Shown one piece after another: positions 1 to 64,000 of a stretch of DNA of 64,000 nucleotides; positions within the stretch are counted from its first letter, which is position 1; every line of letters begins with the position of its first letter. The notes under the pieces were generated by a model that saw only the letters and a program-made list of their open reading frames with translations, had not been told where the DNA came from and did no database searches. The position numbers were made by a program, and so were the translations under genes. The stretch comes from Odontesthes bonariensis. Lineage: Eukaryota; Chordata; Actinopteri; Atheriniformes; Atherinopsidae. Location of the stretch: contig NC_134516.1 in the NCBI RefSeq assembly GCF_027942865.1, positions 26,295,822 to 26,359,821 on the forward strand, read 5' to 3'.

Positions 1-14
1 TCACAGGGACTGTG

Positions 15-134
15 GCTTACGGCCACACCGCCCTGAACACGCCCGATCTCGTCCGATCTCGGAAGCCAAGCAGGGTCGGGCCTGGTTAGTACTTGGATGG
101 GAGACCGCTTGGGAATACCAGGTGCTGTAAGCTT
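15..134 (+). rRNA. 5S: 5S rRNA gene, type A, unit 1 (reference copy)
   Basis: This 120-nt gene encodes 5S rRNA, the small RNA of the large ribosomal subunit, made by RNA polymerase III with TFIIIA and bound by ribosomal proteins uL18 and uL5. It is recognised from vertebrate 5S sequence over its whole length: GCTTAC at 1-6 pairs with GTAAGC at 113-118 (helix I), C17-G21 pairs with C57-G61 (helix II), and the conserved A49-A50 and C63 bulges are present. Against the usual vertebrate sequence it has G16, C53 and T95; G16 and T95 turn pairs with U62 and G81 into G-U wobbles, so the fold is kept. It ends in a run of six T. Only 14 bp of its 5' flank lies in the window. The spacer base 42 bp past the gene is T. 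Confidence 0.96.
64..111 (+). promoter_or_regulatory. Internal control region of type A 5S (box A, intermediate element, box C)
   Basis: By the Xenopus 5S numbering, box A (gene 50-64) lies at 64-78, the intermediate element (67-72, CCTGGT) at 81-86 and box C (80-97) at 94-111. These are the TFIIIA contact regions. Box A differs from the common vertebrate form only by C53, and box C by T95. The same arrangement is found in all 72 A genes; C92T in unit 40 lies inside box C. Confidence 0.85.
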
Positions 135-138
135 TTTT
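133..138 (+). terminator. Pol III terminator of type A 5S (T6)
   Basis: Six T begin at gene position 119 and are followed by a pyrimidine tract to 149. Four or more T suffice for vertebrate Pol III, so this is a strong terminator. I saw no copy with a shortened T run. Confidence 0.9.
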
Positions 139-430
139 CTCTTCTCTCTGCGGCCTGCATGTAACATCTGACCATTACCGTGTGCCACACAGACACCAGG
201 AAGTTAACCAGCTTGGGCTGCTGCTGATTGGTTGGCAGACACCTCTGTTTCTGTTTGGCTCTCAGTCTCCATGTTGCTGATCCTGGATCTGCTGAGATGT
301 CCCAGGCCATTGTTGGCTTTGATCCTCATACATTTAACTTTGTCCTCAGAAAGGACAAGTTCCAAAAAGTCAAACAGGGACTAGTTTTGCATTTGACGTA
401 GCCAAACTGCATGCGCCTGGAGAAGCCAAA
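135..430. other. Tail-to-tail spacer (296 bp), unit 1 exemplar
   Basis: This spacer separates the 3' ends of the convergent A and B genes. After the T run it holds a pyrimidine-rich tract, a GCTGCTGCTG stretch near 217-226 and a short hairpin at 340-358. I see no tRNA, snRNA, transposon or coding signal. The only common variant is T or C at 176 (42 bp past the A gene); unit 5 has a private C to T at 3865. Confidence 0.9.
340..358. repeat. Small inverted repeat in the tail-to-tail spacer
   Basis: TTGTCCT and AGGACAA form a 7-bp stem around the loop CAGAA. It appears unchanged in every unit read. It lies past the terminators of both genes, so a role in RNA processing is not obvious. Confidence 0.6.
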
Positions 431-437
431 AGGCTTA
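424..437 (-). terminator. Pol III terminator of type B 5S (T4 within a short inverted repeat)
   Basis: Read on the minus strand, the B gene ends AAGCC, then TTTT (428-431), then GGCTT. The T run is four long, the minimum for vertebrate Pol III and weaker than the T6 of type A. AAGCC and GGCTT are complementary, so a read-through RNA could pair across the U run. The arrangement arises from C119, where type A has T. Confidence 0.75.
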
Positions 438-550
438 CAGCACCTGGTATTCCCAGGCGGTCTCCCATCCAAGTACTAACCAGGGCCGACTCTGCTTGGC
501 TTCTGAGATCTGACGAGATCAGGCGTGTTCAGGGTGGTGTGGCCGTAAGC
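431..550 (-). rRNA. 5S: 5S rRNA gene, type B, unit 1 (G66C allele)
   Basis: This is a second full-length 120-nt 5S gene in inverted orientation. It differs from type A at seven fixed sites: A16, T30, A40, A47, A60, C95 and C119. T30 with A47 replaces the C30-G47 pair of helix III by U-A, a compensatory change; A60 makes a C-A mismatch with C18 in helix II and lies in box A. It has its own TATAAA near -30, the internal control elements and a T4 terminator, so it looks able to be transcribed. It could instead be a decaying paralogue. This copy also has C at gene position 66 (485 on the plus strand), where most B copies have G. The upstream palindrome loop base is A. Confidence 0.88.
454..501 (-). 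promoter_or_regulatory. Internal control region of type B 5S
   Basis: Box A (gene 50-64) maps to 487-501, the intermediate element (67-72) to 479-484 and box C (80-97) to 454-471. Box C has the common vertebrate C95. Box A carries A60, the one B-specific change inside a TFIIIA contact region. Confidence 0.8.
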
Positions 551-575
551 CAGCAATGGAATCACAAACCAGCTC

Positions 576-581
576 TTTATA
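576..581 (-). promoter_or_regulatory. TATA-like element of type B 5S
   Basis: TATAAA on the minus strand at -31 to -26 from the B start. It is a closer TATA match than the A element and is unchanged in every complete unit read. Confidence 0.75.
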
Positions 582-599
582 GATTCTGAAACAGAATCT
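581..599. repeat. Palindrome upstream of the type B TATA element
   Basis: AGATTCTG and CAGAATCT form a perfect 8-bp inverted repeat around three bases, at -32 to -50 from the B start, abutting the TATA element. The central loop base is A or G between units, but the arms are broken only in unit 3 (2376) and unit 53 (47102). Confidence 0.8.
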
Positions 600-879
600 G
601 TTATTGTATTCCGACTTGTAAAATAGAACTATACTGTTTAGAGAAGACGCAGTTTATGAGCATGTCGTGGGATTGAGCTTCCCTGGTTTCTCTATATGAC
701 AACGGACACAAAACTACACACAGGGAACAGAGGCTTTTGACAGACACTAAGTTATCTGAGAGTCCCATTTTCAGCTGCAAAGAACAATCACATCAGGGAA
801 GTCAACGTGCAGGCTCAACAGCAGCCTCTCAAGCCAGCTCTCTGGTAAAAATAGGGGAAACGTATGGTTCCAGCACCCA

Positions 880-884
880 TATAA
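880..884 (+). promoter_or_regulatory. TATA-like element of type A 5S (first complete copy, before unit 2)
   Basis: TATAA at -29 to -25 from the A start at 909. A second AT-rich stretch (TATAT) follows at -22 to -18. In nine units a C to T change at -31 extends the element to TATATAA. Confidence 0.7.
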
Positions 885-895
885 CATATATTTGT

Positions 896-908
896 CACAG
901 GGACTGTG
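896..908. repeat. Short inverted repeat abutting the type A start
   Basis: CACAG, GGA, CTGTG occupies -13 to -1 of the A gene and ends exactly at the first base of the RNA. It is present before every A gene, and also at 2-14. Confidence 0.6.
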
Positions 909-1028
909 GCTTACGGCCACACCGCCCTGAACACGCCCGATCTCGTCCGATCTCGGAAGCCAAGCAGGGTCGGGCCTGGTTAGTACTTGGATGGGAGACC
1001 GCTTGGGAATACCAGGTGCTGTAAGCTT
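909..1028 (+). rRNA. 5S: 5S rRNA gene, type A, unit 2
   Basis: Identical to the unit 1 copy. Site key for later entries: upstream haplotype gives the bases at -168, -129, -103 and -31; downstream gives the base 42 bp past the gene. Here upstream CACC, downstream C. Confidence 0.96.
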
Positions 1029-1324
1029 TTTTCTCTTCTCTCTGCGGCCTGCATGTAACATCTGACCATCACCGTGTGCCACACAGACACCAGGAAGTTA
1101 ACCAGCTTGGGCTGCTGCTGATTGGTTGGCAGACACCTCTGTTTCTGTTTGGCTCTCAGTCTCCATGTTGCTGATCCTGGATCTGCTGAGATGTCCCAGG
1201 CCATTGTTGGCTTTGATCCTCATACATTTAACTTTGTCCTCAGAAAGGACAAGTTCCAAAAAGTCAAACAGGGACTAGTTTTGCATTTGACGTAGCCAAA
1301 CTGCATGCGCCTGGAGAAGCCAAA

Positions 1325-1444
1325 AGGCTTACAGCACCTGGTATTCCCAGGCGGTCTCCCATCCAAGTACTAACCAGGCCCGACTCTGCTTGGCTTCTGA
1401 GATCTGACGAGATCAGGCGTGTTCAGGGTGGTGTGGCCGTAAGC
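1325..1444 (-). rRNA. 5S: 5S rRNA gene, type B, unit 2 (reference B)
   Basis: Reference B sequence with G66, C104 and G7. Palindrome loop base G (plus strand). Confidence 0.88.
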
Positions 1445-1802
1445 CAGCAATGGAATCACAAACCAGCTCTTTATAGATTCTGAGACAGAATCTGTTATTG
1501 TATTCCGACTTGTAAAATAGAACTATACTGTTTAGAGAAGACGCAGTTTATGAGCATGTCGTGGGATTGAGCTTCCCTGGTTTCTCTATATGACAACGGA
1601 CACAAAACTACACACAGGGAACAGAGGCTTTTGACAGACACTAAGTTATCTGAGAGTCCCATTTTCAGCTGCAAAGAACAATCACATCAGGGAAGTCAAC
1701 GTGCAGGCTCAACAGCAGCCTCTCAAGCCAGCTCTCTGGTAAAAATAGGGGAAACGTATGGTTCCAGCACCCATATAACATATATTTGTCACAGGGACTG
1801 TG

Positions 1803-1922
1803 GCTTACGGCCACACCGCCCTGAACACGCCCGATCTCGTCCGATCTCGGAAGCCAAGCAGGGTCGGGCCTGGTTAGTACTTGGATGGGAGACCGCTTGG
1901 GAATACCAGGTGCTGTAAGCTT
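1803..1922 (+). rRNA. 5S: 5S rRNA gene, type A, unit 3
   Basis: Identical to unit 1. Upstream CACC, downstream T. Confidence 0.96.
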
Positions 1923-2218
1923 TTTTCTCTTCTCTCTGCGGCCTGCATGTAACATCTGACCATTACCGTGTGCCACACAGACACCAGGAAGTTAACCAGC
2001 TTGGGCTGCTGCTGATTGGTTGGCAGACACCTCTGTTTCTGTTTGGCTCTCAGTCTCCATGTTGCTGATCCTGGATCTGCTGAGATGTCCCAGGCCATTG
2101 TTGGCTTTGATCCTCATACATTTAACTTTGTCCTCAGAAAGGACAAGTTCCAAAAAGTCAAACAGGGACTAGTTTTGCATTTGACGTAGCCAAACTGCAT
2201 GCGCCTGGAGAAGCCAAA

Positions 2219-2338
2219 AGGCTTACAGCACCTGGTATTCCCAGGCGGTCTCCCATCCAAGTACTAACCAGGCCCGACTCTGCTTGGCTTCTGAGATCTG
2301 ACGAGATCAGGCGTGTTCAGGGTGGTGTGGCCGTAAGC
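2219..2338 (-). rRNA. 5S: 5S rRNA gene, type B, unit 3
   Basis: Reference B. Palindrome loop G; the palindrome arm is broken by G to A at 2376. Confidence 0.87.
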
Positions 2339-2696
2339 CAGCAATGGAATCACAAACCAGCTCTTTATAGATTCTAAGACAGAATCTGTTATTGTATTCC
2401 GACTTGTAAAATAGAACTATACTGTTTAGAGAAGACGCAGTTTATGAGCATGTCGTGGGATTGAGCTTCCCTGGTTTCTCTATATGACAACGGACACAAA
2501 ACTACACACAGGGAACAGAGGCTTTTGACAGACACTAAGTTATCTGAGAGTCCCATTTTCAGCTGCAAAGAACAATCACATCAGGGAAGTCAATGTGCAG
2601 GCTCAACAGCAGCCTCTCAAGCCAGCTCTCTGGTAAAAATAGGGGAAACGTATGGTTCCAGCACCTATATAACATATATTTGTCACAGGGACTGTG

Positions 2697-2816
2697 GCTT
2701 ACGGCCACACCGCCCTGAACACGCCCGATCTCGTCCGATCTCGGAAGCCAAGCAGGGTCGGGCCTGGTTAGTACTTGGATGGGAGACCGCTTGGGAATAC
2801 CAGGTGCTGTAAGCTT
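2697..2816 (+). rRNA. 5S: 5S rRNA gene, type A, unit 4
   Basis: Identical to unit 1. Upstream CATT, a recombinant form (C at -168 with T at -103 and -31); downstream T. Confidence 0.96.
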
Positions 2817-3112
2817 TTTTCTCTTCTCTCTGCGGCCTGCATGTAACATCTGACCATTACCGTGTGCCACACAGACACCAGGAAGTTAACCAGCTTGGGC
2901 TGCTGCTGATTGGTTGGCAGACACCTCTGTTTCTGTTTGGCTCTCAGTCTCCATGTTGCTGATCCTGGATCTGCTGAGATGTCCCAGGCCATTGTTGGCT
3001 TTGATCCTCATACATTTAACTTTGTCCTCAGAAAGGACAAGTTCCAAAAAGTCAAACAGGGACTAGTTTTGCATTTGACGTAGCCAAACTGCATGCGCCT
3101 GGAGAAGCCAAA

Positions 3113-3232
3113 AGGCTTACAGCACCTGGTATTCCCAGGCGGTCTCCCATCCAAGTACTAACCAGGCCCGACTCTGCTTGGCTTCTGAGATCTGACGAGA
3201 TCAGGCGTGTTCAGGGTGGTGTGGCCGTAAGC
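3113..3232 (-). rRNA. 5S: 5S rRNA gene, type B, unit 4
   Basis: Reference B. Palindrome loop A. Confidence 0.88.
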
Positions 3233-3590
3233 CAGCAATGGAATCACAAACCAGCTCTTTATAGATTCTGAAACAGAATCTGTTATTGTATTCCGACTTG
3301 TAAAATAGAACTATACTGTTTAGAGAAGACGCAGTTTATGAGCATGTCGTGGGATTGAGCTTCCCTGGTTTCTCTATATGACAACGGACACAAAACTACA
3401 CACAGGGAACAGAGGCTTTTGACAGACACTAAGTTATCTGAGAGTCCCATTTTCAGCTGCAAAGAACAATCACATCAGGGAAGTCAACGTGCAGGCTCAA
3501 CAGCAGCCTCTCAAGCCAGCTCTCTGGTAAAAATAGGGGAAACGTATGGTTCCAGCACCCATATAACATATATTTGTCACAGGGACTGTG

Positions 3591-3710
3591 GCTTACGGCC
3601 ACACCGCCCTGAACACGCCCGATCTCGTCCGATCTCGGAAGCCAAGCAGGGTCGGGCCTGGTTAGTACTTGGATGGGAGACCGCTTGGGAATACCAGGTG
3701 CTGTAAGCTT
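3591..3710 (+). rRNA. 5S: 5S rRNA gene, type A, unit 5
   Basis: Identical to unit 1. Upstream CACC, downstream C; private C to T at 3865 in the following spacer. Confidence 0.96.
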
Positions 3711-4006
3711 TTTTCTCTTCTCTCTGCGGCCTGCATGTAACATCTGACCATCACCGTGTGCCACACAGACACCAGGAAGTTAACCAGCTTGGGCTGCTGC
3801 TGATTGGTTGGCAGACACCTCTGTTTCTGTTTGGCTCTCAGTCTCCATGTTGCTGATCCTGGATTTGCTGAGATGTCCCAGGCCATTGTTGGCTTTGATC
3901 CTCATACATTTAACTTTGTCCTCAGAAAGGACAAGTTCCAAAAAGTCAAACAGGGACTAGTTTTGCATTTGACGTAGCCAAACTGCATGCGCCTGGAGAA
4001 GCCAAA

Positions 4007-4126
4007 AGGCTTACAGCACCTGATATTCCCAGGCGGTCTCCCATCCAAGTACTAACCAGGCCCGACTCTGCTTGGCTTCTGAGATCTGACGAGATCAGGC
4101 GTGTTCAGGGTGGTGTGGCCGTAAGC
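4007..4126 (-). rRNA. 5S: 5S rRNA gene, type B, unit 5 (C104T)
   Basis: C104T, which changes G71-C104 of helix V to a G-U wobble. Palindrome loop G. Confidence 0.87.
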
Positions 4127-4484
4127 CAGCAATGGAATCACAAACCAGCTCTTTATAGATTCTGAGACAGAATCTGTTATTGTATTCCGACTTGTAAAAT
4201 AGAACTATACTGTTTAGAGAAGACGCAGTTTATGAGCATGTCGTGGGATTGAGCTTCCCTGGTTTCTCTATATGACAACGGACACAAAACTACACACAGG
4301 GAACAGAGGCTTTTGACAGACACTAAGTTATCTGAGAGTCCCATTTTCAGCTGCAGAGAACAATCACATCAGGGAAGTCAACGTGCAGGCTCAACAGCAG
4401 CCTCTCAAGCCAGCTCTCTGGTAAAAATAGGGGAAACGTATGGTTCCAGCACCCATATAACATATATTTGTCACAGGGACTGTG

Positions 4485-4604
4485 GCTTACGGCCACACCG
4501 CCCTGAACACGCCCGATCTCGTCCGATCTCGGAAGCCAAGCAGGGTCGGGCCTGGTTAGTACTTGGATGGGAGACCGCTTGGGAATACCAGGTGCTGTAA
4601 GCTT
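4485..4604 (+). rRNA. 5S: 5S rRNA gene, type A, unit 6
   Basis: Identical to unit 1. Upstream CGCC, downstream C. Confidence 0.96.
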
Positions 4605-4900
4605 TTTTCTCTTCTCTCTGCGGCCTGCATGTAACATCTGACCATCACCGTGTGCCACACAGACACCAGGAAGTTAACCAGCTTGGGCTGCTGCTGATTG
4701 GTTGGCAGACACCTCTGTTTCTGTTTGGCTCTCAGTCTCCATGTTGCTGATCCTGGATCTGCTGAGATGTCCCAGGCCATTGTTGGCTTTGATCCTCATA
4801 CATTTAACTTTGTCCTCAGAAAGGACAAGTTCCAAAAAGTCAAACAGGGACTAGTTTTGCATTTGACGTAGCCAAACTGCATGCGCCTGGAGAAGCCAAA

Positions 4901-5020
4901 AGGCTTACAGCACCTGGTATTCCCAGGCGGTCTCCCATCCAAGTACTAACCAGGCCCGACTCTGCTTGGCTTCTGAGATCTGACGAGATCAGGCGTGTTC
5001 AGGGTGGTGTGGCCGTAAGC
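4901..5020 (-). rRNA. 5S: 5S rRNA gene, type B, unit 6
   Basis: Reference B. Palindrome loop A. Confidence 0.88.
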
Positions 5021-5378
5021 CAGCAATGGAATCACAAACCAGCTCTTTATAGATTCTGAAACAGAATCTGTTATTGTATTCCGACTTGTAAAATAGAACT
5101 ATACTGTTTAGAGAAGACGCAGTTTATGAGCATGTCGTGGGATTGAGCTTCCCTGGTTTCTCTATATGACAACGGACACAAAACTACACACAGGGAACAG
5201 AGGCTTTTGACAGACACTAAGTTATCTGAGAGTCCCATTTTCAGCTGCAAAGAACAATCACATCAGGGAAGTCAACGTGCAGGCTCAACAGCAGCCTCTC
5301 AAGCCAGCTCTCTGGTAAAAATAGGGGAAACGTATGGTTCCAGCACCCATATAACATATATTTGTCACAGGGACTGTG

Positions 5379-5498
5379 GCTTACGGCCACACCGCCCTGA
5401 ACACGCCCGATCTCGTCCGATCTCGGAAGCCAAGCAGGGTCGGGCCTGGTTAGTACTTGGATGGGAGACCGCTTGGGAATACCAGGTGCTGTAAGCTT
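5379..5498 (+). rRNA. 5S: 5S rRNA gene, type A, unit 7
   Basis: Identical to unit 1. Upstream CACC, downstream T. Confidence 0.96.
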
Positions 5499-5794
5499 TT
5501 TTCTCTTCTCTCTGCGGCCTGCATGTAACATCTGACCATTACCGTGTGCCACACAGACACCAGGAAGTTAACCAGCTTGGGCTGCTGCTGATTGGTTGGC
5601 AGACACCTCTGTTTCTGTTTGGCTCTCAGTCTCCATGTTGCTGATCCTGGATCTGCTGAGATGTCCCAGGCCATTGTTGGCTTTGATCCTCATACATTTA
5701 ACTTTGTCCTCAGAAAGGACAAGTTCCAAAAAGTCAAACAGGGACTAGTTTTGCATTTGACGTAGCCAAACTGCATGCGCCTGGAGAAGCCAAA

Positions 5795-5914
5795 AGGCTT
5801 ACAGCACCTGGTATTCCCAGGCGGTCTCCCATCCAAGTACTAACCAGGGCCGACTCTGCTTGGCTTCTGAGATCTGACGAGATCAGGCGTGTTCAGGGTG
5901 GTGTGGCCGTAAGC
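5795..5914 (-). rRNA. 5S: 5S rRNA gene, type B, unit 7 (G66C)
   Basis: G66C. Palindrome loop A; A at the 658-equivalent spacer site (6022). Confidence 0.87.
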
Positions 5915-6272
5915 CAGCAATGGAATCACAAACCAGCTCTTTATAGATTCTGAAACAGAATCTGTTATTGTATTCCGACTTGTAAAATAGAACTATACTG
6001 TTTAGAGAAGACGCAGTTTATAAGCATGTCGTGGGATTGAGCTTCCCTGGTTTCTCTATATGACAACGGACACAAAACTACACACAGGGAACAGAGGCTT
6101 TTGACAGACACTAAGTTATCTGAGAGTCCCATTTTCAGCTGCAAAGAACAATCACATCAGGGAAGTCAACGTGCAGGCTCAACAGCAGCCTCTCAAGCCA
6201 GCTCTCTGGTAAAAATAGGGGAAACGTATGGTTCCAGCACCCATATAACATATATTTGTCACAGGGACTGTG

Positions 6273-6392
6273 GCTTACGGCCACACCGCCCTGAACACGC
6301 CCGATCTCGTCCGATCTCGGAAGCCAAGCAGGGTCGGGCCTGGTTAGTACTTGGATGGGAGACCGCTTGGGAATACCAGGTGCTGTAAGCTT
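6273..6392 (+). rRNA. 5S: 5S rRNA gene, type A, unit 8
   Basis: Identical to unit 1. Upstream CACC, downstream C. Confidence 0.96.
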
Positions 6393-6688
6393 TTTTCTCT
6401 TCTCTCTGCGGCCTGCATGTAACATCTGACCATCACCGTGTGCCACACAGACACCAGGAAGTTAACCAGCTTGGGCTGCTGCTGATTGGTTGGCAGACAC
6501 CTCTGTTTCTGTTTGGCTCTCAGTCTCCATGTTGCTGATCCTGGATCTGCTGAGATGTCCCAGGCCATTGTTGGCTTTGATCCTCATACATTTAACTTTG
6601 TCCTCAGAAAGGACAAGTTCCAAAAAGTCAAACAGGGACTAGTTTTGCATTTGACGTAGCCAAACTGCATGCGCCTGGAGAAGCCAAA

Positions 6689-6808
6689 AGGCTTACAGCA
6701 CCTGGTATTCCCAGGCGGTCTCCCATCCAAGTACTAACCAGGCCCGACTCTGCTTGGCTTCTGAGATCTGACGAGATCAGGCGTGTTCAGGGTGGTGTGG
6801 CCGTAAGC
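6689..6808 (-). rRNA. 5S: 5S rRNA gene, type B, unit 8
   Basis: Reference B. Palindrome loop G. Confidence 0.88.
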
Positions 6809-7166
6809 CAGCAATGGAATCACAAACCAGCTCTTTATAGATTCTGAGACAGAATCTGTTATTGTATTCCGACTTGTAAAATAGAACTATACTGTTTAGA
6901 GAAGACGCAGTTTATGAGCATGTCGTGGGATTGAGCTTCCCTGGTTTCTCTATATGACAACGGACACAAAACTACACACAGGGAACAGAGGCTTTTGACA
7001 GACACTAAGTTATCTGAGAGTCCCATTTTCAGCTGCAAAGAACAATCACATCAGGGAAGTCAACGTGCAGGCTCAACAGCAGCCTCTCAAGCCAGCTCTC
7101 TGGTAAAAATAGGGGAAACGTATGGTTCCAGCACCCATATAACATATATTTGTCACAGGGACTGTG

Positions 7167-7286
7167 GCTTACGGCCACACCGCCCTGAACACGCCCGATC
7201 TCGTCCGATCTCGGAAGCCAAGCAGGGTCGGGCCTGGTTAGTACTTGGATGGGAGACCGCTTGGGAATACCAGGTGCTGTAAGCTT
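7167..7286 (+). rRNA. 5S: 5S rRNA gene, type A, unit 9
   Basis: Identical to unit 1. Upstream CACC, downstream T. Confidence 0.96.
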
Positions 7287-7582
7287 TTTTCTCTTCTCTC
7301 TGCGGCCTGCATGTAACATCTGACCATTACCGTGTGCCACACAGACACCAGGAAGTTAACCAGCTTGGGCTGCTGCTGATTGGTTGGCAGACACCTCTGT
7401 TTCTGTTTGGCTCTCAGTCTCCATGTTGCTGATCCTGGATCTGCTGAGATGTCCCAGGCCATTGTTGGCTTTGATCCTCATACATTTAACTTTGTCCTCA
7501 GAAAGGACAAGTTCCAAAAAGTCAAACAGGGACTAGTTTTGCATTTGACGTAGCCAAACTGCATGCGCCTGGAGAAGCCAAA

Positions 7583-7702
7583 AGGCTTACAGCACCTGGT
7601 ATTCCCAGGCGGTCTCCCATCCAAGTACTAACCAGGCCCGACTCTGCTTGGCTTCTGAGATCTGACGAGATCAGGCGTGTTCAGGGTGGTGTGGCCGTAA
7701 GC
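7583..7702 (-). rRNA. 5S: 5S rRNA gene, type B, unit 9
   Basis: Reference B. Palindrome loop G. Confidence 0.88.
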
Positions 7703-8060
7703 CAGCAATGGAATCACAAACCAGCTCTTTATAGATTCTGAGACAGAATCTGTTATTGTATTCCGACTTGTAAAATAGAACTATACTGTTTAGAGAAGAC
7801 GCAGTTTATGAGCATGTCGTGGGATTGAGCTTCCCTGGTTTCTCTATATGACAACGGACACAAAACTACACACAGGGAACAGAGGCTTTTGACAGACACT
7901 AAGTTATCTGAGAGTCCCATTTTCAGCTGCAAAGAACAATCACATCAGGGAAGTCAACGTGCAGGCTCAACAGCAGCCTCTCAAGCCAGCTCTCTGGTAA
8001 AAATAGGGGAAACGTATGGTTCCAGCACCCATATAACATATATTTGTCACAGGGACTGTG

Positions 8061-8180
8061 GCTTACGGCCACACCGCCCTGAACACGCCCGATCTCGTCC
8101 GATCTCGGAAGCCAAGCAGGGTCGGGCCTGGTTAGTACTTGGATGGGAGACCGCTTGGGAATACCAGGTGCTGTAAGCTT
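8061..8180 (+). rRNA. 5S: 5S rRNA gene, type A, unit 10
   Basis: Identical to unit 1. Upstream CACC, downstream C. Confidence 0.96.
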
Positions 8181-8476
8181 TTTTCTCTTCTCTCTGCGGC
8201 CTGCATGTAACATCTGACCATCACCGTGTGCCACACAGACACCAGGAAGTTAACCAGCTTGGGCTGCTGCTGATTGGTTGGCAGACACCTCTGTTTCTGT
8301 TTGGCTCTCAGTCTCCATGTTGCTGATCCTGGATCTGCTGAGATGTCCCAGGCCATTGTTGGCTTTGATCCTCATACATTTAACTTTGTCCTCAGAAAGG
8401 ACAAGTTCCAAAAAGTCAAACAGGGACTAGTTTTGCATTTGACGTAGCCAAACTGCATGCGCCTGGAGAAGCCAAA

Positions 8477-8596
8477 AGGCTTACAGCACCTGATATTCCC
8501 AGGCGGTCTCCCATCCAAGTACTAACCAGGCCCGACTCTGCTTGGCTTCTGAGATCTGACGAGATCAGGCGTGTTCAGGGTGGTGTGGCCGTAAGC
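8477..8596 (-). rRNA. 5S: 5S rRNA gene, type B, unit 10 (C104T)
   Basis: C104T. Palindrome loop G. Confidence 0.87.
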
Positions 8597-8954
8597 CAGC
8601 AATGGAATCACAAACCAGCTCTTTATAGATTCTGAGACAGAATCTGTTATTGTATTCCGACTTGTAAAATAGAACTATACTGTTTAGAGAAGACGCAGTT
8701 TATGAGCATGTCGTGGGATTGAGCTTCCCTGGTTTCTCTATATGACAACGGACACAAAACTACACACAGGGAACAGAGGCTTTTGAGAGACACTAAGTTA
8801 TCTGAGAGTCCCATTTTCAGCTGCAAAGAACAATCACATCAGGGAAGTCAATGTGCAGGCTCAACAGCAGCCTCTCAAGCCAGCTCTCTGGTAAAAATAG
8901 GGGAAACGTATGGTTCCAGCACCTATATAACATATATTTGTCACAGGGACTGTG

Positions 8955-9074
8955 GCTTACGGCCACACCGCCCTGAACACGCCCGATCTCGTCCGATCTC
9001 GGAAGCCAAGCAGGGTCGGGCCTGGTTAGTACTTGGATGGGAGACCGCTTGGGAATACCAGGTGCTGTAAGCTT
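8955..9074 (+). rRNA. 5S: 5S rRNA gene, type A, unit 11
   Basis: Identical to unit 1. Upstream GATT, so the TATA element reads TATATAA; downstream T. Confidence 0.96.
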
Positions 9075-9370
9075 TTTTCTCTTCTCTCTGCGGCCTGCAT
9101 GTAACATCTGACCATTACCGTGTGCCACACAGACACCAGGAAGTTAACCAGCTTGGGCTGCTGCTGATTGGTTGGCAGACACCTCTGTTTCTGTTTGGCT
9201 CTCAGTCTCCATGTTGCTGATCCTGGATCTGCTGAGATGTCCCAGGCCATTGTTGGCTTTGATCCTCATACATTTAACTTTGTCCTCAGAAAGGACAAGT
9301 TCCAAAAAGTCAAACAGGGACTAGTTTTGCATTTGACGTAGCCAAACTGCATGCGCCTGGAGAAGCCAAA

Positions 9371-9490
9371 AGGCTTACAGCACCTGGTATTCCCAGGCGG
9401 TCTCCCATCCAAGTACTAACCAGGCCCGACTCTGCTTGGCTTCTGAGATCTGACAAGATCAGGCGTGTTCAGGGTGGTGTGGCCGTAAGC
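9371..9490 (-). rRNA. 5S: 5S rRNA gene, type B, unit 11 (C36T)
   Basis: Private C36T (9455 on the plus strand), a CpG transition in loop C. Palindrome loop A. Confidence 0.86.
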
Positions 9491-9848
9491 CAGCAATGGA
9501 ATCACAAACCAGCTCTTTATAGATTCTGAAACAGAATCTGTTATTGTATTCCGACTTGTAAAATAGAACTATACTGTTTAGAGAAGACGCAGTTTATGAG
9601 CATGTCGTGGGATTGAGCTTCCCTGGTTTCTCTATATGACAACGGACACAAAACTACACACAGGGAACAGAGGCTTTTGACAGACACTAAGTTATCTGAG
9701 AGTCCCATTTTCAGCTGCAAAGAACAATCACATCAGGGAAGTCAACGTGCAGGCTCAACAGCAGCCTCTCAAGCCAGCTCTCTGGTAAAAATAGGGGAAA
9801 CGTATGGTTCCAGCACCCATATAACATATATTTGTCACAGGGACTGTG

Positions 9849-9968
9849 GCTTACGGCCACACCGCCCTGAACACGCCCGATCTCGTCCGATCTCGGAAGC
9901 CAAGCAGGGTCGGGCCTGGTTAGTACTTGGATGGGAGACCGCTTGGGAATACCAGGTGCTGTAAGCTT
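9849..9968 (+). rRNA. 5S: 5S rRNA gene, type A, unit 12
   Basis: Identical to unit 1. Upstream CACC, downstream T. Confidence 0.96.
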
Positions 9969-10264
9969 TTTTCTCTTCTCTCTGCGGCCTGCATGTAACA
10001 TCTGACCATTACCGTGTGCCACACAGACACCAGGAAGTTAACCAGCTTGGGCTGCTGCTGATTGGTTGGCAGACACCTCTGTTTCTGTTTGGCTCTCAGT
10101 CTCCATGTTGCTGATCCTGGATCTGCTGAGATGTCCCAGGCCATTGTTGGCTTTGATCCTCATACATTTAACTTTGTCCTCAGAAAGGACAAGTTCCAAA
10201 AAGTCAAACAGGGACTAGTTTTGCATTTGACGTAGCCAAACTGCATGCGCCTGGAGAAGCCAAA

Positions 10265-10384
10265 AGGCTTACAGCACCTGGTATTCCCAGGCGGTCTCCC
10301 ATCCAAGTACTAACCAGGCCCGACTCTGCTTGGCTTCTGAGATCTGACGAGATCAGGCGTGTTCAGGGTGGTGTGGCTGTAAGC
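10265..10384 (-). rRNA. 5S: 5S rRNA gene, type B, unit 12 (G7A)
   Basis: G7A (10378), turning the G7-U112 wobble of helix I into A-U. Linked to T at 10548 (714-equivalent). Palindrome loop G. Confidence 0.87.
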
Positions 10385-10742
10385 CAGCAATGGAATCACA
10401 AACCAGCTCTTTATAGATTCTGAGACAGAATCTGTTATTGTATTCCGACTTGTAAAATAGAACTATACTGTTTAGAGAAGACGCAGTTTATGAGCATGTC
10501 GTGGGATTGAGCTTCCCTGGTTTCTCTATATGACAACGGACACAAAATTACACACAGGGAACAGAGGCTTTTGAGAGACACTAAGTTATCTGAGAGTCCC
10601 ATTTTCAGCTGCAGAGAACAATCACATCAGGGAAGTCAACGTGCAGGCTCAACAGCAGCCTCTCAAGCCAGCTCTCTGGTAAAAATAGGGGAAACGTATG
10701 GTTCCAGCACCCATATAACATATATTTGTCACAGGGACTGTG

Positions 10743-10862
10743 GCTTACGGCCACACCGCCCTGAACACGCCCGATCTCGTCCGATCTCGGAAGCCAAGCA
10801 GGGTCGGGCCTGGTTAGTACTTGGATGGGAGACCGCTTGGGAATACCAGGTGCTGTAAGCTT
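10743..10862 (+). rRNA. 5S: 5S rRNA gene, type A, unit 13
   Basis: Identical to unit 1. Upstream GGCC, downstream C. Confidence 0.96.
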
Positions 10863-11158
10863 TTTTCTCTTCTCTCTGCGGCCTGCATGTAACATCTGAC
10901 CATCACCGTGTGCCACACAGACACCAGGAAGTTAACCAGCTTGGGCTGCTGCTGATTGGTTGGCAGACACCTCTGTTTCTGTTTGGCTCTCAGTCTCCAT
11001 GTTGCTGATCCTGGATCTGCTGAGATGTCCCAGGCCATTGTTGGCTTTGATCCTCATACATTTAACTTTGTCCTCAGAAAGGACAAGTTCCAAAAAGTCA
11101 AACAGGGACTAGTTTTGCATTTGACGTAGCCAAACTGCATGCGCCTGGAGAAGCCAAA

Positions 11159-11278
11159 AGGCTTACAGCACCTGGTATTCCCAGGCGGTCTCCCATCCAA
11201 GTACTAACCAGGGCCGACTCTGCTTGGCTTCTGAGATCTGACGAGATCAGGCGTGTTCAGGGTGGTGTGGCCGTAAGC
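11159..11278 (-). rRNA. 5S: 5S rRNA gene, type B, unit 13 (G66C)
   Basis: G66C. Palindrome loop A. Confidence 0.87.
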
Positions 11279-11636
11279 CAGCAATGGAATCACAAACCAG
11301 CTCTTTATAGATTCTGAAACAGAATCTGTTATTGTATTCCGACTTGTAAAATAGAACTATACTGTTTAGAGAAGACGCAGTTTATGAGCATGTCGTGGGA
11401 TTGAGCTTCCCTGGTTTCTCTATATGACAACGGACACAAAACTACACACAGGGAACAGAGGCTTTTGACAGACACTAAGTTATCTGAGAGTCCCATTTTC
11501 AGCTGCAAAGAACAATCACATCAGGGAAGTCAACGTGCAGGCTCAACAGCAGCCTCTCAAGCCAGCTCTCTGGTAAAAATAGGGGAAACGTATGGTTCCA
11601 GCACCCATATAACATATATTTGTCACAGGGACTGTG

Positions 11637-11756
11637 GCTTACGGCCACACCGCCCTGAACACGCCCGATCTCGTCCGATCTCGGAAGCCAAGCAGGGTCG
11701 GGCCTGGTTAGTACTTGGATGGGAGACCGCTTGGGAATACCAGGTGCTGTAAGCTT
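11637..11756 (+). rRNA. 5S: 5S rRNA gene, type A, unit 14
   Basis: Identical to unit 1. Upstream CACC, downstream T. Confidence 0.96.
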
Positions 11757-12052
11757 TTTTCTCTTCTCTCTGCGGCCTGCATGTAACATCTGACCATTAC
11801 CGTGTGCCACACAGACACCAGGAAGTTAACCAGCTTGGGCTGCTGCTGATTGGTTGGCAGACACCTCTGTTTCTGTTTGGCTCTCAGTCTCCATGTTGCT
11901 GATCCTGGATCTGCTGAGATGTCCCAGGCCATTGTTGGCTTTGATCCTCATACATTTAACTTTGTCCTCAGAAAGGACAAGTTCCAAAAAGTCAAACAGG
12001 GACTAGTTTTGCATTTGACGTAGCCAAACTGCATGCGCCTGGAGAAGCCAAA

Positions 12053-12172
12053 AGGCTTACAGCACCTGGTATTCCCAGGCGGTCTCCCATCCAAGTACTA
12101 ACCAGGCCCGACTCTGCTTGGCTTCTGAGATCTGACGAGATCAGGCGTGTTCAGGGTGGTGTGGCCGTAAGC
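12053..12172 (-). rRNA. 5S: 5S rRNA gene, type B, unit 14
   Basis: Reference B. Palindrome loop A. Confidence 0.88.
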
Positions 12173-12530
12173 CAGCAATGGAATCACAAACCAGCTCTTT
12201 ATAGATTCTGAAACAGAATCTGTTATTGTATTCCGACTTGTAAAATAGAACTATACTGTTTAGAGAAGACGCAGTTTATGAGCATGTCGTGGGATTGAGC
12301 TTCCCTGGTTTCTCTATATGACAACGGACACAAAACTACACACAGGGAACAGAGGCTTTTGACAGACACTAAGTTATCTGAGAGTCCCATTTTCAGCTGC
12401 AAAGAACAATCACATCAGGGAAGTCAACGTGCAGGCTCAACAGCAGCCTCTCAAGCCAGCTCTCTGGTAAAAATAGGGGAAACGTATGGTTCCAGCACCC
12501 ATATAACATATATTTGTCACAGGGACTGTG

Positions 12531-12650
12531 GCTTACGGCCACACCGCCCTGAACACGCCCGATCTCGTCCGATCTCGGAAGCCAAGCAGGGTCGGGCCTG
12601 GTTAGTACTTGGATGGGAGACCGCTTGGGAATACCAGGTGCTGTAAGCTT
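12531..12650 (+). rRNA. 5S: 5S rRNA gene, type A, unit 15
   Basis: Identical to unit 1. Upstream CACC, downstream C. Confidence 0.96.
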
Positions 12651-12946
12651 TTTTCTCTTCTCTCTGCGGCCTGCATGTAACATCTGACCATCACCGTGTG
12701 CCACACAGACACCAGGAAGTTAACCAGCTTGGGCTGCTGCTGATTGGTTGGCAGACACCTCTGTTTCTGTTTGGCTCTCAGTCTCCATGTTGCTGATCCT
12801 GGATCTGCTGAGATGTCCCAGGCCATTGTTGGCTTTGATCCTCATACATTTAACTTTGTCCTCAGAAAGGACAAGTTCCAAAAAGTCAAACAGGGACTAG
12901 TTTTGCATTTGACGTAGCCAAACTGCATGCGCCTGGAGAAGCCAAA

Positions 12947-13066
12947 AGGCTTACAGCACCTGATATTCCCAGGCGGTCTCCCATCCAAGTACTAACCAGG
13001 CCCGACTCTGCTTGGCTTCTGAGATCTGACGAGATCAGGCGTGTTCAGGGTGGTGTGGCCGTAAGC
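12947..13066 (-). rRNA. 5S: 5S rRNA gene, type B, unit 15 (C104T)
   Basis: C104T. Palindrome loop G. Confidence 0.87.
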
Positions 13067-13424
13067 CAGCAATGGAATCACAAACCAGCTCTTTATAGAT
13101 TCTGAGACAGAATCTGTTATTGTATTCCGACTTGTAAAATAGAACTATACTGTTTAGAGAAGACGCAGTTTATGAGCATGTCGTGGGATTGAGCTTCCCT
13201 GGTTTCTCTATATGACAACGGACACAAAACTACACACAGGGAACAGAGGCTTTTGACAGACACTAAGTTATCTGAGAGTCCCATTTTCAGCTGCAGAGAA
13301 CAATCACATCAGGGAAGTCAACGTGCAGGCTCAACAGCAGCCTCTCAAGCCAGCTCTCTGGTAAAAATAGGGGAAACGTATGGTTCCAGCACCCATATAA
13401 CATATATTTGTCACAGGGACTGTG

Positions 13425-13544
13425 GCTTACGGCCACACCGCCCTGAACACGCCCGATCTCGTCCGATCTCGGAAGCCAAGCAGGGTCGGGCCTGGTTAGT
13501 ACTTGGATGGGAGACCGCTTGGGAATACCAGGTGCTGTAAGCTT
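13425..13544 (+). rRNA. 5S: 5S rRNA gene, type A, unit 16
   Basis: Identical to unit 1. Upstream CGCC, downstream C. Confidence 0.96.
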
Positions 13545-13840
13545 TTTTCTCTTCTCTCTGCGGCCTGCATGTAACATCTGACCATCACCGTGTGCCACAC
13601 AGACACCAGGAAGTTAACCAGCTTGGGCTGCTGCTGATTGGTTGGCAGACACCTCTGTTTCTGTTTGGCTCTCAGTCTCCATGTTGCTGATCCTGGATCT
13701 GCTGAGATGTCCCAGGCCATTGTTGGCTTTGATCCTCATACATTTAACTTTGTCCTCAGAAAGGACAAGTTCCAAAAAGTCAAACAGGGACTAGTTTTGC
13801 ATTTGACGTAGCCAAACTGCATGCGCCTGGAGAAGCCAAA

Positions 13841-13960
13841 AGGCTTACAGCACCTGGTATTCCCAGGCGGTCTCCCATCCAAGTACTAACCAGGCCCGAC
13901 TCTGCTTGGCTTCTGAGATCTGACGAGATCAGGCGTGTTCAGGGTGGTGTGGCCGTAAGC
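13841..13960 (-). rRNA. 5S: 5S rRNA gene, type B, unit 16
   Basis: Reference B. Palindrome loop A. Confidence 0.88.
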
Positions 13961-14318
13961 CAGCAATGGAATCACAAACCAGCTCTTTATAGATTCTGAA
14001 ACAGAATCTGTTATTGTATTCCGACTTGTAAAATAGAACTATACTGTTTAGAGAAGACGCAGTTTATGAGCATGTCGTGGGATTGAGCTTCCCTGGTTTC
14101 TCTATATGACAACGGACACAAAACTACACACAGGGAACAGAGGCTTTTGACAGACACTAAGTTATCTGAGAGTCCCATTTTCAGCTGCAAAGAACAATCA
14201 CATCAGGGAAGTCAACGTGCAGGCTCAACAGCAGCCTCTCAAGCCAGCTCTCTGGTAAAAATAGGGGAAACGTATGGTTCCAGCACCCATATAACATATA
14301 TTTGTCACAGGGACTGTG

Positions 14319-14438
14319 GCTTACGGCCACACCGCCCTGAACACGCCCGATCTCGTCCGATCTCGGAAGCCAAGCAGGGTCGGGCCTGGTTAGTACTTGG
14401 ATGGGAGACCGCTTGGGAATACCAGGTGCTGTAAGCTT
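14319..14438 (+). rRNA. 5S: 5S rRNA gene, type A, unit 17
   Basis: Identical to unit 1. Upstream CACC, downstream T. Confidence 0.96.
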
Positions 14439-14734
14439 TTTTCTCTTCTCTCTGCGGCCTGCATGTAACATCTGACCATTACCGTGTGCCACACAGACAC
14501 CAGGAAGTTAACCAGCTTGGGCTGCTGCTGATTGGTTGGCAGACACCTCTGTTTCTGTTTGGCTCTCAGTCTCCATGTTGCTGATCCTGGATCTGCTGAG
14601 ATGTCCCAGGCCATTGTTGGCTTTGATCCTCATACATTTAACTTTGTCCTCAGAAAGGACAAGTTCCAAAAAGTCAAACAGGGACTAGTTTTGCATTTGA
14701 CGTAGCCAAACTGCATGCGCCTGGAGAAGCCAAA

Positions 14735-14854
14735 AGGCTTACAGCACCTGGTATTCCCAGGCGGTCTCCCATCCAAGTACTAACCAGGGCCGACTCTGCT
14801 TGGCTTCTGAGATCTGACGAGATCAGGCGTGTTCAGGGTGGTGTGGCCGTAAGC
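14735..14854 (-). rRNA. 5S: 5S rRNA gene, type B, unit 17 (G66C)
   Basis: G66C. Palindrome loop A; A at the 658-equivalent (14962). Confidence 0.87.
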
Positions 14855-15212
14855 CAGCAATGGAATCACAAACCAGCTCTTTATAGATTCTGAAACAGAA
14901 TCTGTTATTGTATTCCGACTTGTAAAATAGAACTATACTGTTTAGAGAAGACGCAGTTTATAAGCATGTCGTGGGATTGAGCTTCCCTGGTTTCTCTATA
15001 TGACAACGGACACAAAACTACACACAGGGAACAGAGGCTTTTGACAGACACTAAGTTATCTGAGAGTCCCATTTTCAGCTGCAAAGAACAATCACATCAG
15101 GGAAGTCAACGTGCAGGCTCAACAGCAGCCTCTCAAGCCAGCTCTCTGGTAAAAATAGGGGAAACGTATGGTTCCAGCACCCATATAACATATATTTGTC
15201 ACAGGGACTGTG

Positions 15213-15332
15213 GCTTACGGCCACACCGCCCTGAACACGCCCGATCTCGTCCGATCTCGGAAGCCAAGCAGGGTCGGGCCTGGTTAGTACTTGGATGGGA
15301 GACCGCTTGGGAATACCAGGTGCTGTAAGCTT
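15213..15332 (+). rRNA. 5S: 5S rRNA gene, type A, unit 18
   Basis: Identical to unit 1. Upstream CACC, downstream C. Confidence 0.96.
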
Positions 15333-15628
15333 TTTTCTCTTCTCTCTGCGGCCTGCATGTAACATCTGACCATCACCGTGTGCCACACAGACACCAGGAA
15401 GTTAACCAGCTTGGGCTGCTGCTGATTGGTTGGCAGACACCTCTGTTTCTGTTTGGCTCTCAGTCTCCATGTTGCTGATCCTGGATCTGCTGAGATGTCC
15501 CAGGCCATTGTTGGCTTTGATCCTCATACATTTAACTTTGTCCTCAGAAAGGACAAGTTCCAAAAAGTCAAACAGGGACTAGTTTTGCATTTGACGTAGC
15601 CAAACTGCATGCGCCTGGAGAAGCCAAA

Positions 15629-15748
15629 AGGCTTACAGCACCTGGTATTCCCAGGCGGTCTCCCATCCAAGTACTAACCAGGCCCGACTCTGCTTGGCTT
15701 CTGAGATCTGACGAGATCAGGCGTGTTCAGGGTGGTGTGGCCGTAAGC
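15629..15748 (-). rRNA. 5S: 5S rRNA gene, type B, unit 18
   Basis: Reference B. Palindrome loop G. Confidence 0.88.
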
Positions 15749-16106
15749 CAGCAATGGAATCACAAACCAGCTCTTTATAGATTCTGAGACAGAATCTGTT
15801 ATTGTATTCCGACTTGTAAAATAGAACTATACTGTTTAGAGAAGACGCAGTTTATGAGCATGTCGTGGGATTGAGCTTCCCTGGTTTCTCTATATGACAA
15901 CGGACACAAAACTACACACAGGGAACAGAGGCTTTTGACAGACACTAAGTTATCTGAGAGTCCCATTTTCAGCTGCAAAGAACAATCACATCAGGGAAGT
16001 CAACGTGCAGGCTCAACAGCAGCCTCTCAAGCCAGCTCTCTGGTAAAAATAGGGGAAACGTATGGTTCCAGCACCCATATAACATATATTTGTCACAGGG
16101 ACTGTG

Positions 16107-16226
16107 GCTTACGGCCACACCGCCCTGAACACGCCCGATCTCGTCCGATCTCGGAAGCCAAGCAGGGTCGGGCCTGGTTAGTACTTGGATGGGAGACCGC
16201 TTGGGAATACCAGGTGCTGTAAGCTT
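16107..16226 (+). rRNA. 5S: 5S rRNA gene, type A, unit 19
   Basis: Identical to unit 1. Upstream CACC, downstream T. Confidence 0.96.
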
Positions 16227-16522
16227 TTTTCTCTTCTCTCTGCGGCCTGCATGTAACATCTGACCATTACCGTGTGCCACACAGACACCAGGAAGTTAAC
16301 CAGCTTGGGCTGCTGCTGATTGGTTGGCAGACACCTCTGTTTCTGTTTGGCTCTCAGTCTCCATGTTGCTGATCCTGGATCTGCTGAGATGTCCCAGGCC
16401 ATTGTTGGCTTTGATCCTCATACATTTAACTTTGTCCTCAGAAAGGACAAGTTCCAAAAAGTCAAACAGGGACTAGTTTTGCATTTGACGTAGCCAAACT
16501 GCATGCGCCTGGAGAAGCCAAA

Positions 16523-16642
16523 AGGCTTACAGCACCTGGTATTCCCAGGCGGTCTCCCATCCAAGTACTAACCAGGCCCGACTCTGCTTGGCTTCTGAGA
16601 TCTGACGAGATCAGGCGTGTTCAGGGTGGTGTGGCCGTAAGC
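16523..16642 (-). rRNA. 5S: 5S rRNA gene, type B, unit 19
   Basis: Reference B. Palindrome loop G. Confidence 0.88.
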
Positions 16643-17000
16643 CAGCAATGGAATCACAAACCAGCTCTTTATAGATTCTGAGACAGAATCTGTTATTGTA
16701 TTCCGACTTGTAAAATAGAACTATACTGTTTAGAGAAGACGCAGTTTATGAGCATGTCGTGGGATTGAGCTTCCCTGGTTTCTCTATATGACAACGGACA
16801 CAAAACTACACACAGGGAACAGAGGCTTTTGACAGACACTAAGTTATCTGAGAGTCCCATTTTCAGCTGCAAAGAACAATCACATCAGGGAAGTCAACGT
16901 GCAGGCTCAACAGCAGCCTCTCAAGCCAGCTCTCTGGTAAAAATAGGGGAAACGTATGGTTCCAGCACCCATATAACATATATTTGTCACAGGGACTGTG

Positions 17001-17120
17001 GCTTACGGCCACACCGCCCTGAACACGCCCGATCTCGTCCGATCTCGGAAGCCAAGCAGGGTCGGGCCTGGTTAGTACTTGGATGGGAGACCGCTTGGGA
17101 ATACCAGGTGCTGTAAGCTT
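17001..17120 (+). rRNA. 5S: 5S rRNA gene, type A, unit 20
   Basis: Identical to unit 1. Upstream CACC, downstream C. Confidence 0.96.
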
Positions 17121-17416
17121 TTTTCTCTTCTCTCTGCGGCCTGCATGTAACATCTGACCATCACCGTGTGCCACACAGACACCAGGAAGTTAACCAGCTT
17201 GGGCTGCTGCTGATTGGTTGGCAGACACCTCTGTTTCTGTTTGGCTCTCAGTCTCCATGTTGCTGATCCTGGATCTGCTGAGATGTCCCAGGCCATTGTT
17301 GGCTTTGATCCTCATACATTTAACTTTGTCCTCAGAAAGGACAAGTTCCAAAAAGTCAAACAGGGACTAGTTTTGCATTTGACGTAGCCAAACTGCATGC
17401 GCCTGGAGAAGCCAAA

Positions 17417-17536
17417 AGGCTTACAGCACCTGATATTCCCAGGCGGTCTCCCATCCAAGTACTAACCAGGCCCGACTCTGCTTGGCTTCTGAGATCTGAC
17501 GAGATCAGGCGTGTTCAGGGTGGTGTGGCCGTAAGC
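17417..17536 (-). rRNA. 5S: 5S rRNA gene, type B, unit 20 (C104T)
   Basis: C104T. Palindrome loop G. Confidence 0.87.
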
Positions 17537-17894
17537 CAGCAATGGAATCACAAACCAGCTCTTTATAGATTCTGAGACAGAATCTGTTATTGTATTCCGA
17601 CTTGTAAAATAGAACTATACTGTTTAGAGAAGACGCAGTTTATGAGCATGTCGTGGGATTGAGCTTCCCTGGTTTCTCTATATGACAACGGACACAAAAC
17701 TACACACAGGGAACAGAGGCTTTTGAGAGACACTAAGTTATCTGAGAGTCCCATTTTCAGCTGCAAAGAACAATCACATCAGGGAAGTCAATGTGCAGGC
17801 TCAACAGCAGCCTCTCAAGCCAGCTCTCTGGTAAAAATAGGGGAAACGTATGGTTCCAGCACCTATATAACATATATTTGTCACAGGGACTGTG

Positions 17895-18014
17895 GCTTAC
17901 GGCCACACCGCCCTGAACACGCCCGATCTCGTCCGATCTCGGAAGCCAAGCAGGGTCGGGCCTGGTTAGTACTTGGATGGGAGACCGCTTGGGAATACCA
18001 GGTGCTGTAAGCTT
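17895..18014 (+). rRNA. 5S: 5S rRNA gene, type A, unit 21
   Basis: Identical to unit 1. Upstream GATT (TATATAA form), downstream T. Confidence 0.96.
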
Positions 18015-18310
18015 TTTTCTCTTCTCTCTGCGGCCTGCATGTAACATCTGACCATTACCGTGTGCCACACAGACACCAGGAAGTTAACCAGCTTGGGCTG
18101 CTGCTGATTGGTTGGCAGACACCTCTGTTTCTGTTTGGCTCTCAGTCTCCATGTTGCTGATCCTGGATCTGCTGAGATGTCCCAGGCCATTGTTGGCTTT
18201 GATCCTCATACATTTAACTTTGTCCTCAGAAAGGACAAGTTCCAAAAAGTCAAACAGGGACTAGTTTTGCATTTGACGTAGCCAAACTGCATGCGCCTGG
18301 AGAAGCCAAA

Positions 18311-18430
18311 AGGCTTACAGCACCTGGTATTCCCAGGCGGTCTCCCATCCAAGTACTAACCAGGCCCGACTCTGCTTGGCTTCTGAGATCTGACGAGATC
18401 AGGCGTGTTCAGGGTGGTGTGGCCGTAAGC
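18311..18430 (-). rRNA. 5S: 5S rRNA gene, type B, unit 21
   Basis: Reference B. Palindrome loop A. Confidence 0.88.
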
Positions 18431-18788
18431 CAGCAATGGAATCACAAACCAGCTCTTTATAGATTCTGAAACAGAATCTGTTATTGTATTCCGACTTGTA
18501 AAATAGAACTATACTGTTTAGAGAAGACGCAGTTTATGAGCATGTCGTGGGATTGAGCTTCCCTGGTTTCTCTATATGACAACGGACACAAAACTACACA
18601 CAGGGAACAGAGGCTTTTGACAGACACTAAGTTATCTGAGAGTCCCATTTTCAGCTGCAAAGAACAATCACATCAGGGAAGTCAACGTGCAGGCTCAACA
18701 GCAGCCTCTCAAGCCAGCTCTCTGGTAAAAATAGGGGAAACGTATGGTTCCAGCACCCATATAACATATATTTGTCACAGGGACTGTG

Positions 18789-18908
18789 GCTTACGGCCAC
18801 ACCGCCCTGAACACGCCCGATCTCGTCCGATCTCGGAAGCCAAGCAGGGTCGGGCCTGGTTAGTACTTGGATGGGAGACCGCTTGGGAATACCAGGTGCT
18901 GTAAGCTT
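18789..18908 (+). rRNA. 5S: 5S rRNA gene, type A, unit 22
   Basis: Identical to unit 1. Upstream CACC, downstream T. Confidence 0.96.
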
Positions 18909-19204
18909 TTTTCTCTTCTCTCTGCGGCCTGCATGTAACATCTGACCATTACCGTGTGCCACACAGACACCAGGAAGTTAACCAGCTTGGGCTGCTGCTG
19001 ATTGGTTGGCAGACACCTCTGTTTCTGTTTGGCTCTCAGTCTCCATGTTGCTGATCCTGGATCTGCTGAGATGTCCCAGGCCATTGTTGGCTTTGATCCT
19101 CATACATTTAACTTTGTCCTCAGAAAGGACAAGTTCCAAAAAGTCAAACAGGGACTAGTTTTGCATTTGACGTAGCCAAACTGCATGCGCCTGGAGAAGC
19201 CAAA

Positions 19205-19324
19205 AGGCTTACAGCACCTGGTATTCCCAGGCGGTCTCCCATCCAAGTACTAACCAGGCCCGACTCTGCTTGGCTTCTGAGATCTGACGAGATCAGGCGT
19301 GTTCAGGGTGGTGTGGCTGTAAGC
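19205..19324 (-). rRNA. 5S: 5S rRNA gene, type B, unit 22 (G7A)
   Basis: G7A, linked to T at the 714-equivalent. Private G to A at 19423 in the flank. Palindrome loop G. Confidence 0.87.
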
Positions 19325-19682
19325 CAGCAATGGAATCACAAACCAGCTCTTTATAGATTCTGAGACAGAATCTGTTATTGTATTCCGACTTGTAAAATAG
19401 AACTATACTGTTTAGAGAAGACACAGTTTATGAGCATGTCGTGGGATTGAGCTTCCCTGGTTTCTCTATATGACAACGGACACAAAATTACACACAGGGA
19501 ACAGAGGCTTTTGAGAGACACTAAGTTATCTGAGAGTCCCATTTTCAGCTGCAGAGAACAATCACATCAGGGAAGTCAACGTGCAGGCTCAACAGCAGCC
19601 TCTCAAGCCAGCTCTCTGGTAAAAATAGGGGAAACGTATGGTTCCAGCACCCATATAACATATATTTGTCACAGGGACTGTG

Positions 19683-19802
19683 GCTTACGGCCACACCGCC
19701 CTGAACACGCCCGATCTCGTCCGATCTCGGAAGCCAAGCAGGGTCGGGCCTGGTTAGTACTTGGATGGGAGACCGCTTGGGAATACCAGGTGCTGTAAGC
19801 TT
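19683..19802 (+). rRNA. 5S: 5S rRNA gene, type A, unit 23
   Basis: Identical to unit 1. Upstream GGCC, downstream C. Confidence 0.96.
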
Positions 19803-20098
19803 TTTTCTCTTCTCTCTGCGGCCTGCATGTAACATCTGACCATCACCGTGTGCCACACAGACACCAGGAAGTTAACCAGCTTGGGCTGCTGCTGATTGGT
19901 TGGCAGACACCTCTGTTTCTGTTTGGCTCTCAGTCTCCATGTTGCTGATCCTGGATCTGCTGAGATGTCCCAGGCCATTGTTGGCTTTGATCCTCATACA
20001 TTTAACTTTGTCCTCAGAAAGGACAAGTTCCAAAAAGTCAAACAGGGACTAGTTTTGCATTTGACGTAGCCAAACTGCATGCGCCTGGAGAAGCCAAA

Positions 20099-20218
20099 AG
20101 GCTTACAGCACCTGGTATTCCCAGGCGGTCTCCCATCCAAGTACTAACCAGGGCCGACTCTGCTTGGCTTCTGAGATCTGACGAGATCAGGCGTGTTCAG
20201 GGTGGTGTGGCCGTAAGC
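20099..20218 (-). rRNA. 5S: 5S rRNA gene, type B, unit 23 (G66C)
   Basis: G66C. Palindrome loop A. Confidence 0.87.
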
Positions 20219-20576
20219 CAGCAATGGAATCACAAACCAGCTCTTTATAGATTCTGAAACAGAATCTGTTATTGTATTCCGACTTGTAAAATAGAACTAT
20301 ACTGTTTAGAGAAGACGCAGTTTATGAGCATGTCGTGGGATTGAGCTTCCCTGGTTTCTCTATATGACAACGGACACAAAACTACACACAGGGAACAGAG
20401 GCTTTTGACAGACACTAAGTTATCTGAGAGTCCCATTTTCAGCTGCAAAGAACAATCACATCAGGGAAGTCAACGTGCAGGCTCAACAGCAGCCTCTCAA
20501 GCCAGCTCTCTGGTAAAAATAGGGGAAACGTATGGTTCCAGCACCCATATAACATATATTTGTCACAGGGACTGTG

Positions 20577-20696
20577 GCTTACGGCCACACCGCCCTGAAC
20601 ACGCCCGATCTCGTCCGATCTCGGAAGCCAAGCAGGGTCGGGCCTGGTTAGTACTTGGATGGGAGACCGCTTGGGAATACCAGGTGCTGTAAGCTT
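20577..20696 (+). rRNA. 5S: 5S rRNA gene, type A, unit 24
   Basis: Identical to unit 1. Upstream CACC, downstream T. Confidence 0.96.
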
Positions 20697-20992
20697 TTTT
20701 CTCTTCTCTCTGCGGCCTGCATGTAACATCTGACCATTACCGTGTGCCACACAGACACCAGGAAGTTAACCAGCTTGGGCTGCTGCTGATTGGTTGGCAG
20801 ACACCTCTGTTTCTGTTTGGCTCTCAGTCTCCATGTTGCTGATCCTGGATCTGCTGAGATGTCCCAGGCCATTGTTGGCTTTGATCCTCATACATTTAAC
20901 TTTGTCCTCAGAAAGGACAAGTTCCAAAAAGTCAAACAGGGACTAGTTTTGCATTTGACGTAGCCAAACTGCATGCGCCTGGAGAAGCCAAA

Positions 20993-21112
20993 AGGCTTAC
21001 AGCACCTGGTATTCCCAGGCGGTCTCCCATCCAAGTACTAACCAGGGCCGACTCTGCTTGGCTTCTGAGATCTGACGAGATCAGGCGTGTTCAGGGTGGT
21101 GTGGCCGTAAGC
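20993..21112 (-). rRNA. 5S: 5S rRNA gene, type B, unit 24 (G66C)
   Basis: G66C, in contrast to the equivalent unit 14. Palindrome loop A. Confidence 0.87.
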
Positions 21113-21470
21113 CAGCAATGGAATCACAAACCAGCTCTTTATAGATTCTGAAACAGAATCTGTTATTGTATTCCGACTTGTAAAATAGAACTATACTGTT
21201 TAGAGAAGACGCAGTTTATGAGCATGTCGTGGGATTGAGCTTCCCTGGTTTCTCTATATGACAACGGACACAAAACTACACACAGGGAACAGAGGCTTTT
21301 GACAGACACTAAGTTATCTGAGAGTCCCATTTTCAGCTGCAAAGAACAATCACATCAGGGAAGTCAACGTGCAGGCTCAACAGCAGCCTCTCAAGCCAGC
21401 TCTCTGGTAAAAATAGGGGAAACGTATGGTTCCAGCACCCATATAACATATATTTGTCACAGGGACTGTG

Positions 21471-21590
21471 GCTTACGGCCACACCGCCCTGAACACGCCC
21501 GATCTCGTCCGATCTCGGAAGCCAAGCAGGGTCGGGCCTGGTTAGTACTTGGATGGGAGACCGCTTGGGAATACCAGGTGCTGTAAGCTT
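21471..21590 (+). rRNA. 5S: 5S rRNA gene, type A, unit 25
   Basis: Identical to unit 1. Upstream CACC, downstream C. Confidence 0.96.
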
Positions 21591-21886
21591 TTTTCTCTTC
21601 TCTCTGCGGCCTGCATGTAACATCTGACCATCACCGTGTGCCACACAGACACCAGGAAGTTAACCAGCTTGGGCTGCTGCTGATTGGTTGGCAGACACCT
21701 CTGTTTCTGTTTGGCTCTCAGTCTCCATGTTGCTGATCCTGGATCTGCTGAGATGTCCCAGGCCATTGTTGGCTTTGATCCTCATACATTTAACTTTGTC
21801 CTCAGAAAGGACAAGTTCCAAAAAGTCAAACAGGGACTAGTTTTGCATTTGACGTAGCCAAACTGCATGCGCCTGGAGAAGCCAAA

Positions 21887-22006
21887 AGGCTTACAGCACC
21901 TGGTATTCCCAGGCGGTCTCCCATCCAAGTACTAACCAGGCCCGACTCTGCTTGGCTTCTGAGATCTGACGAGATCAGGCGTGTTCAGGGTGGTGTGGCC
22001 GTAAGC
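21887..22006 (-). rRNA. 5S: 5S rRNA gene, type B, unit 25
   Basis: Reference B. Palindrome loop G. Confidence 0.88.
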
Positions 22007-22364
22007 CAGCAATGGAATCACAAACCAGCTCTTTATAGATTCTGAGACAGAATCTGTTATTGTATTCCGACTTGTAAAATAGAACTATACTGTTTAGAGA
22101 AGACGCAGTTTATGAGCATGTCGTGGGATTGAGCTTCCCTGGTTTCTCTATATGACAACGGACACAAAACTACACACAGGGAACAGAGGCTTTTGACAGA
22201 CACTAAGTTATCTGAGAGTCCCATTTTCAGCTGCAAAGAACAATCACATCAGGGAAGTCAACGTGCAGGCTCAACAGCAGCCTCTCAAGCCAGCTCTCTG
22301 GTAAAAATAGGGGAAACGTATGGTTCCAGCACCCATATAACATATATTTGTCACAGGGACTGTG

Positions 22365-22484
22365 GCTTACGGCCACACCGCCCTGAACACGCCCGATCTC
22401 GTCCGATCTCGGAAGCCAAGCAGGGTCGGGCCTGGTTAGTACTTGGATGGGAGACCGCTTGGGAATACCAGGTGCTGTAAGCTT
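22365..22484 (+). rRNA. 5S: 5S rRNA gene, type A, unit 26
   Basis: Identical to unit 1. Upstream CACC, downstream T. Confidence 0.96.
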
Positions 22485-22780
22485 TTTTCTCTTCTCTCTG
22501 CGGCCTGCATGTAACATCTGACCATTACCGTGTGCCACACAGACACCAGGAAGTTAACCAGCTTGGGCTGCTGCTGATTGGTTGGCAGACACCTCTGTTT
22601 CTGTTTGGCTCTCAGTCTCCATGTTGCTGATCCTGGATCTGCTGAGATGTCCCAGGCCATTGTTGGCTTTGATCCTCATACATTTAACTTTGTCCTCAGA
22701 AAGGACAAGTTCCAAAAAGTCAAACAGGGACTAGTTTTGCATTTGACGTAGCCAAACTGCATGCGCCTGGAGAAGCCAAA

Positions 22781-22900
22781 AGGCTTACAGCACCTGGTAT
22801 TCCCAGGCGGTCTCCCATCCAAGTACTAACCAGGCCCGACTCTGCTTGGCTTCTGAGATCTGACGAGATCAGGCGTGTTCAGGGTGGTGTGGCCGTAAGC
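22781..22900 (-). rRNA. 5S: 5S rRNA gene, type B, unit 26
   Basis: Reference B. Palindrome loop A. Confidence 0.88.
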
Positions 22901-23258
22901 CAGCAATGGAATCACAAACCAGCTCTTTATAGATTCTGAAACAGAATCTGTTATTGTATTCCGACTTGTAAAATAGAACTATACTGTTTAGAGAAGACGC
23001 AGTTTATGAGCATGTCGTGGGATTGAGCTTCCCTGGTTTCTCTATATGACAACGGACACAAAACTACACACAGGGAACAGAGGCTTTTGACAGACACTAA
23101 GTTATCTGAGAGTCCCATTTTCAGCTGCAAAGAACAATCACATCAGGGAAGTCAACGTGCAGGCTCAACAGCAGCCTCTCAAGCCAGCTCTCTGGTAAAA
23201 ATAGGGGAAACGTATGGTTCCAGCACCCATATAACATATATTTGTCACAGGGACTGTG

Positions 23259-23378
23259 GCTTACGGCCACACCGCCCTGAACACGCCCGATCTCGTCCGA
23301 TCTCGGAAGCCAAGCAGGGTCGGGCCTGGTTAGTACTTGGATGGGAGACCGCTTGGGAATACCAGGTGCTGTAAGCTT
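23259..23378 (+). rRNA. 5S: 5S rRNA gene, type A, unit 27
   Basis: Identical to unit 1. Upstream CACC, downstream C. Confidence 0.96.
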
Positions 23379-23674
23379 TTTTCTCTTCTCTCTGCGGCCT
23401 GCATGTAACATCTGACCATCACCGTGTGCCACACAGACACCAGGAAGTTAACCAGCTTGGGCTGCTGCTGATTGGTTGGCAGACACCTCTGTTTCTGTTT
23501 GGCTCTCAGTCTCCATGTTGCTGATCCTGGATCTGCTGAGATGTCCCAGGCCATTGTTGGCTTTGATCCTCATACATTTAACTTTGTCCTCAGAAAGGAC
23601 AAGTTCCAAAAAGTCAAACAGGGACTAGTTTTGCATTTGACGTAGCCAAACTGCATGCGCCTGGAGAAGCCAAA

Positions 23675-23794
23675 AGGCTTACAGCACCTGGTATTCCCAG
23701 GCGGTCTCCCATCCAAGTACTAACCAGGCCCAACTCTGCTTGGCTTCTGAGATCTGACGAGATCAGGCGTGTTCAGGGTGGTGTGGCCGTAAGC
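23675..23794 (-). rRNA. 5S: 5S rRNA gene, type B, unit 27 (C63T)
   Basis: Private C63T (23732), a CpG transition at the bulged base of helix II and inside box A. Palindrome loop G. Confidence 0.86.
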
Positions 23795-24152
23795 CAGCAA
23801 TGGAATCACAAACCAGCTCTTTATAGATTCTGAGACAGAATCTGTTATTGTATTCCGACTTGTAAAATAGAACTATACTGTTTAGAGAAGACGCAGTTTA
23901 TGAGCATGTCGTGGGATTGAGCTTCCCTGGTTTCTCTATATGACAACGGACACAAAACTACACACAGGGAACAGAGGCTTTTGACAGACACTAAGTTATC
24001 TGAGAGTCCCATTTTCAGCTGCAAAGAACAATCACATCAGGGAAGTCAACGTGCAGGCTCAACAGCAGCCTCTCAAGCCAGCTCTCTGGTAAAAATAGGG
24101 GAAACGTATGGTTCCAGCACCCATATAACATATATTTGTCACAGGGACTGTG

Positions 24153-24272
24153 GCTTACGGCCACACCGCCCTGAACACGCCCGATCTCGTCCGATCTCGG
24201 AAGCCAAGCAGGGTCGGGCCTGGTTAGTACTTGGATGGGAGACCGCTTGGGAATACCAGGTGCTGTAAGCTT
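24153..24272 (+). rRNA. 5S: 5S rRNA gene, type A, unit 28
   Basis: Identical to unit 1. Upstream CACC, downstream T. Confidence 0.96.
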
Positions 24273-24568
24273 TTTTCTCTTCTCTCTGCGGCCTGCATGT
24301 AACATCTGACCATTACCGTGTGCCACACAGACACCAGGAAGTTAACCAGCTTGGGCTGCTGCTGATTGGTTGGCAGACACCTCTGTTTCTGTTTGGCTCT
24401 CAGTCTCCATGTTGCTGATCCTGGATCTGCTGAGATGTCCCAGGCCATTGTTGGCTTTGATCCTCATACATTTAACTTTGTCCTCAGAAAGGACAAGTTC
24501 CAAAAAGTCAAACAGGGACTAGTTTTGCATTTGACGTAGCCAAACTGCATGCGCCTGGAGAAGCCAAA

Positions 24569-24688
24569 AGGCTTACAGCACCTGGTATTCCCAGGCGGTC
24601 TCCCATCCAAGTACTAACCAGGCCCGACTCTGCTTGGCTTCTGAGATCTGACGAGATCAGGCGTGTTCAGGGTGGTGTGGCCGTAAGC
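24569..24688 (-). rRNA. 5S: 5S rRNA gene, type B, unit 28
   Basis: Reference B. Palindrome loop G. Confidence 0.88.
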
Positions 24689-25046
24689 CAGCAATGGAAT
24701 CACAAACCAGCTCTTTATAGATTCTGAGACAGAATCTGTTATTGTATTCCGACTTGTAAAATAGAACTATACTGTTTAGAGAAGACGCAGTTTATGAGCA
24801 TGTCGTGGGATTGAGCTTCCCTGGTTTCTCTATATGACAACGGACACAAAACTACACACAGGGAACAGAGGCTTTTGACAGACACTAAGTTATCTGAGAG
24901 TCCCATTTTCAGCTGCAAAGAACAATCACATCAGGGAAGTCAACGTGCAGGCTCAACAGCAGCCTCTCAAGCCAGCTCTCTGGTAAAAATAGGGGAAACG
25001 TATGGTTCCAGCACCCATATAACATATATTTGTCACAGGGACTGTG

Positions 25047-25166
25047 GCTTACGGCCACACCGCCCTGAACACGCCCGATCTCGTCCGATCTCGGAAGCCA
25101 AGCAGGGTCGGGCCTGGTTAGTACTTGGATGGGAGACCGCTTGGGAATACCAGGTGCTGTAAGCTT
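25047..25166 (+). rRNA. 5S: 5S rRNA gene, type A, unit 29
   Basis: Identical to unit 1. Upstream CACC, downstream T. Confidence 0.96.
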
Positions 25167-25462
25167 TTTTCTCTTCTCTCTGCGGCCTGCATGTAACATC
25201 TGACCATTACCGTGTGCCACACAGACACCAGGAAGTTAACCAGCTTGGGCTGCTGCTGATTGGTTGGCAGACACCTCTGTTTCTGTTTGGCTCTCAGTCT
25301 CCATGTTGCTGATCCTGGATCTGCTGAGATGTCCCAGGCCATTGTTGGCTTTGATCCTCATACATTTAACTTTGTCCTCAGAAAGGACAAGTTCCAAAAA
25401 GTCAAACAGGGACTAGTTTTGCATTTGACGTAGCCAAACTGCATGCGCCTGGAGAAGCCAAA

Positions 25463-25582
25463 AGGCTTACAGCACCTGGTATTCCCAGGCGGTCTCCCAT
25501 CCAAGTACTAACCAGGCCCGACTCTGCTTGGCTTCTGAGATCTGACGAGATCAGGCGTGTTCAGGGTGGTGTGGCCGTAAGC
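25463..25582 (-). rRNA. 5S: 5S rRNA gene, type B, unit 29
   Basis: Reference B. Palindrome loop G. Confidence 0.88.
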
Positions 25583-25940
25583 CAGCAATGGAATCACAAA
25601 CCAGCTCTTTATAGATTCTGAGACAGAATCTGTTATTGTATTCCGACTTGTAAAATAGAACTATACTGTTTAGAGAAGACGCAGTTTATGAGCATGTCGT
25701 GGGATTGAGCTTCCCTGGTTTCTCTATATGACAACGGACACAAAACTACACACAGGGAACAGAGGCTTTTGACAGACACTAAGTTATCTGAGAGTCCCAT
25801 TTTCAGCTGCAAAGAACAATCACATCAGGGAAGTCAACGTGCAGGCTCAACAGCAGCCTCTCAAGCCAGCTCTCTGGTAAAAATAGGGGAAACGTATGGT
25901 TCCAGCACCCATATAACATATATTTGTCACAGGGACTGTG

Positions 25941-26060
25941 GCTTACGGCCACACCGCCCTGAACACGCCCGATCTCGTCCGATCTCGGAAGCCAAGCAGG
26001 GTCGGGCCTGGTTAGTACTTGGATGGGAGACCGCTTGGGAATACCAGGTGCTGTAAGCTT
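25941..26060 (+). rRNA. 5S: 5S rRNA gene, type A, unit 30
   Basis: Identical to unit 1. Upstream CACC, downstream C. Confidence 0.96.
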
Positions 26061-26356
26061 TTTTCTCTTCTCTCTGCGGCCTGCATGTAACATCTGACCA
26101 TCACCGTGTGCCACACAGACACCAGGAAGTTAACCAGCTTGGGCTGCTGCTGATTGGTTGGCAGACACCTCTGTTTCTGTTTGGCTCTCAGTCTCCATGT
26201 TGCTGATCCTGGATCTGCTGAGATGTCCCAGGCCATTGTTGGCTTTGATCCTCATACATTTAACTTTGTCCTCAGAAAGGACAAGTTCCAAAAAGTCAAA
26301 CAGGGACTAGTTTTGCATTTGACGTAGCCAAACTGCATGCGCCTGGAGAAGCCAAA

Positions 26357-26476
26357 AGGCTTACAGCACCTGATATTCCCAGGCGGTCTCCCATCCAAGT
26401 ACTAACCAGGCCCGACTCTGCTTGGCTTCTGAGATCTGACGAGATCAGGCGTGTTCAGGGTGGTGTGGCCGTAAGC
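26357..26476 (-). rRNA. 5S: 5S rRNA gene, type B, unit 30 (C104T)
   Basis: C104T. Palindrome loop G. Confidence 0.87.
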
Positions 26477-26834
26477 CAGCAATGGAATCACAAACCAGCT
26501 CTTTATAGATTCTGAGACAGAATCTGTTATTGTATTCCGACTTGTAAAATAGAACTATACTGTTTAGAGAAGACGCAGTTTATGAGCATGTCGTGGGATT
26601 GAGCTTCCCTGGTTTCTCTATATGACAACGGACACAAAACTACACACAGGGAACAGAGGCTTTTGAGAGACACTAAGTTATCTGAGAGTCCCATTTTCAG
26701 CTGCAAAGAACAATCACATCAGGGAAGTCAATGTGCAGGCTCAACAGCAGCCTCTCAAGCCAGCTCTCTGGTAAAAATAGGGGAAACGTATGGTTCCAGC
26801 ACCTATATAACATATATTTGTCACAGGGACTGTG

Positions 26835-26954
26835 GCTTACGGCCACACCGCCCTGAACACGCCCGATCTCGTCCGATCTCGGAAGCCAAGCAGGGTCGGG
26901 CCTGGTTAGTACTTGGATGGGAGACCGCTTGGGAATACCAGGTGCTGTAAGCTT
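26835..26954 (+). rRNA. 5S: 5S rRNA gene, type A, unit 31
   Basis: Identical to unit 1. Upstream GATT (TATATAA form), downstream T. Confidence 0.96.
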
Positions 26955-27250
26955 TTTTCTCTTCTCTCTGCGGCCTGCATGTAACATCTGACCATTACCG
27001 TGTGCCACACAGACACCAGGAAGTTAACCAGCTTGGGCTGCTGCTGATTGGTTGGCAGACACCTCTGTTTCTGTTTGGCTCTCAGTCTCCATGTTGCTGA
27101 TCCTGGATCTGCTGAGATGTCCCAGGCCATTGTTGGCTTTGATCCTCATACATTTAACTTTGTCCTCAGAAAGGACAAGTTCCAAAAAGTCAAACAGGGA
27201 CTAGTTTTGCATTTGACGTAGCCAAACTGCATGCGCCTGGAGAAGCCAAA

Positions 27251-27370
27251 AGGCTTACAGCACCTGGTATTCCCAGGCGGTCTCCCATCCAAGTACTAAC
27301 CAGGCCCGACTCTGCTTGGCTTCTGAGATCTGACGAGATCAGGCGTGTTCAGGGTGGTGTGGCCGTAAGC
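27251..27370 (-). rRNA. 5S: 5S rRNA gene, type B, unit 31
   Basis: Reference B. Palindrome loop G. Confidence 0.88.
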
Positions 27371-27728
27371 CAGCAATGGAATCACAAACCAGCTCTTTAT
27401 AGATTCTGAGACAGAATCTGTTATTGTATTCCGACTTGTAAAATAGAACTATACTGTTTAGAGAAGACGCAGTTTATGAGCATGTCGTGGGATTGAGCTT
27501 CCCTGGTTTCTCTATATGACAACGGACACAAAACTACACACAGGGAACAGAGGCTTTTGACAGACACTAAGTTATCTGAGAGTCCCATTTTCAGCTGCAA
27601 AGAACAATCACATCAGGGAAGTCAACGTGCAGGCTCAACAGCAGCCTCTCAAGCCAGCTCTCTGGTAAAAATAGGGGAAACGTATGGTTCCAGCACCCAT
27701 ATAACATATATTTGTCACAGGGACTGTG

Positions 27729-27848
27729 GCTTACGGCCACACCGCCCTGAACACGCCCGATCTCGTCCGATCTCGGAAGCCAAGCAGGGTCGGGCCTGGT
27801 TAGTACTTGGATGGGAGACCGCTTGGGAATACCAGGTGCTGTAAGCTT
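27729..27848 (+). rRNA. 5S: 5S rRNA gene, type A, unit 32
   Basis: Identical to unit 1. Upstream CACC, downstream C. Confidence 0.96.
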
Positions 27849-28144
27849 TTTTCTCTTCTCTCTGCGGCCTGCATGTAACATCTGACCATCACCGTGTGCC
27901 ACACAGACACCAGGAAGTTAACCAGCTTGGGCTGCTGCTGATTGGTTGGCAGACACCTCTGTTTCTGTTTGGCTCTCAGTCTCCATGTTGCTGATCCTGG
28001 ATCTGCTGAGATGTCCCAGGCCATTGTTGGCTTTGATCCTCATACATTTAACTTTGTCCTCAGAAAGGACAAGTTCCAAAAAGTCAAACAGGGACTAGTT
28101 TTGCATTTGACGTAGCCAAACTGCATGCGCCTGGAGAAGCCAAA

Positions 28145-28264
28145 AGGCTTACAGCACCTGATATTCCCAGGCGGTCTCCCATCCAAGTACTAACCAGGCC
28201 CGACTCTGCTTGGCTTCTGAGATCTGACGAGATCAGGCGTGTTCAGGGTGGTGTGGCCGTAAGC
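28145..28264 (-). rRNA. 5S: 5S rRNA gene, type B, unit 32 (C104T)
   Basis: C104T. Palindrome loop G. Confidence 0.87.
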
Positions 28265-28622
28265 CAGCAATGGAATCACAAACCAGCTCTTTATAGATTC
28301 TGAGACAGAATCTGTTATTGTATTCCGACTTGTAAAATAGAACTATACTGTTTAGAGAAGACGCAGTTTATGAGCATGTCGTGGGATTGAGCTTCCCTGG
28401 TTTCTCTATATGACAACGGACACAAAACTACACACAGGGAACAGAGGCTTTTGAGAGACACTAAGTTATCTGAGAGTCCCATTTTCAGCTGCAAAGAACA
28501 ATCACATCAGGGAAGTCAATGTGCAGGCTCAACAGCAGCCTCTCAAGCCAGCTCTCTGGTAAAAATAGGGGAAACGTATGGTTCCAGCACCTATATAACA
28601 TATATTTGTCACAGGGACTGTG

Positions 28623-28742
28623 GCTTACGGCCACACCGCCCTGAACACGCCCGATCTCGTCCGATCTCGGAAGCCAAGCAGGGTCGGGCCTGGTTAGTAC
28701 TTGGATGGGAGACCGCTTGGGAATACCAGGTGCTGTAAGCTT
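28623..28742 (+). rRNA. 5S: 5S rRNA gene, type A, unit 33
   Basis: Identical to unit 1. Upstream GATT (TATATAA form) with downstream C, a combination shared by no other GATT unit. Confidence 0.96.
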
Positions 28743-29038
28743 TTTTCTCTTCTCTCTGCGGCCTGCATGTAACATCTGACCATCACCGTGTGCCACACAG
28801 ACACCAGGAAGTTAACCAGCTTGGGCTGCTGCTGATTGGTTGGCAGACACCTCTGTTTCTGTTTGGCTCTCAGTCTCCATGTTGCTGATCCTGGATCTGC
28901 TGAGATGTCCCAGGCCATTGTTGGCTTTGATCCTCATACATTTAACTTTGTCCTCAGAAAGGACAAGTTCCAAAAAGTCAAACAGGGACTAGTTTTGCAT
29001 TTGACGTAGCCAAACTGCATGCGCCTGGAGAAGCCAAA

Positions 29039-29158
29039 AGGCTTACAGCACCTGGTATTCCCAGGCGGTCTCCCATCCAAGTACTAACCAGGCCCGACTC
29101 TGCTTGGCTTCTGAGATCTGACGAGATCAGGCGTGTTCAGGGTGGTGTGGCCGTAAGC
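29039..29158 (-). rRNA. 5S: 5S rRNA gene, type B, unit 33
   Basis: Reference B. Palindrome loop A. Confidence 0.88.
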
Positions 29159-29516
29159 CAGCAATGGAATCACAAACCAGCTCTTTATAGATTCTGAAAC
29201 AGAATCTGTTATTGTATTCCGACTTGTAAAATAGAACTATACTGTTTAGAGAAGACGCAGTTTATGAGCATGTCGTGGGATTGAGCTTCCCTGGTTTCTC
29301 TATATGACAACGGACACAAAACTACACACAGGGAACAGAGGCTTTTGACAGACACTAAGTTATCTGAGAGTCCCATTTTCAGCTGCAAAGAACAATCACA
29401 TCAGGGAAGTCAACGTGCAGGCTCAACAGCAGCCTCTCAAGCCAGCTCTCTGGTAAAAATAGGGGAAACGTATGGTTCCAGCACCCATATAACATATATT
29501 TGTCACAGGGACTGTG

Positions 29517-29636
29517 GCTTACGGCCACACCGCCCTGAACACGCCCGATCTCGTCCGATCTCGGAAGCCAAGCAGGGTCGGGCCTGGTTAGTACTTGGAT
29601 GGGAGACCGCTTGGGAATACCAGGTGCTGTAAGCTT
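29517..29636 (+). rRNA. 5S: 5S rRNA gene, type A, unit 34
   Basis: Identical to unit 1. Upstream CACC, downstream T. Confidence 0.96.
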
Positions 29637-29932
29637 TTTTCTCTTCTCTCTGCGGCCTGCATGTAACATCTGACCATTACCGTGTGCCACACAGACACCA
29701 GGAAGTTAACCAGCTTGGGCTGCTGCTGATTGGTTGGCAGACACCTCTGTTTCTGTTTGGCTCTCAGTCTCCATGTTGCTGATCCTGGATCTGCTGAGAT
29801 GTCCCAGGCCATTGTTGGCTTTGATCCTCATACATTTAACTTTGTCCTCAGAAAGGACAAGTTCCAAAAAGTCAAACAGGGACTAGTTTTGCATTTGACG
29901 TAGCCAAACTGCATGCGCCTGGAGAAGCCAAA

Positions 29933-30052
29933 AGGCTTACAGCACCTGGTATTCCCAGGCGGTCTCCCATCCAAGTACTAACCAGGGCCGACTCTGCTTG
30001 GCTTCTGAGATCTGACGAGATCAGGCGTGTTCAGGGTGGTGTGGCCGTAAGC
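29933..30052 (-). rRNA. 5S: 5S rRNA gene, type B, unit 34 (G66C)
   Basis: G66C. Palindrome loop A. Confidence 0.87.
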
Positions 30053-30410
30053 CAGCAATGGAATCACAAACCAGCTCTTTATAGATTCTGAAACAGAATC
30101 TGTTATTGTATTCCGACTTGTAAAATAGAACTATACTGTTTAGAGAAGACGCAGTTTATGAGCATGTCGTGGGATTGAGCTTCCCTGGTTTCTCTATATG
30201 ACAACGGACACAAAACTACACACAGGGAACAGAGGCTTTTGACAGACACTAAGTTATCTGAGAGTCCCATTTTCAGCTGCAAAGAACAATCACATCAGGG
30301 AAGTCAACGTGCAGGCTCAACAGCAGCCTCTCAAGCCAGCTCTCTGGTAAAAATAGGGGAAACGTATGGTTCCAGCACCCATATAACATATATTTGTCAC
30401 AGGGACTGTG

Positions 30411-30530
30411 GCTTACGGCCACACCGCCCTGAACACGCCCGATCTCGTCCGATCTCGGAAGCCAAGCAGGGTCGGGCCTGGTTAGTACTTGGATGGGAGA
30501 CCGCTTGGGAATACCAGGTGCTGTAAGCTT
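30411..30530 (+). rRNA. 5S: 5S rRNA gene, type A, unit 35
   Basis: Identical to unit 1. Upstream CACC, downstream C. Confidence 0.96.
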
Positions 30531-30826
30531 TTTTCTCTTCTCTCTGCGGCCTGCATGTAACATCTGACCATCACCGTGTGCCACACAGACACCAGGAAGT
30601 TAACCAGCTTGGGCTGCTGCTGATTGGTTGGCAGACACCTCTGTTTCTGTTTGGCTCTCAGTCTCCATGTTGCTGATCCTGGATCTGCTGAGATGTCCCA
30701 GGCCATTGTTGGCTTTGATCCTCATACATTTAACTTTGTCCTCAGAAAGGACAAGTTCCAAAAAGTCAAACAGGGACTAGTTTTGCATTTGACGTAGCCA
30801 AACTGCATGCGCCTGGAGAAGCCAAA

Positions 30827-30946
30827 AGGCTTACAGCACCTGGTATTCCCAGGCGGTCTCCCATCCAAGTACTAACCAGGCCCGACTCTGCTTGGCTTCT
30901 GAGATCTGACGAGATCAGGCGTGTTCAGGGTGGTGTGGCCGTAAGC
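30827..30946 (-). rRNA. 5S: 5S rRNA gene, type B, unit 35
   Basis: Reference B. Palindrome loop G. Confidence 0.88.
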
Positions 30947-31304
30947 CAGCAATGGAATCACAAACCAGCTCTTTATAGATTCTGAGACAGAATCTGTTAT
31001 TGTATTCCGACTTGTAAAATAGAACTATACTGTTTAGAGAAGACGCAGTTTATGAGCATGTCGTGGGATTGAGCTTCCCTGGTTTCTCTATATGACAACG
31101 GACACAAAACTACACACAGGGAACAGAGGCTTTTGACAGACACTAAGTTATCTGAGAGTCCCATTTTCAGCTGCAAAGAACAATCACATCAGGGAAGTCA
31201 ACGTGCAGGCTCAACAGCAGCCTCTCAAGCCAGCTCTCTGGTAAAAATAGGGGAAACGTATGGTTCCAGCACCCATATAACATATATTTGTCACAGGGAC
31301 TGTG

Positions 31305-31424
31305 GCTTACGGCCACACCGCCCTGAACACGCCCGATCTCGTCCGATCTCGGAAGCCAAGCAGGGTCGGGCCTGGTTAGTACTTGGATGGGAGACCGCTT
31401 GGGAATACCAGGTGCTGTAAGCTT
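31305..31424 (+). rRNA. 5S: 5S rRNA gene, type A, unit 36
   Basis: Identical to unit 1. Upstream CACC, downstream T. Confidence 0.96.
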
Positions 31425-31720
31425 TTTTCTCTTCTCTCTGCGGCCTGCATGTAACATCTGACCATTACCGTGTGCCACACAGACACCAGGAAGTTAACCA
31501 GCTTGGGCTGCTGCTGATTGGTTGGCAGACACCTCTGTTTCTGTTTGGCTCTCAGTCTCCATGTTGCTGATCCTGGATCTGCTGAGATGTCCCAGGCCAT
31601 TGTTGGCTTTGATCCTCATACATTTAACTTTGTCCTCAGAAAGGACAAGTTCCAAAAAGTCAAACAGGGACTAGTTTTGCATTTGACGTAGCCAAACTGC
31701 ATGCGCCTGGAGAAGCCAAA

Positions 31721-31840
31721 AGGCTTACAGCACCTGGTATTCCCAGGCGGTCTCCCATCCAAGTACTAACCAGGCCCGACTCTGCTTGGCTTCTGAGATC
31801 TGACGAGATCAGGCGTGTTCAGGGTGGTGTGGCCGTAAGC
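31721..31840 (-). rRNA. 5S: 5S rRNA gene, type B, unit 36
   Basis: Reference B. Palindrome loop A. Confidence 0.88.
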
Positions 31841-32198
31841 CAGCAATGGAATCACAAACCAGCTCTTTATAGATTCTGAAACAGAATCTGTTATTGTATT
31901 CCGACTTGTAAAATAGAACTATACTGTTTAGAGAAGACGCAGTTTATGAGCATGTCGTGGGATTGAGCTTCCCTGGTTTCTCTATATGACAACGGACACA
32001 AAACTACACACAGGGAACAGAGGCTTTTGACAGACACTAAGTTATCTGAGAGTCCCATTTTCAGCTGCAAAGAACAATCACATCAGGGAAGTCAACGTGC
32101 AGGCTCAACAGCAGCCTCTCAAGCCAGCTCTCTGGTAAAAATAGGGGAAACGTATGGTTCCAGCACCCATATAACATATATTTGTCACAGGGACTGTG

Positions 32199-32318
32199 GC
32201 TTACGGCCACACCGCCCTGAACACGCCCGATCTCGTCCGATCTCGGAAGCCAAGCAGGGTCGGGCCTGGTTAGTACTTGGATGGGAGACCGCTTGGGAAT
32301 ACCAGGTGCTGTAAGCTT
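32199..32318 (+). rRNA. 5S: 5S rRNA gene, type A, unit 37
   Basis: Identical to unit 1. Upstream CACC, downstream T. Confidence 0.96.
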
Positions 32319-32614
32319 TTTTCTCTTCTCTCTGCGGCCTGCATGTAACATCTGACCATTACCGTGTGCCACACAGACACCAGGAAGTTAACCAGCTTGG
32401 GCTGCTGCTGATTGGTTGGCAGACACCTCTGTTTCTGTTTGGCTCTCAGTCTCCATGTTGCTGATCCTGGATCTGCTGAGATGTCCCAGGCCATTGTTGG
32501 CTTTGATCCTCATACATTTAACTTTGTCCTCAGAAAGGACAAGTTCCAAAAAGTCAAACAGGGACTAGTTTTGCATTTGACGTAGCCAAACTGCATGCGC
32601 CTGGAGAAGCCAAA

Positions 32615-32734
32615 AGGCTTACAGCACCTGGTATTCCCAGGCGGTCTCCCATCCAAGTACTAACCAGGCCCGACTCTGCTTGGCTTCTGAGATCTGACGA
32701 GATCAGGCGTGTTCAGGGTGGTGTGGCCGTAAGC
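32615..32734 (-). rRNA. 5S: 5S rRNA gene, type B, unit 37
   Basis: Reference B. Palindrome loop G. Confidence 0.88.
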
Positions 32735-33092
32735 CAGCAATGGAATCACAAACCAGCTCTTTATAGATTCTGAGACAGAATCTGTTATTGTATTCCGACT
32801 TGTAAAATAGAACTATACTGTTTAGAGAAGACGCAGTTTATGAGCATGTCGTGGGATTGAGCTTCCCTGGTTTCTCTATATGACAACGGACACAAAACTA
32901 CACACAGGGAACAGAGGCTTTTGACAGACACTAAGTTATCTGAGAGTCCCATTTTCAGCTGCAAAGAACAATCACATCAGGGAAGTCAACGTGCAGGCTC
33001 AACAGCAGCCTCTCAAGCCAGCTCTCTGGTAAAAATAGGGGAAACGTATGGTTCCAGCACCCATATAACATATATTTGTCACAGGGACTGTG

Positions 33093-33212
33093 GCTTACGG
33101 CCACACCGCCCTGAACACGCCCGATCTCGTCCGATCTCGGAAGCCAAGCAGGGTCGGGCCTGGTTAGTACTTGGATGGGAGACCGCTTGGGAATACCAGG
33201 TGCTGTAAGCTT
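33093..33212 (+). rRNA. 5S: 5S rRNA gene, type A, unit 38
   Basis: Identical to unit 1. Upstream CACC, downstream T. Confidence 0.96.
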
Positions 33213-33508
33213 TTTTCTCTTCTCTCTGCGGCCTGCATGTAACATCTGACCATTACCGTGTGCCACACAGACACCAGGAAGTTAACCAGCTTGGGCTGCT
33301 GCTGATTGGTTGGCAGACACCTCTGTTTCTGTTTGGCTCTCAGTCTCCATGTTGCTGATCCTGGATCTGCTGAGATGTCCCAGGCCATTGTTGGCTTTGA
33401 TCCTCATACATTTAACTTTGTCCTCAGAAAGGACAAGTTCCAAAAAGTCAAACAGGGACTAGTTTTGCATTTGACGTAGCCAAACTGCATGCGCCTGGAG
33501 AAGCCAAA

Positions 33509-33628
33509 AGGCTTACAGCACCTGGTATTCCCAGGCGGTCTCCCATCCAAGTACTAACCAGGCCCGACTCTGCTTGGCTTCTGAGATCTGACGAGATCAG
33601 GCGTGTTCAGGGTGGTGTGGCCGTAAGC
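33509..33628 (-). rRNA. 5S: 5S rRNA gene, type B, unit 38
   Basis: Reference B. Palindrome loop G. Confidence 0.88.
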
Positions 33629-33986
33629 CAGCAATGGAATCACAAACCAGCTCTTTATAGATTCTGAGACAGAATCTGTTATTGTATTCCGACTTGTAAA
33701 ATAGAACTATACTGTTTAGAGAAGACGCAGTTTATGAGCATGTCGTGGGATTGAGCTTCCCTGGTTTCTCTATATGACAACGGACACAAAACTACACACA
33801 GGGAACAGAGGCTTTTGACAGACACTAAGTTATCTGAGAGTCCCATTTTCAGCTGCAAAGAACAATCACATCAGGGAAGTCAACGTGCAGGCTCAACAGC
33901 AGCCTCTCAAGCCAGCTCTCTGGTAAAAATAGGGGAAACGTATGGTTCAAGCACCCATATAACATATATTTGTCACAGGGACTGTG

Positions 33987-34106
33987 GCTTACGGCCACAC
34001 CGCCCTGAACACACCCGATCTCGTCCGATCTCGGAAGCCAAGCAGGGTCGGGCCTGGTTAGTACTTGGATGGGAGACCGCTTGGGAATACCAGGTGCTGT
34101 AAGCTT
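33987..34106 (+). rRNA. 5S: 5S rRNA gene, type A, unit 39 (G27A)
   Basis: Private G27A (34013), a CpG transition that replaces the G27-C52 pair of helix III with an A-C mismatch. Private C to A at 33949 (-38). Otherwise upstream CACC, downstream C. It may be a weakened copy. Confidence 0.93.
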
Positions 34107-34402
34107 TTTTCTCTTCTCTCTGCGGCCTGCATGTAACATCTGACCATCACCGTGTGCCACACAGACACCAGGAAGTTAACCAGCTTGGGCTGCTGCTGAT
34201 TGGTTGGCAGACACCTCTGTTTCTGTTTGGCTCTCAGTCTCCATGTTGCTGATCCTGGATCTGCTGAGATGTCCCAGGCCATTGTTGGCTTTGATCCTCA
34301 TACATTTAACTTTGTCCTCAGAAAGGACAAGTTCCAAAAAGTCAAACAGGGACTAGTTTTGCATTTGACGTAGCCAAACTGCATGCGCCTGGAGAAGCCA
34401 AA

Positions 34403-34522
34403 AGGCTTACAGCACCTGATATTCCCAGGCGGTCTCCCATCCAAGTACTAACCAGGCCCGACTCTGCTTGGCTTCTGAGATCTGACGAGATCAGGCGTGT
34501 TCAGGGTGGTGTGGCCGTAAGC
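34403..34522 (-). rRNA. 5S: 5S rRNA gene, type B, unit 39 (C104T)
   Basis: C104T. Palindrome loop G. Confidence 0.87.
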
Positions 34523-34880
34523 CAGCAATGGAATCACAAACCAGCTCTTTATAGATTCTGAGACAGAATCTGTTATTGTATTCCGACTTGTAAAATAGAA
34601 CTATACTGTTTAGAGAAGACGCAGTTTATGAGCATGTCGTGGGATTGAGCTTCCCTGGTTTCTCTATATGACAACGGACACAAAACTACACACAGGGAAC
34701 AGAGGCTTTTGAGAGACACTAAGTTATCTGAGAGTCCCATTTTCAGCTGCAAAGAACAATCACATCAGGGAAGTCAATGTGCAGGCTCAACAGCAGCCTC
34801 TCAAGCCAGCTCTCTGGTAAAAATAGGGGAAACGTATGGTTCCAGCACCTATATAACATATATTTGTCACAGGGACTGTG

Positions 34881-35000
34881 GCTTACGGCCACACCGCCCT
34901 GAACACGCCCGATCTCGTCCGATCTCGGAAGCCAAGCAGGGTCGGGCCTGGTTAGTACTTGGATGGGAGACTGCTTGGGAATACCAGGTGCTGTAAGCTT
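34881..35000 (+). rRNA. 5S: 5S rRNA gene, type A, unit 40 (C92T)
   Basis: Private C92T (34972), a CpG transition inside box C that turns G86-C92 of helix IV into a G-U wobble. Upstream GATT (TATATAA form), downstream T. Confidence 0.93.
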
Positions 35001-35296
35001 TTTTCTCTTCTCTCTGCGGCCTGCATGTAACATCTGACCATTACCGTGTGCCACACAGACACCAGGAAGTTAACCAGCTTGGGCTGCTGCTGATTGGTTG
35101 GCAGACACCTCTGTTTCTGTTTGGCTCTCAGTCTCCATGTTGCTGATCCTGGATCTGCTGAGATGTCCCAGGCCATTGTTGGCTTTGATCCTCATACATT
35201 TAACTTTGTCCTCAGAAAGGACAAGTTCCAAAAAGTCAAACAGGGACTAGTTTTGCATTTGACGTAGCCAAACTGCATGCGCCTGGAGAAGCCAAA

Positions 35297-35416
35297 AGGC
35301 TTACAGCACCTGGTATTCCCAGGCGGTCTCCCATCCAAGTACTAACCAGGCCCGACTCTGCTTGGCTTCTGAGATCTGACGAGATCAGGCGTGTTCAGGG
35401 TGGTGTGGCCGTAAGC
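35297..35416 (-). rRNA. 5S: 5S rRNA gene, type B, unit 40
   Basis: Reference B. Palindrome loop G. Confidence 0.88.
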
Positions 35417-35774
35417 CAGCAATGGAATCACAAACCAGCTCTTTATAGATTCTGAGACAGAATCTGTTATTGTATTCCGACTTGTAAAATAGAACTATAC
35501 TGTTTAGAGAAGACGCAGTTTATGAGCATGTCGTGGGATTGAGCTTCCCTGGTTTCTCTATATGACAACGGACACAAAACTACACACAGGGAACAGAGGC
35601 TTTTGAGAGACACTAAGTTATCTGAGAGTCCCATTTTCAGCTGCAAAGAACAATCACATCAGGGAAGTCAACGTGCAGGCTCAACAGCAGCCTCTCAAGC
35701 CAGCTCTCTGGTAAAAATAGGGGAAACGTATGGTTCCAGCACCCATATAACATATATTTGTCACAGGGACTGTG

Positions 35775-35894
35775 GCTTACGGCCACACCGCCCTGAACAC
35801 GCCCGATCTCGTCCGATCTCGGAAGCCAAGCAGGGTCGGGCCTGGTTAGTACTTGGATGGGAGACCGCTTGGGAATACCAGGTGCTGTAAGCTT
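35775..35894 (+). rRNA. 5S: 5S rRNA gene, type A, unit 41
   Basis: Identical to unit 1. Upstream GACC, a recombinant form seen only here; downstream T. Confidence 0.96.
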
Positions 35895-36190
35895 TTTTCT
35901 CTTCTCTCTGCGGCCTGCATGTAACATCTGACCATTACCGTGTGCCACACAGACACCAGGAAGTTAACCAGCTTGGGCTGCTGCTGATTGGTTGGCAGAC
36001 ACCTCTGTTTCTGTTTGGCTCTCAGTCTCCATGTTGCTGATCCTGGATCTGCTGAGATGTCCCAGGCCATTGTTGGCTTTGATCCTCATACATTTAACTT
36101 TGTCCTCAGAAAGGACAAGTTCCAAAAAGTCAAACAGGGACTAGTTTTGCATTTGACGTAGCCAAACTGCATGCGCCTGGAGAAGCCAAA

Positions 36191-36310
36191 AGGCTTACAG
36201 CACCTGATATTCCCAGGCGGTCTCCCATCCAAGTACTAACCAGGCCCGACTCTGCTTGGCTTCTGAGATCTGACGAGATCAGGCGTGTTCAGGGTGGTGT
36301 GGCCGTAAGC
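36191..36310 (-). rRNA. 5S: 5S rRNA gene, type B, unit 41 (C104T)
   Basis: C104T, the only case following downstream base T. Palindrome loop G. Confidence 0.87.
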
Positions 36311-36668
36311 CAGCAATGGAATCACAAACCAGCTCTTTATAGATTCTGAGACAGAATCTGTTATTGTATTCCGACTTGTAAAATAGAACTATACTGTTTA
36401 GAGAAGACGCAGTTTATGAGCATGTCGTGGGATTGAGCTTCCCTGGTTTCTCTATATGACAACGGACACAAAACTACACACAGGGAACAGAGGCTTTTGA
36501 CAGACACTAAGTTATCTGAGAGTCCCATTTTCAGCTGCAGAGAACAATCACATCAGGGAAGTCAACGTGCAGGCTCAACAGCAGCCTCTCAAGCCAGCTC
36601 TCTGGTAAAAATAGGGGAAACGTATGGTTCCAGCACCCATATAACATATATTTGTCACAGGGACTGTG

Positions 36669-36788
36669 GCTTACGGCCACACCGCCCTGAACACGCCCGA
36701 TCTCGTCCGATCTCGGAAGCCAAGCAGGGTCGGGCCTGGTTAGTACTTGGATGGGAGACCGCTTGGGAATACCAGGTGCTGTAAGCTT
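36669..36788 (+). rRNA. 5S: 5S rRNA gene, type A, unit 42
   Basis: Identical to unit 1. Upstream CGCC, downstream C. Confidence 0.96.
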
Positions 36789-37084
36789 TTTTCTCTTCTC
36801 TCTGCGGCCTGCATGTAACATCTGACCATCACCGTGTGCCACACAGACACCAGGAAGTTAACCAGCTTGGGCTGCTGCTGATTGGTTGGCAGACACCTCT
36901 GTTTCTGTTTGGCTCTCAGTCTCCATGTTGCTGATCCTGGATCTGCTGAGATGTCCCAGGCCATTGTTGGCTTTGATCCTCATACATTTAACTTTGTCCT
37001 CAGAAAGGACAAGTTCCAAAAAGTCAAACAGGGACTAGTTTTGCATTTGACGTAGCCAAACTGCATGCGCCTGGAGAAGCCAAA

Positions 37085-37204
37085 AGGCTTACAGCACCTG
37101 GTATTCCCAGGCGGTCTCCCATCCAAGTACTAACCAGGCCCGACTCTGCTTGGCTTCTGAGATCTGACGAGATCAGGCGTGTTCAGGGTGGTGTGGCCGT
37201 AAGC
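37085..37204 (-). rRNA. 5S: 5S rRNA gene, type B, unit 42
   Basis: Reference B. Palindrome loop A. Confidence 0.88.
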
Positions 37205-37562
37205 CAGCAATGGAATCACAAACCAGCTCTTTATAGATTCTGAAACAGAATCTGTTATTGTATTCCGACTTGTAAAATAGAACTATACTGTTTAGAGAAG
37301 ACGCAGTTTATGAGCATGTCGTGGGATTGAGCTTCCCTGGTTTCTCTATATGACAACGGACACAAAACTACACACAGGGAACAGAGGCTTTTGACAGACA
37401 CTAAGTTATCTGAGAGTCCCATTTTCAGCTGCAAAGAACAATCACATCAGGGAAGTCAACGTGCAGGCTCAACAGCAGCCTCTCAAGCCAGCTCTCTGGT
37501 AAAAATAGGGGAAACGTATGGTTCCAGCACCCATATAACATATATTTGTCACAGGGACTGTG

Positions 37563-37682
37563 GCTTACGGCCACACCGCCCTGAACACGCCCGATCTCGT
37601 CCGATCTCGGAAGCCAAGCAGGGTCGGGCCTGGTTAGTACTTGGATGGGAGACCGCTTGGGAATACCAGGTGCTGTAAGCTT
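37563..37682 (+). rRNA. 5S: 5S rRNA gene, type A, unit 43
   Basis: Identical to unit 1. Upstream CACC, downstream T. Confidence 0.96.
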
Positions 37683-37978
37683 TTTTCTCTTCTCTCTGCG
37701 GCCTGCATGTAACATCTGACCATTACCGTGTGCCACACAGACACCAGGAAGTTAACCAGCTTGGGCTGCTGCTGATTGGTTGGCAGACACCTCTGTTTCT
37801 GTTTGGCTCTCAGTCTCCATGTTGCTGATCCTGGATCTGCTGAGATGTCCCAGGCCATTGTTGGCTTTGATCCTCATACATTTAACTTTGTCCTCAGAAA
37901 GGACAAGTTCCAAAAAGTCAAACAGGGACTAGTTTTGCATTTGACGTAGCCAAACTGCATGCGCCTGGAGAAGCCAAA

Positions 37979-38098
37979 AGGCTTACAGCACCTGGTATTC
38001 CCAGGCGGTCTCCCATCCAAGTACTAACCAGGGCCGACTCTGCTTGGCTTCTGAGATCTGACGAGATCAGGCGTGTTCAGGGTGGTGTGGCCGTAAGC
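37979..38098 (-). rRNA. 5S: 5S rRNA gene, type B, unit 43 (G66C)
   Basis: G66C. Palindrome loop A; A at the 658-equivalent (38206). Confidence 0.87.
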
Positions 38099-38456
38099 CA
38101 GCAATGGAATCACAAACCAGCTCTTTATAGATTCTGAAACAGAATCTGTTATTGTATTCCGACTTGTAAAATAGAACTATACTGTTTAGAGAAGACGCAG
38201 TTTATAAGCATGTCGTGGGATTGAGCTTCCCTGGTTTCTCTATATGACAACGGACACAAAACTACACACAGGGAACAGAGGCTTTTGACAGACACTAAGT
38301 TATCTGAGAGTCCCATTTTCAGCTGCAAAGAACAATCACATCAGGGAAGTCAACGTGCAGGCTCAACAGCAGCCTCTCAAGCCAGCTCTCTGGTAAAAAT
38401 AGGGGAAACGTATGGTTCCAGCACCCATATAACATATATTTGTCACAGGGACTGTG

Positions 38457-38576
38457 GCTTACGGCCACACCGCCCTGAACACGCCCGATCTCGTCCGATC
38501 TCGGAAGCCAAGCAGGGTCGGGCCTGGTTAGTACTTGGATGGGAGACCGCTTGGGAATACCAGGTGCTGTAAGCTT
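38457..38576 (+). rRNA. 5S: 5S rRNA gene, type A, unit 44
   Basis: Identical to unit 1. Upstream CACC, downstream C. Confidence 0.96.
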
Positions 38577-38872
38577 TTTTCTCTTCTCTCTGCGGCCTGC
38601 ATGTAACATCTGACCATCACCGTGTGCCACACAGACACCAGGAAGTTAACCAGCTTGGGCTGCTGCTGATTGGTTGGCAGACACCTCTGTTTCTGTTTGG
38701 CTCTCAGTCTCCATGTTGCTGATCCTGGATCTGCTGAGATGTCCCAGGCCATTGTTGGCTTTGATCCTCATACATTTAACTTTGTCCTCAGAAAGGACAA
38801 GTTCCAAAAAGTCAAACAGGGACTAGTTTTGCATTTGACGTAGCCAAACTGCATGCGCCTGGAGAAGCCAAA

Positions 38873-38992
38873 AGGCTTACAGCACCTGGTATTCCCAGGC
38901 GGTCTCCCATCCAAGTACTAACCAGGCCCGACTCTGCTTGGCTTCTGAGATCTGACGAGATCAGGCGTGTTCAGGGTGGTGTGGCCGTAAGC
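38873..38992 (-). rRNA. 5S: 5S rRNA gene, type B, unit 44
   Basis: Reference B. Palindrome loop G. Confidence 0.88.
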
Positions 38993-39350
38993 CAGCAATG
39001 GAATCACAAACCAGCTCTTTATAGATTCTGAGACAGAATCTGTTATTGTATTCCGACTTGTAAAATAGAACTATACTGTTTAGAGAAGACGCAGTTTATG
39101 AGCATGTCGTGGGATTGAGCTTCCCTGGTTTCTCTATATGACAACGGACACAAAACTACACACAGGGAACAGAGGCTTTTGACAGACACTAAGTTATCTG
39201 AGAGTCCCATTTTCAGCTGCAAAGAACAATCACATCAGGGAAGTCAACGTGCAGGCTCAACAGCAGCCTCTCAAGCCAGCTCTCTGGTAAAAATAGGGGA
39301 AACGTATGGTTCCAGCACCCATATAACATATATTTGTCACAGGGACTGTG

Positions 39351-39480
39351 GCTTACGGCCACACCGCCCTGAACACGCCCGATCTCGTCCGATCTCGTCC
39401 GATCTCGGAAGCCAAGCAGGGTCGGGCCTGGTTAGTACTTGGATGGGAGACCGCTTGGGAATACCAGGTGCTGTAAGCTT
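39351..39480 (+). rRNA. 5S: 5S rRNA gene, type A, unit 45, with 10-bp internal duplication
   Basis: The gene is 130 nt because the 10-bp period GATCTCGTCC appears twice instead of once before GATCTCGG. The extra copy falls in the helix III/loop C region, which binds uL18/uL5 in ribosomes, and moves the internal control region 10 bp further from the start. Termini and boxes are otherwise intact. It is probably not a normal 5S RNA and may be a pseudogene. Upstream CACC; the downstream site is T. Confidence 0.85.
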
Positions 39481-39776
39481 TTTTCTCTTCTCTCTGCGGC
39501 CTGCATGTAACATCTGACCATTACCGTGTGCCACACAGACACCAGGAAGTTAACCAGCTTGGGCTGCTGCTGATTGGTTGGCAGACACCTCTGTTTCTGT
39601 TTGGCTCTCAGTCTCCATGTTGCTGATCCTGGATCTGCTGAGATGTCCCAGGCCATTGTTGGCTTTGATCCTCATACATTTAACTTTGTCCTCAGAAAGG
39701 ACAAGTTCCAAAAAGTCAAACAGGGACTAGTTTTGCATTTGACGTAGCCAAACTGCATGCGCCTGGAGAAGCCAAA

Positions 39777-39896
39777 AGGCTTACAGCACCTGGTATTCCC
39801 AGGCGGTCTCCCATCCAAGTACTAACCAGGCCCGACTCTGCTTGGCTTCTGAGATCTGACGAGATCAGGCGTGTTCAGGGTGGTGTGGCCGTAAGC
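39777..39896 (-). rRNA. 5S: 5S rRNA gene, type B, unit 45
   Basis: Reference B. Palindrome loop G. Confidence 0.88.
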
Positions 39897-40254
39897 CAGC
39901 AATGGAATCACAAACCAGCTCTTTATAGATTCTGAGACAGAATCTGTTATTGTATTCCGACTTGTAAAATAGAACTATACTGTTTAGAGAAGACGCAGTT
40001 TATGAGCATGTCGTGGGATTGAGCTTCCCTGGTTTCTCTATATGACAACGGACACAAAACTACACACAGGGAACAGAGGCTTTTGACAGACACTAAGTTA
40101 TCTGAGAGTCCCATTTTCAGCTGCAAAGAACAATCACATCAGGGAAGTCAACGTGCAGGCTCAACAGCAGCCTCTCAAGCCAGCTCTCTGGTAAAAATAG
40201 GGGAAACGTATGGTTCCAGCACCCATATAACATATATTTGTCACAGGGACTGTG

Positions 40255-40374
40255 GCTTACGGCCACACCGCCCTGAACACGCCCGATCTCGTCCGATCTC
40301 GGAAGCCAAGCAGGGTCGGGCCTGGTTAGTACTTGGATGGGAGACCGCTTGGGAATACCAGGTGCTGTAAGCTT
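40255..40374 (+). rRNA. 5S: 5S rRNA gene, type A, unit 46
   Basis: Identical to unit 1. Upstream CACC, downstream C. Confidence 0.96.
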
Positions 40375-40670
40375 TTTTCTCTTCTCTCTGCGGCCTGCAT
40401 GTAACATCTGACCATCACCGTGTGCCACACAGACACCAGGAAGTTAACCAGCTTGGGCTGCTGCTGATTGGTTGGCAGACACCTCTGTTTCTGTTTGGCT
40501 CTCAGTCTCCATGTTGCTGATCCTGGATCTGCTGAGATGTCCCAGGCCATTGTTGGCTTTGATCCTCATACATTTAACTTTGTCCTCAGAAAGGACAAGT
40601 TCCAAAAAGTCAAACAGGGACTAGTTTTGCATTTGACGTAGCCAAACTGCATGCGCCTGGAGAAGCCAAA

Positions 40671-40790
40671 AGGCTTACAGCACCTGATATTCCCAGGCGG
40701 TCTCCCATCCAAGTACTAACCAGGCCCGACTCTGCTTGGCTTCTGAGATCTGACGAGATCAGGCGTGTTCAGGGTGGTGTGGCCGTAAGC
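40671..40790 (-). rRNA. 5S: 5S rRNA gene, type B, unit 46 (C104T)
   Basis: C104T. Palindrome loop G. Confidence 0.87.
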
Positions 40791-41148
40791 CAGCAATGGA
40801 ATCACAAACCAGCTCTTTATAGATTCTGAGACAGAATCTGTTATTGTATTCCGACTTGTAAAATAGAACTATACTGTTTAGAGAAGACGCAGTTTATGAG
40901 CATGTCGTGGGATTGAGCTTCCCTGGTTTCTCTATATGACAACGGACACAAAACTACACACAGGGAACAGAGGCTTTTGAGAGACACTAAGTTATCTGAG
41001 AGTCCCATTTTCAGCTGCAAAGAACAATCACATCAGGGAAGTCAATGTGCAGGCTCAACAGCAGCCTCTCAAGCCAGCTCTCTGGTAAAAATAGGGGAAA
41101 CGTATGGTTCCAGCACCTATATAACATATATTTGTCACAGGGACTGTG

Positions 41149-41268
41149 GCTTACGGCCACACCGCCCTGAACACGCCCGATCTCGTCCGATCTCGGAAGC
41201 CAAGCAGGGTCGGGCCTGGTTAGTACTTGGATGGGAGACCGCTTGGGAATACCAGGTGCTGTAAGCTT
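41149..41268 (+). rRNA. 5S: 5S rRNA gene, type A, unit 47
   Basis: Identical to unit 1. Upstream GATT (TATATAA form), downstream T. Confidence 0.96.
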
Positions 41269-41564
41269 TTTTCTCTTCTCTCTGCGGCCTGCATGTAACA
41301 TCTGACCATTACCGTGTGCCACACAGACACCAGGAAGTTAACCAGCTTGGGCTGCTGCTGATTGGTTGGCAGACACCTCTGTTTCTGTTTGGCTCTCAGT
41401 CTCCATGTTGCTGATCCTGGATCTGCTGAGATGTCCCAGGCCATTGTTGGCTTTGATCCTCATACATTTAACTTTGTCCTCAGAAAGGACAAGTTCCAAA
41501 AAGTCAAACAGGGACTAGTTTTGCATTTGACGTAGCCAAACTGCATGCGCCTGGAGAAGCCAAA

Positions 41565-41684
41565 AGGCTTACAGCACCTGGTATTCCCAGGCGGTCTCCC
41601 ATCCAAGTACTAACCAGGCCCGACTCTGCTTGGCTTCTGAGATCTGACGAGATCAGGCGTGTTCAGGGTGGTGTGGCCGTAAGC
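41565..41684 (-). rRNA. 5S: 5S rRNA gene, type B, unit 47
   Basis: Reference B; lacks the C36T of the equivalent unit 11. Palindrome loop A. Confidence 0.88.
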
Positions 41685-42042
41685 CAGCAATGGAATCACA
41701 AACCAGCTCTTTATAGATTCTGAAACAGAATCTGTTATTGTATTCCGACTTGTAAAATAGAACTATACTGTTTAGAGAAGACGCAGTTTATGAGCATGTC
41801 GTGGGATTGAGCTTCCCTGGTTTCTCTATATGACAACGGACACAAAACTACACACAGGGAACAGAGGCTTTTGACAGACACTAAGTTATCTGAGAGTCCC
41901 ATTTTCAGCTGCAAAGAACAATCACATCAGGGAAGTCAACGTGCAGGCTCAACAGCAGCCTCTCAAGCCAGCTCTCTGGTAAAAATAGGGGAAACGTATG
42001 GTTCCAGCACCCATATAACATATATTTGTCACAGGGACTGTG

Positions 42043-42162
42043 GCTTACGGCCACACCGCCCTGAACACGCCCGATCTCGTCCGATCTCGGAAGCCAAGCA
42101 GGGTCGGGCCTGGTTAGTACTTGGATGGGAGACCGCTTGGGAATACCAGGTGCTGTAAGCTT
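42043..42162 (+). rRNA. 5S: 5S rRNA gene, type A, unit 48
   Basis: Identical to unit 1. Upstream CACC, downstream T. Confidence 0.96.
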
Positions 42163-42458
42163 TTTTCTCTTCTCTCTGCGGCCTGCATGTAACATCTGAC
42201 CATTACCGTGTGCCACACAGACACCAGGAAGTTAACCAGCTTGGGCTGCTGCTGATTGGTTGGCAGACACCTCTGTTTCTGTTTGGCTCTCAGTCTCCAT
42301 GTTGCTGATCCTGGATCTGCTGAGATGTCCCAGGCCATTGTTGGCTTTGATCCTCATACATTTAACTTTGTCCTCAGAAAGGACAAGTTCCAAAAAGTCA
42401 AACAGGGACTAGTTTTGCATTTGACGTAGCCAAACTGCATGCGCCTGGAGAAGCCAAA

Positions 42459-42578
42459 AGGCTTACAGCACCTGGTATTCCCAGGCGGTCTCCCATCCAA
42501 GTACTAACCAGGCCCGACTCTGCTTGGCTTCTGAGATCTGACGAGATCAGGCGTGTTCAGGGTGGTGTGGCTGTAAGC
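42459..42578 (-). rRNA. 5S: 5S rRNA gene, type B, unit 48 (G7A)
   Basis: G7A, linked to T at the 714-equivalent. Palindrome loop G. Confidence 0.87.
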
Positions 42579-42936
42579 CAGCAATGGAATCACAAACCAG
42601 CTCTTTATAGATTCTGAGACAGAATCTGTTATTGTATTCCGACTTGTAAAATAGAACTATACTGTTTAGAGAAGACGCAGTTTATGAGCATGTCGTGGGA
42701 TTGAGCTTCCCTGGTTTCTCTATATGACAACGGACACAAAATTACACACAGGGAACAGAGGCTTTTGAGAGACACTAAGTTATCTGAGAGTCCCATTTTC
42801 AGCTGCAGAGAACAATCACATCAGGGAAGTCAACGTGCAGGCTCAACAGCAGCCTCTCAAGCCAGCTCTCTGGTAAAAATAGGGGAAACGTATGGTTCCA
42901 GCACCCATATAACATATATTTGTCACAGGGACTGTG

Positions 42937-43066
42937 GCTTACGGCCACACCGCCCTGAACACGCCCGATCTCGTCCGATCTCGTCCGATCTCGGAAGCCA
43001 AGCAGGGTCGGGCCTGGTTAGTACTTGGATGGGAGACCGCTTGGGAATACCAGGTGCTGTAAGCTT
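42937..43066 (+). rRNA. 5S: 5S rRNA gene, type A, unit 49, with 10-bp internal duplication
   Basis: Same 130-nt form as unit 45, with the identical 10-bp duplication at the identical place, but on a different flanking haplotype (upstream GGCC, downstream C). Confidence 0.85.
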
Positions 43067-43362
43067 TTTTCTCTTCTCTCTGCGGCCTGCATGTAACATC
43101 TGACCATCACCGTGTGCCACACAGACACCAGGAAGTTAACCAGCTTGGGCTGCTGCTGATTGGTTGGCAGACACCTCTGTTTCTGTTTGGCTCTCAGTCT
43201 CCATGTTGCTGATCCTGGATCTGCTGAGATGTCCCAGGCCATTGTTGGCTTTGATCCTCATACATTTAACTTTGTCCTCAGAAAGGACAAGTTCCAAAAA
43301 GTCAAACAGGGACTAGTTTTGCATTTGACGTAGCCAAACTGCATGCGCCTGGAGAAGCCAAA

Positions 43363-43482
43363 AGGCTTACAGCACCTGGTATTCCCAGGCGGTCTCCCAT
43401 CCAAGTACTAACCAGGGCCGACTCTGCTTGGCTTCTGAGATCTGACGAGATCAGGCGTGTTCAGGGTGGTGTGGCCGTAAGC
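43363..43482 (-). rRNA. 5S: 5S rRNA gene, type B, unit 49 (G66C)
   Basis: G66C. Palindrome loop A. Confidence 0.87.
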
Positions 43483-43840
43483 CAGCAATGGAATCACAAA
43501 CCAGCTCTTTATAGATTCTGAAACAGAATCTGTTATTGTATTCCGACTTGTAAAATAGAACTATACTGTTTAGAGAAGACGCAGTTTATGAGCATGTCGT
43601 GGGATTGAGCTTCCCTGGTTTCTCTATATGACAACGGACACAAAACTACACACAGGGAACAGAGGCTTTTGACAGACACTAAGTTATCTGAGAGTCCCAT
43701 TTTCAGCTGCAAAGAACAATCACATCAGGGAAGTCAACGTGCAGGCTCAACAGCAGCCTCTCAAGCCAGCTCTCTGGTAAAAATAGGGGAAACGTATGGT
43801 TCCAGCACCCATATAACATATATTTGTCACAGGGACTGTG

Positions 43841-43960
43841 GCTTACGGCCACACCGCCCTGAACACGCCCGATCTCGTCCGATCTCGGAAGCCAAGCAGG
43901 GTCGGGCCTGGTTAGTACTTGGATGGGAGACCGCTTGGGAATACCAGGTGCTGTAAGCTT
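43841..43960 (+). rRNA. 5S: 5S rRNA gene, type A, unit 50
   Basis: Identical to unit 1. Upstream CACC, downstream T. Confidence 0.96.
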
Positions 43961-44256
43961 TTTTCTCTTCTCTCTGCGGCCTGCATGTAACATCTGACCA
44001 TTACCGTGTGCCACACAGACACCAGGAAGTTAACCAGCTTGGGCTGCTGCTGATTGGTTGGCAGACACCTCTGTTTCTGTTTGGCTCTCAGTCTCCATGT
44101 TGCTGATCCTGGATCTGCTGAGATGTCCCAGGCCATTGTTGGCTTTGATCCTCATACATTTAACTTTGTCCTCAGAAAGGACAAGTTCCAAAAAGTCAAA
44201 CAGGGACTAGTTTTGCATTTGACGTAGCCAAACTGCATGCGCCTGGAGAAGCCAAA

Positions 44257-44376
44257 AGGCTTACAGCACCTGGTATTCCCAGGCGGTCTCCCATCCAAGT
44301 ACTAACCAGGCCCGACTCTGCTTGGCTTCTGAGATCTGACGAGATCAGGCGTGTTCAGGGTGGTGTGGCCGTAAGC
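44257..44376 (-). rRNA. 5S: 5S rRNA gene, type B, unit 50
   Basis: Reference B. Palindrome loop A. Confidence 0.88.
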
Positions 44377-44734
44377 CAGCAATGGAATCACAAACCAGCT
44401 CTTTATAGATTCTGAAACAGAATCTGTTATTGTATTCCGACTTGTAAAATAGAACTATACTGTTTAGAGAAGACGCAGTTTATGAGCATGTCGTGGGATT
44501 GAGCTTCCCTGGTTTCTCTATATGACAACGGACACAAAACTACACACAGGGAACAGAGGCTTTTGACAGACACTAAGTTATCTGAGAGTCCCATTTTCAG
44601 CTGCAAAGAACAATCACATCAGGGAAGTCAACGTGCAGGCTCAACAGCAGCCTCTCAAGCCAGCTCTCTGGTAAAAATAGGGGAAACGTATGGTTCCAGC
44701 ACCCATATAACATATATTTGTCACAGGGACTGTG

Positions 44735-44854
44735 GCTTACGGCCACACCGCCCTGAACACGCCCGATCTCGTCCGATCTCGGAAGCCAAGCAGGGTCGGG
44801 CCTGGTTAGTACTTGGATGGGAGACCGCTTGGGAATACCAGGTGCTGTAAGCTT
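44735..44854 (+). rRNA. 5S: 5S rRNA gene, type A, unit 51
   Basis: Identical to unit 1. Upstream CACC, downstream C. Confidence 0.96.
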
Positions 44855-45150
44855 TTTTCTCTTCTCTCTGCGGCCTGCATGTAACATCTGACCATCACCG
44901 TGTGCCACACAGACACCAGGAAGTTAACCAGCTTGGGCTGCTGCTGATTGGTTGGCAGACACCTCTGTTTCTGTTTGGCTCTCAGTCTCCATGTTGCTGA
45001 TCCTGGATCTGCTGAGATGTCCCAGGCCATTGTTGGCTTTGATCCTCATACATTTAACTTTGTCCTCAGAAAGGACAAGTTCCAAAAAGTCAAACAGGGA
45101 CTAGTTTTGCATTTGACGTAGCCAAACTGCATGCGCCTGGAGAAGCCAAA

Positions 45151-45270
45151 AGGCTTACAGCACCTGATATTCCCAGGCGGTCTCCCATCCAAGTACTAAC
45201 CAGGCCCGACTCTGCTTGGCTTCTGAGATCTGACGAGATCAGGCGTGTTCAGGGTGGTGTGGCCGTAAGC
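45151..45270 (-). rRNA. 5S: 5S rRNA gene, type B, unit 51 (C104T)
   Basis: C104T. Palindrome loop G. Confidence 0.87.
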
Positions 45271-45628
45271 CAGCAATGGAATCACAAACCAGCTCTTTAT
45301 AGATTCTGAGACAGAATCTGTTATTGTATTCCGACTTGTAAAATAGAACTATACTGTTTAGAGAAGACGCAGTTTATGAGCATGTCGTGGGATTGAGCTT
45401 CCCTGGTTTCTCTATATGACAACGGACACAAAACTACACACAGGGAACAGAGGCTTTTGACAGACACTAAGTTATCTGAGAGTCCCATTTTCAGCTGCAG
45501 AGAACAATCACATCAGGGAAGTCAACGTGCAGGCTCAACAGCAGCCTCTCAAGCCAGCTCTCTGGTAAAAATAGGGGAAACGTATGGTTCCAGCACCCAT
45601 ATAACATATATTTGTCACAGGGACTGTG

Positions 45629-45748
45629 GCTTACGGCCACACCGCCCTGAACACGCCCGATCTCGTCCGATCTCGGAAGCCAAGCAGGGTCGGGCCTGGT
45701 TAGTACTTGGATGGGAGACCGCTTGGGAATACCAGGTGCTGTAAGCTT
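45629..45748 (+). rRNA. 5S: 5S rRNA gene, type A, unit 52
   Basis: Identical to unit 1. Upstream CGCC, downstream C. Confidence 0.96.
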
Positions 45749-46044
45749 TTTTCTCTTCTCTCTGCGGCCTGCATGTAACATCTGACCATCACCGTGTGCC
45801 ACACAGACACCAGGAAGTTAACCAGCTTGGGCTGCTGCTGATTGGTTGGCAGACACCTCTGTTTCTGTTTGGCTCTCAGTCTCCATGTTGCTGATCCTGG
45901 ATCTGCTGAGATGTCCCAGGCCATTGTTGGCTTTGATCCTCATACATTTAACTTTGTCCTCAGAAAGGACAAGTTCCAAAAAGTCAAACAGGGACTAGTT
46001 TTGCATTTGACGTAGCCAAACTGCATGCGCCTGGAGAAGCCAAA

Positions 46045-46164
46045 AGGCTTACAGCACCTGGTATTCCCAGGCGGTCTCCCATCCAAGTACTAACCAGGCC
46101 CGACTCTGCTTGGCTTCTGAGATCTGACGAGATCAGGCGTGTTCAGGGTGGTGTGGCCGTAAGC
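46045..46164 (-). rRNA. 5S: 5S rRNA gene, type B, unit 52
   Basis: Reference B. Palindrome loop A. Confidence 0.88.
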
Positions 46165-46522
46165 CAGCAATGGAATCACAAACCAGCTCTTTATAGATTC
46201 TGAAACAGAATCTGTTATTGTATTCCGACTTGTAAAATAGAACTATACTGTTTAGAGAAGACGCAGTTTATGAGCATGTCGTGGGATTGAGCTTCCCTGG
46301 TTTCTCTATATGACAACGGACACAAAACTACACACAGGGAACAGAGGCTTTTGACAGACACTAAGTTATCTGAGAGTCCCATTTTCAGCTGCAAAGAACA
46401 ATCACATCAGGGAAGTCAACGTGCAGGCTCAACAGCAGCCTCTCAAGCCAGCTCTCTGGTAAAAATAGGGGAAACGTATGGTTCCAGCACCCATATAACA
46501 TATATTTGTCACAGGGACTGTG

Positions 46523-46642
46523 GCTTACGGCCACACCGCCCTGAACACGCCCGATCTCGTCCGATCTCGGAAGCCAAGCAGGGTCGGGCCTGGTTAGTAC
46601 TTGGATGGGAGACCGCTTGGGAATACCAGGTGCTGTAAGCTT
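46523..46642 (+). rRNA. 5S: 5S rRNA gene, type A, unit 53
   Basis: Identical to unit 1. Upstream CACC, downstream T. Confidence 0.96.
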
Positions 46643-46938
46643 TTTTCTCTTCTCTCTGCGGCCTGCATGTAACATCTGACCATTACCGTGTGCCACACAG
46701 ACACCAGGAAGTTAACCAGCTTGGGCTGCTGCTGATTGGTTGGCAGACACCTCTGTTTCTGTTTGGCTCTCAGTCTCCATGTTGCTGATCCTGGATCTGC
46801 TGAGATGTCCCAGGCCATTGTTGGCTTTGATCCTCATACATTTAACTTTGTCCTCAGAAAGGACAAGTTCCAAAAAGTCAAACAGGGACTAGTTTTGCAT
46901 TTGACGTAGCCAAACTGCATGCGCCTGGAGAAGCCAAA

Positions 46939-47058
46939 AGGCTTACAGCACCTCGTATTCCCAGGCGGTCTCCCATCCAAGTACTAACCAGGGCCGACTC
47001 TGCTTGGCTTCTGAGATCTGACGAGATCAGGCGTGTTCAGGGTGGTGTGGCCGTAAGC
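46939..47058 (-). rRNA. 5S: 5S rRNA gene, type B, unit 53 (G66C, C105G), possibly decaying
   Basis: Besides G66C it has private C105G (46954), which puts a G-G mismatch at pair 70-105 of helix V. Its upstream palindrome arm is broken by G to A at 47102. A at the 658-equivalent (47166); loop A. It is the most damaged B copy in the window. Confidence 0.8.
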
Positions 47059-47416
47059 CAGCAATGGAATCACAAACCAGCTCTTTATAGATTCTGAAAC
47101 AAAATCTGTTATTGTATTCCGACTTGTAAAATAGAACTATACTGTTTAGAGAAGACGCAGTTTATAAGCATGTCGTGGGATTGAGCTTCCCTGGTTTCTC
47201 TATATGACAACGGACACAAAACTACACACAGGGAACAGAGGCTTTTGACAGACACTAAGTTATCTGAGAGTCCCATTTTCAGCTGCAAAGAACAATCACA
47301 TCAGGGAAGTCAACGTGCAGGCTCAACAGCAGCCTCTCAAGCCAGCTCTCTGGTAAAAATAGGGGAAACATATGGTTCCAGCACCCATATAACATATATT
47401 TGTCACAGGGACTGTG

Positions 47417-47536
47417 GCTTACGGCCACACCGCCCTGAACACGCCCGATCTCGTCCGATCTCGGAAGCCAAGCAGGGTCGGGCCTGGTTAGTACTTGGAT
47501 GGGAGACCGCTTGGGAATACCAGGTGCTGTAAGCTT
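47417..47536 (+). rRNA. 5S: 5S rRNA gene, type A, unit 54
   Basis: Identical to unit 1. Upstream CACC with private G to A at 47370 (-47, a CpG transition); downstream C. Confidence 0.96.
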
Positions 47537-47832
47537 TTTTCTCTTCTCTCTGCGGCCTGCATGTAACATCTGACCATCACCGTGTGCCACACAGACACCA
47601 GGAAGTTAACCAGCTTGGGCTGCTGCTGATTGGTTGGCAGACACCTCTGTTTCTGTTTGGCTCTCAGTCTCCATGTTGCTGATCCTGGATCTGCTGAGAT
47701 GTCCCAGGCCATTGTTGGCTTTGATCCTCATACATTTAACTTTGTCCTCAGAAAGGACAAGTTCCAAAAAGTCAAACAGGGACTAGTTTTGCATTTGACG
47801 TAGCCAAACTGCATGCGCCTGGAGAAGCCAAA

Positions 47833-47952
47833 AGGCTTACAGCACCTGGTATTCCCAGGCGGTCTCCCATCCAAGTACTAACCAGGCCCGACTCTGCTTG
47901 GCTTCTGAGATCTGACGAGATCAGGCGTGTTCAGGGTGGTGTGGCCGTAAGC
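47833..47952 (-). rRNA. 5S: 5S rRNA gene, type B, unit 54
   Basis: Reference B. Palindrome loop G. Confidence 0.88.
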
Positions 47953-48310
47953 CAGCAATGGAATCACAAACCAGCTCTTTATAGATTCTGAGACAGAATC
48001 TGTTATTGTATTCCGACTTGTAAAATAGAACTATACTGTTTAGAGAAGACGCAGTTTATGAGCATGTCGTGGGATTGAGCTTCCCTGGTTTCTCTATATG
48101 ACAACGGACACAAAACTACACACAGGGAACAGAGGCTTTTGACAGACACTAAGTTATCTGAGAGTCCCATTTTCAGCTGCAAAGAACAATCACATCAGGG
48201 AAGTCAACGTGCAGGCTCAACAGCAGCCTCTCAAGCCAGCTCTCTGGTAAAAATAGGGGAAACGTATGGTTCCAGCACCCATATAACATATATTTGTCAC
48301 AGGGACTGTG

Positions 48311-48430
48311 GCTTACGGCCACACCGCCCTGAACACGCCCGATCTCGTCCGATCTCGGAAGCCAAGCAGGGTCGGGCCTGGTTAGTACTTGGATGGGAGA
48401 CCGCTTGGGAATACCAGGTGCTGTAAGCTT
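48311..48430 (+). rRNA. 5S: 5S rRNA gene, type A, unit 55
   Basis: Identical to unit 1. Upstream CACC, downstream T. Confidence 0.96.
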
Positions 48431-48726
48431 TTTTCTCTTCTCTCTGCGGCCTGCATGTAACATCTGACCATTACCGTGTGCCACACAGACACCAGGAAGT
48501 TAACCAGCTTGGGCTGCTGCTGATTGGTTGGCAGACACCTCTGTTTCTGTTTGGCTCTCAGTCTCCATGTTGCTGATCCTGGATCTGCTGAGATGTCCCA
48601 GGCCATTGTTGGCTTTGATCCTCATACATTTAACTTTGTCCTCAGAAAGGACAAGTTCCAAAAAGTCAAACAGGGACTAGTTTTGCATTTGACGTAGCCA
48701 AACTGCATGCGCCTGGAGAAGCCAAA

Positions 48727-48846
48727 AGGCTTACAGCACCTGGTATTCCCAGGCGGTCTCCCATCCAAGTACTAACCAGGCCCGACTCTGCTTGGCTTCT
48801 GAGATCTGACGAGATCAGGCGTGTTCAGGGTGGTGTGGCCGTAAGC
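48727..48846 (-). rRNA. 5S: 5S rRNA gene, type B, unit 55
   Basis: Reference B. Palindrome loop G. Confidence 0.88.
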
Positions 48847-49204
48847 CAGCAATGGAATCACAAACCAGCTCTTTATAGATTCTGAGACAGAATCTGTTAT
48901 TGTATTCCGACTTGTAAAATAGAACTATACTGTTTAGAGAAGACGCAGTTTATGAGCATGTCGTGGGATTGAGCTTCCCTGGTTTCTCTATATGACAACG
49001 GACACAAAACTACACACAGGGAACAGAGGCTTTTGACAGACACTAAGTTATCTGAGAGTCCCATTTTCAGCTGCAAAGAACAATCACATCAGGGAAGTCA
49101 ACGTGCAGGCTCAACAGCAGCCTCTCAAGCCAGCTCTCTGGTAAAAATAGGGGAAACGTATGGTTCCAGCACCCATATAACATATATTTGTCACAGGGAC
49201 TGTG

Positions 49205-49324
49205 GCTTACGGCCACACCGCCCTGAACACGCCCGATCTCGTCCGATCTCGGAAGCCAAGCAGGGTCGGGCCTGGTTAGTACTTGGATGGGAGACCGCTT
49301 GGGAATACCAGGTGCTGTAAGCTT
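49205..49324 (+). rRNA. 5S: 5S rRNA gene, type A, unit 56
   Basis: Identical to unit 1. Upstream CACC, downstream C. Confidence 0.96.
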
Positions 49325-49620
49325 TTTTCTCTTCTCTCTGCGGCCTGCATGTAACATCTGACCATCACCGTGTGCCACACAGACACCAGGAAGTTAACCA
49401 GCTTGGGCTGCTGCTGATTGGTTGGCAGACACCTCTGTTTCTGTTTGGCTCTCAGTCTCCATGTTGCTGATCCTGGATCTGCTGAGATGTCCCAGGCCAT
49501 TGTTGGCTTTGATCCTCATACATTTAACTTTGTCCTCAGAAAGGACAAGTTCCAAAAAGTCAAACAGGGACTAGTTTTGCATTTGACGTAGCCAAACTGC
49601 ATGCGCCTGGAGAAGCCAAA

Positions 49621-49740
49621 AGGCTTACAGCACCTGATATTCCCAGGCGGTCTCCCATCCAAGTACTAACCAGGCCCGACTCTGCTTGGCTTCTGAGATC
49701 TGACGAGATCAGGCGTGTTCAGGGTGGTGTGGCCGTAAGC
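49621..49740 (-). rRNA. 5S: 5S rRNA gene, type B, unit 56 (C104T)
   Basis: C104T. Palindrome loop G. Confidence 0.87.
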
Positions 49741-50098
49741 CAGCAATGGAATCACAAACCAGCTCTTTATAGATTCTGAGACAGAATCTGTTATTGTATT
49801 CCGACTTGTAAAATAGAACTATACTGTTTAGAGAAGACGCAGTTTATGAGCATGTCGTGGGATTGAGCTTCCCTGGTTTCTCTATATGACAACGGACACA
49901 AAACTACACACAGGGAACAGAGGCTTTTGAGAGACACTAAGTTATCTGAGAGTCCCATTTTCAGCTGCAAAGAACAATCACATCAGGGAAGTCAATGTGC
50001 AGGCTCAACAGCAGCCTCTCAAGCCAGCTCTCTGGTAAAAATAGGGGAAACGTATGGTTCCAGCACCTATATAACATATATTTGTCACAGGGACTGTG

Positions 50099-50218
50099 GC
50101 TTACGGCCACACCGCCCTGAACACGCCCGATCTCGTCCGATCTCGGAAGCCAAGCAGGGTCGGGCCTGGTTAGTACTTGGATGGGAGACCGCTTGGGAAT
50201 ACCAGGTGCTGTAAGCTT
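50099..50218 (+). rRNA. 5S: 5S rRNA gene, type A, unit 57
   Basis: Identical to unit 1. Upstream GATT (TATATAA form), downstream T. Confidence 0.96.
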
Positions 50219-50514
50219 TTTTCTCTTCTCTCTGCGGCCTGCATGTAACATCTGACCATTACCGTGTGCCACACAGACACCAGGAAGTTAACCAGCTTGG
50301 GCTGCTGCTGATTGGTTGGCAGACACCTCTGTTTCTGTTTGGCTCTCAGTCTCCATGTTGCTGATCCTGGATCTGCTGAGATGTCCCAGGCCATTGTTGG
50401 CTTTGATCCTCATACATTTAACTTTGTCCTCAGAAAGGACAAGTTCCAAAAAGTCAAACAGGGACTAGTTTTGCATTTGACGTAGCCAAACTGCATGCGC
50501 CTGGAGAAGCCAAA

Positions 50515-50634
50515 AGGCTTACAGCACCTGGTATTCCCAGGCGGTCTCCCATCCAAGTACTAACCAGGCCCGACTCTGCTTGGCTTCTGAGATCTGACGA
50601 GATCAGGCGTGTTCAGGGTGGTGTGGCCGTAAGC
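50515..50634 (-). rRNA. 5S: 5S rRNA gene, type B, unit 57
   Basis: Reference B. Palindrome loop A. Confidence 0.88.
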
Positions 50635-50992
50635 CAGCAATGGAATCACAAACCAGCTCTTTATAGATTCTGAAACAGAATCTGTTATTGTATTCCGACT
50701 TGTAAAATAGAACTATACTGTTTAGAGAAGACGCAGTTTATGAGCATGTCGTGGGATTGAGCTTCCCTGGTTTCTCTATATGACAACGGACACAAAACTA
50801 CACACAGGGAACAGAGGCTTTTGACAGACACTAAGTTATCTGAGAGTCCCATTTTCAGCTGCAAAGAACAATCACATCAGGGAAGTCAACGTGCAGGCTC
50901 AACAGCAGCCTCTCAAGCCAGCTCTCTGGTAAAAATAGGGGAAACGTATGGTTCCAGCACCCATATAACATATATTTGTCACAGGGACTGTG

Positions 50993-51112
50993 GCTTACGG
51001 CCACACCGCCCTGAACACGCCCGATCTCGTCCGATCTCGGAAGCCAAGCAGGGTCGGGCCTGGTTAGTACTTGGATGGGAGACCGCTTGGGAATACCAGG
51101 TGCTGTAAGCTT
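50993..51112 (+). rRNA. 5S: 5S rRNA gene, type A, unit 58
   Basis: Identical to unit 1. Upstream CACC, downstream T. Confidence 0.96.
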
Positions 51113-51408
51113 TTTTCTCTTCTCTCTGCGGCCTGCATGTAACATCTGACCATTACCGTGTGCCACACAGACACCAGGAAGTTAACCAGCTTGGGCTGCT
51201 GCTGATTGGTTGGCAGACACCTCTGTTTCTGTTTGGCTCTCAGTCTCCATGTTGCTGATCCTGGATCTGCTGAGATGTCCCAGGCCATTGTTGGCTTTGA
51301 TCCTCATACATTTAACTTTGTCCTCAGAAAGGACAAGTTCCAAAAAGTCAAACAGGGACTAGTTTTGCATTTGACGTAGCCAAACTGCATGCGCCTGGAG
51401 AAGCCAAA

Positions 51409-51528
51409 AGGCTTACAGCACCTGGTATTCCCAGGCGGTCTCCCATCCAAGTACTAACCAGGCCCGACTCTGCTTGGCTTCTGAGATCTGACGAGATCAG
51501 GCGTGTTCAGGGTGGTGTGGCTGTAAGC
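51409..51528 (-). rRNA. 5S: 5S rRNA gene, type B, unit 58 (G7A)
   Basis: G7A, linked to T at the 714-equivalent. Palindrome loop G. Confidence 0.87.
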
Positions 51529-51886
51529 CAGCAATGGAATCACAAACCAGCTCTTTATAGATTCTGAGACAGAATCTGTTATTGTATTCCGACTTGTAAA
51601 ATAGAACTATACTGTTTAGAGAAGACGCAGTTTATGAGCATGTCGTGGGATTGAGCTTCCCTGGTTTCTCTATATGACAACGGACACAAAATTACACACA
51701 GGGAACAGAGGCTTTTGAGAGACACTAAGTTATCTGAGAGTCCCATTTTCAGCTGCAGAGAACAATCACATCAGGGAAGTCAACGTGCAGGCTCAACAGC
51801 AGCCTCTCAAGCCAGCTCTCTGGTAAAAATAGGGGAAACGTATGGTTCCAGCACCCATATAACATATATTTGTCACAGGGACTGTG

Positions 51887-52006
51887 GCTTACGGCCACAC
51901 CGCCCTGAACACGCCCGATCTCGTCCGATCTCGGAAGCCAAGCAGGGTCGGGCCTGGTTAGTACTTGGATGGGAGACCGCTTGGGAATACCAGGTGCTGT
52001 AAGCTT
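51887..52006 (+). rRNA. 5S: 5S rRNA gene, type A, unit 59
   Basis: Identical to unit 1. Upstream GGCC, downstream C. Confidence 0.96.
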
Positions 52007-52302
52007 TTTTCTCTTCTCTCTGCGGCCTGCATGTAACATCTGACCATCACCGTGTGCCACACAGACACCAGGAAGTTAACCAGCTTGGGCTGCTGCTGAT
52101 TGGTTGGCAGACACCTCTGTTTCTGTTTGGCTCTCAGTCTCCATGTTGCTGATCCTGGATCTGCTGAGATGTCCCAGGCCATTGTTGGCTTTGATCCTCA
52201 TACATTTAACTTTGTCCTCAGAAAGGACAAGTTCCAAAAAGTCAAACAGGGACTAGTTTTGCATTTGACGTAGCCAAACTGCATGCGCCTGGAGAAGCCA
52301 AA

Positions 52303-52422
52303 AGGCTTACAGCACCTGGTATTCCCAGGCGGTCTCCCATCCAAGTACTAACCAGGGCCGACTCTGCTTGGCTTCTGAGATCTGACGAGATCAGGCGTGT
52401 TCAGGGTGGTGTGGCCGTAAGC
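52303..52422 (-). rRNA. 5S: 5S rRNA gene, type B, unit 59 (G66C)
   Basis: G66C. Palindrome loop A. Confidence 0.87.
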
Positions 52423-52780
52423 CAGCAATGGAATCACAAACCAGCTCTTTATAGATTCTGAAACAGAATCTGTTATTGTATTCCGACTTGTAAAATAGAA
52501 CTATACTGTTTAGAGAAGACGCAGTTTATGAGCATGTCGTGGGATTGAGCTTCCCTGGTTTCTCTATATGACAACGGACACAAAACTACACACAGGGAAC
52601 AGAGGCTTTTGACAGACACTAAGTTATCTGAGAGTCCCATTTTCAGCTGCAAAGAACAATCACATCAGGGAAGTCAACGTGCAGGCTCAACAGCAGCCTC
52701 TCAAGCCAGCTCTCTGGTAAAAATAGGGGAAACGTATGGTTCCAGCACCCATATAACATATATTTGTCACAGGGACTGTG

Positions 52781-52900
52781 GCTTACGGCCACACCGCCCT
52801 GAACACGCCCGATCTCGTCCGATCTCGGAAGCCAAGCAGGGTCGGGCCTGGTTAGTACTTGGATGGGAGACCGCTTGGGAATACCAGGTGCTGTAAGCTT
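52781..52900 (+). rRNA. 5S: 5S rRNA gene, type A, unit 60
   Basis: Identical to unit 1. Upstream CACC, downstream C. Confidence 0.96.
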
Positions 52901-53196
52901 TTTTCTCTTCTCTCTGCGGCCTGCATGTAACATCTGACCATCACCGTGTGCCACACAGACACCAGGAAGTTAACCAGCTTGGGCTGCTGCTGATTGGTTG
53001 GCAGACACCTCTGTTTCTGTTTGGCTCTCAGTCTCCATGTTGCTGATCCTGGATCTGCTGAGATGTCCCAGGCCATTGTTGGCTTTGATCCTCATACATT
53101 TAACTTTGTCCTCAGAAAGGACAAGTTCCAAAAAGTCAAACAGGGACTAGTTTTGCATTTGACGTAGCCAAACTGCATGCGCCTGGAGAAGCCAAA

Positions 53197-53316
53197 AGGC
53201 TTACAGCACCTGGTATTCCCAGGCGGTCTCCCATCCAAGTACTAACCAGGCCCGACTCTGCTTGGCTTCTGAGATCTGACGAGATCAGGCGTGTTCAGGG
53301 TGGTGTGGCCGTAAGC
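53197..53316 (-). rRNA. 5S: 5S rRNA gene, type B, unit 60
   Basis: Reference B. Palindrome loop G. Confidence 0.88.
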
Positions 53317-53674
53317 CAGCAATGGAATCACAAACCAGCTCTTTATAGATTCTGAGACAGAATCTGTTATTGTATTCCGACTTGTAAAATAGAACTATAC
53401 TGTTTAGAGAAGACGCAGTTTATGAGCATGTCGTGGGATTGAGCTTCCCTGGTTTCTCTATATGACAACGGACACAAAACTACACACAGGGAACAGAGGC
53501 TTTTGACAGACACTAAGTTATCTGAGAGTCCCATTTTCAGCTGCAAAGAACAATCACATCAGGGAAGTCAACGTGCAGGCTCAACAGCAGCCTCTCAAGC
53601 CAGCTCTCTGGTAAAAATAGGGGAAACGTATGGTTCCAGCACCCATATAACATATATTTGTCACAGGGACTGTG

Positions 53675-53794
53675 GCTTACGGCCACACCGCCCTGAACAC
53701 GCCCGATCTCGTCCGATCTCGGAAGCCAAGCAGGGTCGGGCCTGGTTAGTACTTGGATGGGAGACCGCTTGGGAATACCAGGTGCTGTAAGCTT
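53675..53794 (+). rRNA. 5S: 5S rRNA gene, type A, unit 61
   Basis: Identical to unit 1. Upstream CACC, downstream T. Confidence 0.96.
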
Positions 53795-54090
53795 TTTTCT
53801 CTTCTCTCTGCGGCCTGCATGTAACATCTGACCATTACCGTGTGCCACACAGACACCAGGAAGTTAACCAGCTTGGGCTGCTGCTGATTGGTTGGCAGAC
53901 ACCTCTGTTTCTGTTTGGCTCTCAGTCTCCATGTTGCTGATCCTGGATCTGCTGAGATGTCCCAGGCCATTGTTGGCTTTGATCCTCATACATTTAACTT
54001 TGTCCTCAGAAAGGACAAGTTCCAAAAAGTCAAACAGGGACTAGTTTTGCATTTGACGTAGCCAAACTGCATGCGCCTGGAGAAGCCAAA

Positions 54091-54210
54091 AGGCTTACAG
54101 CACCTGGTATTCCCAGGCGGTCTCCCATCCAAGTACTAACCAGGCCCGACTCTGCTTGGCTTCTGAGATCTGACGAGATCAGGCGTGTTCAGGGTGGTGT
54201 GGCCGTAAGC
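54091..54210 (-). rRNA. 5S: 5S rRNA gene, type B, unit 61
   Basis: Reference B. Palindrome loop A. Confidence 0.88.
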
Positions 54211-54568
54211 CAGCAATGGAATCACAAACCAGCTCTTTATAGATTCTGAAACAGAATCTGTTATTGTATTCCGACTTGTAAAATAGAACTATACTGTTTA
54301 GAGAAGACGCAGTTTATGAGCATGTCGTGGGATTGAGCTTCCCTGGTTTCTCTATATGACAACGGACACAAAACTACACACAGGGAACAGAGGCTTTTGA
54401 CAGACACTAAGTTATCTGAGAGTCCCATTTTCAGCTGCAAAGAACAATCACATCAGGGAAGTCAACGTGCAGGCTCAACAGCAGCCTCTCAAGCCAGCTC
54501 TCTGGTAAAAATAGGGGAAACGTATGGTTCCAGCACCCATATAACATATATTTGTCACAGGGACTGTG

Positions 54569-54688
54569 GCTTACGGCCACACCGCCCTGAACACGCCCGA
54601 TCTCGTCCGATCTCGGAAGCCAAGCAGGGTCGGGCCTGGTTAGTACTTGGATGGGAGACCGCTTGGGAATACCAGGTGCTGTAAGCTT
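54569..54688 (+). rRNA. 5S: 5S rRNA gene, type A, unit 62
   Basis: Identical to unit 1. Upstream CACC, downstream C. Confidence 0.96.
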
Positions 54689-54984
54689 TTTTCTCTTCTC
54701 TCTGCGGCCTGCATGTAACATCTGACCATCACCGTGTGCCACACAGACACCAGGAAGTTAACCAGCTTGGGCTGCTGCTGATTGGTTGGCAGACACCTCT
54801 GTTTCTGTTTGGCTCTCAGTCTCCATGTTGCTGATCCTGGATCTGCTGAGATGTCCCAGGCCATTGTTGGCTTTGATCCTCATACATTTAACTTTGTCCT
54901 CAGAAAGGACAAGTTCCAAAAAGTCAAACAGGGACTAGTTTTGCATTTGACGTAGCCAAACTGCATGCGCCTGGAGAAGCCAAA

Positions 54985-55104
54985 AGGCTTACAGCACCTG
55001 GTATTCCCAGGCGGTCTCCCATCCAAGTACTAACCAGGCCCGACTCTGCTTGGCTTCTGAGATCTGACGAGATCAGGCGTGTTCAGGGTGGTGTGGCCGT
55101 AAGC
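54985..55104 (-). rRNA. 5S: 5S rRNA gene, type B, unit 62
   Basis: Reference B. Palindrome loop G. Confidence 0.88.
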
Positions 55105-55462
55105 CAGCAATGGAATCACAAACCAGCTCTTTATAGATTCTGAGACAGAATCTGTTATTGTATTCCGACTTGTAAAATAGAACTATACTGTTTAGAGAAG
55201 ACGCAGTTTATGAGCATGTCGTGGGATTGAGCTTCCCTGGTTTCTCTATATGACAACGGACACAAAACTACACACAGGGAACAGAGGCTTTTGACAGACA
55301 CTAAGTTATCTGAGAGTCCCATTTTCAGCTGCAAAGAACAATCACATCAGGGAAGTCAACGTGCAGGCTCAACAGCAGCCTCTCAAGCCAGCTCTCTGGT
55401 AAAAATAGGGGAAACGTATGGTTCCAGCACCCATATAACATATATTTGTCACAGGGACTGTG

Positions 55463-55582
55463 GCTTACGGCCACACCGCCCTGAACACGCCCGATCTCGT
55501 CCGATCTCGGAAGCCAAGCAGGGTCGGGCCTGGTTAGTACTTGGATGGGAGACCGCTTGGGAATACCAGGTGCTGTAAGCTT
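55463..55582 (+). rRNA. 5S: 5S rRNA gene, type A, unit 63
   Basis: Identical to unit 1. Upstream CACC, downstream C. Units 62 and 63 look like a direct one-unit duplication. Confidence 0.96.
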
Positions 55583-55878
55583 TTTTCTCTTCTCTCTGCG
55601 GCCTGCATGTAACATCTGACCATCACCGTGTGCCACACAGACACCAGGAAGTTAACCAGCTTGGGCTGCTGCTGATTGGTTGGCAGACACCTCTGTTTCT
55701 GTTTGGCTCTCAGTCTCCATGTTGCTGATCCTGGATCTGCTGAGATGTCCCAGGCCATTGTTGGCTTTGATCCTCATACATTTAACTTTGTCCTCAGAAA
55801 GGACAAGTTCCAAAAAGTCAAACAGGGACTAGTTTTGCATTTGACGTAGCCAAACTGCATGCGCCTGGAGAAGCCAAA

Positions 55879-55998
55879 AGGCTTACAGCACCTGGTATTC
55901 CCAGGCGGTCTCCCATCCAAGTACTAACCAGGCCCGACTCTGCTTGGCTTCTGAGATCTGACGAGATCAGGCGTGTTCAGGGTGGTGTGGCCGTAAGC
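55879..55998 (-). rRNA. 5S: 5S rRNA gene, type B, unit 63
   Basis: Reference B. Palindrome loop G. Confidence 0.88.
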
Positions 55999-56356
55999 CA
56001 GCAATGGAATCACAAACCAGCTCTTTATAGATTCTGAGACAGAATCTGTTATTGTATTCCGACTTGTAAAATAGAACTATACTGTTTAGAGAAGACGCAG
56101 TTTATGAGCATGTCGTGGGATTGAGCTTCCCTGGTTTCTCTATATGACAACGGACACAAAACTACACACAGGGAACAGAGGCTTTTGACAGACACTAAGT
56201 TATCTGAGAGTCCCATTTTCAGCTGCAAAGAACAATCACATCAGGGAAGTCAACGTGCAGGCTCAACAGCAGCCTCTCAAGCCAGCTCTCTGGTAAAAAT
56301 AGGGGAAACGTATGGTTCCAGCACCCATATAACATATATTTGTCACAGGGACTGTG

Positions 56357-56476
56357 GCTTACGGCCACACCGCCCTGAACACGCCCGATCTCGTCCGATC
56401 TCGGAAGCCAAGCAGGGTCGGGCCTGGTTAGTACTTGGATGGGAGACCGCTTGGGAATACCAGGTGCTGTAAGCTT
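56357..56476 (+). rRNA. 5S: 5S rRNA gene, type A, unit 64
   Basis: Identical to unit 1. Upstream CACC, downstream T. Confidence 0.96.
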
Positions 56477-56772
56477 TTTTCTCTTCTCTCTGCGGCCTGC
56501 ATGTAACATCTGACCATTACCGTGTGCCACACAGACACCAGGAAGTTAACCAGCTTGGGCTGCTGCTGATTGGTTGGCAGACACCTCTGTTTCTGTTTGG
56601 CTCTCAGTCTCCATGTTGCTGATCCTGGATCTGCTGAGATGTCCCAGGCCATTGTTGGCTTTGATCCTCATACATTTAACTTTGTCCTCAGAAAGGACAA
56701 GTTCCAAAAAGTCAAACAGGGACTAGTTTTGCATTTGACGTAGCCAAACTGCATGCGCCTGGAGAAGCCAAA

Positions 56773-56892
56773 AGGCTTACAGCACCTGGTATTCCCAGGC
56801 GGTCTCCCATCCAAGTACTAACCAGGCCCGACTCTGCTTGGCTTCTGAGATCTGACGAGATCAGGCGTGTTCAGGGTGGTGTGGCCGTAAGC
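56773..56892 (-). rRNA. 5S: 5S rRNA gene, type B, unit 64
   Basis: Reference B. Palindrome loop G. Confidence 0.88.
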
Positions 56893-57250
56893 CAGCAATG
56901 GAATCACAAACCAGCTCTTTATAGATTCTGAGACAGAATCTGTTATTGTATTCCGACTTGTAAAATAGAACTATACTGTTTAGAGAAGACGCAGTTTATG
57001 AGCATGTCGTGGGATTGAGCTTCCCTGGTTTCTCTATATGACAACGGACACAAAACTACACACAGGGAACAGAGGCTTTTGACAGACACTAAGTTATCTG
57101 AGAGTCCCATTTTCAGCTGCAAAGAACAATCACATCAGGGAAGTCAACGTGCAGGCTCAACAGCAGCCTCTCAAGCCAGCTCTCTGGTAAAAATAGGGGA
57201 AACGTATGGTTCCAGCACCCATATAACATATATTTGTCACAGGGACTGTG

Positions 57251-57370
57251 GCTTACGGCCACACCGCCCTGAACACGCCCGATCTCGTCCGATCTCGGAA
57301 GCCAAGCAGGGTCGGGCCTGGTTAGTACTTGGATGGGAGACCGCTTGGGAATACCAGGTGCTGTAAGCTT
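57251..57370 (+). rRNA. 5S: 5S rRNA gene, type A, unit 65
   Basis: Identical to unit 1. Upstream CACC, downstream T. Confidence 0.96.
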
Positions 57371-57666
57371 TTTTCTCTTCTCTCTGCGGCCTGCATGTAA
57401 CATCTGACCATTACCGTGTGCCACACAGACACCAGGAAGTTAACCAGCTTGGGCTGCTGCTGATTGGTTGGCAGACACCTCTGTTTCTGTTTGGCTCTCA
57501 GTCTCCATGTTGCTGATCCTGGATCTGCTGAGATGTCCCAGGCCATTGTTGGCTTTGATCCTCATACATTTAACTTTGTCCTCAGAAAGGACAAGTTCCA
57601 AAAAGTCAAACAGGGACTAGTTTTGCATTTGACGTAGCCAAACTGCATGCGCCTGGAGAAGCCAAA

Positions 57667-57786
57667 AGGCTTACAGCACCTGGTATTCCCAGGCGGTCTC
57701 CCATCCAAGTACTAACCAGGCCCGACTCTGCTTGGCTTCTGAGATCTGACGAGATCAGGCGTGTTCAGGGTGGTGTGGCCGTAAGC
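57667..57786 (-). rRNA. 5S: 5S rRNA gene, type B, unit 65
   Basis: Reference B. Palindrome loop G. Confidence 0.88.
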
Positions 57787-58144
57787 CAGCAATGGAATCA
57801 CAAACCAGCTCTTTATAGATTCTGAGACAGAATCTGTTATTGTATTCCGACTTGTAAAATAGAACTATACTGTTTAGAGAAGACGCAGTTTATGAGCATG
57901 TCGTGGGATTGAGCTTCCCTGGTTTCTCTATATGACAACGGACACAAAACTACACACAGGGAACAGAGGCTTTTGACAGACACTAAGTTATCTGAGAGTC
58001 CCATTTTCAGCTGCAAAGAACAATCACATCAGGGAAGTCAACGTGCAGGCTCAACAGCAGCCTCTCAAGCCAGCTCTCTGGTAAAAATAGGGGAAACGTA
58101 TGGTTCCAGCACCCATATAACATATATTTGTCACAGGGACTGTG

Positions 58145-58264
58145 GCTTACGGCCACACCGCCCTGAACACGCCCGATCTCGTCCGATCTCGGAAGCCAAG
58201 CAGGGTCGGGCCTGGTTAGTACTTGGATGGGAGACCGCTTGGGAATACCAGGTGCTGTAAGCTT
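58145..58264 (+). rRNA. 5S: 5S rRNA gene, type A, unit 66
   Basis: Identical to unit 1. Upstream CACC, downstream C. Confidence 0.96.
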
Positions 58265-58560
58265 TTTTCTCTTCTCTCTGCGGCCTGCATGTAACATCTG
58301 ACCATCACCGTGTGCCACACAGACACCAGGAAGTTAACCAGCTTGGGCTGCTGCTGATTGGTTGGCAGACACCTCTGTTTCTGTTTGGCTCTCAGTCTCC
58401 ATGTTGCTGATCCTGGATCTGCTGAGATGTCCCAGGCCATTGTTGGCTTTGATCCTCATACATTTAACTTTGTCCTCAGAAAGGACAAGTTCCAAAAAGT
58501 CAAACAGGGACTAGTTTTGCATTTGACGTAGCCAAACTGCATGCGCCTGGAGAAGCCAAA

Positions 58561-58680
58561 AGGCTTACAGCACCTGATATTCCCAGGCGGTCTCCCATCC
58601 AAGTACTAACCAGGCCCGACTCTGCTTGGCTTCTGAGATCTGACGAGATCAGGCGTGTTCAGGGTGGTGTGGCCGTAAGC
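58561..58680 (-). rRNA. 5S: 5S rRNA gene, type B, unit 66 (C104T)
   Basis: C104T. Palindrome loop G. The only C104T copy followed by a plain CACC head-to-head spacer. Confidence 0.87.
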
Positions 58681-59038
58681 CAGCAATGGAATCACAAACC
58701 AGCTCTTTATAGATTCTGAGACAGAATCTGTTATTGTATTCCGACTTGTAAAATAGAACTATACTGTTTAGAGAAGACGCAGTTTATGAGCATGTCGTGG
58801 GATTGAGCTTCCCTGGTTTCTCTATATGACAACGGACACAAAACTACACACAGGGAACAGAGGCTTTTGACAGACACTAAGTTATCTGAGAGTCCCATTT
58901 TCAGCTGCAAAGAACAATCACATCAGGGAAGTCAACGTGCAGGCTCAACAGCAGCCTCTCAAGCCAGCTCTCTGGTAAAAATAGGGGAAACGTATGGTTC
59001 CAGCACCCATATAACATATATTTGTCACAGGGACTGTG

Positions 59039-59158
59039 GCTTACGGCCACACCGCCCTGAACACGCCCGATCTCGTCCGATCTCGGAAGCCAAGCAGGGT
59101 CGGGCCTGGTTAGTACTTGGATGGGAGACCGCTTGGGAATACCAGGTGCTGTAAGCTT
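59039..59158 (+). rRNA. 5S: 5S rRNA gene, type A, unit 67
   Basis: Identical to unit 1. Upstream CACC, downstream C. Confidence 0.96.
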
Positions 59159-59454
59159 TTTTCTCTTCTCTCTGCGGCCTGCATGTAACATCTGACCATC
59201 ACCGTGTGCCACACAGACACCAGGAAGTTAACCAGCTTGGGCTGCTGCTGATTGGTTGGCAGACACCTCTGTTTCTGTTTGGCTCTCAGTCTCCATGTTG
59301 CTGATCCTGGATCTGCTGAGATGTCCCAGGCCATTGTTGGCTTTGATCCTCATACATTTAACTTTGTCCTCAGAAAGGACAAGTTCCAAAAAGTCAAACA
59401 GGGACTAGTTTTGCATTTGACGTAGCCAAACTGCATGCGCCTGGAGAAGCCAAA

Positions 59455-59574
59455 AGGCTTACAGCACCTGATATTCCCAGGCGGTCTCCCATCCAAGTAC
59501 TAACCAGGCCCGACTCTGCTTGGCTTCTGAGATCTGACGAGATCAGGCGTGTTCAGGGTGGTGTGGCCGTAAGC
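59455..59574 (-). rRNA. 5S: 5S rRNA gene, type B, unit 67 (C104T)
   Basis: C104T in a second consecutive unit. Palindrome loop G. Confidence 0.87.
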
Positions 59575-59932
59575 CAGCAATGGAATCACAAACCAGCTCT
59601 TTATAGATTCTGAGACAGAATCTGTTATTGTATTCCGACTTGTAAAATAGAACTATACTGTTTAGAGAAGACGCAGTTTATGAGCATGTCGTGGGATTGA
59701 GCTTCCCTGGTTTCTCTATATGACAACGGACACAAAACTACACACAGGGAACAGAGGCTTTTGAGAGACACTAAGTTATCTGAGAGTCCCATTTTCAGCT
59801 GCAAAGAACAATCACATCAGGGAAGTCAACGTGCAGGCTCAACAGCAGCCTCTCAAGCCAGCTCTCTGGTAAAAATAGGGGAAACGTATGGTTCCAGCAC
59901 CTATATAACATATATTTGTCACAGGGACTGTG

Positions 59933-60052
59933 GCTTACGGCCACACCGCCCTGAACACGCCCGATCTCGTCCGATCTCGGAAGCCAAGCAGGGTCGGGCC
60001 TGGTTAGTACTTGGATGGGAGACCGCTTGGGAATACCAGGTGCTGTAAGCTT
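59933..60052 (+). rRNA. 5S: 5S rRNA gene, type A, unit 68
   Basis: Identical to unit 1. Upstream GACT, a recombinant form: T at -31 (TATATAA) without T at -103. Downstream C. Confidence 0.96.
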
Positions 60053-60348
60053 TTTTCTCTTCTCTCTGCGGCCTGCATGTAACATCTGACCATCACCGTG
60101 TGCCACACAGACACCAGGAAGTTAACCAGCTTGGGCTGCTGCTGATTGGTTGGCAGACACCTCTGTTTCTGTTTGGCTCTCAGTCTCCATGTTGCTGATC
60201 CTGGATCTGCTGAGATGTCCCAGGCCATTGTTGGCTTTGATCCTCATACATTTAACTTTGTCCTCAGAAAGGACAAGTTCCAAAAAGTCAAACAGGGACT
60301 AGTTTTGCATTTGACGTAGCCAAACTGCATGCGCCTGGAGAAGCCAAA

Positions 60349-60468
60349 AGGCTTACAGCACCTGGTATTCCCAGGCGGTCTCCCATCCAAGTACTAACCA
60401 GGCCCGACTCTGCTTGGCTTCTGAGATCTGACGAGATCAGGCGTGTTCAGGGTGGTGTGGCCGTAAGC
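60349..60468 (-). rRNA. 5S: 5S rRNA gene, type B, unit 68
   Basis: Reference B. Palindrome loop A. Confidence 0.88.
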
Positions 60469-60826
60469 CAGCAATGGAATCACAAACCAGCTCTTTATAG
60501 ATTCTGAAACAGAATCTGTTATTGTATTCCGACTTGTAAAATAGAACTATACTGTTTAGAGAAGACGCAGTTTATGAGCATGTCGTGGGATTGAGCTTCC
60601 CTGGTTTCTCTATATGACAACGGACACAAAACTACACACAGGGAACAGAGGCTTTTGACAGACACTAAGTTATCTGAGAGTCCCATTTTCAGCTGCAAAG
60701 AACAATCACATCAGGGAAGTCAACGTGCAGGCTCAACAGCAGCCTCTCAAGCCAGCTCTCTGGTAAAAATAGGGGAAACGTATGGTTCCAGCACCCATAT
60801 AACATATATTTGTCACAGGGACTGTG

Positions 60827-60946
60827 GCTTACGGCCACACCGCCCTGAACACGCCCGATCTCGTCCGATCTCGGAAGCCAAGCAGGGTCGGGCCTGGTTA
60901 GTACTTGGATGGGAGACCGCTTGGGAATACCAGGTGCTGTAAGCTT
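60827..60946 (+). rRNA. 5S: 5S rRNA gene, type A, unit 69
   Basis: Identical to unit 1. Upstream CACC, downstream T. Confidence 0.96.
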
Positions 60947-61242
60947 TTTTCTCTTCTCTCTGCGGCCTGCATGTAACATCTGACCATTACCGTGTGCCAC
61001 ACAGACACCAGGAAGTTAACCAGCTTGGGCTGCTGCTGATTGGTTGGCAGACACCTCTGTTTCTGTTTGGCTCTCAGTCTCCATGTTGCTGATCCTGGAT
61101 CTGCTGAGATGTCCCAGGCCATTGTTGGCTTTGATCCTCATACATTTAACTTTGTCCTCAGAAAGGACAAGTTCCAAAAAGTCAAACAGGGACTAGTTTT
61201 GCATTTGACGTAGCCAAACTGCATGCGCCTGGAGAAGCCAAA

Positions 61243-61362
61243 AGGCTTACAGCACCTGGTATTCCCAGGCGGTCTCCCATCCAAGTACTAACCAGGGCCG
61301 ACTCTGCTTGGCTTCTGAGATCTGACGAGATCAGGCGTGTTCAGGGTGGTGTGGCCGTAAGC
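61243..61362 (-). rRNA. 5S: 5S rRNA gene, type B, unit 69 (G66C)
   Basis: G66C. Palindrome loop A. Confidence 0.87.
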
Positions 61363-61720
61363 CAGCAATGGAATCACAAACCAGCTCTTTATAGATTCTG
61401 AAACAGAATCTGTTATTGTATTCCGACTTGTAAAATAGAACTATACTGTTTAGAGAAGACGCAGTTTATGAGCATGTCGTGGGATTGAGCTTCCCTGGTT
61501 TCTCTATATGACAACGGACACAAAACTACACACAGGGAACAGAGGCTTTTGACAGACACTAAGTTATCTGAGAGTCCCATTTTCAGCTGCAAAGAACAAT
61601 CACATCAGGGAAGTCAACGTGCAGGCTCAACAGCAGCCTCTCAAGCCAGCTCTCTGGTAAAAATAGGGGAAACGTATGGTTCCAGCACCCATATAACATA
61701 TATTTGTCACAGGGACTGTG

Positions 61721-61840
61721 GCTTACGGCCACACCGCCCTGAACACGCCCGATCTCGTCCGATCTCGGAAGCCAAGCAGGGTCGGGCCTGGTTAGTACTT
61801 GGATGGGAGACCGCTTGGGAATACCAGGTGCTGTAAGCTT
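61721..61840 (+). rRNA. 5S: 5S rRNA gene, type A, unit 70
   Basis: Identical to unit 1. Upstream CACC, downstream C. Confidence 0.96.
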
Positions 61841-62136
61841 TTTTCTCTTCTCTCTGCGGCCTGCATGTAACATCTGACCATCACCGTGTGCCACACAGAC
61901 ACCAGGAAGTTAACCAGCTTGGGCTGCTGCTGATTGGTTGGCAGACACCTCTGTTTCTGTTTGGCTCTCAGTCTCCATGTTGCTGATCCTGGATCTGCTG
62001 AGATGTCCCAGGCCATTGTTGGCTTTGATCCTCATACATTTAACTTTGTCCTCAGAAAGGACAAGTTCCAAAAAGTCAAACAGGGACTAGTTTTGCATTT
62101 GACGTAGCCAAACTGCATGCGCCTGGAGAAGCCAAA

Positions 62137-62256
62137 AGGCTTACAGCACCTGGTATTCCCAGGCGGTCTCCCATCCAAGTACTAACCAGGCCCGACTCTG
62201 CTTGGCTTCTGAGATCTGACGAGATCAGGCGTGTTCAGGGTGGTGTGGCCGTAAGC
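62137..62256 (-). rRNA. 5S: 5S rRNA gene, type B, unit 70
   Basis: Reference B. Palindrome loop G. Confidence 0.88.
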
Positions 62257-62614
62257 CAGCAATGGAATCACAAACCAGCTCTTTATAGATTCTGAGACAG
62301 AATCTGTTATTGTATTCCGACTTGTAAAATAGAACTATACTGTTTAGAGAAGACGCAGTTTATGAGCATGTCGTGGGATTGAGCTTCCCTGGTTTCTCTA
62401 TATGACAACGGACACAAAACTACACACAGGGAACAGAGGCTTTTGACAGACACTAAGTTATCTGAGAGTCCCATTTTCAGCTGCAAAGAACAATCACATC
62501 AGGGAAGTCAACGTGCAGGCTCAACAGCAGCCTCTCAAGCCAGCTCTCTGGTAAAAATAGGGGAAACGTATGGTTCCAGCACCCATATAACATATATTTG
62601 TCACAGGGACTGTG

Positions 62615-62734
62615 GCTTACGGCCACACCGCCCTGAACACGCCCGATCTCGTCCGATCTCGGAAGCCAAGCAGGGTCGGGCCTGGTTAGTACTTGGATGG
62701 GAGACCGCTTGGGAATACCAGGTGCTGTAAGCTT
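62615..62734 (+). rRNA. 5S: 5S rRNA gene, type A, unit 71
   Basis: Identical to unit 1. Upstream CACC, downstream T. Confidence 0.96.
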
Positions 62735-63030
62735 TTTTCTCTTCTCTCTGCGGCCTGCATGTAACATCTGACCATTACCGTGTGCCACACAGACACCAGG
62801 AAGTTAACCAGCTTGGGCTGCTGCTGATTGGTTGGCAGACACCTCTGTTTCTGTTTGGCTCTCAGTCTCCATGTTGCTGATCCTGGATCTGCTGAGATGT
62901 CCCAGGCCATTGTTGGCTTTGATCCTCATACATTTAACTTTGTCCTCAGAAAGGACAAGTTCCAAAAAGTCAAACAGGGACTAGTTTTGCATTTGACGTA
63001 GCCAAACTGCATGCGCCTGGAGAAGCCAAA

Positions 63031-63150
63031 AGGCTTACAGCACCTGGTATTCCCAGGCGGTCTCCCATCCAAGTACTAACCAGGCCCGACTCTGCTTGGC
63101 TTCTGAGATCTGACGAGATCAGGCGTGTTCAGGGTGGTGTGGCCGTAAGC
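63031..63150 (-). rRNA. 5S: 5S rRNA gene, type B, unit 71
   Basis: Reference B. Palindrome loop A. Confidence 0.88.
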
Positions 63151-63508
63151 CAGCAATGGAATCACAAACCAGCTCTTTATAGATTCTGAAACAGAATCTG
63201 TTATTGTATTCCGACTTGTAAAATAGAACTATACTGTTTAGAGAAGACGCAGTTTATGAGCATGTCGTGGGATTGAGCTTCCCTGGTTTCTCTATATGAC
63301 AACGGACACAAAACTACACACAGGGAACAGAGGCTTTTGACAGACACTAAGTTATCTGAGAGTCCCATTTTCAGCTGCAAAGAACAATCACATCAGGGAA
63401 GTCAACGTGCAGGCTCAACAGCAGCCTCTCAAGCCAGCTCTCTGGTAAAAATAGGGGAAACGTATGGTTCCAGCACCCATATAACATATATTTGTCACAG
63501 GGACTGTG

Positions 63509-63628
63509 GCTTACGGCCACACCGCCCTGAACACGCCCGATCTCGTCCGATCTCGGAAGCCAAGCAGGGTCGGGCCTGGTTAGTACTTGGATGGGAGACC
63601 GCTTGGGAATACCAGGTGCTGTAAGCTT
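63509..63628 (+). rRNA. 5S: 5S rRNA gene, type A, unit 72
   Basis: Identical to unit 1. Upstream CACC, downstream T. Confidence 0.96.
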
Positions 63629-63924
63629 TTTTCTCTTCTCTCTGCGGCCTGCATGTAACATCTGACCATTACCGTGTGCCACACAGACACCAGGAAGTTA
63701 ACCAGCTTGGGCTGCTGCTGATTGGTTGGCAGACACCTCTGTTTCTGTTTGGCTCTCAGTCTCCATGTTGCTGATCCTGGATCTGCTGAGATGTCCCAGG
63801 CCATTGTTGGCTTTGATCCTCATACATTTAACTTTGTCCTCAGAAAGGACAAGTTCCAAAAAGTCAAACAGGGACTAGTTTTGCATTTGACGTAGCCAAA
63901 CTGCATGCGCCTGGAGAAGCCAAA

Positions 63925-64000
63925 AGGCTTACAGCACCTGGTATTCCCAGGCGGTCTCCCATCCAAGTACTAACCAGGGCCGACTCTGCTTGGCTTCTGA
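63925..64000 (-). rRNA. 5S: 5S rRNA gene, type B, unit 72 (G66C), cut by window end
   Basis: Only the 3' 76 nt (gene positions 45-120) are in the window; the 5' 44 nt and the promoter lie beyond it. G66C allele, with the B-specific bases at 47, 60, 95 and 119 all present. The truncation is a window effect, not a broken gene. Confidence 0.88.

What the first reader, a model, noticed from the sequence alone, without database searches (positions are those of the whole stretch)
15..908. 5S rDNA unit with two 5S genes in opposite orientation
Most vertebrate 5S arrays are described as one gene per unit, all in the same direction. Here each 894-bp unit pairs a plus-strand gene with a minus-strand gene, both full length, in a regular head-to-head and tail-to-tail pattern kept through 72 units. 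This makes every head-to-head spacer a candidate bidirectional Pol III promoter and every tail-to-tail spacer a convergent termination zone.
Basis: partly seen in the sequence, partly recalled or inferred. Interest (0 to 1): 0.75.

Follow-up and report, generated by a model that had tools for sequence, protein, structure and literature searches.

The report
Back-to-back paired 5S ribosomal RNA genes
A long tandem array in a probable fish genome carries two different 5S ribosomal RNA genes in opposite directions in each repeat, each with its own start and stop signals; inverted 5S copies are already reported in fish, so this looks like an unusually regular case rather than a new kind of thing.

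Summary
Observation confirmed. Rfam's 5S model finds 72 plus-strand and 72 minus-strand genes (one cut by the window end) in strict alternation: 71 complete units, 69 of 894 bp and 2 of 904 bp. The two genes are different 5S types: seven positions differ, fixed in 72 plus and 71 full minus copies. Within the unit tested, similarity stops at the gene ends, so fold-back reads are unlikely. Each gene has its own TATAA (-29 and -31) and T run (T6 and T4) in 71 of 71 units; both boxes together occur in 1 of 20,000 spacer shuffles. So the head-to-head spacer holds two separate upstream elements, not evidently one bidirectional promoter. The plus gene looks like the main one (68 of 72 copies identical). 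The minus gene is looser (40 of 71) and has a broken helix-II pair, but keeps a compensated helix-III pair, U30-A47. I read it as probably transcribable and partly relaxed; pseudogene is the main rival. No expression data; species unidentified. Inverted 5S sequences and pseudogenes are already reported for Nile tilapia (title seen). New member of a known kind.

The parts
15..133 (+). plus-strand 5S rRNA gene (first of 72); 68 of 72 copies identical
   Evidence: RF00001, 112.1 bits, model 1-120; copy count
133..138 (+). T6 run at the 3' end of the plus gene, Pol III terminator-like, same length in 71 of 71 units
   Evidence: sequence, count
134..431 (.). tail-to-tail (convergent) spacer, 298 bp; 2 variable sites among the 69 units of 894 bp
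428..431 (-). T4 run at the 3' end of the minus gene, Pol III terminator-like, same length in 71 of 71 units
   Evidence: sequence, count
432..550 (-). minus-strand 5S rRNA gene of a second, fixed sequence type (differs from plus at gene positions 16, 30, 40, 47, 60, 95, 119); 40 of 71 full copies identical to its major form
   Evidence: RF00001, 101.5 bits here, 106.4 bits in the commonest form; differences
551..908 (.). head-to-head (divergent) spacer, 358 bp; 12 variable sites among the 69 units of 894 bp
577..581 (-). TATAA at -31 of the minus gene, the only TATAA on that strand of the consensus unit; kept in 71 of 71 units
880..884 (+). TATAA at -29 of the next plus gene, the only TATAA on that strand of the consensus unit; kept in 71 of 71 units
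15..63508 (.). 71 complete units in tandem (69 of 894 bp, 2 of 904 bp), 24 distinct unit sequences, with repeated multi-unit blocks
39351..39479 (+). plus gene with a 10-bp tandem duplication, probably non-functional (inferred)
42937..43065 (+). second plus gene with the same 10-bp duplication

Best explanation
This is a vertebrate (most likely teleost) 5S rDNA array whose repeat unit holds two diverged 5S genes in opposite directions. Each gene is read on its own by RNA polymerase III, from its internal promoter with a TATA element about 30 bp upstream, and stops at its own T run. The plus gene is the principal 5S gene. The minus gene is an older, diverged copy that sits in the unit and is carried along with it; it is probably still transcribable but under weaker constraint. 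Unequal crossing-over between units spreads and homogenises the whole 894-bp unit, and does not mix the two genes. Shown here: layout, fixed differences, TATA and T-run positions, more identical copies in the plus than in the minus gene. Inferred: transcription, relative output, functional status, the exchange mechanism.
For: 72 plus and 72 minus Rfam hits in strict alternation. Seven fixed plus/minus differences with no exchanged copy in 72 plus and 71 full minus genes, while the 69 units of 894 bp differ from each other by 3.2 sites on average (maximum 12). TATAA at -29 (plus) and -31 (minus) in 71 of 71 units, the only TATAA on each strand of the consensus unit; of 20,000 dinucleotide shuffles of the head-to-head spacer, 155 gave a box at -33 to -25 of the plus gene, 159 of the minus gene and 1 both. 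PMC6529582 places the TATA element of crucian-carp 5S at -29, there modified to TAAA (passages). T6 and T4 runs in 71 of 71 units. The minus changes at 30 and 47 keep a helix-III pair, C-G to U-A. In the unit tested, similarity between the two genes ends about 2 nt upstream and 4 nt downstream of the gene. 68 of 72 plus but 40 of 71 minus copies are identical to their major form.
Against: No expression data. Minus position 60 (box A) turns the helix-II pair C18-G60 into C-A; the predicted folding energy is -42.0 against -48.6 kcal/mol for plus, and the minimum-energy fold is no longer the 5S-like one of plus. Of six variable minus sites, two (66, 12 of 71; 105, 1 of 71) break a pair of the Rfam model, two keep it and two are unpaired. 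The contrast in number of variable sites (2 against 6 of 119) is not significant (p = 0.28), nor is minus against spacers (6 of 119 against 14 of 656, p = 0.11) or plus against spacers (p = 1.0), nor the share of non-singletons (0 of 2 against 3 of 6, p = 0.46); so weaker constraint on minus rests on copy counts, which related units inflate. U30 and A47 are both CpG-deamination-type changes, so the pair could have arisen by decay; 2 of 84 pairs of such changes are mutual partners. Both genes have G at -1, not the C called typical in PMC3342222. The plus gene is not plainly canonical either: carp primers quoted read A16, C30 and T40, so plus differs from carp at 16 and 40, and by recall its U95 (box C) is derived.
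Confidence: 0.55

Rival explanations
1. The minus gene is a pseudogene: a once-active copy trapped in the unit, no longer making usable 5S RNA, and kept only because the whole unit is homogenised. This would match the inverted sequences and pseudogenes named in the title of the Nile tilapia paper.
For: The box-A change at 60 breaks a helix-II pair and the predicted 5S-like fold is lost. 40 of 71 full minus copies are identical against 68 of 72 plus copies; three minus variants have reached 4, 13 and 12 of 71 copies. Minus has 5 CpG against 9 in plus.
Against: All 71 full copies span the model at 96.7-107.1 bits; own TATAA and T4 in 71 of 71 units; compensated pair 30-47; no insertion, deletion or truncation among the 71.
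Confidence: 0.3
2. The two genes are a developmental pair: plus the somatic type, minus the oocyte (maternal) type, joined 1:1 in one unit instead of sitting in separate arrays.
For: Two fixed 5S types. Fish and frogs have oocyte and somatic types (PMC10138776, PMC12953832, PMC6562748, passages). By recall only, Xenopus laevis oocyte 5S also has U30 and A47 where the somatic type has C30 and G47.
Against: No expression data. In the amphibians, fish and zebrafish described the two types lie in separate arrays. The Nototheniidae maternal 5S differs at 2, 23 and 112 with an unchanged internal control region, unlike here. The Xenopus match rests on memory and on CpG-prone sites.
Confidence: 0.12
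3. The alternation is an assembly or read artefact (fold-back reads or template switching).
For: Arms of 125 nt, 94% complementary, 290 nt apart, could mislead an assembler; no raw reads could be examined.
Against: The two arms differ at seven fixed positions and their flanks do not match in the unit tested; 24 distinct unit sequences in a repeated multi-unit order, the longest repeated run of 5 units being reached in 1 of 500 order shuffles.
Confidence: 0.03

Closest known systems
[quoted passage not shown] 2002, doi 10.1159/000068542; title seen in reference lists; content only recalled)
   Same: Fish 5S repeats that include inverted sequences and pseudogenes (from the title).
   Different: Unit length, spacers and regularity could not be compared; the paper is not held. 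By recall its inverted copy is described with a pseudogene, whereas here both copies are full length with TATAA and T run.
Pike (Esox) 5S rDNA with inverted blocks (PMC5437419, passages)
   Same: 5S genes in both directions at one locus, seen on PacBio reads (11 of 286 reads, 639 of 7,769 genes).
   Different: There whole blocks of head-to-tail tandems are inverted; here orientation alternates gene by gene inside each unit.
NOR-5S gene of Nototheniidae, also in turtles and crocodiles (PMC10138776, passages and two sections)
   Same: A second 5S type, oppositely oriented to its neighbour genes, carried inside a tandem unit.
   Different: There the neighbours are the 45S rRNA genes, and transcript data point to ovary and early embryo.
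Xenopus oocyte and somatic 5S types (passages in PMC6562748 and PMC12294053; base positions recalled)
   Same: Two 5S types in one genome; recalled U30/A47 in the oocyte type.
   Different: Types have different spacers and lie in separate arrays; an inverted pair unit is not mentioned in the passages seen.

Membership tests
5S rRNA gene (RF00001), plus copies | Full-length match to the 5S covariance model | tested here: met
   72 of 72 span model 1-120 at 102.7-114.3 bits
5S rRNA gene (RF00001), minus copies | Full-length match to the 5S covariance model | tested here: met
   71 of 72 span model 1-120 at 96.7-107.1 bits; the other is cut by the window end
Functional Pol III 5S gene | Upstream TATA element near -29 | tested here: met
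   TATAA at -29 and -31 in 71 of 71 units; -29 in crucian carp, there modified to TAAA (PMC6529582)
Functional Pol III 5S gene | T-run terminator at the 3' end | tested here: met
   T6 and T4 in 71 of 71 units
Functional Pol III 5S gene | C at position -1 (given in PMC3342222 for many 5S genes) | tested here: not met
   Both genes have G at -1 in the consensus unit; feature from passage
Functional Pol III 5S gene | Conserved internal control region (box A 50-64, IE 67-72, box C 80-97) | tested here: inconclusive
   The two genes differ inside it at 60 (box A) and 95 (box C); box limits from PMC3342222; which state is ancestral at these two is recalled
Functional Pol III 5S gene | Transcribed and built into ribosomes | not testable with these tools
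   No RNA data held
Oocyte/somatic 5S dual system | Tissue-specific expression of the two types | not testable with these tools
   No RNA data held
Tilapia-type unit with inverted 5S and pseudogene | Same unit and spacer sequence | not testable with these tools
   Paper and sequence not held; no vertebrate genome collection available; no genome held for the window

The most novel reading that the evidence does not exclude
The unit couples a somatic-type and an oocyte-type 5S gene one to one, back to back, so that both developmental 5S types are amplified and homogenised together in a single array.
Probability: 0.12. Interest if true: 0.6.

Novelty: new member of a known kind. Interest (0 to 1): 0.35.

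Why it matters
The array is a clean natural experiment on concerted evolution. Two inverted 5S paralogues 298 and 358 bp apart have stayed distinct in all 71 complete units, while whole units differ at about 0.4% of sites on average. If both genes are transcribed, one locus would make two 5S rRNA types in a fixed gene ratio, and tissue-specific 5S use could be read from a handful of diagnostic bases.

Tried and rejected
Bidirectional Pol III promoter: set aside as unnecessary, since each gene has its own TATAA at the expected distance; not disproved.

Recent local inversion of a one-gene unit: not supported, because similarity between the genes does not extend into the flanks (one unit, ungapped extension, so gapped similarity could be missed).

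Other RNA genes in the spacers (such as snRNAs, known to me from other fish 5S units): none, even at E up to 5 over one unit, and only 5S in the whole window at gathering thresholds.

Ongoing gene conversion between the two genes: none of the fixed differences is exchanged in 72 plus and 71 minus copies.

Statistical claim that the minus gene has more variable sites: direction seen, not significant (against plus p = 0.28, against spacers p = 0.11; non-singletons p = 0.46).

Finding the same unit elsewhere: no whole genome is held for the window. A 21-base box-C core had 0 matches in viral contigs and in genome contigs, and distant-mode blastn of one unit found nothing in plasmids; the phage and E. 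coli collections were not searched. None of these is a vertebrate collection, so this says nothing about relatives. Species not identified.

Literature: ten searches were answered; the phrase 'inverted 5S' gave 0 papers in the held library. The tilapia papers are known only from reference lists. For the terms searched, the barnacle, toadfish, Plectorhinchus and stingray papers gave no passage on inverted pair units; I saw passages, not whole texts. I claim no absence from print beyond these searches.

Full report
Check of the observation. The Rfam scan of the whole window returned 144 hits, all 5S rRNA: 72 on the plus and 72 on the minus strand, alternating from 15 to the end of the window. 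All 72 plus genes and 71 of 72 minus genes span the full model; the last minus gene is cut by the window end. Between successive plus starts there are 71 complete units, 69 of 894 bp and 2 of 904 bp. The two longer ones carry a 10-bp tandem duplication in the plus gene. The layout is plus gene 119 bp, tail-to-tail spacer 298 bp, minus gene 119 bp, head-to-head spacer 358 bp.

Two different genes. Comparing 72 plus copies (the 10-bp duplication removed in two) with 71 full minus copies gives seven fixed differences, at gene positions 16, 30, 40, 47, 60, 95 and 119, with no copy of either class carrying the other's base. The partial last minus gene carries the minus base at 47, 60 and 95. The 69 units of 894 bp differ from each other at 3.2 sites on average, 12 at most. 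So homogenisation acts on the unit, and no exchange between the two inverted genes is seen. In the unit tested, inverted similarity runs over 125 nt, the gene plus about 2 nt upstream and 4 nt downstream, at 94%; that search extends without gaps, so weak gapped similarity of the spacers is not excluded. This speaks against fold-back reads and against a recent simple inversion.

Signals. In the consensus unit TATAA occurs once on each strand, at -29 of the plus gene and -31 of the minus gene, and is kept in 71 of 71 units. Of 20,000 dinucleotide-preserving shuffles of the head-to-head spacer, 155 had TATAA at -33 to -25 of the plus gene, 159 of the minus gene, and 1 of both. PMC6529582 reports the TATA element of crucian-carp 5S at -29, there modified to TAAA (passages). 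Each gene ends in a T run, T6 and T4, in 71 of 71 units. Against this, both genes have G at -1, not the C described in PMC3342222. Since the boxes lie in flanks that show no similarity, their placement suggests that both genes are, or were, working Pol III genes. It also makes a single bidirectional promoter unnecessary.

State of the minus gene. Of the 34 pairs of the Rfam structure, the two genes differ at two: 30-47 (C-G in plus, U-A in minus; kept) and 18-60 (C-G in plus, C-A in minus; broken); a third, 25-52, is A-C in both. The minus RNA folds less well (-42.0 against -48.6 kcal/mol) and its minimum-energy fold is not that of plus; of the changes tried in silico (30, 47, both, 60) only the one at 60 restored it. 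Of the six variable minus sites two break a pair (66 and 105), two keep it (7 and 104) and two are unpaired; of the two variable plus sites one keeps its pair and one is unpaired. Within the array, 68 of 72 plus copies are identical, the other four being two singletons and the two duplications, against 40 of 71 minus copies. By number of variable sites the contrasts are not significant: plus against minus p = 0.28, minus against spacers p = 0.11, plus against spacers p = 1.0; non-singletons p = 0.46. Copy counts are inflated by shared descent of units, so they are suggestive only. Eight of 22 variants in the array are CpG-to-TpG/CpA changes, though the 894-bp unit has only 24 CpG sites, which suggests germ-line methylation; pike 5S is reported as heavily methylated (PMC5437419, abstract passage). 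The two changes of the compensated pair are of the same CpG type; 2 of 84 pairs of such changes, counted over seven CpGs, would be mutual partners, so the pairing is mild evidence for constraint. Polarity is partly documented: carp primers quoted read A16, C30 and T40, so at 16 the minus gene agrees with carp, at 30 the plus gene does, and at 40 neither; for 47, 60 and 95 I rely on recall. On balance I think the minus gene is transcribable but relaxed (0.55), with pseudogene (0.3) the main rival and an oocyte-type gene (0.12) the boldest reading.

Array dynamics. The 71 units have 24 distinct sequences. Multi-unit runs recur: a five-unit run at units 6-10 and 16-20, and four-unit runs 35 and 36 units apart. 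At a distance of ten units, 16 of the 59 pairs of 894-bp units compared are identical, the highest count among distances 1 to 14. The longest run is reached in 1 of 500 order shuffles. This fits block-wise unequal exchange (inferred).

Comparison with what is known. Two 5S types in one genome are common in fish and known in frogs (passages). Inverted 5S blocks are seen on PacBio reads in pike. Inverted sequences and pseudogenes are in the title of Martins et al. 2002 on Nile tilapia, seen in reference lists; its content I only recall. I could not identify the species: no genome is held and no vertebrate collection is available. The attribution to a teleost rests on my recall of fish 5S sequences. 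The window could even be from a cichlid, in which case the unit itself might already be described.

Verdict. A real, very regular array of inverted paired 5S genes with two fixed types; ordinary in kind, apparently uncommon in its regularity.

Noticed in passing
window 134-431 and 551-908, and the same spacers in the other units: The tail-to-tail spacer has fewer variable sites than the head-to-head spacer (2 of 298 against 12 of 358, Fisher p = 0.027, uncorrected), though neither holds another known RNA (one unit).
   Followed up: partly
window 15-63508: Unit haplotypes recur as multi-unit blocks about 10 and about 35-36 units apart, a possible trace of block-wise unequal exchange.
   Followed up: partly
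window 39351-39479 and 42937-43065: Two plus genes four units apart share an identical 10-bp tandem duplication of CCGATCTCGT, though their units differ elsewhere at three sites, which hints at exchange or conversion between units.
   Followed up: no
units throughout the window: 18 of 22 variants are transitions and 8 are CpG-type, suggesting a methylated array.
   Followed up: partly
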